DNA of 64,000 nt from an uncultured Verrucomicrobia subdivision 3 bacterium. Its GTDB lineage: Bacteria > Verrucomicrobiota > Verrucomicrobiia > Limisphaerales > UBA11358. Below, piece by piece: positions 1 to 64,000 of this stretch. The notes beneath the pieces are model-generated. The model saw only the letters and a program-made list of their open reading frames with translations, was not told where the DNA came from and did no database searches. Within the stretch, counting starts at the first letter, position 1. Each line of letters opens with the position of its first letter. The position numbers were made by a program, and so were the translations under genes. The stretch lies in assembly GCA_903872345.1 (NCBI GenBank), contig CAIQKM010000187.1, forward strand, positions 62,001 through 126,000, in the 5' to 3' direction.

Positions 1-446
1 ACAGGTGAAAGGAACGGACGAAGCGGGACATGCGCACGGCGGGCCAGGGGACATCGGAAAGCACATGCAACCGGAGGCCGCGGACTTTCCCAAGACAAAC
101 CGTCACGTTCTGGCTGAAATGGCCATGCTGGTCCAAAAGAAGGACGGAGATTTTGCATGTGTCTGAGGTCACGCGGGATGCATTTTGATGTAGTGGACGG
201 CGGCGGACAACAAAATTTAAGGGGACGAGAGCAATATTTGATGTGGCCCCGGCGGGACGGGGGAAACGTCATGGTCAGGCACAGGATCAGGCAGGGGCGA
301 ATTCCGTCAATTGGACGTATGTTCAATGGGAGCCCGGCGGGGAATTCGCTATTCCTCTTTAAGGCCCGGATGTTAAGTGGTTGCACCAAATATTTTGATT
401 TTGAGTATTATTCGGGCTGCTTTATGCTGGGATTAAATAATTAATC
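1..446. other. No confident gene; possible 3' end of an upstream gene
   Basis: Frame 2 of the plus strand is open from base 2 to a TGA at about 175 and could be the last 57 codons of a gene starting outside the window (its end reads NRHVLAEMAMLVQKKDGDF), but I recognise no family and chance is possible. A 95-codon frame at 157-444 has no family signature and is probably noise. A plausible promoter for the next gene lies at 401-428 (TTGAGT, 16 nt, TATGCT). It is followed at 431-446 by an imperfect AT-rich palindrome, GATTAAATAATTAATC, directly against the ATG at 447. Confidence 0.35.
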
Positions 447-1721
447 ATGAGAAAGATAAACATCCTCGCCGCCCCGTTATTGGGAATTTTTGCCATGTTC
501 AGCCAGCCGGTTGCCGCCCTGGCGCAGGCGCTGCCCGCCATCACCCTGGCTCCGGTCTTTCCGAAGCTCACGGATCAGCGGCCGGTTTGGATGAGTGAGG
601 CGCCGGATGGGACGGGCCGGTTTTTTGTGGTGTATCAGGATGGCCGGATTGTCATTGCGCACAAGGGATCGGATGGGTCGGATGCGAAGGAGTTTTTCAA
701 CATTGTGGACCGCGATCCGCATTTTGAGAATGAGGACGGGCTGCTGAGTCTGGCGTTTCATCCGGGCTTCGCGACGAACGGGTTGTTTTACGTTTATTAC
801 AACCAGAAGAACAACGAGGACAAGTGCGATCAGCCGCTGAATTTTCCGTTCCGCAGCGTGATCAGCGAGTTCAAGGTGTCGGCGACGAATGCGGACGCGG
901 CGGACCTGAAGAGCGAACGAATTTTGCTCCAAGTGCAGCAGCCGTTTAGCAATCACAAGGGGGGCGAACTGGTGTTCGGTCCGGATGGTTATTTGTATCT
1001 CGGCCTGGGCGATGGCGGGATGGGGGACGACCCGTTTGGCAGCGGGCAGAATACGGCGACGTTGCTCGCGAAGATGCTGCGGATTGACGTGAACACGAAG
1101 AGCACGGCGGGCGGCGGGCGGCATGTGCGGTCGCTGGAATACGGCATTCCGCGGGACAATCCGTTTGTGAAGGAGCCGGACATGGGCGGCGTGGGGGCGC
1201 GGCATGAAATCTACGCGTATGGTCTGCGGAATCCGTGGCGGTTCAGCTTTGATCGTGCGAACGGCGCGCTGTGGTGCGGCGATGTGGGCCAGGATTTGTG
1301 GGAGGAAGTGGACCTGATCGTGAAGGGCGGCAACTACGGCTGGAGCGTGCGCGAAGGGGCGCATCATTTCAAGCCGGGTCCGGAGGGCGCGAAATACATT
1401 GAGCCGGTGCTCGAATATCCGCACCGCACGAACCTGCTGGCGCAGGCGATGTTTCCGGATCACGGCACGGGGTTGTGCGTGATCGGCGGCTACGTGTATC
1501 GCGGCAAACAATTTCCGGCGCTGAACGGCGTGTACATTTACGGGGATTACAACTACGGCACGATCTGGGGATTCCGGTATAACTACGAGTCCAACAAACT
1601 CGTGAGTCACGGCACGCTGCTGCCGCAATCGAAGCATATGACGAGTTTTGCGGAAGATGCGAGCGGCGAGGTGTACGCCCTGATGGAAGACGGCAGCATT
1701 TACGAAATTACGGTGCCGTAA
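447..1721 (+). CDS. Exported PQQ-dependent sugar dehydrogenase-like protein (GSDH/HHIP-like propeller)
   Basis: This 424-residue protein has an N-terminal signal peptide (hydrophobic core about residues 6-26, cleavage after AQA). A six-bladed propeller of the glucose/sorbosone dehydrogenase family fills the rest. Visible family motifs are EDGLLSLAFHPGF (96-108), SNHKGGELVFGPDG (168-181) and YGLRNPWRFSFD. His170 sits where the catalytic base of soluble PQQ glucose dehydrogenase lies. Family members oxidise aldoses in the periplasm, passing electrons to quinones or cytochromes; the actual sugar cannot be read from the sequence. It heads a same-strand run with GH105, DUF1080 and GH5 genes, which fits periplasmic sugar processing. 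There is no SD before the ATG; a TTGAGT/TATGCT promoter lies 18 nt upstream. Confidence 0.85.
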   Translation: MRKINILAAPLLGIFAMFSQPVAALAQALPAITLAPVFPKLTDQRPVWMSEAPDGTGRFFVVYQDGRIVIAHKGSDGSDAKEFFNIVDRDPHFENEDGLLSLAFHPGFATNGLFYVYYNQKNNEDKCDQPLNFPFRSVISEFKVSATNADAADLKSERILLQVQQPFSNHKGGELVFGPDGYLYLGLGDGGMGDDPFGSGQNTATLLAKMLRIDVNTKSTAGGGRHVRSLEYGIPRDNPFVKEPDMGGVGARHEIYAYGLRNPWRFSFDRANGALWCGDVGQDLWEEVDLIVKGGNYGWSVREGAHHFKPGPEGAKYIEPVLEYPHRTNLLAQAMFPDHGTGLCVIGGYVYRGKQFPALNGVYIYGDYNYGTIWGFRYNYESNKLVSHGTLLPQSKHMTSFAEDASGEVYALMEDGSIYEITVP

Positions 1722-1961
1722 GCGGCCGGAATCGGTTGCTGTTGGACAGGGGCTTTTTGCCGCTGCCCCGGGAGCGCACACTGATCGCTTCCGGGGAGGA
1801 CCGATGGCATTGATTCGCCGGACCTGTGGGCGTTTGTACGTTGAAGCGGCGTGAACGTCGCGCTCCGGCCGGTTGGTAATCGCGGGCGTGTCATGGTCAT
1901 GAACGCTCGGCGGACATATCCGAAACTTTTGGGCGGGCATCACCGTCCAGCCAATAACAAC

Positions 1962-3239
1962 ATGAAAACATCCAACCTTAAGCTGGCGTTCCAGCTATCC
2001 ATCCTGATCGGTTCACTCGCGGGCTTCGCTCCGGGATTGCGCTCGGCGGATGCGGACGCGACGGGCGGCATCACGGATGCGGAGATTCGCGATGTGGTTG
2101 CGCGGGTGGCGCGGCATCAGATGCACACGCTGGCGGACGGGGATTATGGCGCGGTCGCATCGGTGGCGGCGGCGAAGGCGGCCAAGGCCCCGGAAGGCAT
2201 TGCGTGGGGTTATCCCTGGGGGGTGACCCTTTACGGGGCGATGCGTTCGGTGGAGGTGACGGGTGACAAGGAGGTGGAACAGTTTGTGGTGCAGCATAAC
2301 GAGATTTGCGCCCGGTATTACGAATGGCTGGCCGGTCTGAAGGGGAGCGTGACGAATGCCGGCGATTTGCCCGGTTTTATCCGCACCACGGCAATCAAGA
2401 ATCTCATGGGACTGGGGAGTCTGGACAGTTGCGGGGCGATGGGAAATGAATTGCTTGAATGCATGTTGCGGCACCCTGACCAGGTGACGGCGCCGGAGAA
2501 GCAGGTGCTGGCACGCATCGCGAACTGGGTGGTGGAAAAGCAGGATCGTTTGCCGGACGGAACGTTTTGGCGGCCGAAGGCCATGAACGGCACGCTGTGG
2601 CCGGATGATCTTTATATGGGCGGCGTGTTTCTGGTTCGCTACGGGCTATATACCCACGAGCAGAAATACATTGATGACGCGGCGAACCAGATCATTCATC
2701 AGGCGGCGCTGGAGGCGGATGCGGACGGCCTGTGGTTTCACGGATATTTTCAGAACGAAAAACAGCATGCGCCCTTCAAGTGGGGGCGCGGCAACGGCTG
2801 GGTGACCGTCACTATGGTGGAAACACTTTCGGCGATGCCGGAAAATGATCCGCTGCGGCCCCAGGTGCTGGCGTTGCTGCGGCAGCAGGTGGCGGGTTTA
2901 AAGAAGGTGCAGGCGCCGGATGGCATGTGGCGTCAGGTGCTGGACAAGCCCGAGCTTTGGGAGGAAACCTCCGCCACGGCGATGTTTGCGTATGGCATTG
3001 CGCGCGCGGTGAACCGGGGCTGGCTGGACGCGGCCGACATGGCGGTGGCGCGCAAGGCGTTCGCGGGGATTGCGAAAAAGGTCACTGCTGATGGCGGCGT
3101 GAACGGTACGTGCATTGGCACGAACATCGGACGCGAGCTGTCTTACTATGTGAAGCGCGAGCAGCCGGATGACGACCTGCATGGCCGGGGCGTGACGCTG
3201 CTGGCGGGCACGGAACTTTTGCTGGCGGGGAAAAAGTAA
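1962..3239 (+). CDS. Exported GH105 (unsaturated rhamnogalacturonyl/glucuronyl hydrolase-like)
   Basis: The frame opens at 1851, but the ATG at 1962 gives a proper signal peptide (MKTSNLKLAFQLSILIGSLA...), so I take a 425-residue protein. The rest is an (alpha/alpha)6 barrel of the GH88/GH105 type. Diagnostic stretches are AWGYPWGVTLYGAM near the N-terminus, LWPDDLYMGGVFL (Asp215 at the position of the YteR catalytic acid), HAPFKWGRGNGW and ELWEETSATAMFAYGIARAV. The family hydrates delta-4,5-unsaturated uronic acids at the non-reducing end of lyase products. Neighbours include GH5, GH36, a GH2 glucuronidase-like enzyme and, further along, a GH78 operon, which suggests pectin or arabinogalactan side-chain use. 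No lyase gene is in the window, so the source of unsaturated ends is unknown. Confidence 0.88.
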   Translation: MKTSNLKLAFQLSILIGSLAGFAPGLRSADADATGGITDAEIRDVVARVARHQMHTLADGDYGAVASVAAAKAAKAPEGIAWGYPWGVTLYGAMRSVEVTGDKEVEQFVVQHNEICARYYEWLAGLKGSVTNAGDLPGFIRTTAIKNLMGLGSLDSCGAMGNELLECMLRHPDQVTAPEKQVLARIANWVVEKQDRLPDGTFWRPKAMNGTLWPDDLYMGGVFLVRYGLYTHEQKYIDDAANQIIHQAALEADADGLWFHGYFQNEKQHAPFKWGRGNGWVTVTMVETLSAMPENDPLRPQVLALLRQQVAGLKKVQAPDGMWRQVLDKPELWEETSATAMFAYGIARAVNRGWLDAADMAVARKAFAGIAKKVTADGGVNGTCIGTNIGRELSYYVKREQPDDDLHGRGVTLLAGTELLLAGKK

Positions 3240-3257
3240 CAATCCTCAATTTAACCT

Positions 3258-3932
3258 ATGAAAACAGTTGCCTTGTTTTTTAAACACAACCTGGTGGTCA
3301 CGGTGTTGGCGGCCGTGGTTTTGACTCTTGCCGGGGGTGGTACGGCAAGTGCGGCGGGCGTGGATTTGTTCAACGGCAGGGATTTCGCGGGTTGGACGTT
3401 TTTCATGCGATCCAATGCCGCGCCGGAAAAAACGTGGAGCATTACGAACGGCATTATCCATTGCAAAGGCAAGCCGTCCGGGTTTCTGCGCACGGAACAG
3501 AGTTATCATGATTACAAGCTGACAGTGGAATGGCGGTTTGTGAAAGTGGCGCCGCATGCGGACAACACGGGCGTGCTGGTGAACATGCAGTTGCCGGACC
3601 GGGTCTGGCCGAAGTGCATTGAGTGTCAGGGCCAATATCACAAGCAGGGCGATTTCTGGCTGCACAGCGGCGCGAGCGCGGCGGGTTTTCCGCCGAATGA
3701 AAATCCCAAGAAGAGCGTCAACGCACCCATGACCGTGCCGCCGAATGAAAAGGAGCCGGGCGAATGGGGCGAATATCAGGTGATCGCGAGCGGGGATACG
3801 GTGGAAATTCTGGTGAACGGCAAGTCCATGAACAAGATTACGGGCTGCAATGTCACGTCCGGCTTCATCGGCATCCAAAGCGAAGGGGCGGAGATTGAGG
3901 TGCGGAAGGTTTATTTGGAGCCGTTGAAATAA
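3258..3932 (+). CDS. Exported DUF1080 (3-keto-disaccharide hydrolase-like) protein
   Basis: This 224-residue protein has a signal peptide ending near TASA/AAG and a single jelly-roll domain of the DUF1080 type. It opens with the family hallmark VDLFNGRDFAGWTFF, continues with TWSITNGIIHCKGKPSGFLRT and YKLTVEWRF, and ends with ITGCNVTSGFIGIQSEGAEIEVRKVYLEP. Characterised members act on 3-keto-glycosides made by Gfo/Idh-type oxidoreductases; many are uncharacterised binding or hydrolytic proteins. The gene starts 18 nt after the GH105 stop, so the two are probably cotranscribed. The ATG has no SD; the preceding bases are AT-rich. Confidence 0.85.
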   Translation: MKTVALFFKHNLVVTVLAAVVLTLAGGGTASAAGVDLFNGRDFAGWTFFMRSNAAPEKTWSITNGIIHCKGKPSGFLRTEQSYHDYKLTVEWRFVKVAPHADNTGVLVNMQLPDRVWPKCIECQGQYHKQGDFWLHSGASAAGFPPNENPKKSVNAPMTVPPNEKEPGEWGEYQVIASGDTVEILVNGKSMNKITGCNVTSGFIGIQSEGAEIEVRKVYLEPLK

Positions 3933-3980
3933 GGGGCGGGCGCAGTCTGACAATGCCCCGAGTCTGAATAGCTGAGCGCC

Positions 3981-4027
3981 ACCTCACCCCGACCCTCTCC
4001 CCCATTTACCAATGGCGGAGAGGGGGA
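3981..4027. repeat. Dispersed extragenic palindrome, copy 1
   Basis: The gap after the DUF1080 gene carries CTCACCCCGACCCTCTCC followed by a short loop and GGAGAGGG. CCCTCTCC (3993-4000) pairs with GGAGAGGG (4017-4024). A second copy with the same CTCACCCC.GCCCTCTCC lead-in is at 6185-6227. Such a hairpin could act in transcript ending or stability, but no U-run follows. Confidence 0.7.
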
Positions 4028-4077
4028 AAACCCGGCTGGCGAACGGTTTGCGGCATGAACTTGCGGCTTATGATTTA

Positions 4078-4096
4078 GGGGCAGTGGCAGGATGTG
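4078..4096 (+). repeat. 19-bp exact repeat, copy 1
   Basis: GGGGCAGTGGCAGGATGTG occurs here and again at 9805-9823, both times in an intergenic gap shortly upstream of a gene. The flanks are not clearly alike. Confidence 0.6.
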
Positions 4097-4125
4097 CCCA
4101 ATAATGGCGTGGTGCGGATTCCGGT

Positions 4126-4154
4126 TTGACAGGGGGATGGCCGGGGCGTATCAA
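4126..4154 (+). promoter_or_regulatory. Sigma70-like promoter for the membrane-protein gene
   Basis: A consensus -35 TTGACA (4126-4131) is followed after 17 nt by TATCAA (4149-4154). The expected start of transcription is near 4161, only a few bases before the preferred TTG start codon at 4168. Confidence 0.5.
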
Positions 4155-4167
4155 GGAGGCGGCGGTC

Positions 4168-4824
4168 TTGATTTTGAAAACATTGCCCATCATCCACTTC
4201 CTGTTTGGCGCGCTGGCATTGTTTCTGGTGCTGGAGTTGGTGGATTGTTTTTTTGGCCTCGTGTTCACCATCCCTTTTGCCACGGCGGTGGCATCGGTGG
4301 TGTTGATCCGTCGAAGCCGGGTCGGGGTGCTGGCGCGCGTGCAACTGGTCATGACGCTGCTGGCTGCGCTTGCGGTGGTGGGTGAAGGCTGGTTGTCGTC
4401 GCGGAATTATCCCGCCACGGTGATTTGGCCCTGGCTGGTCGGGGTTGTTCTATTGATCGGACTGGTGCTGCCGTGGATTGTCTTCACGGTTTTTCATTTG
4501 ATGGAAACATACAGCCGCCGGGATCAGTCCGAGGGCGGATTCCGGCCGGGCTTGCCGGCGCATGCGCTGATGGCGGTGACGCTCACGGCAGGTTGTGCGG
4601 GCATTGCCGGAGGTTTCACGGGGCCGCCGGAAGCTTTTACGCAAGTGATAATGGGGGCGCTGGCATTTCTGGTGGCCAGCATCGCCGTATTTGTGGCCGG
4701 GCGGACGGCGTGGTTTCGCGGGCTGCCGGCGGAACGGCAGCGGTCCAGTGTCTGGCTGCTGGCGGCCAATGCCAGTGTGGCGGTGCTGTTGGTGCCGGTG
4801 CTGGGCAGAATCTTCAGCCGTTGA
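4168..4824 (+). CDS. Unknown multi-pass membrane protein
   Basis: I do not recognise a family. The frame opens with a TTG at 4126, but that codon is part of a likely -35 box. A TTG at 4168 with AAGGAGG 8 nt before it (4153-4159) is the better start and gives 218 residues beginning ILKTLPIIHFLFG. Hydrophobic segments lie at about residues 5-30, 32-45, 58-72, 83-108, 138-160, 170-190 and 200-215, suggesting six or seven helices with short charged loops (RRSRVG; ETYSRRDQSEGG). There is no signal peptide and no catalytic motif. It lies between the DUF1080 and GH5 genes on the same strand, so a role with them is possible but unsupported. Confidence 0.6.
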   Translation: MILKTLPIIHFLFGALALFLVLELVDCFFGLVFTIPFATAVASVVLIRRSRVGVLARVQLVMTLLAALAVVGEGWLSSRNYPATVIWPWLVGVVLLIGLVLPWIVFTVFHLMETYSRRDQSEGGFRPGLPAHALMAVTLTAGCAGIAGGFTGPPEAFTQVIMGALAFLVASIAVFVAGRTAWFRGLPAERQRSSVWLLAANASVAVLLVPVLGRIFSR

Positions 4825-4922
4825 ACCGCGCTCCGGTCGCGCTCCGCCGTTGCCGGACCTTTCAGTTTGAGCGGGACACCCGGGCAGAGTCAGGGCATTT
4901 TGATGGCCGGTAATTTACTGGC

Positions 4923-6089
4923 ATGAAAATTAAAACGTTCTTTTGGGTGGCACTGGCGGCGGTGTCGGGTTTAACGGTTTGGGCGGCCGAACCGGATTTG
5001 GGACCGATTCCCGGCAATCCGCCGGGGATGAAGCCGTTGACGAGTCATCGCACGCCGGCGGATCGCGCGGCCAAGGAATTTCTGCACGGTGTGAATCTGG
5101 CGGATTATCTCGAGGCGTCGCCGCAGTATTTTGGCCGCGGGGTGGTGGTGGAGGCCGGGGAACTGGCGCAGATCAAGAAGGAGGGGTTTGATCACGTGCG
5201 CGTGCCGATTGGCTGGCATCATTTCACGGGGGCGGCGCCGGAGTTCGCGCTGATGCCGGTGATTTTCAGCCGGGTGGATTTCATTGTCACCAACTGCTTG
5301 AAAAACCGGCTGGCGGTGATGATCAACATCCATCATTTCGACGAGCTGGACCGCGATCCGGCGATGGCGAAGGGGGAGTTTCTGGCGATCTGGCGTCAGA
5401 TTGCGGCGCATTACCAAAAATTCCCGGCGACGCTGGCGTTTGAACTGGATAACGAGCCGCACGATCAGGCCACCACGGCGCTGATGAATCCGATTTATGC
5501 GCAGGTGATCACCGAGATTCGGCGGACGAATCCGCATCGGACGATTTTTGTGGAACCGGGCAATTGGGGGAGCATCGGTGAATTGAAGAATCTGGTGTTG
5601 CCGCCGGATGACAACGTGATTGTGTCGGTGCATTGTTACGACCCGTTTTATTTCACGCATCAGGGAGCGAGCTGGGTGAATGAGGTGTTGCCCACGGGGG
5701 TGGTTTTTCCCGGGCCGCCGCCGACGCCGCTGGTGCCGGATGCGAAGTTAAAATTGAAACCGTGGGTGCGCGATTGGATCAAAAAGTACAACACGCTGCC
5801 AACGGAGCAGAATCCGAGCAGTCCGGCGGCGTTTGCCGGCAAATTCAAATATCTGCGGGCGTGGTCGGATTATTATGGCCGGCCGGTTCACATTGGTGAA
5901 TTCGGCGCGTACACCAAGGGGGACCAAGCTTCGCGCGTGCATTTCTACACTGCCTTCCGGCAGGCGGCGGAGGCGGAGAAGCTCGGGTGGTGCATCTGGG
6001 ACTGGAGCTCGGGTTTTCGGTACTGGGACAAGAAAAACAACCGACCCGTGCCGGGCATGGCGACGGCGTTGTTTGGGCGGAAGGAGTGA
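4923..6089 (+). CDS. Exported GH5 glycoside hydrolase (cellulase-like fold)
   Basis: This 388-residue protein has a signal peptide (MKIKTFFWVALAAVSGLTVWA) and a complete TIM barrel of the cellulase (PF00150) type. The start of the fold reads HGVNLADYLEA, followed by FDHVRVPIGWHHF and MINIHHFDEL. The acid/base Glu178 is in FELDNEPHD and the nucleophile Glu326 in HIGEFGAYTKG, with the late WDWSSGF strand present. GH5 covers endoglucanases, mannanases, xyloglucanases and exo-glycosidases; the subfamily cannot be decided by eye. The ATG has no SD. It converges on the GH36 gene, with repeats in between. Confidence 0.9.
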   Translation: MKIKTFFWVALAAVSGLTVWAAEPDLGPIPGNPPGMKPLTSHRTPADRAAKEFLHGVNLADYLEASPQYFGRGVVVEAGELAQIKKEGFDHVRVPIGWHHFTGAAPEFALMPVIFSRVDFIVTNCLKNRLAVMINIHHFDELDRDPAMAKGEFLAIWRQIAAHYQKFPATLAFELDNEPHDQATTALMNPIYAQVITEIRRTNPHRTIFVEPGNWGSIGELKNLVLPPDDNVIVSVHCYDPFYFTHQGASWVNEVLPTGVVFPGPPPTPLVPDAKLKLKPWVRDWIKKYNTLPTEQNPSSPAAFAGKFKYLRAWSDYYGRPVHIGEFGAYTKGDQASRVHFYTAFRQAAEAEKLGWCIWDWSSGFRYWDKKNNRPVPGMATALFGRKE

Positions 6090-6184
6090 GGTGCATAACC
6101 GGGGACGAGTATCAAGGCCGAGGCGACCAGACAATGAGGGTGCTTTTGTCGAATGCCAAACAAGACCTTAATGGTCTAACGCTT

Positions 6185-6227
6185 GCCCTCACCCCGGCCC
6201 TCTCCCCCGAGGAGAGGGAGAAAGGGT
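6185..6227. repeat. Dispersed extragenic palindrome, copy 2
   Basis: In the gap between the convergent GH5 and GH36 genes, CCCTCTCC (6198-6205) pairs with GGAGAGGG (6211-6218) over a short loop, with the same CTCACCCC lead-in as 3981-4027. A second small palindrome, GGCGCGCACGGAGTGACGCGCC, follows at about 6271-6292. The rest of 6090-6353 holds nothing else I can identify. Confidence 0.65.
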
Positions 6228-6353
6228 TCCAGCGTTTATTGCTAACGAACGCTAACTGGTTCGCCATGACGGCGCGCACGGAGTGACGCGCCCTACGATT
6301 CTCGGCTTACCGATTATCGCTTGGAAATAGTACGACTCCGCCTTTGCTGGCAC

Positions 6354-8534
6354 TTACTCGGCAGTGAATTCAATTACGGCGCTGTCGAATTCCTTGGTGC
6401 AGGCGGGGGTGATGCCGTCGCGCATGAGGGTGGCGCCATCCACGACGGTATCTTGACCGGGCAGGCGGGAGGCGGTGCCGACGGCGAGGTTCACTTCGCG
6501 GATGCGATAGTGGCGTTGCGGGTCGAGGCCCTGCGGTTTCACGGTATCGGCGGGGCCGCTGGCGATTTGATAGGTGAAGAGCACGGCGTGGCTGCGGTCT
6601 TCGGAAACAAAGTCGAGGGCCGAGCGCTGGCCATCGTAGGGGGAGACGAGGCGGTAAAGGTCGCCTTGCTGCACGATGGGGCGGAGGTCGTTTTTATAAA
6701 GGGCCACGGCGGCCAGGGCTTCGGCTTTTTCGTCCGGGGAGAGTTTGGCGAAATCCAGGTCGAAGCCGAGCGCGCCGCTGAAGGCGACATCGAGAGTGAA
6801 CTTGAACGGACGTTCGTTCATGCGGGTGACGTGCGCGGCGATGGCGCAGGCGGGGAAGAAATGGCTGTAACCCCATTGGATAAAGACGCGGTCGCGCGGG
6901 TCGGTGCGGTCGCTGGGCCAGAAGGTGTGAAAATAGCGGAGGGCCTGGTAATCCACGCGGCCGCCGCCGCCGGAGCAAAGCATGGCGGTGACGTTTGGAA
7001 AATTCGTGGCGAAGCGGCCCATGATGTCGTACAGCGCCCAGTTGTAATCAATGAGCAGGTGCGATTGTTCGTCCGGTTTGAGATAGAAGGAGCCGGGCTG
7101 GGTGACGAAGCGGTTGCAATCCCATTTCACGTAGGTGATGCCGGGATTGGGGGCGAGGGTGTCGTTGATGACTTTCCAGACGTAGTCGCGAACGGCGGGG
7201 CGGCTGAGGTCGAGGTTGAGCTGGTTGCGTTGCAACTGCGGCTCGCGGTGGAGCTGGCCGATGACCCAGTCCGGGTGGCGATGATAGAGTTCGCTGGCGG
7301 GATTGACCATTTCGGGTTCCAGCCAGATGCCGAAGCGGACGTCGCGTTGGTGCGCGGCTTGGGTGAGATAGCCGAGGCCATCGGGCAGTTTGCGCGGGTT
7401 CACCTGCCAGTCGCCGAGGCCGGCGCGGTCGTTGTCGCGGGGATATTTGTCGCCGAACCAGCCGTCATCGAGGAGGAAAACCTCGGCGCCGAGGTCGTGC
7501 GCGGTGGCGAGCAGGGCGGTGAGTTTCGGTTCGTTGAAGTTGAAGCCGGTGGTTTCCCAGTTGTTCAGGAGCACGGGGCGGAGCTGGCCGGTGTCGCGCA
7601 GAATATAGCGGCGGGCCCAGCGATGAAAATTGCGGCTGATCTGGCCTTTGCCGGCGGCGCTCCAGCTCCAGAACATTTTGGGCGTGTTGAACAACTGATG
7701 GCGCGCGAGGTGATAGGCGGAGTTGAAGGGGTTGATGCCGGTGAGGGCGCGTAATTTGCCGGCGGGGTCCACATCAAAGGCGAACTGGTAACTGCCGGAC
7801 CAGCCGAGCGTGCCGCCATAGACTTCGCCGGCGTCTTCGCGGGCGGGGCCGTTCTTGGAGAGCAGGAAGACGGGGGTGCGATATTGATGGGCGCGCACGC
7901 CGAGCTTGGTATCCAGCACCTTGGTGCCGAAGGTGAGTTGCTCCTCGGCGAGCTGGCCTTCCTTGGCCCAGTCGCCGTGGAACTGGGTGAGCCAGTAATT
8001 GCCGCCGGGCAGTTCGGGCGAGGAGGAGGCGAAGCGTTCGAGCGTGACCTGGCCCTTTTCGTCGTGGCTGATTTCGGCCCATTGTTCAATGACGTCTTCG
8101 TTCCGATAGGTTTTGAGATTCAGCGCCACGTGGAACGGATAGTAGGAATCCTTCAGCTCGATGCGGGTGAGAGTGACATTGGAGTCCAGCGCGGTGACGG
8201 TGTGGCTGACGTAGCGGAGGTCGGTGGAGGTATTGCCATCGGTGTGGACGGCGAGCAGGGCGGGTTCGAAGAGAAAGCCGTCGCCGGCCTGGGGATAGAA
8301 TTCGGCGTCGCGGCCGGGCGTTTTGGCGGGGATGGCCGGGGAGTTGCCGGCGCTACCGTAGGCGAGCTGATACAGGCGTTGGTCCGTGCCCACCAGGAGG
8401 GTCATTTGCGACCGTGCGGTGTTCACCGGAATCAGTTCCGCGCTCGTAGCCGGGGCGGCGGTCAACGGGTGCGGTGCAAGGGTGAAACCCAGGGCGAGGA
8501 GACAGAATTTTGCGAACAGATTGCTTGGACTCAT
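6354..8534 (-). CDS. Exported GH36 alpha-galactosidase
   Basis: The frame extends to 8618, but the ATG at 8534 gives a signal peptide (MSPSNLFAKFCLLALGFTLA) and avoids overlapping the upstream gene, leaving 726 residues. The order is an N-terminal beta-supersandwich, a TIM barrel and a C-terminal beta domain, as in full-length GH36. Barrel motifs include FLLDDGWFG, FGIWLEPEMVNP, the nucleophile strand TYVKWDCNR (Asp472), MLCSGGGGRVD and the acid/base loop FWPSDRTDP. The family releases alpha-1,6-galactose from raffinose-type oligosaccharides and galactomannan. It follows the VOC gene by 16 nt on the same strand, so the two form an operon. Confidence 0.93.
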   Translation of the reverse strand: MSPSNLFAKFCLLALGFTLAPHPLTAAPATSAELIPVNTARSQMTLLVGTDQRLYQLAYGSAGNSPAIPAKTPGRDAEFYPQAGDGFLFEPALLAVHTDGNTSTDLRYVSHTVTALDSNVTLTRIELKDSYYPFHVALNLKTYRNEDVIEQWAEISHDEKGQVTLERFASSSPELPGGNYWLTQFHGDWAKEGQLAEEQLTFGTKVLDTKLGVRAHQYRTPVFLLSKNGPAREDAGEVYGGTLGWSGSYQFAFDVDPAGKLRALTGINPFNSAYHLARHQLFNTPKMFWSWSAAGKGQISRNFHRWARRYILRDTGQLRPVLLNNWETTGFNFNEPKLTALLATAHDLGAEVFLLDDGWFGDKYPRDNDRAGLGDWQVNPRKLPDGLGYLTQAAHQRDVRFGIWLEPEMVNPASELYHRHPDWVIGQLHREPQLQRNQLNLDLSRPAVRDYVWKVINDTLAPNPGITYVKWDCNRFVTQPGSFYLKPDEQSHLLIDYNWALYDIMGRFATNFPNVTAMLCSGGGGRVDYQALRYFHTFWPSDRTDPRDRVFIQWGYSHFFPACAIAAHVTRMNERPFKFTLDVAFSGALGFDLDFAKLSPDEKAEALAAVALYKNDLRPIVQQGDLYRLVSPYDGQRSALDFVSEDRSHAVLFTYQIASGPADTVKPQGLDPQRHYRIREVNLAVGTASRLPGQDTVVDGATLMRDGITPACTKEFDSAVIEFTAE

Positions 8535-8550
8535 AAATTGGATTGCAGAT

Positions 8551-9507
8551 TTATTGGATCGGTTTTGTGGCCGCGTGCGGTGCGGGTGCGGTGGAGGACG
8601 GTGCGGGAAGGCCGTCAATGGTGCGCGGTTCCATCAGTTCCACGCGGGTGCCGTCCGGATCATAGAGATTCAACTGGCGTTTGCGGTTCACGCCGGTGCG
8701 GATTTCGAGGGTGCGGGTGTAGCCGATGCGCGGGGCGCGTTCCTTGAGGGTGGCGGCGGCTTGCGCGATGTCCGGCACTTCCAGACATAGATGATGGGCG
8801 ACGCCGCGCTGGGTTGGGGCCGGCAGTTCGGAATAGAGCATGAATTCGATGAAGGGCCGGCCGTCGGGAACCTGTTCATGCACCCAGCTCAGCATGGCGG
8901 GATCTTTGGTGCCGCGCCAGAGTTCATGGAAACCCAGGATGCCCTCGTAAAAGTTTTTGGCCGCCGGCAGGTCGCCGACCAGAATGCCCAGGTGCGGCAT
9001 GTTGGTGGCAATGCGGCTGTCGGGCAGGAACTTTCCGGCATTCAACGTTGTCCAGCCCGCCGGGGCGTATTGAACCATTTCAACGGTGTGGCCGTCCGGG
9101 TCGGTGATGAAATAATTCAGGTTGCCGATCCGGCCGGTGCCAACGTGGTCGGGCACTTTTACGCCGTGCGCGGCGAGGTAATTGCGCATGCCGGCGGCGT
9201 CATCGGTTTCCAAGGCGATGTGGTTTAGGCGGTCGCTGCCGGCGGTCTTCTCGGGATAGAGTTCGATGCTCTGGTGGTCGTTGATTTTGACCCAGACGAT
9301 GGCGAGGGTGCCGTCTTGATTCGTGAGCGAATACGGTTCGGCAAAGCCCAGGAAGTCGCGGTAAAAGGCCCGGGTGCGAGCCAGATCATGGGCATACAGG
9401 GCGATGTGCGAAAGGCCGAGAATATGCGGGCGCTTGGCTTCATCCGCCGCCAGCAAGGGCAGGGACCCCAGCAGCAGGGCGGTGAACGCGAGTGTCGTTG
9501 GTTTCAT
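8551..9507 (-). CDS. Exported protein with two VOC (glyoxalase-fold) domains
   Basis: This 318-residue protein has a signal peptide (MKPTTLAFTALLLGSLPLLAA) followed by two VOC modules. The first runs about 28-155 (GLSHIALYAHDLARTRAFYRDFLGF ... DPDGHTVEMVQY); the second runs about 170-300 (PHLGILVGDLPAAKNFYEGILGF ... DPDGTRVELMEP). Metal-ligand positions (H in SHIALY, E in VEMVQY, H in MPHLGI, E in VELMEP) are kept, so a metal-dependent dioxygenase, isomerase or lyase is possible. VOC enzymes are usually cytoplasmic, so the clear signal peptide is unusual. The substrate is unknown. The Pro/Ala-rich tail (about 302-318) is probably disordered. It is cotranscribed with the GH36 gene. Confidence 0.82.
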   Translation of the reverse strand: MKPTTLAFTALLLGSLPLLAADEAKRPHILGLSHIALYAHDLARTRAFYRDFLGFAEPYSLTNQDGTLAIVWVKINDHQSIELYPEKTAGSDRLNHIALETDDAAGMRNYLAAHGVKVPDHVGTGRIGNLNYFITDPDGHTVEMVQYAPAGWTTLNAGKFLPDSRIATNMPHLGILVGDLPAAKNFYEGILGFHELWRGTKDPAMLSWVHEQVPDGRPFIEFMLYSELPAPTQRGVAHHLCLEVPDIAQAAATLKERAPRIGYTRTLEIRTGVNRKRQLNLYDPDGTRVELMEPRTIDGLPAPSSTAPAPHAATKPIQ

Positions 9508-9889
9508 TTCTTGGCCGGGCGGTTTGGTTATTAATTATGGCGATATTAGCAGGGCAAAGGCAATGCCGCAGGAGGTTATGCCACTTCCCGTTTGGAATGG
9601 CATCGGCGGTCTCGGAAGGAGCGCGGGCTGCAGCCCGCTGCAATGACCAAAACGGTCAAGCGCCAGCAAGTGCCAGGCCGCCTTCATTTTGGACGCGGAA
9701 GCGGCGTGAACGCCGCGCCCAGCGCGCTTGGCCGGCAAACGCAGGTTAAGCCAATGGTAACGCTGGCAATTCGCAAGTTGCTGCGGGTCACAGGTCCGCG
9801 CTTCGGGGCAGTGGCAGGATGTGACCTTTGCGACCGGCGCCACGACAGATGATTTGCCCAAATAACCGGTCTCCATTTATATTTAGGCC
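9508..9889. repeat. Intergenic repeat cluster between divergent genes
   Basis: This 382-bp divergent gap has no credible gene but several inverted repeats. There is a 16-bp perfect palindrome GCGGGCTGCAGCCCGC (9623-9638), TGACCAAAACGGTCA (about 9644-9658), and GCGGCGTGAACGCCGC (about 9700-9715). A near copy of the last, GCGGCGTGAACGTCGC, is at about 1846-1861. A copy of a 19-bp repeat is at 9805-9823 (first copy 4078-4096). The GGAGCGCGG...CTG...CAGCC pattern resembles the arms of the large inverted repeat at 59580-59724. Confidence 0.6.
9854..9883 (+). promoter_or_regulatory. Promoter with start of transcription at the GH2 start codon
   Basis: TTGCCC (9854-9859) and TATATT (9878-9883) are separated by 18 nt. 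The ATG at 9890 is six bases beyond the -10 box, so the mRNA would be leaderless; no SD is present. Confidence 0.45.
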
Positions 9890-11725
9890 ATGAAATCCTT
9901 CGCTTCCCTCTGGCTGGGTGTGTTGTGTCTGGTGGCGGCCGCAACCCGGGCGGACAATATTCCCGACTTGTTTCTCCACGGCGGCGTGTCCCTGAACGGC
10001 GAATGGAAGATGATTGTTGATCCGTATGAAAGCGGTTTCTATGACTACCGCTGGAGTCAGCGCGACAAGGATGCCAAGCCGTCCCGGGCGGAGACATTTT
10101 ATCTGGATGTGAAGCCGGCCGATGCCGGCGAGCGGGTGGAATATGATTTCGACCAGTCGCCCTCGTTGCAGGTGCCGGGGGATTGGAACACGCAGAAGCG
10201 CGAGCTGTTTTACTACGAGGGCACCATTTGGTGCCGGCGCACCTTTGAGTCGCCTGAACTGGCCAAAGGGCAGCACGCGTTCCTGCGTTTTGGCGCGGTG
10301 AATTATCGCGCGGATGTGTATCTGAACGGCCAGCGGGTGGGTACGCACATTGGCGGGTTCACGCCGTTCACCTTTGACGTTACCAAGCTGCTCGCCAAGG
10401 GCACGAACTCGCTGGTGGTGCGGGTGGACAACAAGCGGGCGAAGGACGCGGTGCCCACGCTGAATACGGATTGGTGGAATTACGGCGGCATCACCCGGGA
10501 CGTGACGCTCGTTGCCACGCCGGCCGAATATATTGCGGATCATCGCATCTGGCTTGAATCGGAAACCACGCACGCGATTGCCGCCACGGTGCAGATTGCC
10601 GGCGGCAAGGCGGGGGAAACGGTTCAGGTGGCGATTCCGGAGCTGGGCGCCGATCTCTCGGCCCAGACCGATGACGCTGGAAAAGCGGCCTTTCATTTCA
10701 CGCCGGCCCAGTTAAGTCTGTGGAGTCCGGACAGCCCCAAGCTCTATGAGATTCGGATCACCCATGGCGAGGATACGGTGACGGAGCGGATTGGTTTTCG
10801 CACCATTTGCACGGAGGGCCGGTCGATTTTGTTAAACGGCAAACCCGTTTTTTTGCGCGGTATTTGCATTCACGGGGAATTTCCGCTGAACGGCGGCGGC
10901 CGGGTCACGAGTCCGGAGCAGGCGCGGCAATTGCTGACGTGGGCGAAGGAGTTGAACTGCAATTTTGTGCGGCTGGCTCATTATCCGCACTGCGAAGCCA
11001 TGACGCGCCTCGCGGATGAAATGGGCATATTCGTCTGGTCCGAGGTGCCGGTGTACTGGACGATTGACTGGACCAATGAAGCGACGTTTCAAAACGCGCA
11101 AAGCCAGCTCTCGGACAACATCCAGCGCGATGCCAACCGCGCGAGCATCATCATCTGGTCGCTCGCCAATGAGACGCCGGTGAGTCCGGCGCGCACCCGT
11201 TTTCTGACCCGGCTGGCGCAGCGGGCGCGGGCGCTGGATTCCACGCGGTTGCTCAGCGCCGCCATGGAGAAACACGCCAAGGACGGCGCACCCGAGGTGA
11301 ACGTGGTGGAGGATCCGCTCGCCGACGTGGTGGATGTGGTGGCCTTCAATCAATACGTGGGCTGGTACGACGGTCTGCCGGGAAAATGCGGTCGCGTGCG
11401 CTGGGAGATTCCCTACAACAAGCCGCTGTTCATCAGCGAATTTGGCGGCGACGCCAAACAGGGGTTGCACGGCGACAAATCGCAGCGCTGGACCGAGGAA
11501 TTTCAGGCCGACCTCTATCGCCAGACCTTGCCCATGGTGGACAAGATTCAAGGGCTGGCCGGATTCTCGCCGTGGATTCTGGTGGATTTCCGCTCGCCCA
11601 AGCGCGTGTTGCCGGGCATTCAGGATGGTTTTAACCGCAAAGGTCTCATCTCCAGCGAGGGGAATAAAAAGGCGGCTTTCTACGTGTTGCAGGAATATTA
11701 CCGCCAGCGGGCGGCCGCCCAGTAA
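9890..11725 (+). CDS. Exported GH2 enzyme, beta-glucuronidase-like
   Basis: This 611-residue protein has a signal peptide (MKSFASLWLGVLCLVAAATRA) and the full GH2 layout: sugar-binding jelly roll (about 25-205), Ig-like domain (about 207-305) and TIM barrel (about 307-605). The acid/base Glu428 is in IIIWSLANET and the nucleophile Glu517 in LFISEFGGDA. LNTDWWNYGGITRDV, FNQYVGWYDG and the compact length are closer to beta-glucuronidase/beta-galacturonidase than to LacZ. Specificity remains an inference. It precedes the DUF362 fusion on the same strand by about 150 nt. Confidence 0.88.
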   Translation: MKSFASLWLGVLCLVAAATRADNIPDLFLHGGVSLNGEWKMIVDPYESGFYDYRWSQRDKDAKPSRAETFYLDVKPADAGERVEYDFDQSPSLQVPGDWNTQKRELFYYEGTIWCRRTFESPELAKGQHAFLRFGAVNYRADVYLNGQRVGTHIGGFTPFTFDVTKLLAKGTNSLVVRVDNKRAKDAVPTLNTDWWNYGGITRDVTLVATPAEYIADHRIWLESETTHAIAATVQIAGGKAGETVQVAIPELGADLSAQTDDAGKAAFHFTPAQLSLWSPDSPKLYEIRITHGEDTVTERIGFRTICTEGRSILLNGKPVFLRGICIHGEFPLNGGGRVTSPEQARQLLTWAKELNCNFVRLAHYPHCEAMTRLADEMGIFVWSEVPVYWTIDWTNEATFQNAQSQLSDNIQRDANRASIIIWSLANETPVSPARTRFLTRLAQRARALDSTRLLSAAMEKHAKDGAPEVNVVEDPLADVVDVVAFNQYVGWYDGLPGKCGRVRWEIPYNKPLFISEFGGDAKQGLHGDKSQRWTEEFQADLYRQTLPMVDKIQGLAGFSPWILVDFRSPKRVLPGIQDGFNRKGLISSEGNKKAAFYVLQEYYRQRAAAQ

Positions 11726-11881
11726 GACTCAAAAGACTCAAACAGATGAGGTTAATAATTCCGCCACGCGCGGAGAAACCGGCGGTCGGGGCTTGGTGAT
11801 GGTATTAGTTTAGAAAAGAAACGAGTGCGAATGGTAAAACAATCTTGATGATTCAGAGCTGACCGGCAATTCTAAATGACC

Positions 11882-14497
11882 ATGAAAAAAACAAACAAGT
11901 CCCCGGCTGGGGGACGGCCATGGCGGCTGGCCGCCTTGGTGAGCGGACTGGTGGCGCTGATCTGGTTTTTGGTGCGGGTGATTCCGAAGCCCAGCCGGGC
12001 CGGTTATCCCTGCCAGCGGGCGGCTTTTCCCGTGGCCAGCGGTTTTGTGCTCTGGCTGATGGGCGCGTTTGGCATCAAGGTGATGGGCGGGCGGCTCGCC
12101 CGGCTCTGGACCGGCACGCGGAAGCCGGTCGCCTGGGCGGCGCTGGCCACGATCCTCGCCGTGGCGGGCTGGACGCTGGCCATTTTCACGAACCAAAGCG
12201 CGGCGCAGAGCAAGGCGGCGATTGTCACGGATTTTCATTTTATTCCCGCTCCATCCAACCAGCCCGTCGGCACGGCGCGGGGCATTTTCCCCGGGCGCGT
12301 GACCTGGGCGCGGGATCCGCAGGCCACGCATTGGGCGGGGCATTGGCAGCAAACATCCGACCAATGGTGGCTGGATGAAAACACCGACCAGACGCGGGTG
12401 GACGCCATGCTGGCCGCCACGCTCACCCGGCTCACGGGCGCCGCGAATGAGGAAGGCGCCTGGAAAGCCATATTTGAATTTTACAACCAGCGCGCCCGGG
12501 CGCTGGAGCATCGCGGCTACCAGCCCGGTGAAGTGGTGGCCATCAAGATCAACCTGAACAACAGCGAGCACGCCGTCAAAGCGGACAATTACATTGATGC
12601 CGCGCCGCAGATGGTTTTGGCCATGGTGCGGGAACTGGTGCGGCAGGCCCATGTGCGGCCGGAAGACATATTGATCTACGATGCCCGCCGGCTGATTCCG
12701 CCGTGCATTCTCACCAAGGTGTGGGGCGAGTACAAGGACGTGCGGTTTGTGCAGCAGAAGCCGGCCCAGCCGGAACAGCCCAAGAATCCCGGCTACGGCG
12801 ATTACCACGGGCTCGAAGGCGCCCAATGGGTGGAGGGCGTGGATTATTCCAACGGCAAATACAAGGACGCCCGGCTGATTCCGAAACAGGTGTTCGATGC
12901 GACGTACATTATCAATCAGGCCCTGCTCAAGGCGCATTCCTATCCGTATAACACCATGGAAAACGGCGATGAAGGCCAGACCGGCATAACCATGTGCGGC
13001 AAAAATCATTTCGGTTCCATCAAAGGCACGCCCGAGTTGCATCCGGCCATCAACACCGACCAGGAGGGCAAACCCAATTCCTATTCGCCGATGGTGGATC
13101 TCGCGGCGTCGCCGCATCTGGGGGCGAAGACGATTCTCTACGTGCTGGACGGCCTGTATTCCGGCCGCAAATGGCGCTCGTATCCCATTCATTTTCCCAA
13201 CCCGCCGTTCAACAACCGGGTTGAGCCCTACGAAAATCCGGACTGGCCGGCCAGCGTGCTGGCCTCGCTGGACGGCGTGGCGCTGGACTCCGTCGGCCTC
13301 GACATTCTTTTTGCGCAGACCAAAAACAACAACGATGCGCAAGGTCATCCCCGGGTTTTGATCCGGGCCAACGCGGACAACTATCTCTTTGAAATGGCCG
13401 AGGCGGAGCATGCGCCGTCGGGCACCGTTTACCGCCAAAACGGCGTCCCGGTCGGCAGTCTGGGCGTGCATGAACATTGGGACAACGATGCCACCATGCG
13501 TTACTCGCGGAACCTCGATCCGCAGAACGGCAAGGGGATTGAATTAATTTATTTGCCGCTGAACGGATCGGCGTCTTTGGCCACCAATGCCCCGGCGGAA
13601 ACGGCGGCGGTGCCAGTGCCGGAGCAAGCACCCGCTGCGCCGGCAGCCCTGCCGGGAAACGGTCTGGCCGCGCATGATATGTTTTATGCGGGCGAGGCCA
13701 AGGTGGAACAGATGTTCATCATTCGCGGCGGCAGCATTGTCTGGTCATACACGCACAACGGGCAGGGTGAGATCAGCGATGCCACGTTGCTGCCGAGCGG
13801 GAATATTCTGTTTGCGCATCAACATGGCATCACCGAAATCACCGCCGCCAAACAGGTGGTGTGGAATTACGATGCGCCGGCCGGGGTGGAGATTCATACC
13901 GCCCAGCCCATCGGCACCGACCGGTTGTGGTTCATTGAGAATGGCAACCCCGCGAAGTTCAAGCTGGTGAACAAGACCACCGGGGACACGGAAAAGGAAT
14001 TCACTCTGCCGGTGGCGAACCCGGGGAAAATTCACGGTCAGTTCCGGCGCGCCCGGCTGACGGCGGCGGGAACGTTGCTGGTGGCGCACATGGATCTCGG
14101 CAAGGTGGTCGAGTACGACCTGAATGGGCAGGCCCTCTGGTCGGTGCAGGTGCCGGGAGTCTGGTCGGTAACGCCGCTGGCCAACAGCAACATTCTGGTG
14201 AGCAGCACCCGGGGATTTGTTGCTGAAATGAACCGTGCCGGTCAAACCGTGTGGGAATTCAAAACGTCGGAAGCGCCGGCCTGCAAGCTCTCCAATCTGC
14301 AAACGGCCGTGCGCCTGCCCAATGGCAATACCCTCATCAACAATTGGTTCAATCAATGGGGCGGCAAGTTCGATGCGGGTAATCCGCCGATTCAAGCCAT
14401 CGAGGTCACCCCGGACAAACAGGTGGTTTGGGCCTTGCGTTCCTGGACGGAACCGGCCGTGCTGGGACCGTCCACGACCATTCAGGTGCTGAATTAA
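11882..14497 (+). CDS. Membrane-anchored DUF362 domain fused to a PQQ-like beta-propeller
   Basis: The frame can start at ATG 11876 or 11882, giving about 871 residues. Three hydrophobic helices (roughly 15-37, 45-70 and 82-102) anchor the protein. Residues about 110-560 look like DUF362: AIKINLNNSEHAVKADNYIDAAPQMVLAMVRELVRQA, ILIYDARR, INQALLKAHSY, GITMCGKNHFGSI and DGVALDSVGLDILFAQ. After an Ala/Pro linker (about 565-590), residues 600-871 form a propeller with repeats such as GGSIVWSYTHNGQGEISDATLLPSGNILF and PNGNTLINNW, as in arylsulfotransferase-like or PQQ-like proteins. The function of the combination is unknown to me. DUF362 proteins often bear Fe-S clusters, but no ferredoxin CxxCxxC is visible. 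A possible promoter is TTGATG (11845-11850). Confidence 0.7.
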   Translation: MKKTNKSPAGGRPWRLAALVSGLVALIWFLVRVIPKPSRAGYPCQRAAFPVASGFVLWLMGAFGIKVMGGRLARLWTGTRKPVAWAALATILAVAGWTLAIFTNQSAAQSKAAIVTDFHFIPAPSNQPVGTARGIFPGRVTWARDPQATHWAGHWQQTSDQWWLDENTDQTRVDAMLAATLTRLTGAANEEGAWKAIFEFYNQRARALEHRGYQPGEVVAIKINLNNSEHAVKADNYIDAAPQMVLAMVRELVRQAHVRPEDILIYDARRLIPPCILTKVWGEYKDVRFVQQKPAQPEQPKNPGYGDYHGLEGAQWVEGVDYSNGKYKDARLIPKQVFDATYIINQALLKAHSYPYNTMENGDEGQTGITMCGKNHFGSIKGTPELHPAINTDQEGKPNSYSPMVDLAASPHLGAKTILYVLDGLYSGRKWRSYPIHFPNPPFNNRVEPYENPDWPASVLASLDGVALDSVGLDILFAQTKNNNDAQGHPRVLIRANADNYLFEMAEAEHAPSGTVYRQNGVPVGSLGVHEHWDNDATMRYSRNLDPQNGKGIELIYLPLNGSASLATNAPAETAAVPVPEQAPAAPAALPGNGLAAHDMFYAGEAKVEQMFIIRGGSIVWSYTHNGQGEISDATLLPSGNILFAHQHGITEITAAKQVVWNYDAPAGVEIHTAQPIGTDRLWFIENGNPAKFKLVNKTTGDTEKEFTLPVANPGKIHGQFRRARLTAAGTLLVAHMDLGKVVEYDLNGQALWSVQVPGVWSVTPLANSNILVSSTRGFVAEMNRAGQTVWEFKTSEAPACKLSNLQTAVRLPNGNTLINNWFNQWGGKFDAGNPPIQAIEVTPDKQVVWALRSWTEPAVLGPSTTIQVLN

Positions 14498-14592
14498 GGG
14501 TCGGCGCCCCAAATCGCCTGGAAACCATGGTTGCCGGTCTTACGGCCTACGTAAGGTCAGGTTCCGCGTGGTTGCGCCCGGGCTTCCATTCG

Positions 14593-14611
14593 TACCCCCC
14601 AAAGATGCGAC
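14593..14611 (+). promoter_or_regulatory. Shared regulatory motif, copy 1 (upstream of GH78 operon)
   Basis: TACCCCCCAAAGATGCGAC lies 109 nt before the GH78 ATG. Identical 18-nt cores occur at 34082-34099 (plus) and 30918-30935 (minus), all in gaps flanking or inside the two-component locus. Here ATGCGAC (14605-14611) is also repeated inverted as GTCGCAT (14623-14629). TTTGACCCG follows 73 nt after the motif start (14666-14674); the copy at 34082 has the same nonamer at an offset of 76. Inferred binding site for the regulator encoded at 30180-30872. Confidence 0.65.
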
Positions 14612-14720
14612 TCCGACCGGCGGTCGCATGCTTTAAAATCCTGTAATAAATTATCCATCAACGCATTTGACCCGACCGGCTGGGCCCTGCCGCCCTGCCG
14701 TCGTGGCTGTTTTTTTGATC

Positions 14721-17138
14721 ATGAAATTCTTCCTGCTCACCGGACTGGCGGGGCTGATAGCCCTGGCTGCGCATGCGGAAACGTTGCCGGTGCCGGCGGC
14801 GGACGACATTGGAGTGAAGTTGGATCAGTCGTTCATCTGGACCCGGGAGTCATCGCCCACCAATCAATCGTTGCAGGTTGGTTTCCGGCGCAGCGTGGTG
14901 CTGCCGGTGGCGCCGATTGCGGCGCGGCTGCATCTGTTCGCCTACACGCGCTACCAGTTGTTCGTGAATGGCGACTATGTGGGGCGCGGTCCCAACCGGT
15001 TTGAAAACCGCCGGCCGGAGTATGACACCTGGGACATTGCCGCCCGTCTGCACGCGGGCACGAATGTGCTGGCCGTGCTCGTGCATCGCGACTGGCCGGG
15101 AGAGAATGCCAAATCGACCGGGATGACCTTGAGCCGCATCCGGCGGCATGCGCCGGGTTTCACGGCGCGGTTGGAACTGCAGGCGGCCGGTCCGGCAACC
15201 GTCATTCCGACGGATGAATCCTGGCATGCGTTTGCGGAAACCGGATACGGTCAGCCGGTTCAGCACTCGTATTCTTCCATTCCCGATAATTTTAATGCGC
15301 CGTCCTCGCCGGGTGACTGGATGGCGGTGGATTTTGATGATTGCAACCTGCCGGTGGCTGAACGGTTGGACACGTCAAACCGGGAAGCCTGGCCGGTGCT
15401 CTCGCCGCGCACCATTCCGTTGCTGCGGGAAAAGGCGGTGGAGTTTTCAATTCAGCCGGCTATGGGCGAGAGTGCCTTGACCAATGGCAACGAATGGAAG
15501 CTGACCTGTTCGCGCATTGTCCAGGCGTATTGGGTGCTGGACATGGATGCGGCGGCGGGAACCAAACTGGTGATGACGCCGCAGTTGCCCGAGGGCAAAC
15601 ATGGATCGCCGAGCGTGTATATCTGCCGGGCCGGTCGCCAGCGTTGGCTGGGCGGCGATACCTTTGCCCTGAACGCGCTTTCCGTGCGGGTGGAATCCGG
15701 CCAGGCGGCGTTGTTGTCGGCGCGGTTGGTGGAAGTGAATTATCCGTTTGAGCGCGTGGGGAGTTTTACATGCAGTGATCCGATGTTAAACCGGGTATGG
15801 GAACTGACCGCCCGTTCGCTGGAGTTGTTGAGCGAGGACGCTTACACCGATTGCGCGGATCGGGAGCGTTCGGAGTGGATGGATTGCGATCCGCCGATGT
15901 ATGACGCTACGCGGGTGATGGAGGCCGGTCCGGGGACCAATGGCGTGAAGGTTTGGAGCGATCCCCGGCTGTTCGCCAACATGCTCCGCCGCGTCGTCTT
16001 GACGCAGGAGCCGGACGGCATGTTGCGGGCGCGCACCTGTTCGGAGCTGATTGATATTCACACGCGCATGGAAGATCGCGCCTGCGACTGGGTGGAGGGT
16101 TTGCGCAAATATTATGAGGCCACCGGCGACAAGGAATTGATCCGCGAACTGTGGCCGAATTGCGAACGGCTGCTGCAATGGTTCGCCAGTCGCCGGACGG
16201 GGGATGGCCTTGTTAAGGCGCGCGAATGGATTGCCTGGGATAATCCGATGAGCTATGCCACCTGCGAAGGGACGGGAAACAACGCCTTCATCCAACGCGC
16301 CTTCGCGGATGCCGCGTGGCTGGCCGGTGAGACCGGCAACGCCACCGCCGCCGTCCGCTGGCAGTCCGTGGCGAACCGGCTTCGGACCGATTTCAACCGG
16401 CTCCTGTGGGATGAAACGGATGGTTGCTATTACTCGGCCGCCGGCACGCCGGAAGTGCTTCCCGGGGACCGGATGTTCAAGAAATCCATCACGCTCGAAT
16501 CCGTGGACGGCCGGATCGAGCCGACGTTGCACGCCAATCTGTTTGCGCTGGATCGCGGTCTTGTGCCGCCGGACCGCCGCGACCGGGTGGTTGCCTGGAC
16601 GTTGCAACATGAAGCGCAGATTACGGCGGTGATGGCGAATTACTATTATTTCAAGATTCTCTTTGCGCTGGATCGGAGCGATGCGGATCAAACCGTGCTA
16701 GACCGGATCCGGCATGGCTGGCGGGGGATGATTGATTCGCCGTGGCAGACGAGCTGGGAATCCATGCGCGGCGGTTCCAAGGTGCATTGTTACGGCATCG
16801 TGCCCGGCTACATTCTGAGCGCCTATGTGCTCGGCGTGCGCCGGGACGCCCCCGTATGGAAACATGAACTCATCATTGAACCCCATCTGGCGGATCTCAC
16901 GCAGGCGTCCGGCGTGGTGGTTACGGAATTCGGTCCGGTGTTGGTGGCGTGGACGAAGGCGGGCGACAAGCTGAATTTCCAAGTTACGGTGCCGGCGGGG
17001 GGCAAAGCCCGGCTCGCCTTGCCGGCAAAAGCGGGCGTTAACGAAGTGACGCTCGATGGCCAACCGGTGAAGGGAACGGTTCAAGGGGCGCGGCTGGTGT
17101 TTGCTTTGGCCGCCGGTGTCCACACAGGAGAAGAATAA
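14721..17138 (+). CDS. Exported GH78-like alpha-L-rhamnosidase
   Basis: The ATG at 14721 gives a signal peptide (MKFFLLTGLAGLIALAAHA) and 805 residues; the longer frame from 14667 would bury it. The layout is N-terminal beta-sandwich domains with LHLFAYTRYQLFVNGDYVGRGPNR and YDTWDIAARLHAGTNVLAVLVHRDWPG, an (alpha/alpha)6 barrel from about 370, and a C-terminal beta-sandwich (about 700-800). YTDCADRERSEWMDCDPP corresponds to the DC..R.ERxGW substrate loop of GH78 (Bac_rhamnosid6H), and PWQTSWESMRGG to the late barrel motif. It removes terminal alpha-L-rhamnose. First gene of a five-gene operon; the GH30 start is 7 nt past its stop. Confidence 0.82.
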   Translation: MKFFLLTGLAGLIALAAHAETLPVPAADDIGVKLDQSFIWTRESSPTNQSLQVGFRRSVVLPVAPIAARLHLFAYTRYQLFVNGDYVGRGPNRFENRRPEYDTWDIAARLHAGTNVLAVLVHRDWPGENAKSTGMTLSRIRRHAPGFTARLELQAAGPATVIPTDESWHAFAETGYGQPVQHSYSSIPDNFNAPSSPGDWMAVDFDDCNLPVAERLDTSNREAWPVLSPRTIPLLREKAVEFSIQPAMGESALTNGNEWKLTCSRIVQAYWVLDMDAAAGTKLVMTPQLPEGKHGSPSVYICRAGRQRWLGGDTFALNALSVRVESGQAALLSARLVEVNYPFERVGSFTCSDPMLNRVWELTARSLELLSEDAYTDCADRERSEWMDCDPPMYDATRVMEAGPGTNGVKVWSDPRLFANMLRRVVLTQEPDGMLRARTCSELIDIHTRMEDRACDWVEGLRKYYEATGDKELIRELWPNCERLLQWFASRRTGDGLVKAREWIAWDNPMSYATCEGTGNNAFIQRAFADAAWLAGETGNATAAVRWQSVANRLRTDFNRLLWDETDGCYYSAAGTPEVLPGDRMFKKSITLESVDGRIEPTLHANLFALDRGLVPPDRRDRVVAWTLQHEAQITAVMANYYYFKILFALDRSDADQTVLDRIRHGWRGMIDSPWQTSWESMRGGSKVHCYGIVPGYILSAYVLGVRRDAPVWKHELIIEPHLADLTQASGVVVTEFGPVLVAWTKAGDKLNFQVTVPAGGKARLALPAKAGVNEVTLDGQPVKGTVQGARLVFALAAGVHTGEE

Positions 17139-17145
17139 TTTTTTA

Positions 17146-19440
17146 ATGAAATCAGCCACCCATGTCTCCAGACCAGTGTTATCGGCTTGCAAAACCGGGA
17201 TGGGGCGGGGCGTTCCGGGCTGGAATTGCCCGGGCGGATTGTCTGGATTTCTCTGGCTGGCGGTGGCGGTTGGTTTGCTTGCCAGCCTGAACAGTGTTGC
17301 GGCGCCCATCACCTGGGGCAAGGCCACGACGATTTCCAATGATACCGATGTGGTTACATCCGGCAGTCTGGCCTATGCCTACGACGATGCGTATTATCCG
17401 ACCGCTGTCAACGGCGTACCCTTCGGCGGCGGGAACAGTTACACGGCACTGGGCACCAATATAACGCTGAGCGGAAGTTATTCCTGGTCGAACACCGCTT
17501 TTGGCAGCAGCGCCGGCAGTCCGTGGGATGGCTTGAGTCTCTTTTATCAAACCCTGCTGCGCGGCGGTGTGTATGCGGCGAATAACGTGCCGATGAGTGT
17601 TACCCTGAGCAACCTGGTCGTTGGTCACGCCTATCTGGTGCAGGTTTGGGTGAATGACAACCGGCCCGGCGCAGGCAGCCGGACCGAGACGGTCAACAGC
17701 AGCGGGGGTAATGCGGTGTCGCTGGATTACAATAACACCGGCACGAACGGCGGCGTGGGCCAGTTCACCATTGGCACGTTCACGGCCGATGCCGTGAGCC
17801 AGGCATTTACGTTGAGCGGGGTGTTTCCGGCCGGCGGCAATTCTTCCCAGTTGAATGCCATCCAAGTGCGCGATCAGAGCGTGTTGCCGGGCACGAACAC
17901 CGCCGCGATCACGCTTAACCCGGGCACTTACCACCAGCAAATGTATGGCATCGGCGGCAACATTGCCGGCGGCGAGCAGCAGGCCATGTTTAATGCGGGT
18001 ACCAATCTGTTTGCCTCGGCGTTCTCGCCGGGCGGGCTGAATCTTAGCTTCATCCGGCTGGATAATCCGTATGGACAGACCGAACCGCCCTTTGCCGGGC
18101 TGACGAATATCAACAACACCATCATCACGCTGTTTCGCGCCATGCAACCGAGCGGCCGGATCATGATGACCTCGTGGTCGCCGCCGGGTTCGCTGAAGAA
18201 TACGGGCAGCGCGTTCAAAGGCACCCTCGCCACCAATGCGCAGGGGAAATTTGTGTACACCAATTTTGCGAACTGGTGGGTCAATTCGTTGAAGTATTAC
18301 CAGACCAATTCCTCGTTGCCGGATTATGTGTCCATTCAGAACGAACCGGACTGGTATCCGACCAGTGGAACCAACAATGCCTGGCAGGCGGGCTGCGAAC
18401 TGACCGCCTCGGAAGGCACGTATGCCGGTTATCCGCAGGCGTTCAACGCCACTTATACGGCTTTCCAATCAAATGGTCTCGGCGGCATCAAACTCATCGG
18501 GCCGGACACCGAAGGCATCAGCGGCGGCATCGTTCCCAACTACCTCAACAATCTGACCGCCAGCACGATCGGGGCGGTGGCGCATCATCTCTACGGCAAC
18601 AATGTGTCCACCAGCGGTGCGGGGCTTTTGAGCACGCTGGAGTCACAGTACACCTGGTGGACGATGCCGAAATTCATGACGGAATATGACGGGGATAATT
18701 GGGGCACCAACTATCCCGATTGGATGGGGCTGGCGGTGACCATGCACAATGTTTTTGCCTTGGAGGAGGCCAATGCCTATCTCGTGTGGAGCGTTTATTA
18801 CGGTTTGCTGTACAATTCCAACGGCTCGCCCGCCACGGACAACTATTACACGGTGGGCCATTACAGCAAATTTATTTGTCCCGGCGACTGGCACGTGGAC
18901 TCATCGAGCTCGGACACCAACGTGCTGGTTTCGCTTTATTACCATTCCACGGGAGCCGGGGTCAGCTATCGGTACATTGCGGTGATGATCAACAAGGCGG
19001 CGTATGCCACCACCGTGACCCTGAATACGTCCAACCTCTGGTCCACGGATGCGCTCCAGCGGTCGTGGCAGGTTTACAAGACGGCCAATGAGGGCTCCGC
19101 CAATTTCCGGCTGACCTTGGTGGACAGCGTGACCGGGACGAGTCTGACCAATCAAAACAAGAGCATTACGCTCGCCCCGTATTCCATCACCACGGCGGTG
19201 ATCAATTCGGGCATTTCGTCCAGTCCCGCCAGCATCAGCTATGCGGTGACCAATAGTCAACTCAGCCTCACTTGGCCGGGCGACCATTTGGGCTGGATTT
19301 TGCAGGCGCAGACCAATTCGCTGCGCGCCGGGCTGGCAACCAACTGGGTGGATGTGGCGAACAGCGCCTATTTGACGAAAGCCACCTTTCCAATCCTTTC
19401 CGCCAATCCGGCGGTGTTTTTCCGGTTGCGGCATCCTTAA
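17146..19440 (+). CDS. Exported GH30 glycoside hydrolase with N-terminal beta domain and C-terminal FRLRHP module
   Basis: From ATG 17146 the protein has 764 residues: an extended signal region, a beta-sandwich (about 48-245), a GH30 TIM barrel (about 255-600), its beta-sandwich partner, and a C-terminal module (about 695-764) reading LSLTWPGDHLGWILQAQT and ending FFRLRHP. The barrel holds the acid/base Glu400 (SIQNEPDWYP) and nucleophile Glu513 (FMTEYDGDN), with MMTSWSPPGSLKNTG upstream. GH30 includes endo-beta-1,6-galactanase, glucuronoxylanase and glucosylceramidase. In this operon beta-1,6-galactanase is the attractive guess, but the subfamily is not resolved. The last module is shared with the giant protein at 34227-40247. 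Confidence 0.83.
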   Translation: MKSATHVSRPVLSACKTGMGRGVPGWNCPGGLSGFLWLAVAVGLLASLNSVAAPITWGKATTISNDTDVVTSGSLAYAYDDAYYPTAVNGVPFGGGNSYTALGTNITLSGSYSWSNTAFGSSAGSPWDGLSLFYQTLLRGGVYAANNVPMSVTLSNLVVGHAYLVQVWVNDNRPGAGSRTETVNSSGGNAVSLDYNNTGTNGGVGQFTIGTFTADAVSQAFTLSGVFPAGGNSSQLNAIQVRDQSVLPGTNTAAITLNPGTYHQQMYGIGGNIAGGEQQAMFNAGTNLFASAFSPGGLNLSFIRLDNPYGQTEPPFAGLTNINNTIITLFRAMQPSGRIMMTSWSPPGSLKNTGSAFKGTLATNAQGKFVYTNFANWWVNSLKYYQTNSSLPDYVSIQNEPDWYPTSGTNNAWQAGCELTASEGTYAGYPQAFNATYTAFQSNGLGGIKLIGPDTEGISGGIVPNYLNNLTASTIGAVAHHLYGNNVSTSGAGLLSTLESQYTWWTMPKFMTEYDGDNWGTNYPDWMGLAVTMHNVFALEEANAYLVWSVYYGLLYNSNGSPATDNYYTVGHYSKFICPGDWHVDSSSSDTNVLVSLYYHSTGAGVSYRYIAVMINKAAYATTVTLNTSNLWSTDALQRSWQVYKTANEGSANFRLTLVDSVTGTSLTNQNKSITLAPYSITTAVINSGISSSPASISYAVTNSQLSLTWPGDHLGWILQAQTNSLRAGLATNWVDVANSAYLTKATFPILSANPAVFFRLRHP

Positions 19441-19482
19441 ATTATTCGGGGAATTGGTGACTGATTCAGCGGGACGAACGTT

Positions 19483-21552
19483 ATGAAATATCGGGTATTA
19501 GTTTTAATCGGGTTGTGGCTCGCCAGCGTGGCGATGGCCGGGGCGCGGGAGGTGCAGGTGCTGGCGGATCACTGGCGGTTTCAGCCGGGGGATATATCCG
19601 GCGCGGCGCAGCCGGGCTTGGATGACGCCCGGTGGACGGTGCTGTCCCTGCCGCATAATTGGGGCTGGGAGCAGGCCCAACTCGGCGATGAAAAATATCG
19701 GCGCGGGCCCGGCTGGTACCGGCGGACGCTGGACATAAAACCAGCGCCGGGCCGCCGTTATTTCATCCGATTCGGAGCCGCCGGTTCGGTGGCGGATGTT
19801 TATTTGAACGGCACCTGGCTGGGACAACATCGCGGGGCGTTTGGCGCCTTTTGTTTTGAACTGACGCCGAATCTGACCACCAACGGACCCGACCTGCTGG
19901 CCGTGCGGGTGAGCAATGCGCCGGAACCGGATCTTGCGCCGCTTGACGGCGGGTTTCCCGTGTATGGCGGACTATACCGCGAGGTGGAGCTGATTGAAAC
20001 GGATGACACCTGCCTCACGCTTACCGATCACGCGTCGCCGGGTGTGGCCTGGCAGCAGACCAGCGTCAGCTCCACCCAGGCGGTCATTGACGTGACGGCG
20101 CAAGTTTCCAACGGCCGGAAGGAGAATGTATGGCGAACCATGGTGGCGACGATTTTGACGCCGGATGGCACCCGGGTGGCCTCTACGCAACAGGCGATGC
20201 TGCTGGCGGCGGGCAATTGCGAACCGGTCACTCTGCGGTTGACCGTGCCGCAACCGCACCTGTGGAACGGTCGTCAGGATCCATGGCTGTACCGGGCCGT
20301 GGTGGAAGTACACACCAAAGACGGGGTGGTGGATGCGGTGGAACAACCGCTGGGGTTGCGCTGGTTCTCGGTGGATCCCGACAAAGGATTTTTTCTGAAC
20401 GGCAAACCCTACGCCTTGCATGGCGTGAACCGGCATCAGGATAGACCGGACAAAGGCTGGGCCATTTCCCGGGCGGATCAGGACGAGGATCTGGCCTTGA
20501 TACAGGAGTTGGGCGCCACCGTGGTGCGGTGCGCGCATTACCAGCACAGCGATTATTTTTACAGCCTCTGCGACCGCGCGGGCATTCTGGTTTGGGCGGA
20601 GCTGCCGCAGGTGAATTGCGTTTCCAACACGGCCGCCTTTGCCGAAACCTCGCGCAACCAATTGCTGGATCTGATCCGCCAGAATATCAACCATCCGGCC
20701 ATCTTTTGCTGGAGCCTCTTTAACGAACTGCGGCCGAACCGGCCGGATCCGCACCGCCTGTTGCAGGATTTAAATGTAGTGGCCAAGGGGGAAGATCCCA
20801 GTCGATTCACCGTCGGGGCCACCATGACCGATCAGTTGCCGCAAATGAACCGAATTCCCGATCAATTGGGCTGGAACCGCTATCCGGGGTGGTACGAGCC
20901 TGCGAAATACATGACCAATTTTACGCAGGACCTAAAAGGTTTGCGGAATTCAAGCCGGTCGGGCGGGTTTTGCATTAGCGAGTTTGGCGCCGGGGCAAAT
21001 GTGAACCAACATGAACAGAGCCCGCGCCAGCCCGCCTTTGCCGGTCAGTGGCATCCCGAGGAATGGCAGGGCATCGTGCATGAGGCGGCCTGGCGGCAGA
21101 TAAAACAACAACCTTATATTTGGGCCACGATGATCTGGAATCTGGCCGACTTTGTGAATCCCTTCCAGCACGAGGGCGGCGTGAACGGTCGCAACGACAA
21201 GGGGTTGGTGACCTTCGACCGGCAAATCCGGAAGGACGTGTTCTATTTCTATCAGGCCAACTGGAGCGGACAGCCGGTCTTGCATCTTACCAGCCAGCGC
21301 GACACGGTGCGGACGAATGCGGTGACCGATGTGAAGGTTTATTCCAACGCCCGCACGGTCAACTTGTACCTGAACGGCCACAGTCAGGGCGGGCGCACGA
21401 ATGATGACAACTCCGTCTTCGTCTGGCGGGCTTGCCCGTTGCAACCGGGAGACAATCAGGTGGAAGTCCGCGTGGAAATGGCCGGCCGCGAATGGCATGA
21501 TGGTTGCACCTGGAAACGGGTTGTGCCAACATTATCCAAAGCTTCCCAATGA
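19483..21552 (+). CDS. Exported GH2 beta-galactosidase-like enzyme
   Basis: This 689-residue protein has a signal peptide (MKYRVLVLIGLWLASVAMAGA) and GH2 sugar-binding, Ig-like and TIM-barrel domains. Hallmarks are HNWGWEQAQ, RYFIRFGAAGSVADVYLNGTWLGQHRGAFGAF, GVNRHQDRPDKGWAI, acid/base Glu415 (CWSLFNELRPN) and nucleophile Glu500 (CISEFGAGAN). A C-terminal Ig-like domain (about 590-680; TDVKVYSNARTVNLYLNG) matches DUF4982-type modules of Bacteroidetes-type beta-galactosidases. It probably trims beta-galactose from the polysaccharide attacked by its neighbours. Its last four bases (ATGA) are shared with the next gene, indicating coupled translation. Confidence 0.88.
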   Translation: MKYRVLVLIGLWLASVAMAGAREVQVLADHWRFQPGDISGAAQPGLDDARWTVLSLPHNWGWEQAQLGDEKYRRGPGWYRRTLDIKPAPGRRYFIRFGAAGSVADVYLNGTWLGQHRGAFGAFCFELTPNLTTNGPDLLAVRVSNAPEPDLAPLDGGFPVYGGLYREVELIETDDTCLTLTDHASPGVAWQQTSVSSTQAVIDVTAQVSNGRKENVWRTMVATILTPDGTRVASTQQAMLLAAGNCEPVTLRLTVPQPHLWNGRQDPWLYRAVVEVHTKDGVVDAVEQPLGLRWFSVDPDKGFFLNGKPYALHGVNRHQDRPDKGWAISRADQDEDLALIQELGATVVRCAHYQHSDYFYSLCDRAGILVWAELPQVNCVSNTAAFAETSRNQLLDLIRQNINHPAIFCWSLFNELRPNRPDPHRLLQDLNVVAKGEDPSRFTVGATMTDQLPQMNRIPDQLGWNRYPGWYEPAKYMTNFTQDLKGLRNSSRSGGFCISEFGAGANVNQHEQSPRQPAFAGQWHPEEWQGIVHEAAWRQIKQQPYIWATMIWNLADFVNPFQHEGGVNGRNDKGLVTFDRQIRKDVFYFYQANWSGQPVLHLTSQRDTVRTNAVTDVKVYSNARTVNLYLNGHSQGGRTNDDNSVFVWRACPLQPGDNQVEVRVEMAGREWHDGCTWKRVVPTLSKASQ

Positions 21553-24512
21553 AAGACTTTATAAAAAAATTCTGTGCGAAAATGGCCGGGGCTTTCCTGC
21601 TGTGTGCGGCATTTGTTTTATTCGTGGTGACCGCGCGGGCGGACTCAGCGGTTATCCTGCTTGAAGCCGAGCAGTTTTCCGATATCGGCGGCTGGGTGGT
21701 GGATCAGCAATTCATGGATCAAATGGGCTCGCCCTATCTGCTGGCCCACGGCCTGGGCGAACCGGTGCGGGATGCGGTCACGACGGCCGCCTTTCCGGCC
21801 AATACCGATTACCATATCTGGGTGCGCACCCGCGACTGGGTGGCGCCGTGGAAGGCGCCGGGCACGCCGGGAAAATTTCAACTGCTGCTCAATGGCGAGG
21901 CGTTGCCGGTTGCGTTTGGTACGGAAGGCGCGGACTGGCACTGGCAGGACGGCGGCATCCGAAAACTGGGCGGTGAAACCAAGGTTGCGCTCCATGACTT
22001 GACGGGTTTTGAGGGCCGGTGCGATGCCATCTTGTTTTGCGCCAATCTTGATTTTCATCCGCCCAATGAACTGGCGGCGCTGACGCAATTTCGTCGCCAG
22101 GCGCTCGGTCTGCCGGCGAATCCGGAGGATGGCGGCAGCTATGATTTGGTCGTGGTCGGCGGCGGCATTGCGGGCACGAGCGCAGCGGTCACGGCGGCGC
22201 GACTCGGCCTGAAAGTGGCACTGGTGCAGGATCGCCCGGTTCTGGGAGGCAACGGCAGTTCGGAAGTGCGGGTCTGGCCGGAGGGAAATATCCATCAAAA
22301 ACCCTATACGCATATCGGTGACGTGGTCGCGGAACTCGTGCCGGCCAAAGCGGGCGACGATGGCAACGCCAAATCTGCGGCCCAATATGCGGACGACCGC
22401 AAGCTGGCCATCGTCCGCGCGGAAACGAATATCACGCTGTACACCGAACACCGGGTCAACGAAGTTACGGCTGATCATGGCCGGGTGCGTTCGGTGGTGG
22501 CGCAAAATACCCGTACCGCCCGGCGGTTGCGGCTGTCGGCGCGCTGGTTTGCGGATTGCACGGGGGATGCGGACGTGGGGTATATGGCCGGCGCGGATTT
22601 TGAAATGTCGAGCGAAGAGCATCAGGGCGCGAGCAATTTGTGGAATGTGAAGGATGCCGCGGCGGCGAAGGAACTGTTGCAGTGTGCGTGCAAGGATACC
22701 AATGCGCTGGGCAGTTCGCTGGTGATCGGCACCGTGGCCGCGCCGTTTCCGCGCTGTCCGTGGGCGGTGGATCTCACCGACAAGCCATTCCCGGGCCGCA
22801 AAAATTACAAGGGACAGTATGTGCAAAAAGAGGCGCTGGCCAATCTCGGCGGCTGGTTCTGGGAAAGCGGGTTTAATCGCGATCCCATCAACGAGGTCGA
22901 ATGGATGCGCGACCAGAATCTCCGCGCCATGTATGGCGCTTGGGACGCCCTCAAAAACGTGGACAAGCTTTATCCCAACTACCGCCTCGGGTGGGCCGCT
23001 TACATCGCCGGCAAACGCGAGTCCCGCCGCCTGCTGGGTGACGTGATTCTGACCACGGATGATTTTCTGACGAACCGGTCCTTTGCCGACGGTTGTTTTC
23101 CGTGCTCCTGGCATATTGACGTGCACACCCCGGACAAGACATTTCAGCAGGGACACGAAGGCGAGGAATTTATTTCCCGGGCCACGGAAGGCGAGGGGTA
23201 CCATTATAAGGGACCTTATTGGGCGCCGTATCGTTGTCTTTACAGTCGCAATGTAACGAATCTTTTCATGGCCGGCCGCGACATCAGCGTGACGCACGAA
23301 GCGCTTGGCCCGGTGCGCGTGATGCGGACGTGCGGGATGATGGGCGAAGTCGTTGGCATGGCCGCCTCGCTGTGCGCGAAATACGACACCACCCCGCGCG
23401 GCGTGTATGCCGCGCATCTGGCGGAATTGATAACCTTGATGCGGCGCGGCGCGGGCAACGATGATTTGAACGGTCTCGATCTTGGCGCCCTGGTGCAGCC
23501 GGCGCCGCTCACGGCGAAGGTGACCGACCCCGGCTACCATGTCTGGTGCGGTGCGCCCACGCGGGCGGCGGATGGAAAATATCATCTCTATTATTCACGC
23601 TGGCCGGTGAACAATCCGGACGGCTTTTCGCCGGGCTGGGCCATTCACTCGGAGATCGCCCATGCCGTGGCGGATCATCCATTCGGCCCCTATCATTTCG
23701 CCGATGTGGCGCTGCCCGCCCGGGGTGTCAATCCCGTCACCGGCCGGAAGTACTGGGACGGGGACATGACGCACAATCCCAACATCGTCCAGCGGAATGG
23801 CAAGTATTTGCTCTACTACATTGGCAATTATGGCGACGGCAAATATCCGACGCACCGCAATCATGACCGCATCGGCGTCGCCATCGCGGACAAACCGGAA
23901 GGACCCTGGCAACGCTTTGACGCGCCGGTGATTGATGTCAGCACCAATGCCGCGGAGTTTGATTCGCTCTGCGTGGCCAACCCGGCGGCGGCGGTGCGGC
24001 CGGACGGCGGACTCATCGTAATCTATAAGGCCGTGCCGATCGTGCCGGGCAAGCTCATGGGCGGCGATGTGCGCTATGGCGTGGCTTATGCGGAGCAGCC
24101 CGAGGGGCCGTATATGAAACAACGCTGTCACATTTTTGAGGCCGACGGCGCGGCCGGCCATCAATGGATGCTGGCGGAAGATCCGTTCATCTGGTGCAGC
24201 AAGAAGCATGGCAATTATTACTATGCCGTGGCGCGGGATGTAGTGGGAACGTTCACGGGGGCGGCGGGCGGCATTGCCCTGTTTGCCTCTCCGGATGGTT
24301 ATCAATGGCAGGCGGCGTCCCACCCCAAAGTGTTGGGCAATCATTTTAAATGGGCGGATGGCACCCTGAGCAACGAACGGATTGAGCGCCCCGCGCTGTT
24401 GATCGAAGGCGATGAGTTGGTTGCCCTTTTCGGCGGAACCGATCAGCAGGTCAAGCCAGGGCGCGTGGCCTTCAACGTCCAGATTCCGCTCGCGCCGGTG
24501 GAAAATAATTGA
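21549..24512 (+). CDS. Fusion: exported FAD-dependent oxidoreductase plus GH43-like five-bladed propeller
   Basis: The ATG at 21549 overlaps the previous stop (ATGA), giving 987 residues with a signal peptide (MKDFIKKFCAKMAGAFLLCAAFVLF). Residues about 33-195 form a beta-rich carbohydrate-binding-like domain (ILLEAEQFSDIGGWVVDQQF). At about 200 a Rossmann motif, YDLVVVGGGIAGTSAAVTAARLGLKVALV, opens an FAD-oxidoreductase domain (PF12831 type) that runs to about 620 (RYSRNVTNLFMAGRDISVTHEALG). From about 655 to the end is a GH43/GH117-like propeller (MTHNPNIVQRNGKYLLYYIGNYGDG; GIALFASPDGYQWQ). I know of each domain separately near polysaccharide loci; the fusion suggests oxidation of a sugar followed by glycoside cleavage. 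The substrate is unknown. Confidence 0.75.
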   Translation: MKDFIKKFCAKMAGAFLLCAAFVLFVVTARADSAVILLEAEQFSDIGGWVVDQQFMDQMGSPYLLAHGLGEPVRDAVTTAAFPANTDYHIWVRTRDWVAPWKAPGTPGKFQLLLNGEALPVAFGTEGADWHWQDGGIRKLGGETKVALHDLTGFEGRCDAILFCANLDFHPPNELAALTQFRRQALGLPANPEDGGSYDLVVVGGGIAGTSAAVTAARLGLKVALVQDRPVLGGNGSSEVRVWPEGNIHQKPYTHIGDVVAELVPAKAGDDGNAKSAAQYADDRKLAIVRAETNITLYTEHRVNEVTADHGRVRSVVAQNTRTARRLRLSARWFADCTGDADVGYMAGADFEMSSEEHQGASNLWNVKDAAAAKELLQCACKDTNALGSSLVIGTVAAPFPRCPWAVDLTDKPFPGRKNYKGQYVQKEALANLGGWFWESGFNRDPINEVEWMRDQNLRAMYGAWDALKNVDKLYPNYRLGWAAYIAGKRESRRLLGDVILTTDDFLTNRSFADGCFPCSWHIDVHTPDKTFQQGHEGEEFISRATEGEGYHYKGPYWAPYRCLYSRNVTNLFMAGRDISVTHEALGPVRVMRTCGMMGEVVGMAASLCAKYDTTPRGVYAAHLAELITLMRRGAGNDDLNGLDLGALVQPAPLTAKVTDPGYHVWCGAPTRAADGKYHLYYSRWPVNNPDGFSPGWAIHSEIAHAVADHPFGPYHFADVALPARGVNPVTGRKYWDGDMTHNPNIVQRNGKYLLYYIGNYGDGKYPTHRNHDRIGVAIADKPEGPWQRFDAPVIDVSTNAAEFDSLCVANPAAAVRPDGGLIVIYKAVPIVPGKLMGGDVRYGVAYAEQPEGPYMKQRCHIFEADGAAGHQWMLAEDPFIWCSKKHGNYYYAVARDVVGTFTGAAGGIALFASPDGYQWQAASHPKVLGNHFKWADGTLSNERIERPALLIEGDELVALFGGTDQQVKPGRVAFNVQIPLAPVENN

Positions 24513-24530
24513 AATTTGTTTTTCTGACCC

Positions 24531-30872
<6,342 letters not shown>

Positions 30873-30917
30873 TTCAATCACTCTCGGGTTATAACGGGCA
30901 TTGGCGGCCATCCGCCA

Positions 30918-30935
30918 TCGCATCTTTGGGGGGTA
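30918..30935 (-). promoter_or_regulatory. Shared regulatory motif, copy 2 (between kinase and regulator genes)
   Basis: Read on the minus strand this is TACCCCCCAAAGATGCGA, identical over 18 nt to 14593-14610 and 34082-34099. It sits in the short gap between the kinase stop (30949) and the regulator start (30872), so the regulator and LacZ genes may have their own promoter. TTATAA, about 20 nt downstream of the motif, could be a -10 box. Confidence 0.6.
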
Positions 30936-30948
30936 GTCGGATCGCTTT

Positions 30949-33900
30949 TTATTTTCGGTTTGGCCGGGGCAGCGAAAAATAGAGTCGCACCGTGGTGCCA
31001 AAGCCCGGCCGGGATTCCAGTTCAAACCGGCCGCCAATCTCCGCCATCCGCTGCCGCATGTTTTTCAGACCCGTACCACCCGCCCGGACCGCGCCGGGAT
31101 CAAACCCCCGGCCGTTGTCCGCAATCATAATGCGGCATTCCATCTGGTCGCAAGCCAGTTCAATGCGCACCATCGAGGCCTGGGCGTATTTCACCGAATT
31201 GGTGAGCGCCTCCTTGTAGGCCAGAAACACATTGTGCCGCACTTCGGCATGGATGGAACCTGCCGGCAATTCCGAGGGGGCGATGAACTCATACTGGCGC
31301 GGCATTTTTTCAAACAGCTCGTCGGTGCGCCGGTTCATGTATTCCACCAGGCTGTGCAGGGAATCGTTTTCGGGGCGCACCGCCCAGACAATCGCTTCCA
31401 GCGACTGGGTCATTTCGCGCGCGGCGGTGGAAATTTTCCGGGTCTGTTCGCGCAATTCTTCCGGGCTGCCGGAATTGTCGCCGGCCATGTCGCCCAGCAA
31501 CGCCACTTCGGTGAGGCTCGCGCCCAGATCGTCGTGAATGTCCCGCGCAATGCGTGAACGCTCCCGTTCCAGCGCGCGCTCCCGTTCCAGCGCCGCCAGC
31601 CGCCGGCGCGTGCGGTTGCGCTCCAGTTGCCGCGCCGCCAAACCCGCGCTCCCCAGCAATCCCAGCGCCAGGCCAAGCTGGAACCACCGGGTTTCCCAAA
31701 TCTGCGGTATTACTTTTAAGGTGAGCGTGGCATCCTGCTTGTTCCACACTCCGTAATTGTCACAGACCTTCACCCGGAAGACGTAGTCGCCCGGTGGCAG
31801 CCGGCTGTATTGCGCGGACCGGCGCGCCCCGGCTTCGACCCAGTCCTTGTCCAAGCCTTCCAGCCGGTAACTGAAACGCAGCCGGTTTGGCGACAGGATG
31901 TTGGGGAAGGTGAAATAAAATTCCAGGCTCCGCACCCCCGACCGGATTTTAAAAGCCGTGCCGGCGGGCGGGGACATCAGTTGGCCATCCACGCGGATTT
32001 CTTCAATGACCGGCGGCCAGGTTTGCGGATGGCGGGGCAGGGTGGCCGGGTCAAACACCACCAGCGCCGAGCCGTCGGGAAACCATAATTTCCCGTCGGC
32101 CGACCGGGCGGCTGACGGCTGGCTGCCGCCCGAACAGACTTTATACGGCAAGCCGTCCGCCTGGGTCACGCGCCACGGAACCGGCGGCAGCCCGCCGGGT
32201 TGGTAATCCAGCAGCGCCTTGCGGGCGTAACCCACAATGCCGTTTTCGGAACCGAACCAAAGATTCCCCGCCGTGTCCGCCTGCATGGAAAAGAAATGGT
32301 TGCTCGGCAGACCGTCCTTTTCCCAAGTCCATTCCCGCAAGCCGTTTCCCTTCAGCCGGAACAGGCCGTCACCGTGCGTGGCCGCCCAGATCGAACCGTC
32401 CGCATCGGCCAGCAGACTGCGGGTGTTGCCGCCATTGCCCCACCGTTGCCGGAGGCTCGTGCCGCCGTCTTTCGGTGACCAGCGATTGAAGCGCCCGCCA
32501 TTTTGCACATAAACTCCCTGCCCCTGAACCGCCACCCAAAATCGGCCGGCCGGATCTTGGACAATGGCGTCAACCGGCCCCGCCGGCAGTCCGTTTTGGC
32601 GGGTGAATTTTTCCGACTTGCCGCCGCTGATGACGGTTATTCCGTTCATGGTGCCGGCCCACACGCTTCCCTGCGGGTCTTCATAAAGGGCAAAGACCGG
32701 CGTATTGCCGGCTGGCTTCTGCTCCAATTGAAACTGGCCGTTCTGAAAACGGAACAGCCCGGCGCTCGTTCCCGCCCAGAAATTGCTGCGACTGTCCTCA
32801 AACAGGGCGTTGACCTGTTGGCCGGCGAGCCCGGCGGATTCGCCATAACTCCGGGCGTTGGCATCTTCCCAGCGGAAGACCCCGGCCCCGTCCGTTCCGC
32901 CCCAGACACTCCCGTCATGACGCACGCAAACGGTGAGCAACACGTTCTGGCCGTTGGCCGGCGGCAGGGAATGGGTGTTCACCGGCCGCGGCACGGCCTG
33001 GCGCAGCCCCGAGGTGCGGGTGCCAATCCAGACGGCCGATCCCTCATCCTCGGTGAGACACAAGGTTTCCGCCTGGGAAAACGAAGGGTCGGCGAGCAGA
33101 TTTTGCCAGGTGCCGCCCGCCGGGCGAAAGAAGACGCCCGTACCCAGGGTGCCGCACCAGAGGTTGCCGTCGTGATCTTCCAATAGCGCTCCGGGGCGCG
33201 AACGCCAGGTGGTCTGCGGCCAGGGCAGCGGTTCGGGATCTGCCGTTACCGTGCCATCCTTAAAATGCAGAATCCGGGTGCCGGCGTTTTCGTCGTTTTG
33301 CGATGCCAGCCAAAGCCCGCCATCCCGGGCCGCCGCCAGCGCCCGGAGGGAATCCGGCAGCCCGGCAACGTCCTCCACCACCTGACATTTGCCCGCTGCC
33401 AGCCACCCCAGCCGGCCGGGCTCCGCCAAAAACCAGACCCGACCGTTGGTTGTGGCCAGCACTTGCGGAATATTCAACGAGGGCAGTCCATTGGTAAACG
33501 CTTCACACCGGCCATTCTTGACCCGGATCAGGCCGTCCTCATGCGTGCCCAGCCACAAATTTGTTTCCGTATCCACCGCCAGCGAGAGGATGCTGCTGCC
33601 GCGGGAGGCGCCGTCCAGATCCACGGTGGTGAAGGTGCCGTGTTCGTATTTGGACAGATTCCCGCTCTCCGTCCCGATCCACAACGTTCCCCGCTGATCG
33701 GTGGCCAGGCTGATGATCCGGTTGTCCATCAGCACCGGCGTATTGTCCCAATTGAAAACCACAAACCGAATGCCGTCAAACCGGGCCAGTCCGTGGCGGG
33801 TGCCCACCCAGACATAGCCATCCGGGGTGCACACCACCGCATTGATGCAGGTGCTCGGCAGCCCTTCATCCACGTCCCAATTGTGGACCAGAAAATCCTG

Positions 33901-34017
33901 GCCCGGCGGGCTGTCGGCCATGGCGGTCAGGGTCAGCAGCCACGCGGCGAGGAGTCCGGTCACGTACCGGCACCTGCGGCGCTGGGGGCGGGTAAGGTGT
34001 TGGTTCCGGGTGGTCAT
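30949..34017 (-). CDS. Sensor histidine kinase with two-component propeller, Y_Y_Y and HisKA_3 domains
   Basis: The ATG at 34017 yields 1022 residues with an uncleaved or cleaved N-terminal signal (RYVTGLLAAWLLTLTAMA). Two seven-bladed propellers of Reg_prop repeats fill about 40-680 (GYVWVGTRHGLARFDG, GTLWIGTESGNLSKYE, GNLWFGSENGIVGY). The Y_Y_Y domain follows (LRFSYRLEGLDKDWVEAGARRSAQYSRLPPGDYVFRVKVCDNYGVWN, about 700-760), then one transmembrane helix (about 775-795), a HisKA_3 box with His828 (RSRIARDIHDDLGASL) and an ATPase domain (DNGRGFDPG, GTGLKNMRQRMAEIGG). The periplasmic propellers presumably sense an oligosaccharide, as in Bacteroides hybrid sensors; here the regulator is a separate protein. 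It is divergent from the giant repeat protein gene. Confidence 0.92.
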   Translation of the reverse strand: MTTRNQHLTRPQRRRCRYVTGLLAAWLLTLTAMADSPPGQDFLVHNWDVDEGLPSTCINAVVCTPDGYVWVGTRHGLARFDGIRFVVFNWDNTPVLMDNRIISLATDQRGTLWIGTESGNLSKYEHGTFTTVDLDGASRGSSILSLAVDTETNLWLGTHEDGLIRVKNGRCEAFTNGLPSLNIPQVLATTNGRVWFLAEPGRLGWLAAGKCQVVEDVAGLPDSLRALAAARDGGLWLASQNDENAGTRILHFKDGTVTADPEPLPWPQTTWRSRPGALLEDHDGNLWCGTLGTGVFFRPAGGTWQNLLADPSFSQAETLCLTEDEGSAVWIGTRTSGLRQAVPRPVNTHSLPPANGQNVLLTVCVRHDGSVWGGTDGAGVFRWEDANARSYGESAGLAGQQVNALFEDSRSNFWAGTSAGLFRFQNGQFQLEQKPAGNTPVFALYEDPQGSVWAGTMNGITVISGGKSEKFTRQNGLPAGPVDAIVQDPAGRFWVAVQGQGVYVQNGGRFNRWSPKDGGTSLRQRWGNGGNTRSLLADADGSIWAATHGDGLFRLKGNGLREWTWEKDGLPSNHFFSMQADTAGNLWFGSENGIVGYARKALLDYQPGGLPPVPWRVTQADGLPYKVCSGGSQPSAARSADGKLWFPDGSALVVFDPATLPRHPQTWPPVIEEIRVDGQLMSPPAGTAFKIRSGVRSLEFYFTFPNILSPNRLRFSYRLEGLDKDWVEAGARRSAQYSRLPPGDYVFRVKVCDNYGVWNKQDATLTLKVIPQIWETRWFQLGLALGLLGSAGLAARQLERNRTRRRLAALERERALERERSRIARDIHDDLGASLTEVALLGDMAGDNSGSPEELREQTRKISTAAREMTQSLEAIVWAVRPENDSLHSLVEYMNRRTDELFEKMPRQYEFIAPSELPAGSIHAEVRHNVFLAYKEALTNSVKYAQASMVRIELACDQMECRIMIADNGRGFDPGAVRAGGTGLKNMRQRMAEIGGRFELESRPGFGTTVRLYFSLPRPNRK

Positions 34018-34081
34018 GGGCGGATTCTTATTCACCCTGCGGTTGAGTACAAGCCAAGATAACAGCCCGGCCGCCGGTTGA

Positions 34082-34100
34082 TACCCCCCAAAGATGCGAC
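34082..34100 (+). promoter_or_regulatory. Shared regulatory motif, copy 3 (divergent kinase/giant-protein gap)
   Basis: TACCCCCCAAAGATGCGAC lies 126 nt before the giant-protein ATG and 64 nt upstream of the kinase ATG (which reads the other way). It is identical over 19 nt to 14593-14611. TTTGACCCG follows at 34158-34166, an offset of 76 nt from the motif start compared with 73 nt at the GH78 operon. Confidence 0.65.
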
Positions 34101-34226
34101 TGTCAGTCTTGTCCCGTTTGTTAAGGTGCCTGCATGACCCGCTCCCAAAATATCGTTTTTGACCCGCTGTCATCCGCCATTGCCGTTCCCTAATCCAACG
34201 TTCCCCCCATCAGCCAACCGCTAAAA

Positions 34227-37200
34227 ATGAAAACTCAAAACTACCAACGCACCTCCGCTTCAACCTGGGCGGTTCCCCTTCTGGCCGGGTTGTCGCTCGG
34301 CCTCGCCACCGTCGCTCCGGCGGCGAACTTCGCCTGGTCCACCGCTCCCGCCAACGGCAACTTCGGCGGCAACAACTGGACCAGCGGCGCCGTTCCCGGC
34401 GCGGCCGCGACCACCCCGGTGACCAGCAGCAGTCTGTTTTTCGGCACGTCCAGCCTGACGACGCTGACGAACAACGACAGCGCCTTCACTTTTGCGGGCA
34501 TCACCTTCAATTCCGGGGCCAACGCCTTCACCATTAACAGCAATGCGTTCACCCTCACCGGCGGTATCACCAACAGCAGCACGAGCCTGCAAACCATCAA
34601 TGCACCCATTGCCTTGAGCGGGGTCAACTCGGTGGCCGGCGGCGGCAATGTCACGCTGGGCGGCATTGTCAGCGGCACCGGCACCCTGGCCATGACCGGC
34701 GCGGGCGTACTGTCTTTGACCGGGGCCAATACCTATAGCGGCGCCACCACGGTCAGCTCCGGCGAACTGGATATTTCCAACTGGGGTGCTTCCGGCCTGG
34801 CCGGCATCACCGTTGGGAACACCGCCACCACGGCCATCATGGGCGTCAAGGGCGGGACCCTCGCACTGGGAGCCAATACCTTTGTCATTGGCAGCGGCAC
34901 CACTTCTGCCTTTGTCGGCACGGTGAATCAAACCGCCGGCACGGTTTCCTTTACCGGCGGCACCGCGATGCTGATGGGCAACGGCACCAACACCGTGGCC
35001 AATTACAATCTCAGCGGGGGCACCCTCAGCAGCGGTACCTACGCCGCCAACAGTCGCGGCGTGATCCTGGCGGTGAACAACGGTTGTTCCGCCACGTTTA
35101 ACCTGAGTGGCTCCGGGGTGTTATCCCTGCCGTTTGCCACCTTGGAAGTGGGTCGTTCGGACAGCGCGGCCACCGGCGGCACGGCGGTGTTTTCCCAGAC
35201 AGGCGGTTCGGCCACGCTCGGCTATTTGTATGTCGGTGGCTACAGTGGGGCGGGTGGCACCACGGCGACTTTGAGTCTTACCGGCGGCACTTTTGCAGCC
35301 ACGAATTTCCCGGTTCTGGTCGGTGCGGCCAATAGCACCGCCACGCTGACGCTGGGCAGTACCGCACAAGTTACACTCCCCGCCTTCCCCGCACCCGCCG
35401 GCACGGCCAATCTGACCCTCGACTTTACGACCGGTTACCTGGCTCCCGTCGCTTCGAGCATTAATTACCTCAGTGGTTTGACCCATGCCTATCTGACAGC
35501 CAACGGGGCGAACATCAATGTGCCCGCCGGCATTAACATCACGGTCGGCCAGACCTTCCAGAACGCCACATCTCAAACCGGTGTCTTGACCAAGTCGGGT
35601 GCAGGTATTCTGAAACTTACCGGCAACAGCACCTACACCGGGGCGACGACCGTCACCGCCGGCGAATTGGTGGGCGTGACGGGCGGTTCCGTGGCCAGCA
35701 GCGCCGTTTCGCTGACACCCGCCTCGGGCGCGGCCGCGTTGGGCGTCTATTATGCCGGCACCAATGGCCAATGGACCGTCTCCAGTCTGGCATTTAACAC
35801 CGGCGGCACCGGCACGGGTTTGGAATTTGCCTTTGGCACCACCCCCAGCACCACGGTCGCGCCGCTGGCCATTACCGGCGCTTTGACTTTTAACTCCACT
35901 CCCACCGTGACGGTTGATCCGGCCAATCTTGTGTCCGGCGCCTCCTATCCGTTGCTGGTCGTTGGCGGCACGGTTCCCGCCACCGGCGTACCCACCACCG
36001 CCAACATCGGTCGCGGACTGACCGGCACCCTGGCTTGGGGCACCGGTGCACCGTATTCGACCAAGACCCTGGTCTTGACCGTGGCCGGCACCGCCACCGC
36101 GCCCCTGAATTGGAACAGTTCCACTGCCGGCAACTGGGATGCCAATGACTCCACGAATCTGGTCTGGAAAGACAGTTCCAGTCCCACGCCTCTGGCGGCC
36201 TATTATCAAGACAGCGGGTTGATCGGCGATCAAGTGTTCTTTAGCGACAATAATATTGCCGCCAATACCACGGTGACGCTGATCGGCACCGTTAATCCGG
36301 CCAGCGTGACCTTTAACACCACCAATTATAGTTATACGGTTTCCGGTTCCGGTGGCATTGCCGGTCCGGTGGCGTTGGCCAAGAACGGCGCCGGCGCCTT
36401 GACCTTGTCCACGGCGAATACTTACAGTGGTGGGACCGCCATTAACCAAGGCACCGTGAACACCGGCGTCGCGGGCGGCCTCGGTATTGCCCCGGTCAGC
36501 ATTGCCAGCGGCGCGGCCCTGAACCTGACCACCGGCAATACCACCTACGCGGGTCCCAACGCCGGCATCAGCGGCGCCGGCACGGTCAACGTCACCACCG
36601 GTTCCGGCAGCTCGTCGGTACCGTTGAACGGTGTCAATTCCAGCTTTACCGGCGCAGTGAATGTCGGCACCAATTCCACCGGCGGCAAAGTCCAGTTGCA
36701 GGGCCCCCTGGCCAGCACCGCCACGGTCAATGTCCTCTCCAATACCACCGTTTACGTGGGCGCCGCCGTTACCAATCCGGCCAGCATTATTCTGTATGGC
36801 GGCACGCCCGGCGAATCTTTGGGCCAGCTCCGCGTTGAAGGCGGGGCCGTCTGGTCCGGCCCCGTGACTTTGGCCGGACCCATTTTGGGTGCCACCAACG
36901 GTACGGTCGGCGCGAACAGCGGCACCGGCACCATCACCGGCAACATCGGCCAGACCGGCGGCGCGCAAACCCTCATCAAAGTGGGTGGCGGCGGGGTGGT
37001 GCTCGCCGGGGCGAACACCTACACGGGCGGCACGGTGGTCAACGTCGGCACCCTGACCTTGCTGGGCAACCAGACCGGGGTCACGGGCGGCATCTTTGTC
37101 GGCACCAATACTTCCTCCGCCGCTTTGAATATTGGCAGCGGCACCCAGACAGCCTCCACCGCCATCGCGGTCAGCGCCACCGGCACCAACCTCTTGGGCA

Positions 37201-40200
37201 ACACGGTTCAGGTTCAGACTGGCGCCTCGCAGTACGATACGATCAACGTCACCGGCACCAACGGCTATCCGACCTATGTGACCAACAACGGCCCGCTCCA
37301 GATTGGCCGTGACTCTGGCTTTGCCCTCAATCCTTATGCCTATTGGTATCAGAACACGAATATGACGGTGGCGGCCAACGGCGGTTATCCCGCCAGCCTC
37401 AGCATCTACTCCAACGCCTCGCTCACCTACGCGGGTGTCAATCCCATCGCCTTCATTCCCGGCAATGCCAACTCCAGCGGATCGTCCACGTTTAACGTGA
37501 CCGGCGGTTCGCTCATCACCGGCCAGGGATTTACGTTCACGACCGCCACCAGCGGCTCCTACAACCGCTTCATGCTGCAAAACAGCGGCCAGTTGATCTT
37601 TTCCGCAAACGTTCCGGCCCTGACCGCCGGTGATCCCAACGGCCAGTTCCAGATTGGCACCAATGCCACCATCAACACCGCCGGCTATGCCGTCGTTATG
37701 GGCACGCCCATTGCCAACATCTCCGGCCAGGCCGGTTCGCTGATCAAGACCGGGGCCGGCACCTTGGAACTGGATGCCGCCAACACCTACACCGGGTCCA
37801 CCACCATCAGCGGCGGCACTTTGGTGCTGGGGGCGAGCGCCTCGCTGGCCACCACGGCCATCATTCTGACGAACAACGCCACCTTGGATGTGTCCGCGCC
37901 CGGCAGTTACAATCTCGCCGCCACGGTGCCGCTGTCCGGCAGCGGCACGGTTGTGGGGGCGTTTTATGACAACGCCGGTTCCCAAATTTATCCCGGCGCC
38001 AACGGCCCGGTGGGGACCTTGAGTTTCACGGGTAATGTGAATCTCGCCGGCGGCGACATCTTGAACTTTGACTTCAGCAACGGCGGCAGCAACGACGTCA
38101 TCAATGTCGGCGGCAGCCTGAACTCCGCCGGCGTCACCACCATCAACCTCGCCAAGTGGCCGCTCGCCAGCGGCTTCGCGATTGGCAACTACGTGCTGAT
38201 TCAAGCCACCAACGGCTTCACCGGCAGCGCGGCGAATTTCACCCTCGCCAACGCACCTGGTCGGCAGAATTGCTCGATTGTGATCAACACCATCGGCTCG
38301 CTTCAGCAGGTGGTGCTGGTGGTCGGTCAGTCCGGTTCGCCCGCCAATCTCGTCTGGCAGGGCGGCCAGAATGGCAATGCCTGGGATGTGCAGGCCACCG
38401 CCAACTGGCTGAACACCAATACGCCGGATTATTTCTACTCCGGCGACAACGTGACCTTCTCCAACGTTCCCGCCGCCAATGCCGCCGTGAATCTGGCCGT
38501 GACGGTCACGCCCAGCTCGGTGGTCTTTGCCAGTACCAACAGCTACCTCATTTCCAGCGGCTCCGGTTATTATATCAGCGGGGTCGCGGCGGTGACCCAA
38601 AATGGTCCCGGCACCGTGGCCTTGGCCACGCTGAATGACTACTCCGGCGGCACGGTTATCAATGGCGGCGTCCTCCAATTGGGCGATGGCATCACCCTCC
38701 CCGGTTCCGTGGCCGGCATCATTACCAACAACGCCACTCTGCTCCTGGCCAATCCTTACGCCCAGACGCTCACCAACAACATTCGCGGCTCCGGTTCCTT
38801 CCTGGCGGCGGGCACCGGCACGCTGACGGTCAGCGGCAATAATAATTATACCGGCGGCACCCTGGTCAGCAACGGCGTGTTCCAAGCGGCCAGCCTCACG
38901 GCGTTGGGCGCGCCCACGGGCGGCGTCGCCGCTGTTGTGAATGCGGGCGCGGATTTGGACTTCCACATCCCCGCGGCCTATGTCCTGACCAATACGGTTA
39001 CCGGTGCCGGGTCCGTTTCGCAAAGCGCCACCACCGCTTTGACGCTCACCGGTACCAACACCTTCACCGGCGGCCTCACCGTCAATGCCGGCGCGGTTTA
39101 TGTTGCCAACAACAACGCCGTGGGCACCGGTCCGATCCTGATTGATGACCAAGGTTCGGGCATTTTCTCCCAACTGTTCCTCAAGAATGGCGTGACCATC
39201 AGCAATGCCATCACCATCGCCACGGCATCCTCCTATTATCAGGGTATTCTCATGGTGGATACTGGTACTTACGGCTACGGCGGCGCCAATGGCAGCGGCA
39301 CCGGCAGTGACACGAATGGCGCGACGTTTGCCGGACCGATCACACTCGCACCGGGAACGGTTGGCCATGGCGGTCAGATTTGCGGACCGATCAACGGCAC
39401 CAACTTCCTTTATATCAACGGCCCCGTGACCAACACCGGCGGCACCGTCACCTCCCGCAACGGCCGGGTGCGTTTCTCCGGCGGCGGCGATTATGCCGTC
39501 CTCAACGTGGGCGGCGGCACCGGTTCCATCGGCATTGCCAATGGTCTGGCCACCAATGCTTCGTTGAACGTCTCGGCGGCCTCCGTCTTTGACCTCAACG
39601 GGTTTAATCAGACCCTCACCGGTTTGACTTCCGGCGGCGCGGCGAACGCGCTGCTTACCAACAGCGCCGCCACCCCGGTCACACTGACTTTGGATCTGTC
39701 TGCCAACAGTTCCTATAACGGTTCGATTGGCGGCAATGTTGAGTTGGTCGAGAACGGATCGGCCGTTCTGAATCTCGCCAATACCAATTCCTACACCGGC
39801 AACACCACCGTCAATGGCGGCACGCTCGAATTGGCCCAGCCCTCCATTAATACGAACTCCACCGTCACGCTCGCCAGCGGCGCCACCCTGCAACTGGACT
39901 TCACCGGTGTGAACACGGTCGCGGCCCTCGTGCTGAACGGCGTCAGTCAGCCCGCCGGGGTCTATAACAGCACTACGGCCGCGCCTTACATTACCGGCAC
40001 CGGCTCCTTGCAAATCGGTTCCGGCATCGCCAGCAATCCGACCAACATGACCTTCACCGTCACGGGCAACACCGGCACCCTCACCTGGCCGACGGATCAC
40101 CTCGGCTGGCTGGTGCAGTCCAACTCCGTCAATCTGGCGGTGCCCGCCGATTGGCAGGATATTTCCAACACCGCCGCCGCGACGAGTTACAGCTTCACCA

Positions 40201-40247
40201 TTGACCCCGCGCAGGTGAATGTGTTCTACCGCCTGCGTCATCCGTAA
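34227..40247 (+). CDS. Giant exported protein with autotransporter-associated beta-strand repeats
   Basis: This 2006-residue protein starts with a signal peptide (MKTQNYQRTSASTWAVPLLAGLSLGLATVAPA). It is Gly/Thr/Asn/Ala-rich and contains at least nine PATR-type repeats of the form GAGTLxLTGANTYSGATTVSxGTL, for example around residues 155-185, 450-480, 715-745, 915-945, 1175-1205, 1455-1485, 1525-1555, 1600-1630 and 1845-1875; these fold as a right-handed beta-helix. No C-terminal autotransporter barrel follows. The last 70 residues instead carry LTWPTDHLGWLVQSN ... FYRLRHP, the module also ending the GH30 enzyme. It is probably a long surface fibre or adhesin. It is divergent from the sensor kinase, shares its regulatory motif, and is followed by a pseudopilin gene. 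Confidence 0.88.
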   Translation: MKTQNYQRTSASTWAVPLLAGLSLGLATVAPAANFAWSTAPANGNFGGNNWTSGAVPGAAATTPVTSSSLFFGTSSLTTLTNNDSAFTFAGITFNSGANAFTINSNAFTLTGGITNSSTSLQTINAPIALSGVNSVAGGGNVTLGGIVSGTGTLAMTGAGVLSLTGANTYSGATTVSSGELDISNWGASGLAGITVGNTATTAIMGVKGGTLALGANTFVIGSGTTSAFVGTVNQTAGTVSFTGGTAMLMGNGTNTVANYNLSGGTLSSGTYAANSRGVILAVNNGCSATFNLSGSGVLSLPFATLEVGRSDSAATGGTAVFSQTGGSATLGYLYVGGYSGAGGTTATLSLTGGTFAATNFPVLVGAANSTATLTLGSTAQVTLPAFPAPAGTANLTLDFTTGYLAPVASSINYLSGLTHAYLTANGANINVPAGINITVGQTFQNATSQTGVLTKSGAGILKLTGNSTYTGATTVTAGELVGVTGGSVASSAVSLTPASGAAALGVYYAGTNGQWTVSSLAFNTGGTGTGLEFAFGTTPSTTVAPLAITGALTFNSTPTVTVDPANLVSGASYPLLVVGGTVPATGVPTTANIGRGLTGTLAWGTGAPYSTKTLVLTVAGTATAPLNWNSSTAGNWDANDSTNLVWKDSSSPTPLAAYYQDSGLIGDQVFFSDNNIAANTTVTLIGTVNPASVTFNTTNYSYTVSGSGGIAGPVALAKNGAGALTLSTANTYSGGTAINQGTVNTGVAGGLGIAPVSIASGAALNLTTGNTTYAGPNAGISGAGTVNVTTGSGSSSVPLNGVNSSFTGAVNVGTNSTGGKVQLQGPLASTATVNVLSNTTVYVGAAVTNPASIILYGGTPGESLGQLRVEGGAVWSGPVTLAGPILGATNGTVGANSGTGTITGNIGQTGGAQTLIKVGGGGVVLAGANTYTGGTVVNVGTLTLLGNQTGVTGGIFVGTNTSSAALNIGSGTQTASTAIAVSATGTNLLGNTVQVQTGASQYDTINVTGTNGYPTYVTNNGPLQIGRDSGFALNPYAYWYQNTNMTVAANGGYPASLSIYSNASLTYAGVNPIAFIPGNANSSGSSTFNVTGGSLITGQGFTFTTATSGSYNRFMLQNSGQLIFSANVPALTAGDPNGQFQIGTNATINTAGYAVVMGTPIANISGQAGSLIKTGAGTLELDAANTYTGSTTISGGTLVLGASASLATTAIILTNNATLDVSAPGSYNLAATVPLSGSGTVVGAFYDNAGSQIYPGANGPVGTLSFTGNVNLAGGDILNFDFSNGGSNDVINVGGSLNSAGVTTINLAKWPLASGFAIGNYVLIQATNGFTGSAANFTLANAPGRQNCSIVINTIGSLQQVVLVVGQSGSPANLVWQGGQNGNAWDVQATANWLNTNTPDYFYSGDNVTFSNVPAANAAVNLAVTVTPSSVVFASTNSYLISSGSGYYISGVAAVTQNGPGTVALATLNDYSGGTVINGGVLQLGDGITLPGSVAGIITNNATLLLANPYAQTLTNNIRGSGSFLAAGTGTLTVSGNNNYTGGTLVSNGVFQAASLTALGAPTGGVAAVVNAGADLDFHIPAAYVLTNTVTGAGSVSQSATTALTLTGTNTFTGGLTVNAGAVYVANNNAVGTGPILIDDQGSGIFSQLFLKNGVTISNAITIATASSYYQGILMVDTGTYGYGGANGSGTGSDTNGATFAGPITLAPGTVGHGGQICGPINGTNFLYINGPVTNTGGTVTSRNGRVRFSGGGDYAVLNVGGGTGSIGIANGLATNASLNVSAASVFDLNGFNQTLTGLTSGGAANALLTNSAATPVTLTLDLSANSSYNGSIGGNVELVENGSAVLNLANTNSYTGNTTVNGGTLELAQPSINTNSTVTLASGATLQLDFTGVNTVAALVLNGVSQPAGVYNSTTAAPYITGTGSLQIGSGIASNPTNMTFTVTGNTGTLTWPTDHLGWLVQSNSVNLAVPADWQDISNTAAATSYSFTIDPAQVNVFYRLRHP

Positions 40248-40324
40248 GCCGGCCACCGGTTGAAATGATTTCCGCCGGTTGGGTCCGGCGGGAAATTGCA
40301 AGGTTGCAATTGGGTTGGGTTAGT

Positions 40325-40367
40325 CCGGTCTGCGGCGGAGGGGTTCGCCGCAGACCGGCATTTTTTT
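40325..40367 (+). terminator. Intrinsic terminator after the giant repeat-protein gene
   Basis: CCGGTCTGCGGCG (40325-40337) pairs perfectly with CGCCGCAGACCGG (40346-40358) over an 8-nt loop, and seven T follow at 40361-40367. A second, imperfect hairpin (ATTTCCGCCGG / CCGGCGGGAAAT) lies just upstream at about 40268-40297. The pseudopilin ATG comes 10 nt after the T-run, so its mRNA is either read-through or made from a promoter inside this region. Confidence 0.88.
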
Positions 40368-40377
40368 AACAACTGAA

Positions 40378-41184
40378 ATGAAAACGTTTGAAAGCAAGAC
40401 CGCCCGTAAGGCGGGATTTACCTTGATTGAACTCCTCGTTGTCATCGCCATCATCGCCATCCTGGCGGCCATGCTGCTGCCCGCCCTCGCCAAAGCCAAG
40501 GAACGCGCGCAAGCGATCCACTGCGTCAGCAACATGAAGCAGCTCGCCCTCGGCTGGCTCATGTATGCCGGCGACAACACCGAACATCTCGTCCCCAACT
40601 GGGTGCTCACCTCCAGCGCTTCGCCGCCGGAATCCTGGGTGGGCGGCAACATGCAGGTGATGCCCGACGCCACCAACCTCATCTGGATTCAAACCTGCAA
40701 ACTTTATAATTACAACCCGTCGCCGGGCATTTATCAATGTCCTTCCGCCCGGCCGCCTTCGCCCGCCGGAGCCAATGTCACGCCCGTGCGCACCCTGTCC
40801 ATGAACGCCCGCATGGGCGGTGCCATGCCCGGCGATACCAGTGTGGCCGGCACGGTGAACACCTTCACCGTCACCGCCCAATATTCCGTTTTTCGCAAAA
40901 CCTCCGACATCGCCAAACCCAGTCCGGTGGATGCCATGACCTTTGCGGATGAAAGCATCCCCTCCGTGGGCGACGGGATTTTCTTTATGTACGGCAACCA
41001 GCAGACTACCTGGGTCAACGCCCCCACCGCCCGCCATGGCAATGGCGCCGCGTTCGCCTTTGCGGACGGCCATTCCGAGCGCTGGAAATGGCAGCAGTTA
41101 AAAGCCGAACTGCCTTACAACGCCTCCGCCGCCGGCATGGTCGGCGACCTGACCCGCGTGCAAAACGCGGTCTATATTCCGTGA
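40378..41184 (+). CDS. Pseudopilin-like protein with N-terminal methylation motif and H-x9-DG-type C-terminus
   Basis: This 268-residue protein has a type IV prepilin leader, [34 protein letters not shown], with cleavage expected after Gly14 and Glu at +5. The soluble part has the features of the DUF1559/SBP_bac_10-like pseudopilins common in Planctomycetes and Verrucomicrobia: [19 protein letters not shown], a Cys in [10 protein letters not shown], and a C-terminal [20 protein letters not shown]. It is exported through a type II/IV pilus-like machine, none of whose other parts is in the window. It lies directly downstream of the giant beta-strand protein, a pairing repeated at 46901-53000. 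Confidence 0.88.
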
Positions 41185-41191
41185 GGACCGT

Positions 41192-41731
41192 TCACTTCGC
41201 GGACATCGCCGCCCGGAGTTCCTGCTCGGCCGCGGGATTCCAATAGCCGCACTCCAGTTGGAAGAAAACCGAGGTGTACGGCACCGTCAGCGGCGTTTTG
41301 ATCAGCAGCACCTTGAAGGTCTTGCCCGCCTCGTCCAGCTTGCCGATGATCTGCTCGTGCGGCAGCACCTGCGCCGGCCGGTTGGTGAGCAATCCCGCCA
41401 GCGCCGCGCGATACGCGCCAATGCCCGGGGCGTTCTTCTCCGTCACAAATTTCATCTCCGCGTCCGTGAAGATCACCGGCTTCACGTGACTGGTTTTCGC
41501 CAGCGCGGCCAGCACTTCCTTGACCACCGTCACCTGGTCGGCATCCGCGCAAATCGTCTCAATCCCCGGCGCCGTCTGCAGCGGATACGCGGCATCCGCC
41601 ACCACAATCCAGTTTCGGTGGCCAAGCAGCGGCAATTCTTCCCGCAAGGTTTCTTTCCAATTGTCGGCGGCAAAGGCAACGGTTGATAAAGTCATAAGTG
41701 CTGTGAGATACGCAACGAGTCTGTTTTTCAT
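41192..41731 (-). CDS. Exported RbsD/FucU-like protein
   Basis: This 179-residue protein has a signal peptide (MKNRLVAYLTALMTLSTVAFA). The mature part resembles the RbsD/FucU pyranase/mutarotase family: LPLLGHRNWIVVADAAYPLQTAPGIETI matches the GH.D.i.i.DA.yP core with the conserved His, and LTVPYTSVFFQLECGYW resembles the C-terminal sugar-binding strand. RbsD and FucU interconvert anomers or ring forms of ribose and fucose, normally in the cytoplasm, so export is atypical. A role in equilibrating L-fucose released by the GH95 enzyme is conceivable but speculative. Its 3' end meets the pseudopilin stop with 7 nt between. Confidence 0.55.
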   Translation of the reverse strand: MKNRLVAYLTALMTLSTVAFAADNWKETLREELPLLGHRNWIVVADAAYPLQTAPGIETICADADQVTVVKEVLAALAKTSHVKPVIFTDAEMKFVTEKNAPGIGAYRAALAGLLTNRPAQVLPHEQIIGKLDEAGKTFKVLLIKTPLTVPYTSVFFQLECGYWNPAAEQELRAAMSAK

Positions 41732-41833
41732 AATGGATGGATGGTGGTCAAGCGGTTCTCCAGCCTACCCCTTTCCGCCAAACGGCGCAATTCTTTGCGC
41801 CGCGCCGCTGCGCCTCCTGACACCGCCGCCCGG

Positions 41834-42535
41834 TTAATCGTGCGCCGTCCCCGCGCTTTCCGATTGCACCGCCAGACGGATCAGTTGGGCGGTGTTTTTA
41901 AGCTTCAGCTTTTGCCGGATATTCAGGCTGTGTACGGACACCGTCTTCTCGCTCACATGAATTTGCCGGGCAATTTCCTTCACGGATTTGCCTTCGCCAA
42001 ACAGCTGGAAGATTTCAAACTCGCGATCCGTCAGGATCTCCAGCGTCGGCCGCGCCCGGGGGGTGCGACTGGACAGTTGATGCAGCAGCGATTTGGCCAT
42101 GGTCTGACTGACATAATATTCGCCCGCCAGCACCTGCCGGATCGCCTTGAGCAACTCCCCGGGCGGCTGGTTTTTGGTGACGTAGCCTCTCGCCCCGGCC
42201 CGCAGCATTCGTTCGGCATACACCTGTTCATCGTGCATCGAGAAGGCCAGCGCCATCAACTCGGGGTGGATGGCGATCAAATCCTTCACCAGTTCCAATC
42301 CGTTTTTCCCCGGCAAGGTAATGTCCACGAGCACCAGGTCCGGGCGCGCCTGGGCGAAACCGGCCATGGCCACGGTGGCGTTTTCCGCCACGCCGCAGAC
42401 CGTCAGATCCGGTTCCGCATTGATGATGGTACACAAGCCCACCTGCATGATGGGATGGTCTTCCACCAGCAGGATCCGTTTGGGGGAACCGTTCCGGAGG
42501 CTGCCGGTGCGGTTGGATTTGGCGGTTTTGGTCAT
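41834..42535 (-). CDS. NarL/FixJ-family response regulator (orphan)
   Basis: The protein has 233 residues. The receiver domain (about 19-135) has RILLVEDHP, phospho-acceptor Asp71 in LVLVDITLPGKNG, and the conserved Lys in GYVTKNQPPGELL. A LuxR-type helix-turn-helix occupies about 163-225 (LTDREFEIFQLFGEGKSVKEIARQIHVSEKTVSVHSLNIRQKLKL). The first 18 residues are a basic, Ser-rich tail. No kinase is adjacent, so the partner is elsewhere or shared with the kinase at 30949-34017. It is only about 40% similar by eye to the regulator at 30180. Confidence 0.9.
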   Translation of the reverse strand: MTKTAKSNRTGSLRNGSPKRILLVEDHPIMQVGLCTIINAEPDLTVCGVAENATVAMAGFAQARPDLVLVDITLPGKNGLELVKDLIAIHPELMALAFSMHDEQVYAERMLRAGARGYVTKNQPPGELLKAIRQVLAGEYYVSQTMAKSLLHQLSSRTPRARPTLEILTDREFEIFQLFGEGKSVKEIARQIHVSEKTVSVHSLNIRQKLKLKNTAQLIRLAVQSESAGTAHD

Positions 42536-42693
42536 AAGAATTTGAGGCGGGGAATGAATGCCGCTGAAAAAATCGTCCGGTCCTGGCCGGCGCCGGCGGA
42601 CTGCGCCGGGGCCAGGCGGCCAGGGGATGGCTTGAAAGTGGCCGGGGAACCGGTTGGCGCGGCGGGGTGAAACGTTGATTTATACACGGCAAT

Positions 42694-43038
42694 TTAAAAT
42701 AAGGCTTTGACCAGACAAAAGCCGCCCAGCAGCACGCCCGCACAGGACAGGATATGCAGGCCATAAACGAGACGGGCGGGTTGCCGGCGCCCGCACCGGA
42801 CGAGCAGGGAGGCAACGGATTCAATGGCCAGAAACAGGCCCACGCTGAACAAAATGATTTTCAAGCCGCACCACGCGAGGCCGAATTTGAAGAGCGGCAG
42901 CCACGTTGACAAAACCGCCGCTTTAAAAAACGCGCCGGGCCGCCCGGTGGCGTCCGGGGCAAACCAGGCAAAACCCGCCAGGCAGATGCCGAACAGCAAC
43001 AGAATGGCGCCAAAGGAAAAGTCCTTCGCCGTTTTCAT
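42694..43038 (-). CDS. Small unknown membrane protein
   Basis: This 114-residue protein has three predicted helices: about 9-27 (FGAILLLFGICLAGFAWFA), 56-80 (FGLAWCGLKIILFSVGLFLAIESVA) and 93-112 (YGLHILSCAGVLLGGFCLVKA). Two short loops carry PDATGRPG and RCGRRQPAR. There are no recognised motifs. It is followed by another tiny membrane protein gene on the same strand. Confidence 0.55.
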   Translation of the reverse strand: MKTAKDFSFGAILLLFGICLAGFAWFAPDATGRPGAFFKAAVLSTWLPLFKFGLAWCGLKIILFSVGLFLAIESVASLLVRCGRRQPARLVYGLHILSCAGVLLGGFCLVKALF

Positions 43039-43072
43039 ATTGCCGGGTGAAGCATGTTGATTGTGTTTTTAT

Positions 43073-43201
43073 TTAAAGCCGCCCGCCGGGGCCGCGGTTT
43101 AACAGCCACAGCAGCAAAATCACCAGCAGCGTCAGCACAATGGTGAACAGCCAGGTAAAAAAACGGATCTGTCGCTGATGCGCCGAGGGTTTCTTTTTCA
43201 T
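43073..43201 (-). CDS. Tiny single-helix membrane protein
   Basis: The frame opens at 43267, but the ATG at 43201 gives a compact 42-residue peptide: a basic N-terminus (MKKKPSAHQRQIRF), one strongly hydrophobic helix (TWLFTIVLTLLVILLLWLL) and a basic tail (NRGPGGRL). Lys/Arg on both sides make topology uncertain. Family unknown. Confidence 0.45.
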   Translation of the reverse strand: MKKKPSAHQRQIRFFTWLFTIVLTLLVILLLWLLNRGPGGRL

Positions 43202-43658
43202 TCTGGAAAACCCGTCATTGCCCGGCCGAAAGTTTGCGATTTCTGCCAGACGTTTCGCCGGTGGCAACCGGGGAAAATACTCCGGGTGTTCGGTTGGCTT
43301 TTATGCCGATGATCAATTGCCGTGGTGGCCAGCCTGTTTGATTTCATAGCCGGGATATAAATTTCATACCCATCCTCGCTCCGCCGTTCGGCGGTTTGTC
43401 GCCGCCATCCGCGCATGAGTAGAACAATTATTACTGCTGATAAACAGGAAAATTGTCCTCAGACGCATCTAAGTAAAATGCCTAGTTGACTTAAACATCT
43501 CCCGGGGGGAGCTGGCGCTCAGCTATTGAAACTTGGGGCCGTGTCAAGCTGCGCCCCCCAGGCAGCGGGCTGGTCATGACCTTGGGCGGTGCAAGTAGCC
43601 AGCAGTGTGGGGGGATTTCAAAAACGGACGGGTTTTGGAGGTTTTTCGCCGGTAAATG
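43202..43658. other. Intergenic region without a recognisable gene
   Basis: About 455 bp lie between the tiny membrane-protein gene and the tRNA. There is a short palindrome, CCGCCGTTCGGCGG, at about 43381-43394 and AT-richer sequence around 43425-43490 with a TTGACT at about 43487. No frame shows a family signature and no clear terminator follows the tRNA. Confidence 0.5.
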
Positions 43659-43743
43659 TGGTGCGCATAAGAGGACTTGAACCTCTACGCCTTGCGGCAC
43701 TACCACCTCAAAGTAGCGTGTCTGCCAATTCCACCATATGCGC
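43659..43743 (-). tRNA. tRNA-Leu (GAG)
   Basis: Reverse-complement reading gives a class II tRNA of 85 nt. The acceptor stem is GCGCATA/TATGCGC with discriminator A and an encoded CCA (43659-43661). The anticodon stem CTACT/GGTAG encloses loop TTGAGGT, so the anticodon is GAG and decodes CUC/CUU. The long variable arm (TGCCGCAAGGCG) is typical of tRNA-Leu, and the T arm is AGAGG-TTCAAGT-CCTCT. Confidence 0.95.
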
Positions 43744-43925
43744 AACCGGGCGACAACTATAACGGATCGGCCGGCCCGAGTGAAGTGAAAAATGATGCGA
43801 ATAAAGCGGGGCTGCTACGGGCGCGGCAACTCCGCACTTTTCAAACGCGGGACCTTTGATATACTCCCCGTCCCGCTCCAGCCACCCGGCAGGTATTGCC
43901 GGTGTGGCGCGGGGAATCGCATTGT

Positions 43926-45143
43926 ATGGCATTGATTGTTCAAAAGTATGGCGGCACTTCGGTGGGGAACACCGACCGCATCAAGAACGTCGCCGCCCGC
44001 GTGGCCAAATACCACGCCCAGGGCGACCAGGTCGTCGTGGTCGTTTCCGCCATGAGCGGCGTGACCGATCATTTGATCAAGCTGGCCAAGGACATCATGC
44101 CCCTGCCCAGCGAACGCGAAATGGACGTCCTCCTCGCCACCGGCGAGCAGCAGACCATTGCCCTTACCGCCATTGCCCTGCATAACATTGGCATCAAGGC
44201 CGTATCCCTCACCGGCGCCCAGGCGGGCATTGTGACGGATGGTGTTCATACCAAGGCCAAGATCAATAATATTACGCCCAAGGCGGCCCGCGACCTGCTG
44301 AATGCCGGCAATGTCGTCATTGTGGCCGGTTTCCAAGGCGAAACCCAGGAAGGTCAGATCACCACGCTCGGCCGCGGGGGGTCCGATCTCACCGCCATTG
44401 CGTTGGCCGCCGCCCTCAAGGCCGACCTCTGCCAGATTTATACCGATGTGGATGGCGTTTATACCGCCGATCCGCGCATTGTGCCCACCGCCCAAAAACT
44501 GGCGGAAATCTCCTACGACGAAATGCTCGAACTCGCCAGCCTGGGGGCCAAGGTGATGCAGAGCCGCTCGGTGGAATTCGCCAAGAAATTTGGCGTGGTG
44601 TTTGAAGTCCGCTCCAGCCTCAACGAAAACCCCGGAACCATTGTGAAAGAAGAAACCAAAAGCATGGAAGGCGTCGTCGTGCGCGGCGTCGCGCTCGATA
44701 AAAACCAGGCCAAGATCACGCTCATCGGCGTGCCGGACAAACCCGGCGTGGCCGCCCGGATCTTCAAGGCCCTCGGCGATGCCACGGTGAACGTGGACAT
44801 GATCATCCAGAACATCAGCCACGGCACCAGCTCCCCGGCCACGGACATCTCCTTCACCACTGACAAGCCCGACCTGCTCAAGGCCCAAAAGGTGATCGAC
44901 GGCCTCAAAGCCGAGGTCGGCATTCGCGAAGTGACCACCGCCGAAAAGATCGGCAAGCTCTCCATCGTCGGCGTGGGCATGAAATCGCACACCGGCGTGG
45001 CCGGCAAACTGTTCGACACCCTCGCGAAGGAAGGCGTGAACATCGACATGATTTCCACCAGCGAAATCAAGATCTCCGTCGTGATCGACCTGGCCAAGGG
45101 CGAAGCCGCCCTCAAGGCGGTACACGCGGCGTTTGTGGATTAA
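43926..45143 (+). CDS. lysC: Aspartate kinase (aspartokinase, two ACT domains)
   Basis: From ATG 43926 this is a 405-residue monofunctional aspartokinase. The amino-acid kinase domain (1-245) has [22 protein letters not shown] at the N-terminus, [23 protein letters not shown] and [16 protein letters not shown], and [16 protein letters not shown]. Two ACT domains follow (about 262-330 and 340-405; [20 protein letters not shown] and [29 protein letters not shown]), the class inhibited by Lys and/or Thr. The enzyme phosphorylates L-aspartate for Lys/Thr/Met/diaminopimelate synthesis. The upstream ATG at 43896 is less likely; a TATACT at 43860-43865 could be its -10 box. No lysine riboswitch is visible in the 180-bp leader. 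Confidence 0.95.
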
Positions 45144-45156
45144 ACCATTTGCAGGC

Positions 45157-45380
45157 ATGGCGACCCGGATCATTTCCGTCCAACCGCTTCCAGGTTGCCG
45201 CCTGCATGTCTCTTTCGCTGACGGATTGGCCGGGATTTTCCCTGTGAACCCCGGCGACGTGGCGGCGTTTTTCTGAAACTGCTGGCCCCGGCTGTTTTCA
45301 ATGCGGTTGCCATCAATCCCGATTTTGGCTGCGTCGAATGGCCGGGCGGGATTGACCTTTGTCCGGACACCATGCATTAA
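45157..45380 (+). pseudogene. Frameshifted DUF2442-like gene
   Basis: The first frame from ATG 45157 reads MATRIISVQPLPGCRLHVSF ADGLAGIFPVNPGDVA and then stops. The next frame continues GVFLKLLAPAVFNAVAINPD, FGCVEWPGGIDLCPDTMH and ends at TAA 45378-45380. Joined, they match the DUF2442 pattern (short N-terminal beta-hairpin, DG...I...P, GVF..L.D...F, D...G.V.WPNG.DL.PD.LY). The span of 224 bp is not a multiple of three. The shift lies around GTGGCGGCGTTTTT (about 45258-45272), so a real mutation or a sequencing error is possible. Confidence 0.7.
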
Positions 45381-45610
45381 TCCATGGCCGAAATCATTGC
45401 TTCGGCGGAAACCTATCAAGCCGTCGCTTTACGCGATGCATCTCGGACCAAGCCGGCGGCTTCCCAAGTAAAGCCGGTCTGAGTGTCGGCCCCGGCGGAT
45501 TGCAATGCGTTGAGGCTCGTTGACATCCATGCCTTGCGGTTTTAAGTTTGCCTTCGGATGACGGCCATGGGCAAGGGATTGGCAGCGAGAAATTGCAAAC
45601 GGAGGTTTGC

Positions 45611-46801
45611 ATGAAATCCCTTATTATCCTCATCCTTGCCAACCTGTTCGCGGCGATGTTGGTTGCCGCCGCCATGGTGGCGGCGGATATGGAGTGGTCA
45701 GTGGTAGACTCGGCCGGCGTTTTGGCGTTAATGTTTTTTGGCTGCCTGGCTTTCGTCAACTTGGGGTACATCTTATTTGCCTGGAACAAGCGGCGCAGGC
45801 GGGCATTCCTCCCATTGGCCTCCTATTTGGTTTTCGCCGGGCTGGCCGCCTTAGTTATGGATTACGGCACAAAATTTGTCTGGTGGAACACCCCGTTACA
45901 ACCCGATACGTTTTTAACCGGTCAGCGCCGCGCCGATTTGACAGCCGCCGCCATGGCTTTGGATGGAAAAGGTTACTCAGGAATCGCTGACGAAGGGTTG
46001 AACATAGTCGCGTTGAGCATAGAAATGTTAGATGGCCACCCACGCCGGAAGGTGGATCAACAAGTGATTAACACCATGAAGCGGTACGGGCTGGTGGAAG
46101 CTGACATGGATGATGCGCAGGGGATTGTTCAATTCCTGTTTTGCAATAACCGTCTTAATTGCGAATATATTTGGTCAAAACCCGACCTGACCGCCCAGGA
46201 CGCCTTGTCCTCCACCATTTTTGATGAGCAAATTCACTGGAATACTCTGACGGCAATCATCCGGCATTTCCAAGGTGGCGAATCGACCAACCGCCCGCCG
46301 GAGACGTCCAGAGTGCGGGCTGATTTCCCCTTTATGCAGCTGAAAGCGATGCTGGGTGATGACTTGGTTATTCGTCTTGCCGCCACTGAACCGGGGCAAC
46401 TTGTTGGGGAGGCAGACCGGAAAGCCGTGCTGGCTGTGTTAAACCGGCAGCGGATGCCAGCCAGCCGTTTGCTGGAAAATCCGAGCGTTACCTATGAAAA
46501 CTGGGGCACACATGGTTTTAAAAAAGAAGCCCTTTGCTTAAATGGCACCAAATACCGGGGTGGTTTGGATGGCTATTGGGAAGCAGACCAGGTCAAAAAA
46601 GTCATGGACGCAGGTTTGGTGACTTATGCGGCGGATGGCCGGCATCTGAAAATCAAGGAGGGGTTGAGTCCCCAACAATCCTACGAAGTGGAATGGGCGC
46701 AGGTGGGCATTATGTCACTCGCTTACGGGGAAGTGCTGTCCAAGCGCCAGTTTCCCAAACTCAAAGCCCTCGGGGATCATTGGTACTATTTTTGCCGGTG
46801 A
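45611..46801 (+). CDS. Unknown membrane-anchored protein
   Basis: ATG 45611 is preceded by GGAGG (45601-45605), one of the few clear SD sequences in the window. The product is 396 residues with three N-terminal helices (about 3-27, 35-57 and 66-84) and a soluble domain of about 310 residues. Features of that domain are AAAMALDGKGYSGIADEGLNIVALSIEML, FLFCNNRLNCEYIW and a C-terminus ending KALGDHWYYFCR. No family is recognised. Base composition is somewhat less GC-rich than its neighbours and codon choice more relaxed, which hints at transfer. It is preceded by a decayed DUF2442 gene. Confidence 0.55.
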   Translation: MKSLIILILANLFAAMLVAAAMVAADMEWSVVDSAGVLALMFFGCLAFVNLGYILFAWNKRRRRAFLPLASYLVFAGLAALVMDYGTKFVWWNTPLQPDTFLTGQRRADLTAAAMALDGKGYSGIADEGLNIVALSIEMLDGHPRRKVDQQVINTMKRYGLVEADMDDAQGIVQFLFCNNRLNCEYIWSKPDLTAQDALSSTIFDEQIHWNTLTAIIRHFQGGESTNRPPETSRVRADFPFMQLKAMLGDDLVIRLAATEPGQLVGEADRKAVLAVLNRQRMPASRLLENPSVTYENWGTHGFKKEALCLNGTKYRGGLDGYWEADQVKKVMDAGLVTYAADGRHLKIKEGLSPQQSYEVEWAQVGIMSLAYGEVLSKRQFPKLKALGDHWYYFCR

Positions 46802-46900
46802 CTGGCGTTTAACGTTTAAGCCTGATTTTTACCCACTGGACTCGCTCCGGTGACTCGATTATGCTAACCGGCACACCCATTAATTCCGTTTAACACCAAT

Positions 46901-49900
46901 ATGATGCAAAGGAATGTTCATCGCGTCTGGATGGCGTTTGCTTTGCTCGCCATGTTTTTGGGCGGCACCGCCGTTCCGGCGGCTGTCACGCTGGCGACTT
47001 TGGGTTCGACGGCCCCGACGCCGGGGTTGAGTGACGTGTCCCAGTTAAGCGTTGCGGGGCAGGCCAATAAGCCTGACGGCTTGAATTATTATACGGACAA
47101 CCAGGTTTCCTACGGCAGCGGTGAGCCAGGCCAAAGCTTTCTTACTCCGGGCGGCGCGACGGGGTTTACGCTGACTTCGCTCACCATGCGAACCGGCGGC
47201 GGCACCACCTCCGGAACCACCACGGCCCAGAATTATGTCTTGCACATCTATTCGGTGAGCAACGGCGTGGCCACCCTGATCACAACTTACGGCGCGACCA
47301 ATTTTACTTTCACCGACGGCGATTGGTTGCAGTGGCGCAATCTCAGCGTTTCGCTGGCCGCCAATTCGCTTTACGCGTATTCGTTTGGCAAAATGTCCAC
47401 GGCCGTCGGCGGTTGGGAGGCCATGGCGAATGCGGCGACCAATCCCTATGCCGGCGGCGAGCTCGGCATGTTTCCCGTGGCGGGCGGCACGATCACCTTT
47501 GGCTCCAGCCACAACTATGATGCGGCCTTTGATGTGGGGCTGGTTTCCACCGGACCGCCGACGGCGCCCGTCGTCACCAATCTGCCCGCGACCACCATTC
47601 AAGCCGTCGGGGCGGCGCTTAATGGAAAAATCGTCTCCACTGGCGGCAGCCTGCCTTACGTCACGGTCTATTACGGAACCAACGACGGTTCCACGAACGT
47701 CCTGACCTGGTCCAACAGCGTAACCCCTGGTGCGCAGACCGGCAGTTTTTCGACGAACGTCACGGGCCTCAAGCCGAACACGACGTATTACTTTGCGGCG
47801 CAGGCATCCAACGCCGTTGGCGTCACCTGGGCAAAGCCTTCATTAAGTTTTGCCACGCCCACGGCCACGCTGCCGTCGGTCACGAACCAGCCGGCGACCG
47901 GGATTTCCGCCACCTTTGCCACGGTCAACGGCCAGGTGCTGAACACCGGCAACGAATATCCGATCACCCGGATTTATTATGGCACCAGCGACGGCGGCAC
48001 CAACCCGGCCGCTTGGGCGAACCAGTTTTCCGCCGGCCCGCAAGCCGGCGCCATCGTGGTTCAGGTCGGTGGATTGACCGCCGGCACGGCATATTATTTT
48101 TCGATTTCCGTCTCCAACTCAGCCGGCCTGGCGTGGGGCGGCCCGTCCCAGGCTTTTACCACGCTGGCCGGCCCGCAAAAAACCTCCGTACTGACCTACC
48201 ATTACAACAACACCCGCCAGGGCTTGAATGCCGGTGAAACGCTGCTCACACCTGCCAACGTCAACGTGGCCAGCTTTGGCAAGCTGTTCAGCTACGCGGT
48301 GGATGGCTACGTTTATGCGCAGCCGCTGATACTGACGAACCTGGCCGTTCCCGGCAAAGGCATACGCGATGTGCTCTTCGTCTCCACCATGCATGATACC
48401 GTCTATGCGTTCGACGCGAACAGCAATAGTGATGCGAACGGCGGGCTGCTCTGGAAAACCAACCTCGGCATTGCCGCGAATTCGCCGACGCCCGAATATG
48501 GCCAGCGCTACCATCCGGGCACGGGCAACCTCGATGTCGTTCCGGAGGAAGGCATGGTGGGCACGCCGGTGATTGACCCGGCCAGCGGCACGCTCTACGT
48601 GGATGTTTTCACCCGCGAGGTGCAGGCCGGTGTTTCCACGAACTATTATCATCGCATCCACGCGCTCGATGTCACCACCGGCAATGAACGGTCCTACAGT
48701 CCGGTGGTGGTGGCCGGGTCCGTGACCGGAACCGGTGTCAATGGCAGCGGCGGCGTGGCGGGGGCCGGCACCGGGTCGACGATCACTGATGGCGGCCCAA
48801 CGGTGACCTTTTCGGCCATCCAATCCTGCGGCCGCCCGGCGCTGACCCTGGCGGGTGGCATCTTATATGCCGCCTTTGGCAGTCACGATGACACCGATCC
48901 TTACCACGGCTGGGTGTTTGGCTATAATGCCACCAATCTTTCAGTGGCGAGCATTTACTGCACCACGCCCAATGCGCGGCTTGCCGCGTTTGGTTCCAAC
49001 GCGGGCGAAGGCGCCATCTGGCAGGGCGGCAACGGACTGCTGGTGGATGCCAGCACCAATCTCTATTTCGAAACCGGCAACGGCGCGTTCAGCGCCAACA
49101 CGAACGGCGGCGATTACGCCGACAGCTTCGTGAAACTCTCGACCGCCACCAACAAGCTTGCCGTCGCGGATTACTTCACGCCCTACAATCAGGCCGCGCT
49201 GCAATCGAACGATAGCGATCTCGGCTCGGGCGGCCCCTTGCTGTTGCCGGATTCAGTCGGCAGTGTGGCCCATCCGCATCTGCTGGTCGGCTGCGGCAAG
49301 GAGGGGAAAATTTATCTCGTGGACCGGGACAACATGGGCCGGTTCAATTCCGGCGGCGACACCAATGTGCAGGAATTGCCCGGCGCGGTTGGCGGCACCT
49401 GGAGTTCGCCCGCCTATTTCAACAACCAGATTTATTACCACGGCAACGGCGACGTGCTGAAGGCGTTCCTGATCACCAATGGGCTCCTGGTGGCCACGCC
49501 GGCCTCAAAATCCGCCACCAGCTTCGGTTTTCCCGGGGCCACGCCGACGGTTTCCGCCAATGGCACGAATGGCGGCATTGTGTGGGACATCGACCCGACG
49601 GCCTATTTGAGCAGCGGCGCGGCGGTGTTGCATGCTTATAACGCCACGAATGTGGCCATCGAATTATACAACTCCAGCCAGAACCTGGCGCGCGACAATC
49701 CGGGGCCGGCGGTGAAAATGGTCCCGCCGGTCATCGCCGGCGGCAAAGTGTATGTCGGCGCCCAATATGCCGTCTCCGTTTATGGCACTGCGATTTTTCT
49801 GGCCACGCCGGTCATCAGCCCGGCCGGCGGAAACTTCACCAACGCCACGACTGTCACGCTGTCCGACGCCACGGCCGGCGTTTCGCTCTATTACACCCTG

Positions 49901-52282
49901 AACGGCACCGCGCCCACCACCGCCTCGACGCTTTACACGGGCCCGTTTGCCTTGACCAACAGCGCGGTGGTGCAGGCCATCGCGGTGGCCAATGGCGCGG
50001 TCAACAGCGCGATCGCCAGTGCGTCGTTCGTCAATACGGCGGCCGCGGGCAACGGCACCGGCCTGCGCGGGGAATATTTTGCCAATACATCCAGCGGCAG
50101 CCCGTTTGCCGGTTCGCCGGTGCTGGTGACGACCAACGGGACCGTGAACTTCTCGTCGGTCACGAACTGGCCGGGCGCGCCCGTGGGCAGCAACCATTTC
50201 GCCGTGCGTTGGACCGGTTCCGTGCAACCGCAATTCAATGAGACTTACAATTTCATCACCACCGCCGATGACGGTGTGAGATTGTTCATCAACGGGCAAT
50301 TGCTCATCAATGACTGGCTGACCAAGACCAACGCGACATCCCGGACCAATTCCATTTCCCTCGCCGCCCAGCAGTTCTACACGATCGAACTGGATTACTA
50401 TCAGGAAACCAACAGCGCCAGCGTGACGCTCGCCTGGAGCAGCCTTTCCACCCCGTTGAGCGTGGTGCCGCCAACGCAGTTGTATCCGTTCACCAATCCG
50501 CCGCCGACGGTCGCCCTCACCGCGCCGCTGACCGGTGCCAGTTATACTGCGGCCGCCAGCGTCACCCTCAGCGCCGACGCCGATGCGCCGAACAACCCGA
50601 TCAGCAGCGTTAGTTTCTATGGCAACGGCAGTTTTCTGGGTAGCGTGAGCACCGCGCCTTACACGCTCACGACCACCGGGCTGGCGGCCGGCAGTTACGC
50701 TTTGACTGCTGTCGCCACGGATGCCAGCGGTTTGAGCAGCACTTCCGCCGTGGTCAGCGTGACCGTGAACACCGGCAGCGGCCTGGCCTACGGCCTTACA
50801 ACCACCGCGCCGGTCAAAGCGTTTTTGAATATGCCCGCGACCTACGCCGGCGGCTCTCTCCCAGCGCAATTGTCGCTCACCGGCGTCTTCAGCAACACGG
50901 CCGCCATGATTCCGACCAATGGCCTGATTCCCTACAGCGTCAATACGCCCCTTTGGTCCGATGGCGCGCTCAAAACGCGTTACCTTGCCATCCCGAACAA
51001 CGGCGGCCCGCTGACGCCCGACCAGCAGATCGGGTTCGATCCGAACAATCCCTGGACGTTTCCCGCCGGCAGCGTGTTCGTAAAGACCTTTGAGCTGAAT
51101 ACCGACACCACGAACCCCAACGTCAGGCACCGGCTCGAAACGCGCCTGATTGTGCGCGACAACAACGGCGGCGTTTACGGCGTCACTTACAAATGGCGCG
51201 CCGACAACAGCGATGCCGACCTGCTGTCGGGCAGCCTGACCGAGGCCATCACCATCACGAACGCCGGCGGCACCACCACCCAGTCATGGTACTACCCCAG
51301 CCCCGCCGACTGCCTGACCTGTCACACGGCCGTGGGCGGCTACGTGCTCGGCGTGAAGACCCGGCAATTGAACCTCAATCAAACCTATGCCGCCACCGGC
51401 GTAACCGACAATCAATTGCGCGCCTTGAACCGCCTCGGCTGCTTTAATCCCGCGTTTGATGAAGCCGCGATCCCCAGCTTCCAGCAGCTTGCCGCCCTCA
51501 CCAATCTCGCCGCGTCCCTGGAACAGCGCGCCCGATCCTATATTGACGCCAACTGCTCGCAATGCCATCAGCCCGGTGGCACCGGGCCAACCTTTGACGC
51601 GCGTTACACCACGCCGCTGGCCAGCCAGAACCTCATCAATGGCGGATTGGACTCAAGCGGTTTCGCCATGATCGTGCCCCAGGATGTCTGGCGCTCCGAA
51701 ATTCCGCCGCGCCTGAACACCAACGCGCCTGCCGTCCGCATGCCGCCGCTCGCCCGCAATCTCATTGATACCAATGCCGTCCAGGTGATTCTCGACTGGA
51801 TCAACAGCCTGCCCGGCACCCCCGCCCAGGCGCCGCCCGGCATCACCCCCAACGGCGGCAATTACTTTAAGTCCGTCGCCGTCGCCCTGGTGGCCCCGGA
51901 CACCAATGCCACGATCTATTACACGCTCGACGGCACCACGCCCACAACGAACTCGCTGCTGTATGCCGGTTCGTTCAACGTGTCCGGCAACGCCACCGTT
52001 GCCGCCAGCGCCTGGCGAACGGGCTATAATAACAGCGTGGCCGCCACCGCCTTGTTCTATATCACGCCGGTGCAATTCACCGCCGCGAACTTTGCCACAA
52101 ACCGCCAGTTCCAATTGGGCTTCCTGGGCGCCACGGGCAGTAATTACGTGCTGCAGGCCAGTACAGACCTGCTGAATTGGACGGCGATCAGCACGAATGC
52201 CGCCACCACCAACGCCTTCTACCTGTACGATCCGTCCGCGACCAATTTCCGCCAGCGTTTCTACCGTGTGTTACAGCAATAA
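46901..52282 (+). CDS. Giant exported composite protein: Fn3, PQQ-like propeller, PA14, Ig-like, di-heme and chitobiase-type domains
   Basis: This 1793-residue protein has a signal peptide ([21 protein letters not shown]). Domains in order are: a beta domain (about 40-220), two Fn3-like repeats (about 225-425), a PQQ-like propeller (about 430-965; [23 protein letters not shown]), a chitobiase-type module (about 966-1046), PA14 (about 1054-1200; [29 protein letters not shown]), an Ig-like module (about 1203-1290), a heme module (about 1305-1645) with CLTCH (1471-1475) and CSQCH (1552-1556), another chitobiase-type module, and a C-terminal module ending RFYRVLQQ. The heme module resembles the SO2930-type cytochrome repeats of Planctomycetes/Verrucomicrobia. 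It may be a surface redox/sugar-binding protein. The next gene overlaps its last 17 bases. Confidence 0.82.
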
Positions 52283-53000
52283 GCATCGCCGGCAGCCGGG
52301 CTCGGCCTTCACTTTGATCGAGTTGCTGGTGGTCATCGCCATCATAGCGATACTCGCCGCCCTGCTGCTGCCCGCGCTGGCGGCGGCGAAAAAGAAAGGG
52401 CAGCAGGCGGTCTGCCTTTCCCAGCTCAAGCAAATCGGCCTCGCCTTTGCCGTTTATCTGACGGATAACACCAGCCATTTCCCTGACCGGCGCGATTTGA
52501 AATCCGCGCTGGCCGGCGGTTACCATCCCTGGACCAGCTGGCCGCCGTCCGATCCCCGCGGCGGCTGGGCGGCCATGGTGTTCAAAGATTCCGGCACCAG
52601 CGATGCCCTGTGGTCCTGTCCGGCGGCCGCCAATTCCACCACCGGCAACGCCATTCAATCGCTGCAGGCCGGTTCAACCAATGCCAATCCGCCGAGTGTG
52701 CGCTACTGGTTGTGGCGTTTTGACCGGCCGGACGACCCGGTGGGGCAGGAGGATTTCTGGGGCAAGTCCGACGCGCAGGCGGTGGCCGATCTGGTGGCCG
52801 CCGCCGTCACGGATGCCACGCTCGGAACGGTGAATGGTGCGAGCGACGTGGAACTGGCGGTGGATCCCTATTTCCCCGCCACCATTGCCACCGTGCCGCC
52901 GGAGTTGAAAGGGCACACCATCCATGCCGGCGGCCGCTGCCGGGTTTTCCTCGACAACCACGTGCAGTTCATCAAGGATGCGCGCACGCCGCTGCCCTAG
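52266..53000 (+). CDS. Pseudopilin-like protein overlapping the giant gene
   Basis: The frame is open upstream, but GTG 52266 gives a short prepilin leader, [44 protein letters not shown], so the gene overlaps the preceding stop by 17 bp and is probably translationally coupled. The product is 244 residues. The residue before the cleavage site is Ala instead of the usual Gly. The soluble part has [25 protein letters not shown], a Cys in [10 protein letters not shown], and ends [22 protein letters not shown], the H-x-DG-like terminal strand with D replaced. It lies between two paralogous heme proteins. Confidence 0.82.
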
Positions 53001-53009
53001 GCGGGAAGC

Positions 53010-54764
53010 ATGCTGAAGACGCTTAAATTTTGGCTGGCAATCCAGTTTGTGGCCTGGGAACTCCTGGCGCATGCGAACGACTTTTCCGCCACCAATTCTC
53101 CCGCCGCGCGGTTCCAAAGCACCGAAAAAGTCCGCGCCGAATGCCTGGCTGGCCGCCGGATGATCTGCGGAAAAATCCTGCGCGTGCTGCCGGACGGGCT
53201 CATCGTCGAAAGCGGCTACCCGGATTTGCTGCGGTCGCCGCTGACCGATTCCTGGCTCGTGTCCGGCACGGTTGCCGTCCGGCCCGCGCCCAATTTGATT
53301 GAGAGCCAGGAGCCTGGAGCCGTATGTGTCGGCACCGTGTTTCTGACCGACCTGCCCAAGGCCCGGGGCAAAAAGCCGAAGCCGTACGACTATGTGATTC
53401 TGCTCTCGTATCCGGCCGGGGAAACGACTTATACCTCCGTCGGCACGCTGCAAAAGAGCGGTCGCCGTTTTACCGGCACACTCGCGGCCGCCGTCGGGTT
53501 CCGGGTGGCCCAAGCGCGCTGGACGGACGTGCCGTTGCATCTGCCGCCTACAGCAACCGGCCCCATCCCGAAGTTGCTGTCCCAAACCGGTGCATTTTGC
53601 GATGTCACCAATCTCATACCATCGCGGTTTCTGGTGCCCTATGATTTGAACGTTCCCTTCTGGTCGGACGGCGCGGACAAACAACGCTGGGCCTGCGTGC
53701 CGCCGGGCGAAATCATTCATTTTACACCCACCGGCGAATGGATGTTTCCGCCGGGCACCATCTTCGTAAAACATTTTGAAATCGCCACCAACGCCGCCCA
53801 TCCCGCCGCCCGCCGCCGCCTGGAAACCCGGTTGCTCGTGTGTGATGCCGCCGGCGGCGTCTATGGCGTCACCTACAAATGGCGGGCTGACAACAGCGAT
53901 GCCGACTTGCTGGAGACCAACCTTGCCGAAGCGATCAACATCAAAACCGCCGCCGGGTGGCGGCCGCAACCGTGGTATTACCCCAGCCGCGCCGATTGCC
54001 AGACCTGTCATACGCCGAATGCCGGGTTCGTCCTAGGGGTAAAGACCCGGCAGTTGAATCGGGACTTCAAATACCCGGATGGCCAGGTGGAAAATGAGCT
54101 CGTCGACTGGGACCGGCGGGGCCTGCTTGATGCGGAAATTTCCCCCGCCAGCATCAAACTATTCCCCCGACTCGCGCGCGCCGACGACCCGTCACGCAGT
54201 CTGGCCGACCGCGCGCGCTCGTATCTGGACGCGAATTGCGCGAATTGCCACCGGCCGGAAGGCACCGTGGCTGGTTTTGACGCCCGCTACGACACGCCCC
54301 TGGCCAAACAAAACATCGTCGACGGCCATGTGCTCATTGACCAGCGGATTGACGGCGCGCGCGTGGTGGCGCCCAACGATGTCTGGCGCTCGATTCTGCT
54401 GATGCGCGTGAACACGTCCGACGGCTACGCGATGCCGCCGCTGGCACGCAACACGATTGACACCGCCGGCGCGGCCTTGTTGCGCGCCTGGATCACCAGC
54501 CTGCCTGGGCCGCACGTGCTGCCACCGCCGGAGATTTCGCCGCCCGGCGGGCATTTTTCCAAGGCGGTTGCCGTTCGCCTGAAAAGCGAACCGGGGGCAA
54601 AGATTTATTACACGCTGGATGGCACTGTGCCGACCACGGAGGACCTGCTTTATCACCAGCCGTTCACCCTGAAAAAGCCGACCATTGTCCGCGCCAACGC
54701 CTTCAAGGAAGGTGCCACCCGGAGCATCACGGCCAAGGAATTCTTCCTGTTCCGCCAGCCTTGA
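53010..54764 (+). CDS. Exported di-heme c-type cytochrome module with chitobiase-type C-terminus
   Basis: This 584-residue protein has a signal peptide (MLKTLKFWLAIQFVAWELLAHA). The N-terminal region (about 28-190) is specific to this protein. Residues about 195-500 are paralogous to the heme module of the 1793-residue protein: both have [19 protein letters not shown], PWYYPSxADCx[13 protein letters not shown] and MPPLARNxID. Heme motifs are CQTCH (330-334) and CANCH (410-414). A chitobiase-type domain follows (about 505-580; [42 protein letters not shown]). It starts 9 nt after the pseudopilin stop, so the trio is an operon. The electron partner is not in the window. Confidence 0.82.
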   Translation: MLKTLKFWLAIQFVAWELLAHANDFSATNSPAARFQSTEKVRAECLAGRRMICGKILRVLPDGLIVESGYPDLLRSPLTDSWLVSGTVAVRPAPNLIESQEPGAVCVGTVFLTDLPKARGKKPKPYDYVILLSYPAGETTYTSVGTLQKSGRRFTGTLAAAVGFRVAQARWTDVPLHLPPTATGPIPKLLSQTGAFCDVTNLIPSRFLVPYDLNVPFWSDGADKQRWACVPPGEIIHFTPTGEWMFPPGTIFVKHFEIATNAAHPAARRRLETRLLVCDAAGGVYGVTYKWRADNSDADLLETNLAEAINIKTAAGWRPQPWYYPSRADCQTCHTPNAGFVLGVKTRQLNRDFKYPDGQVENELVDWDRRGLLDAEISPASIKLFPRLARADDPSRSLADRARSYLDANCANCHRPEGTVAGFDARYDTPLAKQNIVDGHVLIDQRIDGARVVAPNDVWRSILLMRVNTSDGYAMPPLARNTIDTAGAALLRAWITSLPGPHVLPPPEISPPGGHFSKAVAVRLKSEPGAKIYYTLDGTVPTTEDLLYHQPFTLKKPTIVRANAFKEGATRSITAKEFFLFRQP

Positions 54765-54770
54765 CCAGTC

Positions 54771-55835
54771 TCACTTTGCCCCGGGAATAACCACGACGCC
54801 CCAGGGGCTCCCGGGCGATGGCACGCGGGCGATTTCTTTTTCCGTGGCCAGGTCCACCACCGATACGTCGTCCGACGGGCCATTGGCGGTGAACAGAAAT
54901 TTTCCGTCCGGCGAAAACGCCATGCCCCAAGGCCGTTTGCCCACCGGAATCACATTCAGCAACTCATACGTGTTTGCGTCCAGCACCACGACGGTGCCGG
55001 CGCGGCCGGTGGTGGCATAGACTTTTTTGCCATTCGGCGAGACTTTCACTGTCATCGGCCGCGAGCCTTTGGGCAGGGTGATGACTTTGACCACGCTTTG
55101 GTTGGCCGTGTCCACGACGTTTAGTTCGCCCACGGATTCCGAGGGAATGAACGCACGCGAACCGTCCGGCAAAAAGGCCACGCTGCGCGGGCGCGGATGC
55201 ACCGAAATATGCGCGAAAACTTTATATGATTGGGAGTCAATGGCATAAACATCACCAGCCGTTTCGCAGGTCACATAGAAGAATTTTTCGTCCGGACTCA
55301 GGCCCACCCCTTCCGGCTCGCGGCTGACCGGGACAAACGTGATGGGTTCGCCGTTGGTGGCGTTCAGGATGGTGGCCACGCCGACATCTTCGTTCGCTAT
55401 GTAGATGCGCGAGCCATCGGCGTTCAGGATGAAATTCTCCGGATCGGATCCGGCGGCAAACTTGCGGAGCAGTTTTTTTTGCGCCACATCCACCAGGCCG
55501 ATGCCGTCGGCGGTTTTATCGGCCTTGACCAGATCGTCGTCGTCCCCGGCATTCTTTTTAAGGAGAGGATTCCCGTGCGCATCCAGTTGCGGTGGCGGCT
55601 CAATCGGGGTGCCGCTCAAGGCAACGTAGACGGTCTGGCCGTCCGGACTCACCCGGATGCCACGCGGTCGTTTGCCCACCGGGATATGGGTCACCACCCG
55701 ATAATCCGCGCCGCTGATGACGGTAAGGTCGCCGACTTTTTCGTTGGAAACAAAAACCTGATAGTCTCCCGCCGTCGCCCAACCGGCCAATAGGAGCGAT
55801 AAACAAATCATCCGCAGCGGCATAATGGTTTTCAT
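54771..55835 (-). CDS. Exported YVTN-family beta-propeller protein
   Basis: The ATG at 55835 gives 354 residues with a signal peptide (MKTIMPLRMICLSLLLAGWATAG). The mature part is a seven-bladed propeller of YVTN-type repeats, seen as HIPVGKRPRGIRVSPDGQTVYVALSG, NFILNADGSRIYIANEDVGVATIL, EPEGVGLSPDEKFFYVTCETAGDVYAID, RPRSVAFLPDGSRAFIPSESVGELNVVD and NVIPVGKRPWGMAFSPDGKFLFTANGPSDDVSVVD. Its function is unknown; such proteins are often found with cytochrome or PQQ systems. It converges on the heme gene (stops 6 bp apart) and is divergent from leuA. Confidence 0.87.
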   Translation of the reverse strand: MKTIMPLRMICLSLLLAGWATAGDYQVFVSNEKVGDLTVISGADYRVVTHIPVGKRPRGIRVSPDGQTVYVALSGTPIEPPPQLDAHGNPLLKKNAGDDDDLVKADKTADGIGLVDVAQKKLLRKFAAGSDPENFILNADGSRIYIANEDVGVATILNATNGEPITFVPVSREPEGVGLSPDEKFFYVTCETAGDVYAIDSQSYKVFAHISVHPRPRSVAFLPDGSRAFIPSESVGELNVVDTANQSVVKVITLPKGSRPMTVKVSPNGKKVYATTGRAGTVVVLDANTYELLNVIPVGKRPWGMAFSPDGKFLFTANGPSDDVSVVDLATEKEIARVPSPGSPWGVVVIPGAK

Positions 55836-55909
55836 GAGTTTTACTTTAACGGGCGGCAATAAAGAATACGATTTCAATTTCGTGCTGACTGCAAATGCAG
55901 AATTTTCAT

Positions 55910-55937
55910 TTGACTGCCGGGGCCGGAGCCTTATCTT
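55910..55937 (+). promoter_or_regulatory. Promoter of the leuA leader
   Basis: TTGACT (55910-55915) and TATCTT (55932-55937) are 16 nt apart. Transcription would begin at about 55944, exactly at the GTG of the leader peptide. Confidence 0.5.
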
Positions 55938-55943
55938 GTCCCT

Positions 55944-56009
55944 GTGAATCGCAATCTGAACCTGCTGCTTGTGAACGCGCTGCTTACCGGCGCGGCAGCC
56001 GGGTGTTGA
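55944..56009 (+). CDS. leuL: Leucine-rich leader peptide of leuA (attenuation)
   Basis: A 21-codon frame from GTG 55944 to TGA 56007-56009 encodes a peptide containing NLNLLLVNALLTG. Six of 21 residues are Leu, with three consecutive Leu codons (CTG CTG CTT, 55062+900 to 55970, i.e. 55962-55970) and two more at 55980-55985; Val also occurs. It is followed by alternative pairings: GTGAAC (55971-55976) can pair with GTTCAC (56012-56017), and CCGGC...GCCGG lies in between. An intrinsic terminator comes next at 56031-56059, then leuA. This is the arrangement of a classical leucine attenuator: ribosome stalling at Leu codons would alter leader folding. Confidence 0.8.
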   Translation: MNRNLNLLLVNALLTGAAAGC

Positions 56010-56030
56010 TTGTTCACGAACTTTATCAAA

Positions 56031-56059
56031 CCCACTGCCGGCCCGGCGGTGGGTTTTTT
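56031..56059 (+). terminator. Attenuator terminator upstream of leuA
   Basis: CCCACTGC (56031-56038) pairs with GCGGTGGG (56046-56053, one G-T pair) over CGGCCCG, followed by six T (56054-56059). It lies between the leader-peptide stop and the leuA ATG, with no other gene to end, so conditional termination is the best explanation. Confidence 0.82.
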
Positions 56060-56105
56060 GTTTATCCCAGACCGCCGGACGGCAATAATACGAAAGCCAT
56101 AGATC

Positions 56106-57758
56106 ATGCAAAAAGACCCGTCAAAGAAATATCGTGCGTATCCGCCGGTGGTCCTCCCCGACCGCCAGTGGCCCAACCGTGTCCTCACCGCCGCGCCGCG
56201 CTGGTGCAGCGTGGATTTGCGCGACGGCAACCAGGCCCTCGCCGTGCCCATGAACGTCTCCCAGAAACTGGAGCTGTTCCAGACGCTCGTCAAAATCGGG
56301 TTCAAGGAGATCGAGGTCGGCTTTCCCTCGGCGTCCAACACGGAATTCACCTTCAACCGCCGCCTCATCGAGGAGAAACGCGCGCCGGATGACGTGTGGC
56401 TCCAGGTCTTGGTGCAGGCCCGCGAGGATTTGATCGAACGCACGGTGGAATCGCTGATCGGCGCCAAGCGCGTGATCATCCACATGTACAATTCCACCTC
56501 GCCCGCCCAGCGCCGCGTGGTGTTCGGCAAGTCCAAGGACGAGATCAAGGCCATTGCCGTGAATGGAGCGCGCATGATCAAGGAGCGTCTCCACCGGCTC
56601 AAGGGCACGGAAATCATGCTCCAATATTCGCCGGAAAGTTTCAGCGCCACGGAAGTGGAGTACGCCAGGGAAATTTCCGAGGCGGTCATGGATGTCTGGC
56701 AGCCCACGCCGGAGCACAAAATGATTTTGAACCTTCCGGACACCGTCGAGGTCGCCATGCCCAACGTCTATGCCGACCAGATCGAATGGATGTGCCGGAA
56801 CATCAAAAACCGCGACTCGCTCATCATCAGCTTGCACACCCACAACGACCGTTATACCGGCGTGGCGGCCACGGAACTCGGCTTGCTCGCCGGCGCGGAC
56901 CGCGTGGAAGGCACGCTCTTCGGCAACGGCGAACGCACCGGCAACCTGGACGTCGTAACCGTGGCCTTGAATTTGTTCATGCACGGCATCGACCCGAAGC
57001 TCGACTTCTCGAAACTCAGTTCCATCGTCGAGGTGTACGAACGTTGTACCGGCATGACGGTGCCGGCGCGCCAGCCGTATGCGGGCGAATTGGTGTTTAC
57101 CGCCTTCAGCGGTTCGCATCAGGACGCCATCAAGAAAGGTCTGGCCGAGTGGGAAGGCGGCTCGCGCACCCATTGGGATGTGCCGTATCTCACGATTGAC
57201 CCGGCGGACATCGGCCGCGAATACCGCGAAGTGATCCGCGTGAACTCGCAGTCCGGCAAAGGCGGCGTCGCTTACCTGCTCGAAAGCGAATTCGGCATTG
57301 AATTGCCCAAAGACATGCAGCGCGAGTTCGGCCCCATCGCCAACGACGCCGTGGACAAGCTCGGCCGCGAAGTCAGCGGCGCGGAGCTCAAGGCCATGTT
57401 CTGGCAGGAATATGTGGAGCGCGATGCCCCGTGGAAACTCGGCACTTTCCGGACCACGAGCGACAATGGCAAAGTGTCGTGTGAGGCCACCTTGCTCCGG
57501 AATGGCGAACTGGTCACCATCGCCGGCCATGGCAATGGTCCGCTGGCCGCGCTGGTTCATGGCTTGGGAACGACCGGAACACACTTTGAGATCACCGGTT
57601 ACAGCGAGCACGCGTTAAGCGCCGGCGAAACCGCCGCCGCCATTGCGTACATCCAGATCAAGACCGCCGACGGCAAGTCCCGCTGGGGCGCCGCCGTGGA
57701 TACGAATATTGAGCTGGCGTCGGTCAAAGCGGTGTTGAGCGCGCTCAACCGGCTGTAA
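56106..57758 (+). CDS. leuA: 2-isopropylmalate synthase (type 2, yeast/actinobacterial-like)
   Basis: This 550-residue enzyme condenses 2-oxoisovalerate with acetyl-CoA in leucine synthesis. The catalytic TIM barrel (about 25-320) shows RWCSVDLRDGNQALAVPM, FKEIEVGFPSAS, and the metal-binding HTHNDRYTGVAATELGLLAGADRVEGTLFGNGERTGN. The subdomain and C-terminal regulatory LeuA_dimer domain follow (about 415-550; ITGYSEHALSAGETAAAIAYIQIKTADGKSRWGAAVDTNIELAS), which carries leucine feedback. Length and the APRWCSVDLRDGNQAL signature mark the long LeuA2 type, not the proteobacterial short type. It is preceded by a Leu-rich leader peptide and terminator. Confidence 0.94.
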   Translation: MQKDPSKKYRAYPPVVLPDRQWPNRVLTAAPRWCSVDLRDGNQALAVPMNVSQKLELFQTLVKIGFKEIEVGFPSASNTEFTFNRRLIEEKRAPDDVWLQVLVQAREDLIERTVESLIGAKRVIIHMYNSTSPAQRRVVFGKSKDEIKAIAVNGARMIKERLHRLKGTEIMLQYSPESFSATEVEYAREISEAVMDVWQPTPEHKMILNLPDTVEVAMPNVYADQIEWMCRNIKNRDSLIISLHTHNDRYTGVAATELGLLAGADRVEGTLFGNGERTGNLDVVTVALNLFMHGIDPKLDFSKLSSIVEVYERCTGMTVPARQPYAGELVFTAFSGSHQDAIKKGLAEWEGGSRTHWDVPYLTIDPADIGREYREVIRVNSQSGKGGVAYLLESEFGIELPKDMQREFGPIANDAVDKLGREVSGAELKAMFWQEYVERDAPWKLGTFRTTSDNGKVSCEATLLRNGELVTIAGHGNGPLAALVHGLGTTGTHFEITGYSEHALSAGETAAAIAYIQIKTADGKSRWGAAVDTNIELASVKAVLSALNRL

Positions 57759-57836
57759 TTCCAACCGGTGGCGGCGGGCGCTCCTACTCGCCGCCATCCG
57801 GTCGTCAATTCGGACGATGAGCCCTGTGCGTTGGGA

Positions 57837-58370
57837 TTACCGGCGGGATGAACCGAAGAAGTGACTGACAATTTTGCGCGGCGAACAAACTATCAGCTTG
57901 GCCACATCGCACCTTTCCAGCACTTCGCCCAACAACTGCTGGTCGATGTCCTTGATATGGCTGTCATTGCTGATCAATAACGTCGCGTTTGCCAGCGCGG
58001 ACTCCGCGATGACAAACGAGTCATGCACTTCCTCCTCGGGAACCAGCCCCTTGGCCCGGATTTTCCGGGCGGTCTCCTCAACTATTCCATGCCCCACCGG
58101 AACACAGTTGATCGGTTGAAATCCCCACTTGCCGCGAATGCCAATCAAAGCTTTATATGCCAGTTCTTGGGCAAGCTTGGTTTCCCCCTCATGGTAAATC
58201 GTTGCGAGCTCCTGAATAACTGTCGGCGGAACAATAATTACGGATTTTGGGAGCTTTTTACGAATGGTAGCAAGGCAATCGAGAACCGTCTCGTTCCCGT
58301 CAGCCAAATCCATCAATACGTTGGTGTCAACCGCGAGTAACGCCGGATTTGGGACGATTGGTTTCGCCAT
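57837..58370 (-). CDS. PIN-domain protein (VapC-like toxin candidate)
   Basis: ATG 58370 yields 177 residues: MAKPIVPNPALLAVDTNVLMDLADG contains the first PIN acid (AVDTNVLMDL), followed by PPTVIQELATIYHEGE (conserved Glu), EEEVHDSFVIAESALA (Asp) and LLISNDSHI (Asp). This four-acid set is consistent with Mg-dependent RNase activity. The frame upstream to 58454 is open but overlaps the small gene entirely. The start overlaps the 3' part of a 56-residue basic protein gene in another frame, the layout of a toxin-antitoxin pair. Confidence 0.8.
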   Translation of the reverse strand: MAKPIVPNPALLAVDTNVLMDLADGNETVLDCLATIRKKLPKSVIIVPPTVIQELATIYHEGETKLAQELAYKALIGIRGKWGFQPINCVPVGHGIVEETARKIRAKGLVPEEEVHDSFVIAESALANATLLISNDSHIKDIDQQLLGEVLERCDVAKLIVCSPRKIVSHFFGSSRR

Positions 58371-58497
58371 AAATAATGGCCATGCCTTGTTCCAACAGGG
58401 AGTCCCGCTTGCGATCCGAAAACTTGTTCGCCTTCGCCCGGGCCTTTTCGGCAATGACGGTTCCGCGAGACTTCTCGGTTTGTGCGGCAGCTTTCAT
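58327..58497 (-). CDS. Small basic protein, antitoxin candidate for the PIN protein
   Basis: A 56-codon frame (ATG 58497, TGA 58329-58327) encodes MKAAAQTEKSRGTVIAEKAR followed by a helix-forming, Lys/Arg-rich stretch and LLEQGMAIIYGETNRPKSGV. It overlaps the PIN gene start by 44 bp. The size, charge and position fit a VapB-like or similar antitoxin, though no AbrB or RHH motif can be seen. Tandem 14-bp repeats at 58555-58582 upstream could be the operator. Confidence 0.5.
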   Translation of the reverse strand: MKAAAQTEKSRGTVIAEKARAKANKFSDRKRDSLLEQGMAIIYGETNRPKSGVTRG

Positions 58498-58554
58498 AAA
58501 TACTTTTGTTTAATGCAACCGCAACCACTTGCGGCTGACCCAAGAATATTCCCA

Positions 58555-58582
58555 CGTAACCGCAAAATCGCAACCGCAAAAT
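58555..58582. repeat. Tandem 14-bp direct repeat upstream of the PIN pair
   Basis: CGTAACCGCAAAAT (58555-58568) is followed immediately by CGCAACCGCAAAAT (58569-58582). A related GCAACCGCAACC is at about 58515-58526. It lies between the divergent toxin-antitoxin-like pair and the cytochrome lipoprotein gene and may be an operator for either. Confidence 0.6.
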
Positions 58583-58599
58583 CATGGGGGGAACGCCAC

Positions 58600-58629
58600 T
58601 TGACGAACCCGCCGTCACCGGCGGATAAT
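58600..58629 (+). promoter_or_regulatory. Promoter of the first DUF1573-cytochrome gene
   Basis: TTGACG (58600-58605) and GATAAT (58624-58629) are 18 nt apart; the GTG start codon follows after 7 nt. TGGGGGGAACGCCACTTGACGAA here resembles the matching region of the paralogue (59755-59777). Confidence 0.55.
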
Positions 58630-58636
58630 CCGGCGC

Positions 58637-59551
58637 GTGAATCTCCGTGTATTGCTGACTGGTGGTGCGGTGGCGGCGCTCATAGTGCTCGCCGCCGCCT
58701 GTGCCCACCAACCAAAGGTGACCGTTGTTACATCGTCATTGCCGGCGACGCCAACCGTGACACCAACACCGGCAATGGCAGCCCCGGCACCCGGCAGTCT
58801 TACGCTGGTTACTTCGCCGACCGTTTATGCGCCGGATATGACCCACGCCCGTGATCCGTTGCCCGACAGCGTGCTCTTTTGGGATGCGGCCATGAAGACG
58901 ATGGACGCCTCTAATAATCAGGAGCAGGCGCAATTTGTTTTTAACGTTACCAATGTCTCCACCGATCCGGTGACCATTATCAGCGCGCTCCCCTCTTGCC
59001 ATTGCACCCAGGCCGAACTGCCCGCCACGCCTTGGATTCTGCCGCCCGGCGTCGGCGGCCAGATCAAGGTGAGTGTCGATCTGCGCGGCAAGATGGGCAC
59101 ATTATATAAAAGCGTCGCGGTCACCACCGACAAAGGCATGAAAAACCTGGTCGTGGGCATCAATATCCAGCCCGCTCCCGAGCATGTCATGACCGAGGCG
59201 GAACTGGAAAACGGCATTGCCGCTTCCAAAGTGGATCGCCAAGCCGTTTTCAAAGGCGACTGCGCCCAATGCCATAATAAAAATCTCGCCGGCAAGTACG
59301 GACCGCAACTGTTCGCCGTCACCTGCGCCATCTGTCACGAGGCCACGCACCGGGCCAGCATGGTGCCGGACCTGCACCATCTCACCGGTCCGACCGGCGT
59401 GGAATTCTGGCGCGTATGGATCACTTCCGGCAAACCCGGCTCCCTCATGCCGGCGTTCGCCAAAGCCCAGGGCGGCCCGCTGGACGATGTTCAAATCGCC
59501 TCGCTCGCCCAATATTTGAACGCCATCTACCCGCCCACGGTCAATCATTGA
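58637..59551 (+). CDS. Lipoprotein with DUF1573 domain and two CxxCH heme motifs (paralogue 1)
   Basis: GTG start, 304 residues. A lipoprotein signal ends LIVLAAAC with the lipid-bearing Cys at 22, followed by a Pro/Thr/Ala-rich linker. A DUF1573 Ig-like domain (about 88-180) contains FVFNVTNVSTDPVTIISALPSCHCTQAELPATPWILPPGVGG and VAVTTDKGMKNLVVGINI. The C-terminal cytochrome domain (about 200-300) has CAQCH (209-213) and CAICH (230-234), a possible axial Met in PGSLMPAFAKAQGG and the helix QIASLAQYLNAIYP. It is probably a membrane-attached electron carrier facing the periplasm. A near-identical paralogue follows at 59808 after a repeat-filled gap. Confidence 0.87.
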   Translation: MNLRVLLTGGAVAALIVLAAACAHQPKVTVVTSSLPATPTVTPTPAMAAPAPGSLTLVTSPTVYAPDMTHARDPLPDSVLFWDAAMKTMDASNNQEQAQFVFNVTNVSTDPVTIISALPSCHCTQAELPATPWILPPGVGGQIKVSVDLRGKMGTLYKSVAVTTDKGMKNLVVGINIQPAPEHVMTEAELENGIAASKVDRQAVFKGDCAQCHNKNLAGKYGPQLFAVTCAICHEATHRASMVPDLHHLTGPTGVEFWRVWITSGKPGSLMPAFAKAQGGPLDDVQIASLAQYLNAIYPPTVNH

Positions 59552-59579
59552 GCCGGCGGCCGGGCGGATTCAAAATGGC

Positions 59580-59724
59580 GGAGCGCGGCTGTCTCAGCCG
59601 CAGCGTGCCGCCAGACCGGGCCGCGTTGAACTTCTTATGCCCTCGCCGTCCCGCCGACATGCTGCACGCAAACTCCGCCGCCATCTGGCTTGTCCACGCG
59701 CTGCGGCTGAGACAGCCGCGCTCC
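59580..59724. repeat. Large inverted repeat (26-bp perfect arms) between the cytochrome paralogues
   Basis: The left arm (59580-59605) begins GGAGCGCGGCTGTCTCAGCC and the right arm (59699-59724) is its exact reverse complement over 26 bp. Each arm also contains its own palindrome GCGGCTG-TCT-CAGCCGC. The 93-bp interior has no transposase or frame worth naming. This looks like a non-autonomous extragenic element (REP/BIME- or MITE-like). The rest of the gap (59552-59807) contains only the promoter of the next gene. Confidence 0.8.
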
Positions 59725-59769
59725 AGGGGCAAAATGCACCCCGGGAATCGCCAATTGGGGGGATTCACC

Positions 59770-59799
59770 TTGACGAAACCTTTATCCCTAACGGAAAAT
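59770..59799 (+). promoter_or_regulatory. Promoter of the second DUF1573-cytochrome gene
   Basis: TTGACG (59770-59775) and GAAAAT (59794-59799) are 18 nt apart; the ATG at 59808 follows after 8 nt. The spacing and -35 are the same as for the first paralogue. Confidence 0.5.
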
Positions 59800-59807
59800 T
59801 ACTGTTC

Positions 59808-60734
59808 ATGAATTTACGATTTTTGATGGCCGGCGGACTGGCGGGATTGTTGCTGGTGGCCGCCTGCGCGCATAAGCAGCCGGTGAAGCCGGCTACCGCC
59901 GCTCTGCCGGTGGTGGCCAAGCCCGCGCCCGCCCCTGCCCCGGTGATCGCGGCGGCTCCGCCCACGGGGGCGGCGGTTGCCACCACGCCCAGCTATGTGC
60001 CGGATTACAACCATGCCGGCGATCCGCTGCCCGATAACGTCCTCGCCTGGGACGCCCTGTTAAAAAACCAGGATGTGACCAACGGCCTGGACGTTGTGAA
60101 ATTCTCCTTCAGTTTCACCAACATCACCACCGGTCCCGTGACCGTCATTTCCGTCCACCCATCCTGTGGTTGCACCACCGCGGAACTGCCGCCCACGCCC
60201 TGGCTGCTGCCGGCCGGCACGAGTGGCGAGATCAAGCTCAACGTTAACATTCAGGGTAAGATCGGCACGCTGTTCAAATACGTCACCGTCACCACGGATA
60301 AGGGCACCAAGAATCTTAATCTGCGCATCAACATCCTGCCGGAGCCCGTTGTCAAAATGACCGATCCCGACATCGAGAACGGCATCGCCGTCTCCAAGGT
60401 GGACCGCCAAGCCGTTTTCAAAGGCGACTGCGCCTCGTGTCATAATAAAAATCTCAACGGCAAATACGCCCAGCAATTGTTCGCCGCCGCCTGCACCATC
60501 TGCCATGAAGCCGAGCGCCGCGCAACCATGGTGCCGGATCTGCGCCATCTCAAGGTGCCGACCAATCCCGATTTCTGGCGCGTGTGGATCACCTCCGGCA
60601 AGCCCGGTTCCCTCATGCCGGCCTTCGCCAAGGCGCAAGGCGGTCCGCTGGACGACATCCAGATCGCTTCGCTGGCCCAGTATCTGAACGCCATTTACCC
60701 CTCGACCGTGCCGCTCCCGCCGGCGGGAAAGTGA
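59808..60734 (+). CDS. Lipoprotein with DUF1573 domain and two CxxCH heme motifs (paralogue 2)
   Basis: The frame is open from 59637, but ATG 59808 gives a lipoprotein signal (MNLRFLMAGGLAGLLLVAAC, lipid Cys at 20) that aligns with paralogue 1. The 308-residue product has a Pro/Ala linker, DUF1573 (about 90-182; FSFTNITTGPVTVISVHPSCGCTTAELPPTPWLLPAG) and a cytochrome domain with CASCH (208-212) and CTICH (229-233), then VPDLRHLKVPTNPDFWRVWITSGKPGSLMPAFAKAQGGPLDD. C-terminal halves are nearly identical between the copies, while linkers differ. In DUF1573 this copy has the common CGCT, where paralogue 1 has CHCT. Confidence 0.88.
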   Translation: MNLRFLMAGGLAGLLLVAACAHKQPVKPATAALPVVAKPAPAPAPVIAAAPPTGAAVATTPSYVPDYNHAGDPLPDNVLAWDALLKNQDVTNGLDVVKFSFSFTNITTGPVTVISVHPSCGCTTAELPPTPWLLPAGTSGEIKLNVNIQGKIGTLFKYVTVTTDKGTKNLNLRINILPEPVVKMTDPDIENGIAVSKVDRQAVFKGDCASCHNKNLNGKYAQQLFAAACTICHEAERRATMVPDLRHLKVPTNPDFWRVWITSGKPGSLMPAFAKAQGGPLDDIQIASLAQYLNAIYPSTVPLPPAGK

Positions 60735-60755
60735 GGGGTGCGGCTGTAACTTTGC

Positions 60756-60784
60756 TTGCACACCTTTTACCACCGGCGTATGCT
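60756..60784 (+). promoter_or_regulatory. bioB promoter, leaderless
   Basis: TTGCAC (60756-60761) and TATGCT (60779-60784) are separated by 17 nt. The ATG at 60792 is 7 nt past the -10 box, so transcription should begin on or next to the start codon. Confidence 0.55.
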
Positions 60785-60791
60785 GTCAATC

Positions 60792-61895
60792 ATGAGTGCG
60801 AAACAGGTTGACGCAAATAATCATGGCCAAATCACCCTCCTGGGCGAACGAGTTCTGGGGGGCGGCCATATCACCCGCGACGAAGCCCTGTGGCTGATTA
60901 ATCTCGAAGGCTCCGCCGACATTCTGGACCTGCTCTCCTGGTCCAACCGCATCCGCGAAAAGTTCAAGGGCAACAAGATCCATCTCTGCTCCATCGTCAA
61001 TGCCAAGGCCGGCGCCTGCTCCGAGAATTGCAGTTTCTGTTCGCAATCCGCCCATTACCAGACCGGCTCGCCAAAATACGGGTTCATTGACCCCGAACCC
61101 GTCCTCGAAGCCGCCAATGAGGCCCATAAAAATACCGTGACCGCCGTCGGCCTCGTGGCCGCCTGGAAAGGTTTGAATGAAGGCCCCATTCTGGACGAAG
61201 TCTGCGACCGCGTTCGCGAACTCAAGGCCAGCGGCAAGACCCGTCCCGATGTTTCGCTGGGCATCATCAAGAGTCAGAAAGTGGCCGACCGCCTGAAGGA
61301 AGCCGGCGTGGAATGCTACGGCCACAACCTCGAAAGCTCGCGCCGCTTTTTCCCGCAGACCTGCACCACCCACACCTATGAGGACCGCATTGAGACCATC
61401 AATTATCTCAAAAAGGCGGGCATCAAGATTTGTTCCGGCGGCATCATCGGCATGGGCGAAACCCGCGAAGACCGCTGCGACCTCGCCTTCTCCCTCAAGG
61501 AAATCGGCGCCAACGTGGTGCCGGTGAATATTCTCAACCCCATTCCCGGCACGCCGTTCGAGAAGGTTCCGCCGCTGTCAGTGATGGAAATCCTGAAGAC
61601 CATTGCCTGCTTCCGCTTCATCCTGCCGCGCAAGGAAATCATGATTGCCGGCGGTCGCACAGTGAACCTGCGCGAAGCCCAGAGCATGATTTTCATGGCC
61701 GGCGCCAGCGCCATGATGGTGGGCAATTACCTGACCACTCTGAACCAGCCCGTGGAAAAAGATTTGCAGATGATCAAGGATCTGGGCCTGGACCCGAACT
61801 GGGACAGCCATGATTTCGCCGATCAGGAAGAAGCCGGCGCCGGCTGCGGCTGCGGCAAGGATCATTGTCACGAAGAGACGGCCGTGGCTGCCTGA
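60792..61895 (+). CDS. bioB: Biotin synthase
   Basis: ATG 60792 is preferred over an in-frame TTG at 60756, which lies in the -35 box. The 367-residue product is a radical-SAM enzyme converting dethiobiotin to biotin. The SAM [4Fe-4S] Cys are Cys76, Cys80 and Cys83 (ACSENCSFCSQSAHYQTGS). Further BioB motifs are YGHNLESSRRFFPQTCTTHTYEDRI, CSGGIIGMGETREDRCDLAF, PVNILNPIPGTPFE and RFILPRKEIMIAGGRTVNLRE, with the [2Fe-2S] ligands provided by Cys and Arg in these stretches. The tail GAGCGCGKDHCHEE is Cys/His-rich and unusual for BioB. No other bio genes are adjacent. A UUCG terminator follows. Confidence 0.95.
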   Translation: MSAKQVDANNHGQITLLGERVLGGGHITRDEALWLINLEGSADILDLLSWSNRIREKFKGNKIHLCSIVNAKAGACSENCSFCSQSAHYQTGSPKYGFIDPEPVLEAANEAHKNTVTAVGLVAAWKGLNEGPILDEVCDRVRELKASGKTRPDVSLGIIKSQKVADRLKEAGVECYGHNLESSRRFFPQTCTTHTYEDRIETINYLKKAGIKICSGGIIGMGETREDRCDLAFSLKEIGANVVPVNILNPIPGTPFEKVPPLSVMEILKTIACFRFILPRKEIMIAGGRTVNLREAQSMIFMAGASAMMVGNYLTTLNQPVEKDLQMIKDLGLDPNWDSHDFADQEEAGAGCGCGKDHCHEETAVAA

Positions 61896-61910
61896 GCTTT
61901 CAATAAAACA

Positions 61911-61940
61911 AAAACGCCCGGTGTTCGCACCGGGCGTTTT
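61911..61940. terminator. Bidirectional intrinsic terminator after bioB
   Basis: AAAACGCCCGGTG (61911-61923), loop TTCG, CACCGGGCGTTTT (61928-61940). The 13-bp perfect stem closes on a UUCG tetraloop and is flanked by A and T runs, so it can end bioB and the convergent small-protein operon. Confidence 0.95.
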
Positions 61941-61959
61941 GCTTTGGAAAATCTGGCTG

Positions 61960-62139
61960 CTAATCTTTCCCCCGGTACTTCGAGGGATTGCGAATCCGGT
62001 CCAGCCGGTCCACTTCAAAAGCGTTCCTGGCCGCCTGCCGCCGACGTTCCTTGAGGGCCGCCGCAATGGTTTGGGGCAGTTGGCCAATCTGTTTTAATAG
62101 TTGGTAAAAGGTCAGGAAAACCCGTTTCAGCGTGTCCAT
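61960..62139 (-). CDS. Small basic protein of unknown function
   Basis: A 59-codon frame (ATG 62139, TAG 61962-61960) encodes MDTLKRVFLTFYQLLKQIGQ followed by LPQTIAAALKERRRQAARNA and FEVDRLDRIRNPSKYRGKD. It is predicted to be all helical and amphipathic with many Arg/Lys. The reading frame ends 19 bp from the bioB terminator and begins 10 nt after the stop of the next upstream gene, so it looks like the last gene of the minus-strand operon. I recognise no family. Confidence 0.5.
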   Translation of the reverse strand: MDTLKRVFLTFYQLLKQIGQLPQTIAAALKERRRQAARNAFEVDRLDRIRNPSKYRGKD

Positions 62140-62148
62140 AAAATGGGG

Positions 62149-62376
62149 CTAGGCATCGCGGTAGAACAGGGTGCAAAACAAAATGATGGAGGATTCCGTT
62201 GAGCTCGGCATGGCGTTCGGTTCCGCCGGGGCCACCAGGGTGCTCATATGGCTCGTCACCAATTGCAGGTTGGGAAATTCCGCGAGAAACGCATTGAGTT
62301 GCTCCTCCAGCGCGGTCGCCGGCGATTTACCGGTCGGCAGCTTGTGGAGGATCACTTCGAAGATTTTAACTTTCAT
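62149..62376 (-). CDS. Small protein of unknown function
   Basis: The protein has 75 residues starting MKVKIFEVILHKLPTGKSPA, followed by ALEEQLNAFLAEFPNLQLVTSHMSTL and a C-terminal part SSTESSIILFCTLFYRDA. The alternating pattern suggests a small alpha/beta fold with strand-helix-strand order, without a signal peptide. It lies 18 nt downstream of the slipin gene on the same strand. No recognised family. Confidence 0.55.
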   Translation of the reverse strand: MKVKIFEVILHKLPTGKSPATALEEQLNAFLAEFPNLQLVTSHMSTLVAPAEPNAMPSSTESSIILFCTLFYRDA

Positions 62377-62394
62377 GACGGTCCGGGGTTGGAG

Positions 62395-63201
62395 TTAAAC
62401 TTTGCCGGCACCTTTTAGGAACGGCGTGAACAGATCAATGGGAATGGGCAGGAAAGTGGTCGTATTGTGTTCGCTGGCGATTTCACGCATGGTCTGGAGA
62501 TAACGCAATTGCAGGGCGATCGGTTCTTGGGCAATCATGGCGGCGGCTTGCACCATTTTTTCCGCCGCCTGAAATTCGCCCTCGGCATTCACGACCTTGG
62601 CCCGGCGTTCGCGCTCCGCCTCGGCCTGCTTGGCCATGGCGCGCTTCATGCTCTCCGGCAGGGACACGTCCTTCACTTCCACCGTCACCACTTTCACGCC
62701 CCATGGGCCGGTCTGATGGTCGATGATTTCCTGCAGTTTCAAATTGATCATGTCGCGCTGCGAGAGCAGGTCGTCCAGCGATGCCTGGCCCAGCACGCTG
62801 CGCAGGGTGGTCTGGGCGATGAGCGAGGTGGCCTTCCAAAAATCCTCCACCTTCACCACGGCATCCGCCGGCGCGATCACGCGAAAATAGACCACGGCAT
62901 CCACCGTGGCCGGCACGTTGTCGCGGGTCATCACCTCCTGTTTGGGAACATCAATGGTGACCACGCGCAAATCCATTTTCACCAGCCGGTCAATCATCGG
63001 GATGAGCAGGATCAGGCCGGGGCCTTTGACGCCGGCCAGTTTGCCGAGCCGGAAAATGACGCCGCGCTCATACTCGCGCAGGATGCGTACCGCCTGCGAA
63101 AAAATGACGGTGATCAGCACGAACAGCACAACCGCCACGGGCAAAACCGTGGTCAGCCAGGATGGTAATTGCACGGATTCTCCCATAATAACCAAATTCA
63201 T
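62395..63201 (-). CDS. Slipin / stomatin-like SPFH protein
   Basis: This 268-residue protein has one N-terminal transmembrane helix (about 15-38; [23 protein letters not shown]) and an SPFH/Band 7 domain (about 40-220): [69 protein letters not shown] is the stomatin signature, followed by [21 protein letters not shown] and a charged coiled-coil ([32 protein letters not shown]). It organises membrane microdomains as an oligomer. Usually a NfeD gene is adjacent; none is seen here. The start overlaps the DUF3185 stop by 4 bp. Confidence 0.92.
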
Positions 63202-63404
63202 GTCGCTTTGGAACCGCGCAGCAGGCCGGTCAGGCCGATGCCGGCAAACACAATGCCGCCGATCAGCATCCAGATGGATTTGTCCGTCGGGGTGCCGTTG
63301 AAAAACCGGGACACGTCGGAACTGAAGGCATTGGTGGCGTTGATGCCGAAAACGATGAGGATGCCGCCGCCGATCAGCAGGGCCAGGGAAACGATTTTAT
63401 TCAT
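63198..63404 (-). CDS. DUF3185 family small membrane protein
   Basis: The protein has 68 residues with two helices (about 4-22, [20 protein letters not shown], and 43-63, [20 protein letters not shown]) and a polar loop [15 protein letters not shown], which is the DUF3185 pattern. Its stop overlaps the start of the slipin gene (ATGA), indicating coupled translation. Function unknown. Confidence 0.8.
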
Positions 63405-63446
63405 ATTTTTTGGGGGATGGGATGGGGGATTGGAATTGAACCATGC

Positions 63447-63596
63447 TTACCCGCGATTGCGGCCGGAGATAAAATTCACCAGCAGCATGATCAGCGCCAC
63501 CACCAGCAGAATATGGATGAAGCCGCCGATGGTCTGACTGGTGACCACGCCCAGCAGCCACAGGATGATTAATACGACCGCAATGGTATAAAGCAT
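63447..63596 (-). CDS. Lmo0937-type small membrane protein
   Basis: This 49-residue protein, too short for most gene finders, reads MLYTIAVVLIILWLLGVVTS then QTIGGFIHILLVVALIMLLVNFISGRNRG, with two helices. This matches the lmo0937 family (MLxTIaviLiiLWLLGlvts...G.iHiLLViAivvll). An ATG nine codons upstream (63623) is a less typical start. It is on the same strand as the DUF3185 and slipin genes and may be part of an envelope-stress set. Confidence 0.8.
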   Translation of the reverse strand: MLYTIAVVLIILWLLGVVTSQTIGGFIHILLVVALIMLLVNFISGRNRG

Positions 63597-63708
63597 AATT
63601 CGGGTAATTTCTGCTCTCACCATACCGTTTGCCCCCGGGCCGGGCCATGGGGTGTAACCCGCATGGCCGGAGTGATCCTAACCGTGGGTCGTGGTGACCC
63701 ACCCCGGG

Positions 63709-63963
63709 TTATGCCCGCCGGCGTTTCTTGGGCAGGAGGCGAACGACCTTCTGGAGTTCCGGCTCCACCCAGCCCATTTTGTCTTCGATGATTTCGCGGA
63801 GGGCGATGTCGGCCGTGCCGAGATTGCCCACGTTGGCGACGAGGGGACGGCTCATCGCCCCGCCATCGGCATTGATCTGCCGTACGCGACGGGACACGAT
63901 ATTGACGAGCACGGCGGGGTTGCCCACTTTTTCAAGGGCCAGTTTTACAAGGTCTGCATTCAT
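63709..63963 (-). CDS. rpoZ: RNA polymerase omega subunit
   Basis: The 84-residue protein contains MNADLVKLALEKVGNPAVLV, NIVSRRVRQINADGGAMSRPLV and ADIALREIIEDKMGWV. This matches RpoZ (short helix, R-R-x-R-Q-L-x-x-G, P-L-V, A-x-x-E-I-x-x-x-K), where the SRRVRQ stretch clasps the beta' subunit. The basic C-terminus LLPKKRRRA is lineage-specific. Weak spot: identity is inferred from a short domain. The last 37 bases of the window contain only its upstream region. Confidence 0.8.
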   Translation of the reverse strand: MNADLVKLALEKVGNPAVLVNIVSRRVRQINADGGAMSRPLVANVGNLGTADIALREIIEDKMGWVEPELQKVVRLLPKKRRRA

Positions 63964-64000
63964 GTATTTTTGGGGACGGACTGCGGCCGGTTCAATGCCG

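Follow-up and report, generated by a model that had tools for sequence, protein, structure and literature searches.

What is the function of an 18-nucleotide sequence that occurs, unchanged, in three separate gaps of a single locus? The question is raised by a stretch of 64,000 nucleotides (the window) from an uncultured Verrucomicrobia subdivision 3 bacterium, in which genes for glycoside hydrolases, a sensor kinase, a response regulator and a giant protein with PATR repeats lie together (Table 1). According to the original prediction, the sequence is the binding site of this regulator, and links five hydrolases, LacZ, the sensor and the giant protein in one response.

Table 1. Positions of genes, candidate operators and deduced -10 hexamers in the window.
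Feature	Position	Strand	Remarks
Operator copy 1 (candidate)	14593..14611	+	18-mer 14593-14610 plus 19th base C; arms 14594-14599 and 14606-14611
-10 hexamer of copy 1 (deduced)	14634..14639	+	TAAAAT
Operon after copy 1	14667..26936	+	In order: GH78, 779-aa protein, GH2, FAD oxidoreductase, GH95
LacZ-type beta-galactosidase (GH2)	26926..30147	-	Behind regulator gene
NarL/FixJ-type response regulator	30180..30872	-	Response_reg, GerE
-10 hexamer of copy 2 (deduced)	30888..30893	-	TATAAC
Operator copy 2 (candidate)	30917..30935	-	18-mer 30918-30935 plus 19th base T; kinase-regulator gap
Sensor kinase	30949..34017	-	Reg_prop, Y_Y_Y, HisKA_3, HATPase_c
Operator copy 3 (candidate)	34082..34100	+	18-mer 34082-34099 plus 19th base; kinase/PATR divergent gap
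-10 hexamer of copy 3 (deduced)	34122..34127	+	TAAGGT
2006-aa protein with PATR repeats	34227..40247	+	Presumed surface or secreted

Copies of the motif and their place in predicted promoters

The three identical copies that had been claimed were recovered: shuffles gave 0.03 copies on average, and three copies in none of 100. No further copy is present in the window at up to three mismatches, and all three are intergenic, lying before the GH78 operon (copy 1), between the kinase and regulator genes (copy 2) and in the divergent gap of the kinase and PATR genes (copy 3). The nineteenth base said to be common to copies 1 and 3 is C in both; it is T in copy 2. A downstream word, TTTGACCCG, had also been pointed out and indeed begins 73 and 76 nt past the starts of copies 1 and 3, but it is a chance word: it occurs three times in the window against 1.19 expected (at least three in 12 of 100 shuffles), once within the kinase ORF, and is present at none of nine homologous motif sites checked. 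With a window count near chance and no such homologous site, it was rejected as a second element. A hairpin (ATGCGAC...GTCGCAT) was spotted by eye at copy 1, and none of this type was seen at copies 2 and 3; the sole match from an Rfam scan of the window is a tRNA (43662-43743).

The motif lies at a fixed offset from a sigma70-like -10 hexamer. Counting hexamers of at least 2 bits at 21-24 nt from the motif, 18 of 23 sites possess one and five do not, compared to 5/23 on the opposite side of the motif. The 23 sites comprise the three in the window, all 11 exact core matches in genome G036, two from L147, one from the bacterium's own genome (C78), three of five from G043 (two within ORFs were dropped) and three of six from G038; C55 and C104 were dropped. 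The offset peaks 23 nt after the 18-mer in a test of 16 sites, which takes in one degenerate G036 site (L016 13584), and none of 20,000 shifts was as good; the same figure (0/20,000) was obtained for 12 less redundant sites, and 174/20,000 for the three window sites alone. When the best-scoring hexamer within 20-26 nt is used and the start is placed about 7 nt beyond it, the site centre falls at -43.5 in 12 of 23 cases and within one base of it in 20. The geometry is thus of class II type, with a predicted site in the -35 region at a fixed distance from the -10.

The 230-aa regulator contains Response_reg (7e-24) and, at its C-terminus, a LuxR-type HTH (GerE, 4.8e-17); its best PDB match is NarL (1a04, E 6.5e-28). 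All 25 receivers in the alignment, that of the window among them, retain the MD of the VVLMD stretch, with the phospho-acceptor aspartate. A HisKA_3 kinase encoded alongside is typical for NarL/FixJ response regulators, and the kinase gene adjoining this one carries such a domain (3.4e-11).

An operator should be conserved together with its regulator, occupy a promoter position and depend on the recognition helix. The first two properties are found for the window motif itself; the third is clearest for sister class A and extends to the window branch by way of its monophyly in the regulator tree. The core of the original prediction is thereby supported: judged from sequence, the motif is very probably the operator of the regulator, which would activate from about -43.5. 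Both binding by the regulator and activation instead of repression are inferred. Where a site lies does not by itself distinguish activation from repression, and the same regulator could be a repressor, its dimer lying over the -35 region and keeping polymerase out until it is released by the signal. A precedent is NarL, which represses from some of its sites in the excerpted account of PMC4549865. Set against it is one strict distance to the -10, the place of a class II activator, at 23 sites in five genomes, a distance that the sister classes also keep, and we regard repression as improbable. Repressor sites are usually more variable in position.

Conservation with the regulator

The motif adjoins same-branch regulators in four other genomes (G043, G038, G036 and L147; regulator identity 61-92%), in three of which it occupies the kinase-regulator gap. 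In G045 (59% identity), this gap holds the same arms with a different spacer. In the regulator tree the window's branch is a clade of five rows (98/94). G036 has 11 exact core sites, eight on the contig of the regulator. A search of the genome and its relatives, proposed along with the original prediction, came out in its favor: places in the bacterium's own genome are few, and the G036 core sites precede GH28, GH32, GDSL-esterase and PATR genes.

Among 49 family genomes, three hold near-exact copies, each together with the same regulator branch; G038, although it has the regulator, was missed because its sites are at least two mismatches off. Of 384 class genomes sampled, three have the form with the C-run. 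One isolated copy, in G234, lacks a related regulator in the 19 kb covered there. The bacterium's own 6.5 Mb genome holds the motif at only seven places at up to three mismatches, those outside the window being C104 (one mismatch), C55 and C159 (two) and C81 (three); C78 carries a more diverged intergenic copy. The C55 copy sits within a PATR gene, and those of C104 and C81 are ambiguous.

The site at C159, ACCGCACAAAGATGCGAT, is that of a paralogous regulator and differs from window copy 2 at just two of 18 bases, so that cross-talk between the two regulators may occur. With 32 related regulators in this genome, the main binder could be a family paralog such as C159, with an operator of the ACCGCA-N6-TGCGGT type, or several paralogs could share the sites. 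The chances of this are slim, since the C-run form goes with the window branch in the family and class genomes counted above, none being shown in class A genomes, and C-run sites cluster round the gene of the window-branch regulator.

Candidate operators of the sister regulators

Of the 32 regulators in the bacterium's own genome, seven could be given a repeat-supported operator (window, L114, L120, L134, L135, L136 and L140) and 25 could not. The class A dyad is present at 24 of 28 loci with the helix DTVRSYVR (four lack it), as against 11 of 87 other loci; Fisher's p for this tie (1.5e-12) is overstated, because the loci are related. The helix was chosen after viewing nine of the 28 loci; among the remaining 19, 15 have the site. 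Class A sites keep the -10 distance of the window motif: the geometry, determined first on 41 sites selected by eye and afterwards on all 53 (50 oriented rows), peaks at 22 nt (0/10,000). A hand-picked list of other dyads (21 rows) gives the same peak (22 nt, 0/10,000); where class-A-like sites adjoin other helices (13 sites, 11 rows), the peak is at 89 nt (296/10,000). Operator class follows the recognition helix, most clearly for class A, and clade; the branches of the regulator family appear to use different operator words.

Sister regulators have symmetric versions of the dyad, with clear inverted half-sites; in the window the arms pair at only two of six positions. On the basis of alignment with the sister operators and the common -10 distance, the motif is best read as the asymmetric form of an 18-bp dyad with 6-bp arms and a 6-bp spacer. 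At two mismatches the arm scan for the window branch was unspecific, finding 5/5 own loci but also 15/110 others (spacers of 7 and 8 likewise gave 5/5 own loci), and an arms-only search of the own genome returned 10 matches to 6 for controls, so that arms alone fail to predict sites genome-wide. Across 112 loci, a spacer of 6 was found at 25 and a spacer of 4 at 23 (nested palindromes, hairpins), with 3-16 for others; mononucleotide shuffles within gaps (five rounds) gave 0.8-2.4 loci. By itself the scan is not decisive. Genome-wide, CCGCA-N6-TGCGG is only mildly raised, with 682 occurrences across 49 genomes and 488 of the reversed pattern.

The fixed distance to the -10 would also suit a -35-like promoter element for an alternative sigma factor. 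That the motif is such an element is very unlikely, given that it spans 18-19 bases with a gap of 22 nt to the hexamer, that the hexamer is sigma70-like and that the sister elements vary with the helix of the response regulator. Least credible of all is chance or a mobile or REP-type repeat, for although repeated intergenic 18-mers occur at 34 of the 112 loci, often of REP-like or hairpin type, the low copy number, promoter position and conservation of the motif in other genomes in the main refute it.

The predicted operator would work as NarL sites do in class II promoters. The 7-2-7 operators of NarL in E. coli, a regulator of the same family, have arms about one dyad, as is proposed for the window motif (excerpts of PMC4549865 and PMC9314961). 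Of three promoters tested, one has a NarL site working 32 bp ahead of its -10 (PMC9314961, in part); here dyad centre and hexamer are about 31.5 bp apart. An engineered NarL site, TACCCCTAAAGGGGTA, in the excerpt of PMC4549865, resembles the left part of the window motif; in the NarL frame, class B sites (L172) hold TACCCAG-N2-CTGGGTA. In contrast to NarL sites, conservation here extends over 18 bp with arms of 6 bp, the TACCCC of the window is set 2 bp farther out from the middle of the dyad, asymmetry and polarity are consistent features of the putative window operator, and the genes predicted to be controlled encode CAZymes and PATR proteins. ComA of Bacillus subtilis, from the same DNA-binding superfamily, also departs from the plain inverted repeat and uses a direct repeat as well (PMC4797271, in part); here one inverted-repeat arm seems to have diverged.

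The predicted regulon and its meaning

Computation established the sites and the fact that they are conserved along with the regulator, as well as the geometry and polarity of the promoters and the link between operator class and regulator branch. From these a mechanism may be proposed. The kinase, with its Reg_prop propeller as the outer part, would sense a glycan fragment and phosphorylate the regulator. A regulator dimer would then bind the 18-bp ACCCCC-CAAAGA-TGCGA(C/T), centred at about -43.5 where a -35 element would otherwise lie, and recruit RNA polymerase to the sigma70-type -10. Switched on would be the regulator-LacZ unit, by positive feedback, the GH78-GH95 operon, whose first start is likely at 14721, and the PATR protein.

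This regulon departs from the original prediction in several respects. The operon does not encode five hydrolases, as its 779-aa product has no Pfam match and the FAD oxidoreductase has a GH43 match below the cutoff. LacZ may belong because its gene follows that of the regulator on the same strand, the one ground for including it. Because the site is polar, copy 3 is directed toward the PATR gene and lends the kinase no support as a regulon member. Starting at 34173, the longest kinase ORF would include copy 3, but the signal-peptide-like N-terminus makes 34017 the likely start; in G038 the orthologous kinase has an in-frame stop (L051 3156) after the motif (3133-3150) and an ORF start at 3183.

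The signal is probably a pectin- or rhamnogalacturonan-like glycan, a guess based on GH78, GH95 and GH2 in the window and GH28, GH43 and GDSL esterase in G036. Hybrid two-component systems (HTCS) join kinase and regulator in a single polypeptide and carry an AraC-type DNA-binding domain; here, by contrast, kinase and regulator are separate ORFs and the regulator is of NarL/FixJ type. The resemblance is in the Reg_prop and YYY sensor by glycan-degrading genes, as in Bacteroides polysaccharide utilization loci, where there is one sensor per substrate (excerpt of PMC3243724).

Verrucomicrobiota are noted for the breakdown of complex polysaccharides. Their polysaccharide degradation is the subject of PMC3335022; on operators of Reg_prop kinase/NarL-type pairs in this phylum, nothing was found in the open-access literature searched. 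We lean, if only slightly, toward the view that Verrucomicrobiota possess a large Reg_prop kinase/NarL-type family in which each branch has a private 18-bp 6-6-6 operator, always at one promoter position and readable from the recognition helix, and in which the window branch broke symmetry to give a polar site whose one arm has the C-run. If true, nature would here have an evolving code of protein-DNA recognition by which polysaccharides are allotted to regulons, class A to starch-type genes and the window branch to pectin-type genes. Knowledge of an operator and its promoter geometry allows regulons to be read in uncultured genomes, co-regulated enzymes provide guesses at substrates, and many natural paralogs can serve to test how recognition helix and DNA arm are related.

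The motif and its promoter geometry

The original prediction placed three copies of TACCCCCCAAAGATGCGA in the window and none elsewhere in it. All three are exact and lie where predicted, and no further copy is present in the window even when up to three mismatches are allowed. Shuffled windows contained a mean of 0.03 copies, and three copies occurred in 0 of 100. Across the organism's own genome (6.54 Mb, 204 contigs) seven places match at up to three mismatches, compared to three for the reversed pattern, the control for genome-wide motif counts.

Features of the locus, sister-regulator sites and other repeats (window coordinates unless a locus is named)
Feature	Location	Description
Motif copy 1	14593-14610 (+)	
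Motif copy 2	30918-30935 (-)	
Motif copy 3	34082-34099 (+)	
Operon behind copy 1		GH78; protein without Pfam match; GH2; FAD oxidoreductase (GH43 match slightly under its cutoff); GH95
779-aa protein	17101-19440	
Regulator	30180-30872	Response_reg, GerE
LacZ gene	Next after regulator gene	
Sensor kinase		Reg_prop, Y_Y_Y, HisKA_3, HATPase_c
2006-aa protein	34227-40247 (+)	PATR repeats
tRNA gene	43662-43743 (-)	
Intergenic 19-mer outside the regulon	3967-3985, 43509-43527	Inverted orientation
Intergenic 25-mer outside the regulon	4075-4099, 9802-9826	Direct orientation
Sister site	L212	ACCGCA-TCTTTG-TGCGGT
Sister site	L114, L172	ATACCC-N6-GGGTAT
Sister site	L140	CCCCCT-CAATTG-AGGGGG
Sister site	L190, L192, L196, L204	ATCCCC-N6-GGGGAT
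Sister site	L215	ATGGGG-TGAACA-CCCCAT
Own repeated intergenic word, other own-genome kinase/regulator locus	L135: 5863, 10011, 17364	Adjoins Reg_prop kinase
As above	L140: 10277, 14623	Adjoins glycosyl-hydrolase/lectin-domain protein
As above	L136: 6803, 18514	Adjoins PATR protein

The 779-aa and PATR proteins share a C-terminal stretch ending YRLRHP/FRLRHP, with matches also among neighbour genes in relatives; it is perhaps a secretion or anchoring tail.

At offsets 1-94 downstream of each site, the sequence was scored against a matrix for the sigma70 -10 element. A single sharp peak falls 23 nt after the 18-mer; 0 of 20,000 random shifts were as good, either for 16 sites or for 12 sites with fewer orthologs (174 of 20,000 for the three window sites alone). 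Of 23 sites, 18 have a hexamer of at least 2 bits at 21-24 nt; on the other side only 5 do, which makes the site polar. The own-genome site on contig C78, upstream of a malectin-domain protein gene, has a weak -10 hexamer. In the stretch presumably transcribed first after copy 3 (34135-34165), TGACCCG occurs at offsets 35 and 60, and it is found again at offset 38 of one site in genome G038 (L051 near 3133), perhaps by chance.

Loci of sister regulators carry symmetric sites of two 6-bp arms and a 6-bp spacer (see table). In the same frame, the site of an own-genome paralog on contig C159, ACCGCACAAAGATGCGAT, differs from copy 2, ACCCCCCAAAGATGCGAT, at two bases. That frame, which ends at the 19th base, lies 22 nt from the -10; the -10 peak is also at 22 nt for all 53 class A sites (ACCGCA-N6-TGCGGT type) and for a hand-picked list of other dyads (0/10,000 in each case). 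This frame would account for the 19th base noted in the original prediction, as the final base of the right arm. If the best hexamer at 20-26 nt is numbered -12 to -7, the centre of the proposed 18-bp dyad, which occupies positions 2-19, falls at -43.5 for 12 of the 23 sites and at most one base from this for 20.

On the best reading, a dimer of the NarL-like regulator would bind here and activate from a class II position, the sensed signal acting, presumably, through separate kinase and regulator. The regulator may, alternatively, repress from the same place. PMC4549865 states that NarL favours inverted heptamers with a two-base gap, gives an engineered site as TACCCCTAAAGGGGTA, and places sites of this type at -40 to -49 (napF) and -38 to -47 (yeaR); in PMC9314961 one NarL site was enough when it stood 65, 55 or 32 bp ahead of the -10. 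The sensor of the Bacteroides HTCS (PMC3243724) resembles the window's kinase; in the window, however, kinase and regulator are separate proteins.

Conservation with the regulator

At up to one mismatch TAYCCCCCAAARATGCGA occurs in three of 49 family genomes (the window's own, G000, with G036 and G043). The closest regulators are those of G043 (89-92% identity, two programs), G038 (84-88%) and G036 (66%), followed by those of L147 (61%; a record from Lake Pavin) and G045 (58-59%). A regulator 51% identical to the window's is also encoded in L185, whose public record bears the title Klebsiella pneumoniae MAG; that title looks mistaken.

Both G043 and G038 carry TACCCCCCAAAC(A/G)TG(C/T)GA or near variants upstream of genes of PATR or N_methyl type; one such site stands in the gap preceding the kinase, and the kinase-regulator gap has a site as well. 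L147 has CCCCCCCCAAACATGCGA within that gap and directly behind the regulator. G045 has CCCCCC-TGTTTA-TGCGAT in the gap, with no convincing second copy in the 39 kb fetched around the locus. In G036 only 3 nt separate kinase and regulator, and the sites precede surrounding units; the genes downstream encode GH28, PATR, GDSL esterase, GH43, GH32-PATR, N_methyl and Ig-domain proteins.

Among five whole genomes, the exact core CCCCCAAANRTGYSA occurs 11 times in G036 (eight on the regulator's contig, three on C5), six in G000, six in G038 (three beside the regulator, three on other contigs), five in G043 (all on the regulator's contig, two within ORFs) and not at all in G045. At one mismatch, matches approximate reversed controls in all save G036 (24 vs 4). 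A 17-nt version, sought in 384 sampled class genomes, was found only in G000 (3), G036 (2) and G234 (1). G234 belongs to another family of the same order; its single copy, TACCCCCCAAAAGTGCGA (contig C46; L231 9285), has no related regulator or kinase within the 19 kb fetched around it.

Operator class and recognition helix

Scanning 115 regulator loci for class A sites (at most two of 12 arm positions mismatched, spacer 6) gave matches in 24 of 28 loci with helix DTVRSYVR, compared to 11 of 87 others; at spacers 3, 4, 5, 7, 8 and 9 the same 28 loci gave 3, 4, 7, 4, 4 and 9. Class B sites (ATACCC-N6-GGGTAT type) occur in both loci with their own helix and in 10 of 113 others. For the window branch, whose helix pattern DTVR[EK][HY][AV]R was picked after inspecting those rows, all five loci match their own operator class, but so do 15 of 110 others, and all five match at spacers 7 and 8 too. 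The arm scan is unspecific here because C-runs are common; the evidence for this branch comes from the conservation of the long motif rather than from the scan.

In a tree of 52 regulators, in which several outer rows are long branches of unsure placement, the window branch is a single clade of five (98/94) beside class B (99/92 for both together), and class A with its AGCGCA variant forms another (98/98). Six proteins encoded after class A sites were examined: starch-type domains (CBM20, CBM48, alpha-amylase) are present in four, in one case only at scores below the curated cutoffs, and the other two match nothing in Pfam. The domains point to starch as the probable substrate of the class A regulon.

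Searches of an open-access library turned up no publication that deals with operators of this kind in Verrucomicrobiota. The window regulator is an ordinary NarL/FixJ member; new here are the putative asymmetric operator and the operator classes tied to the recognition helix.
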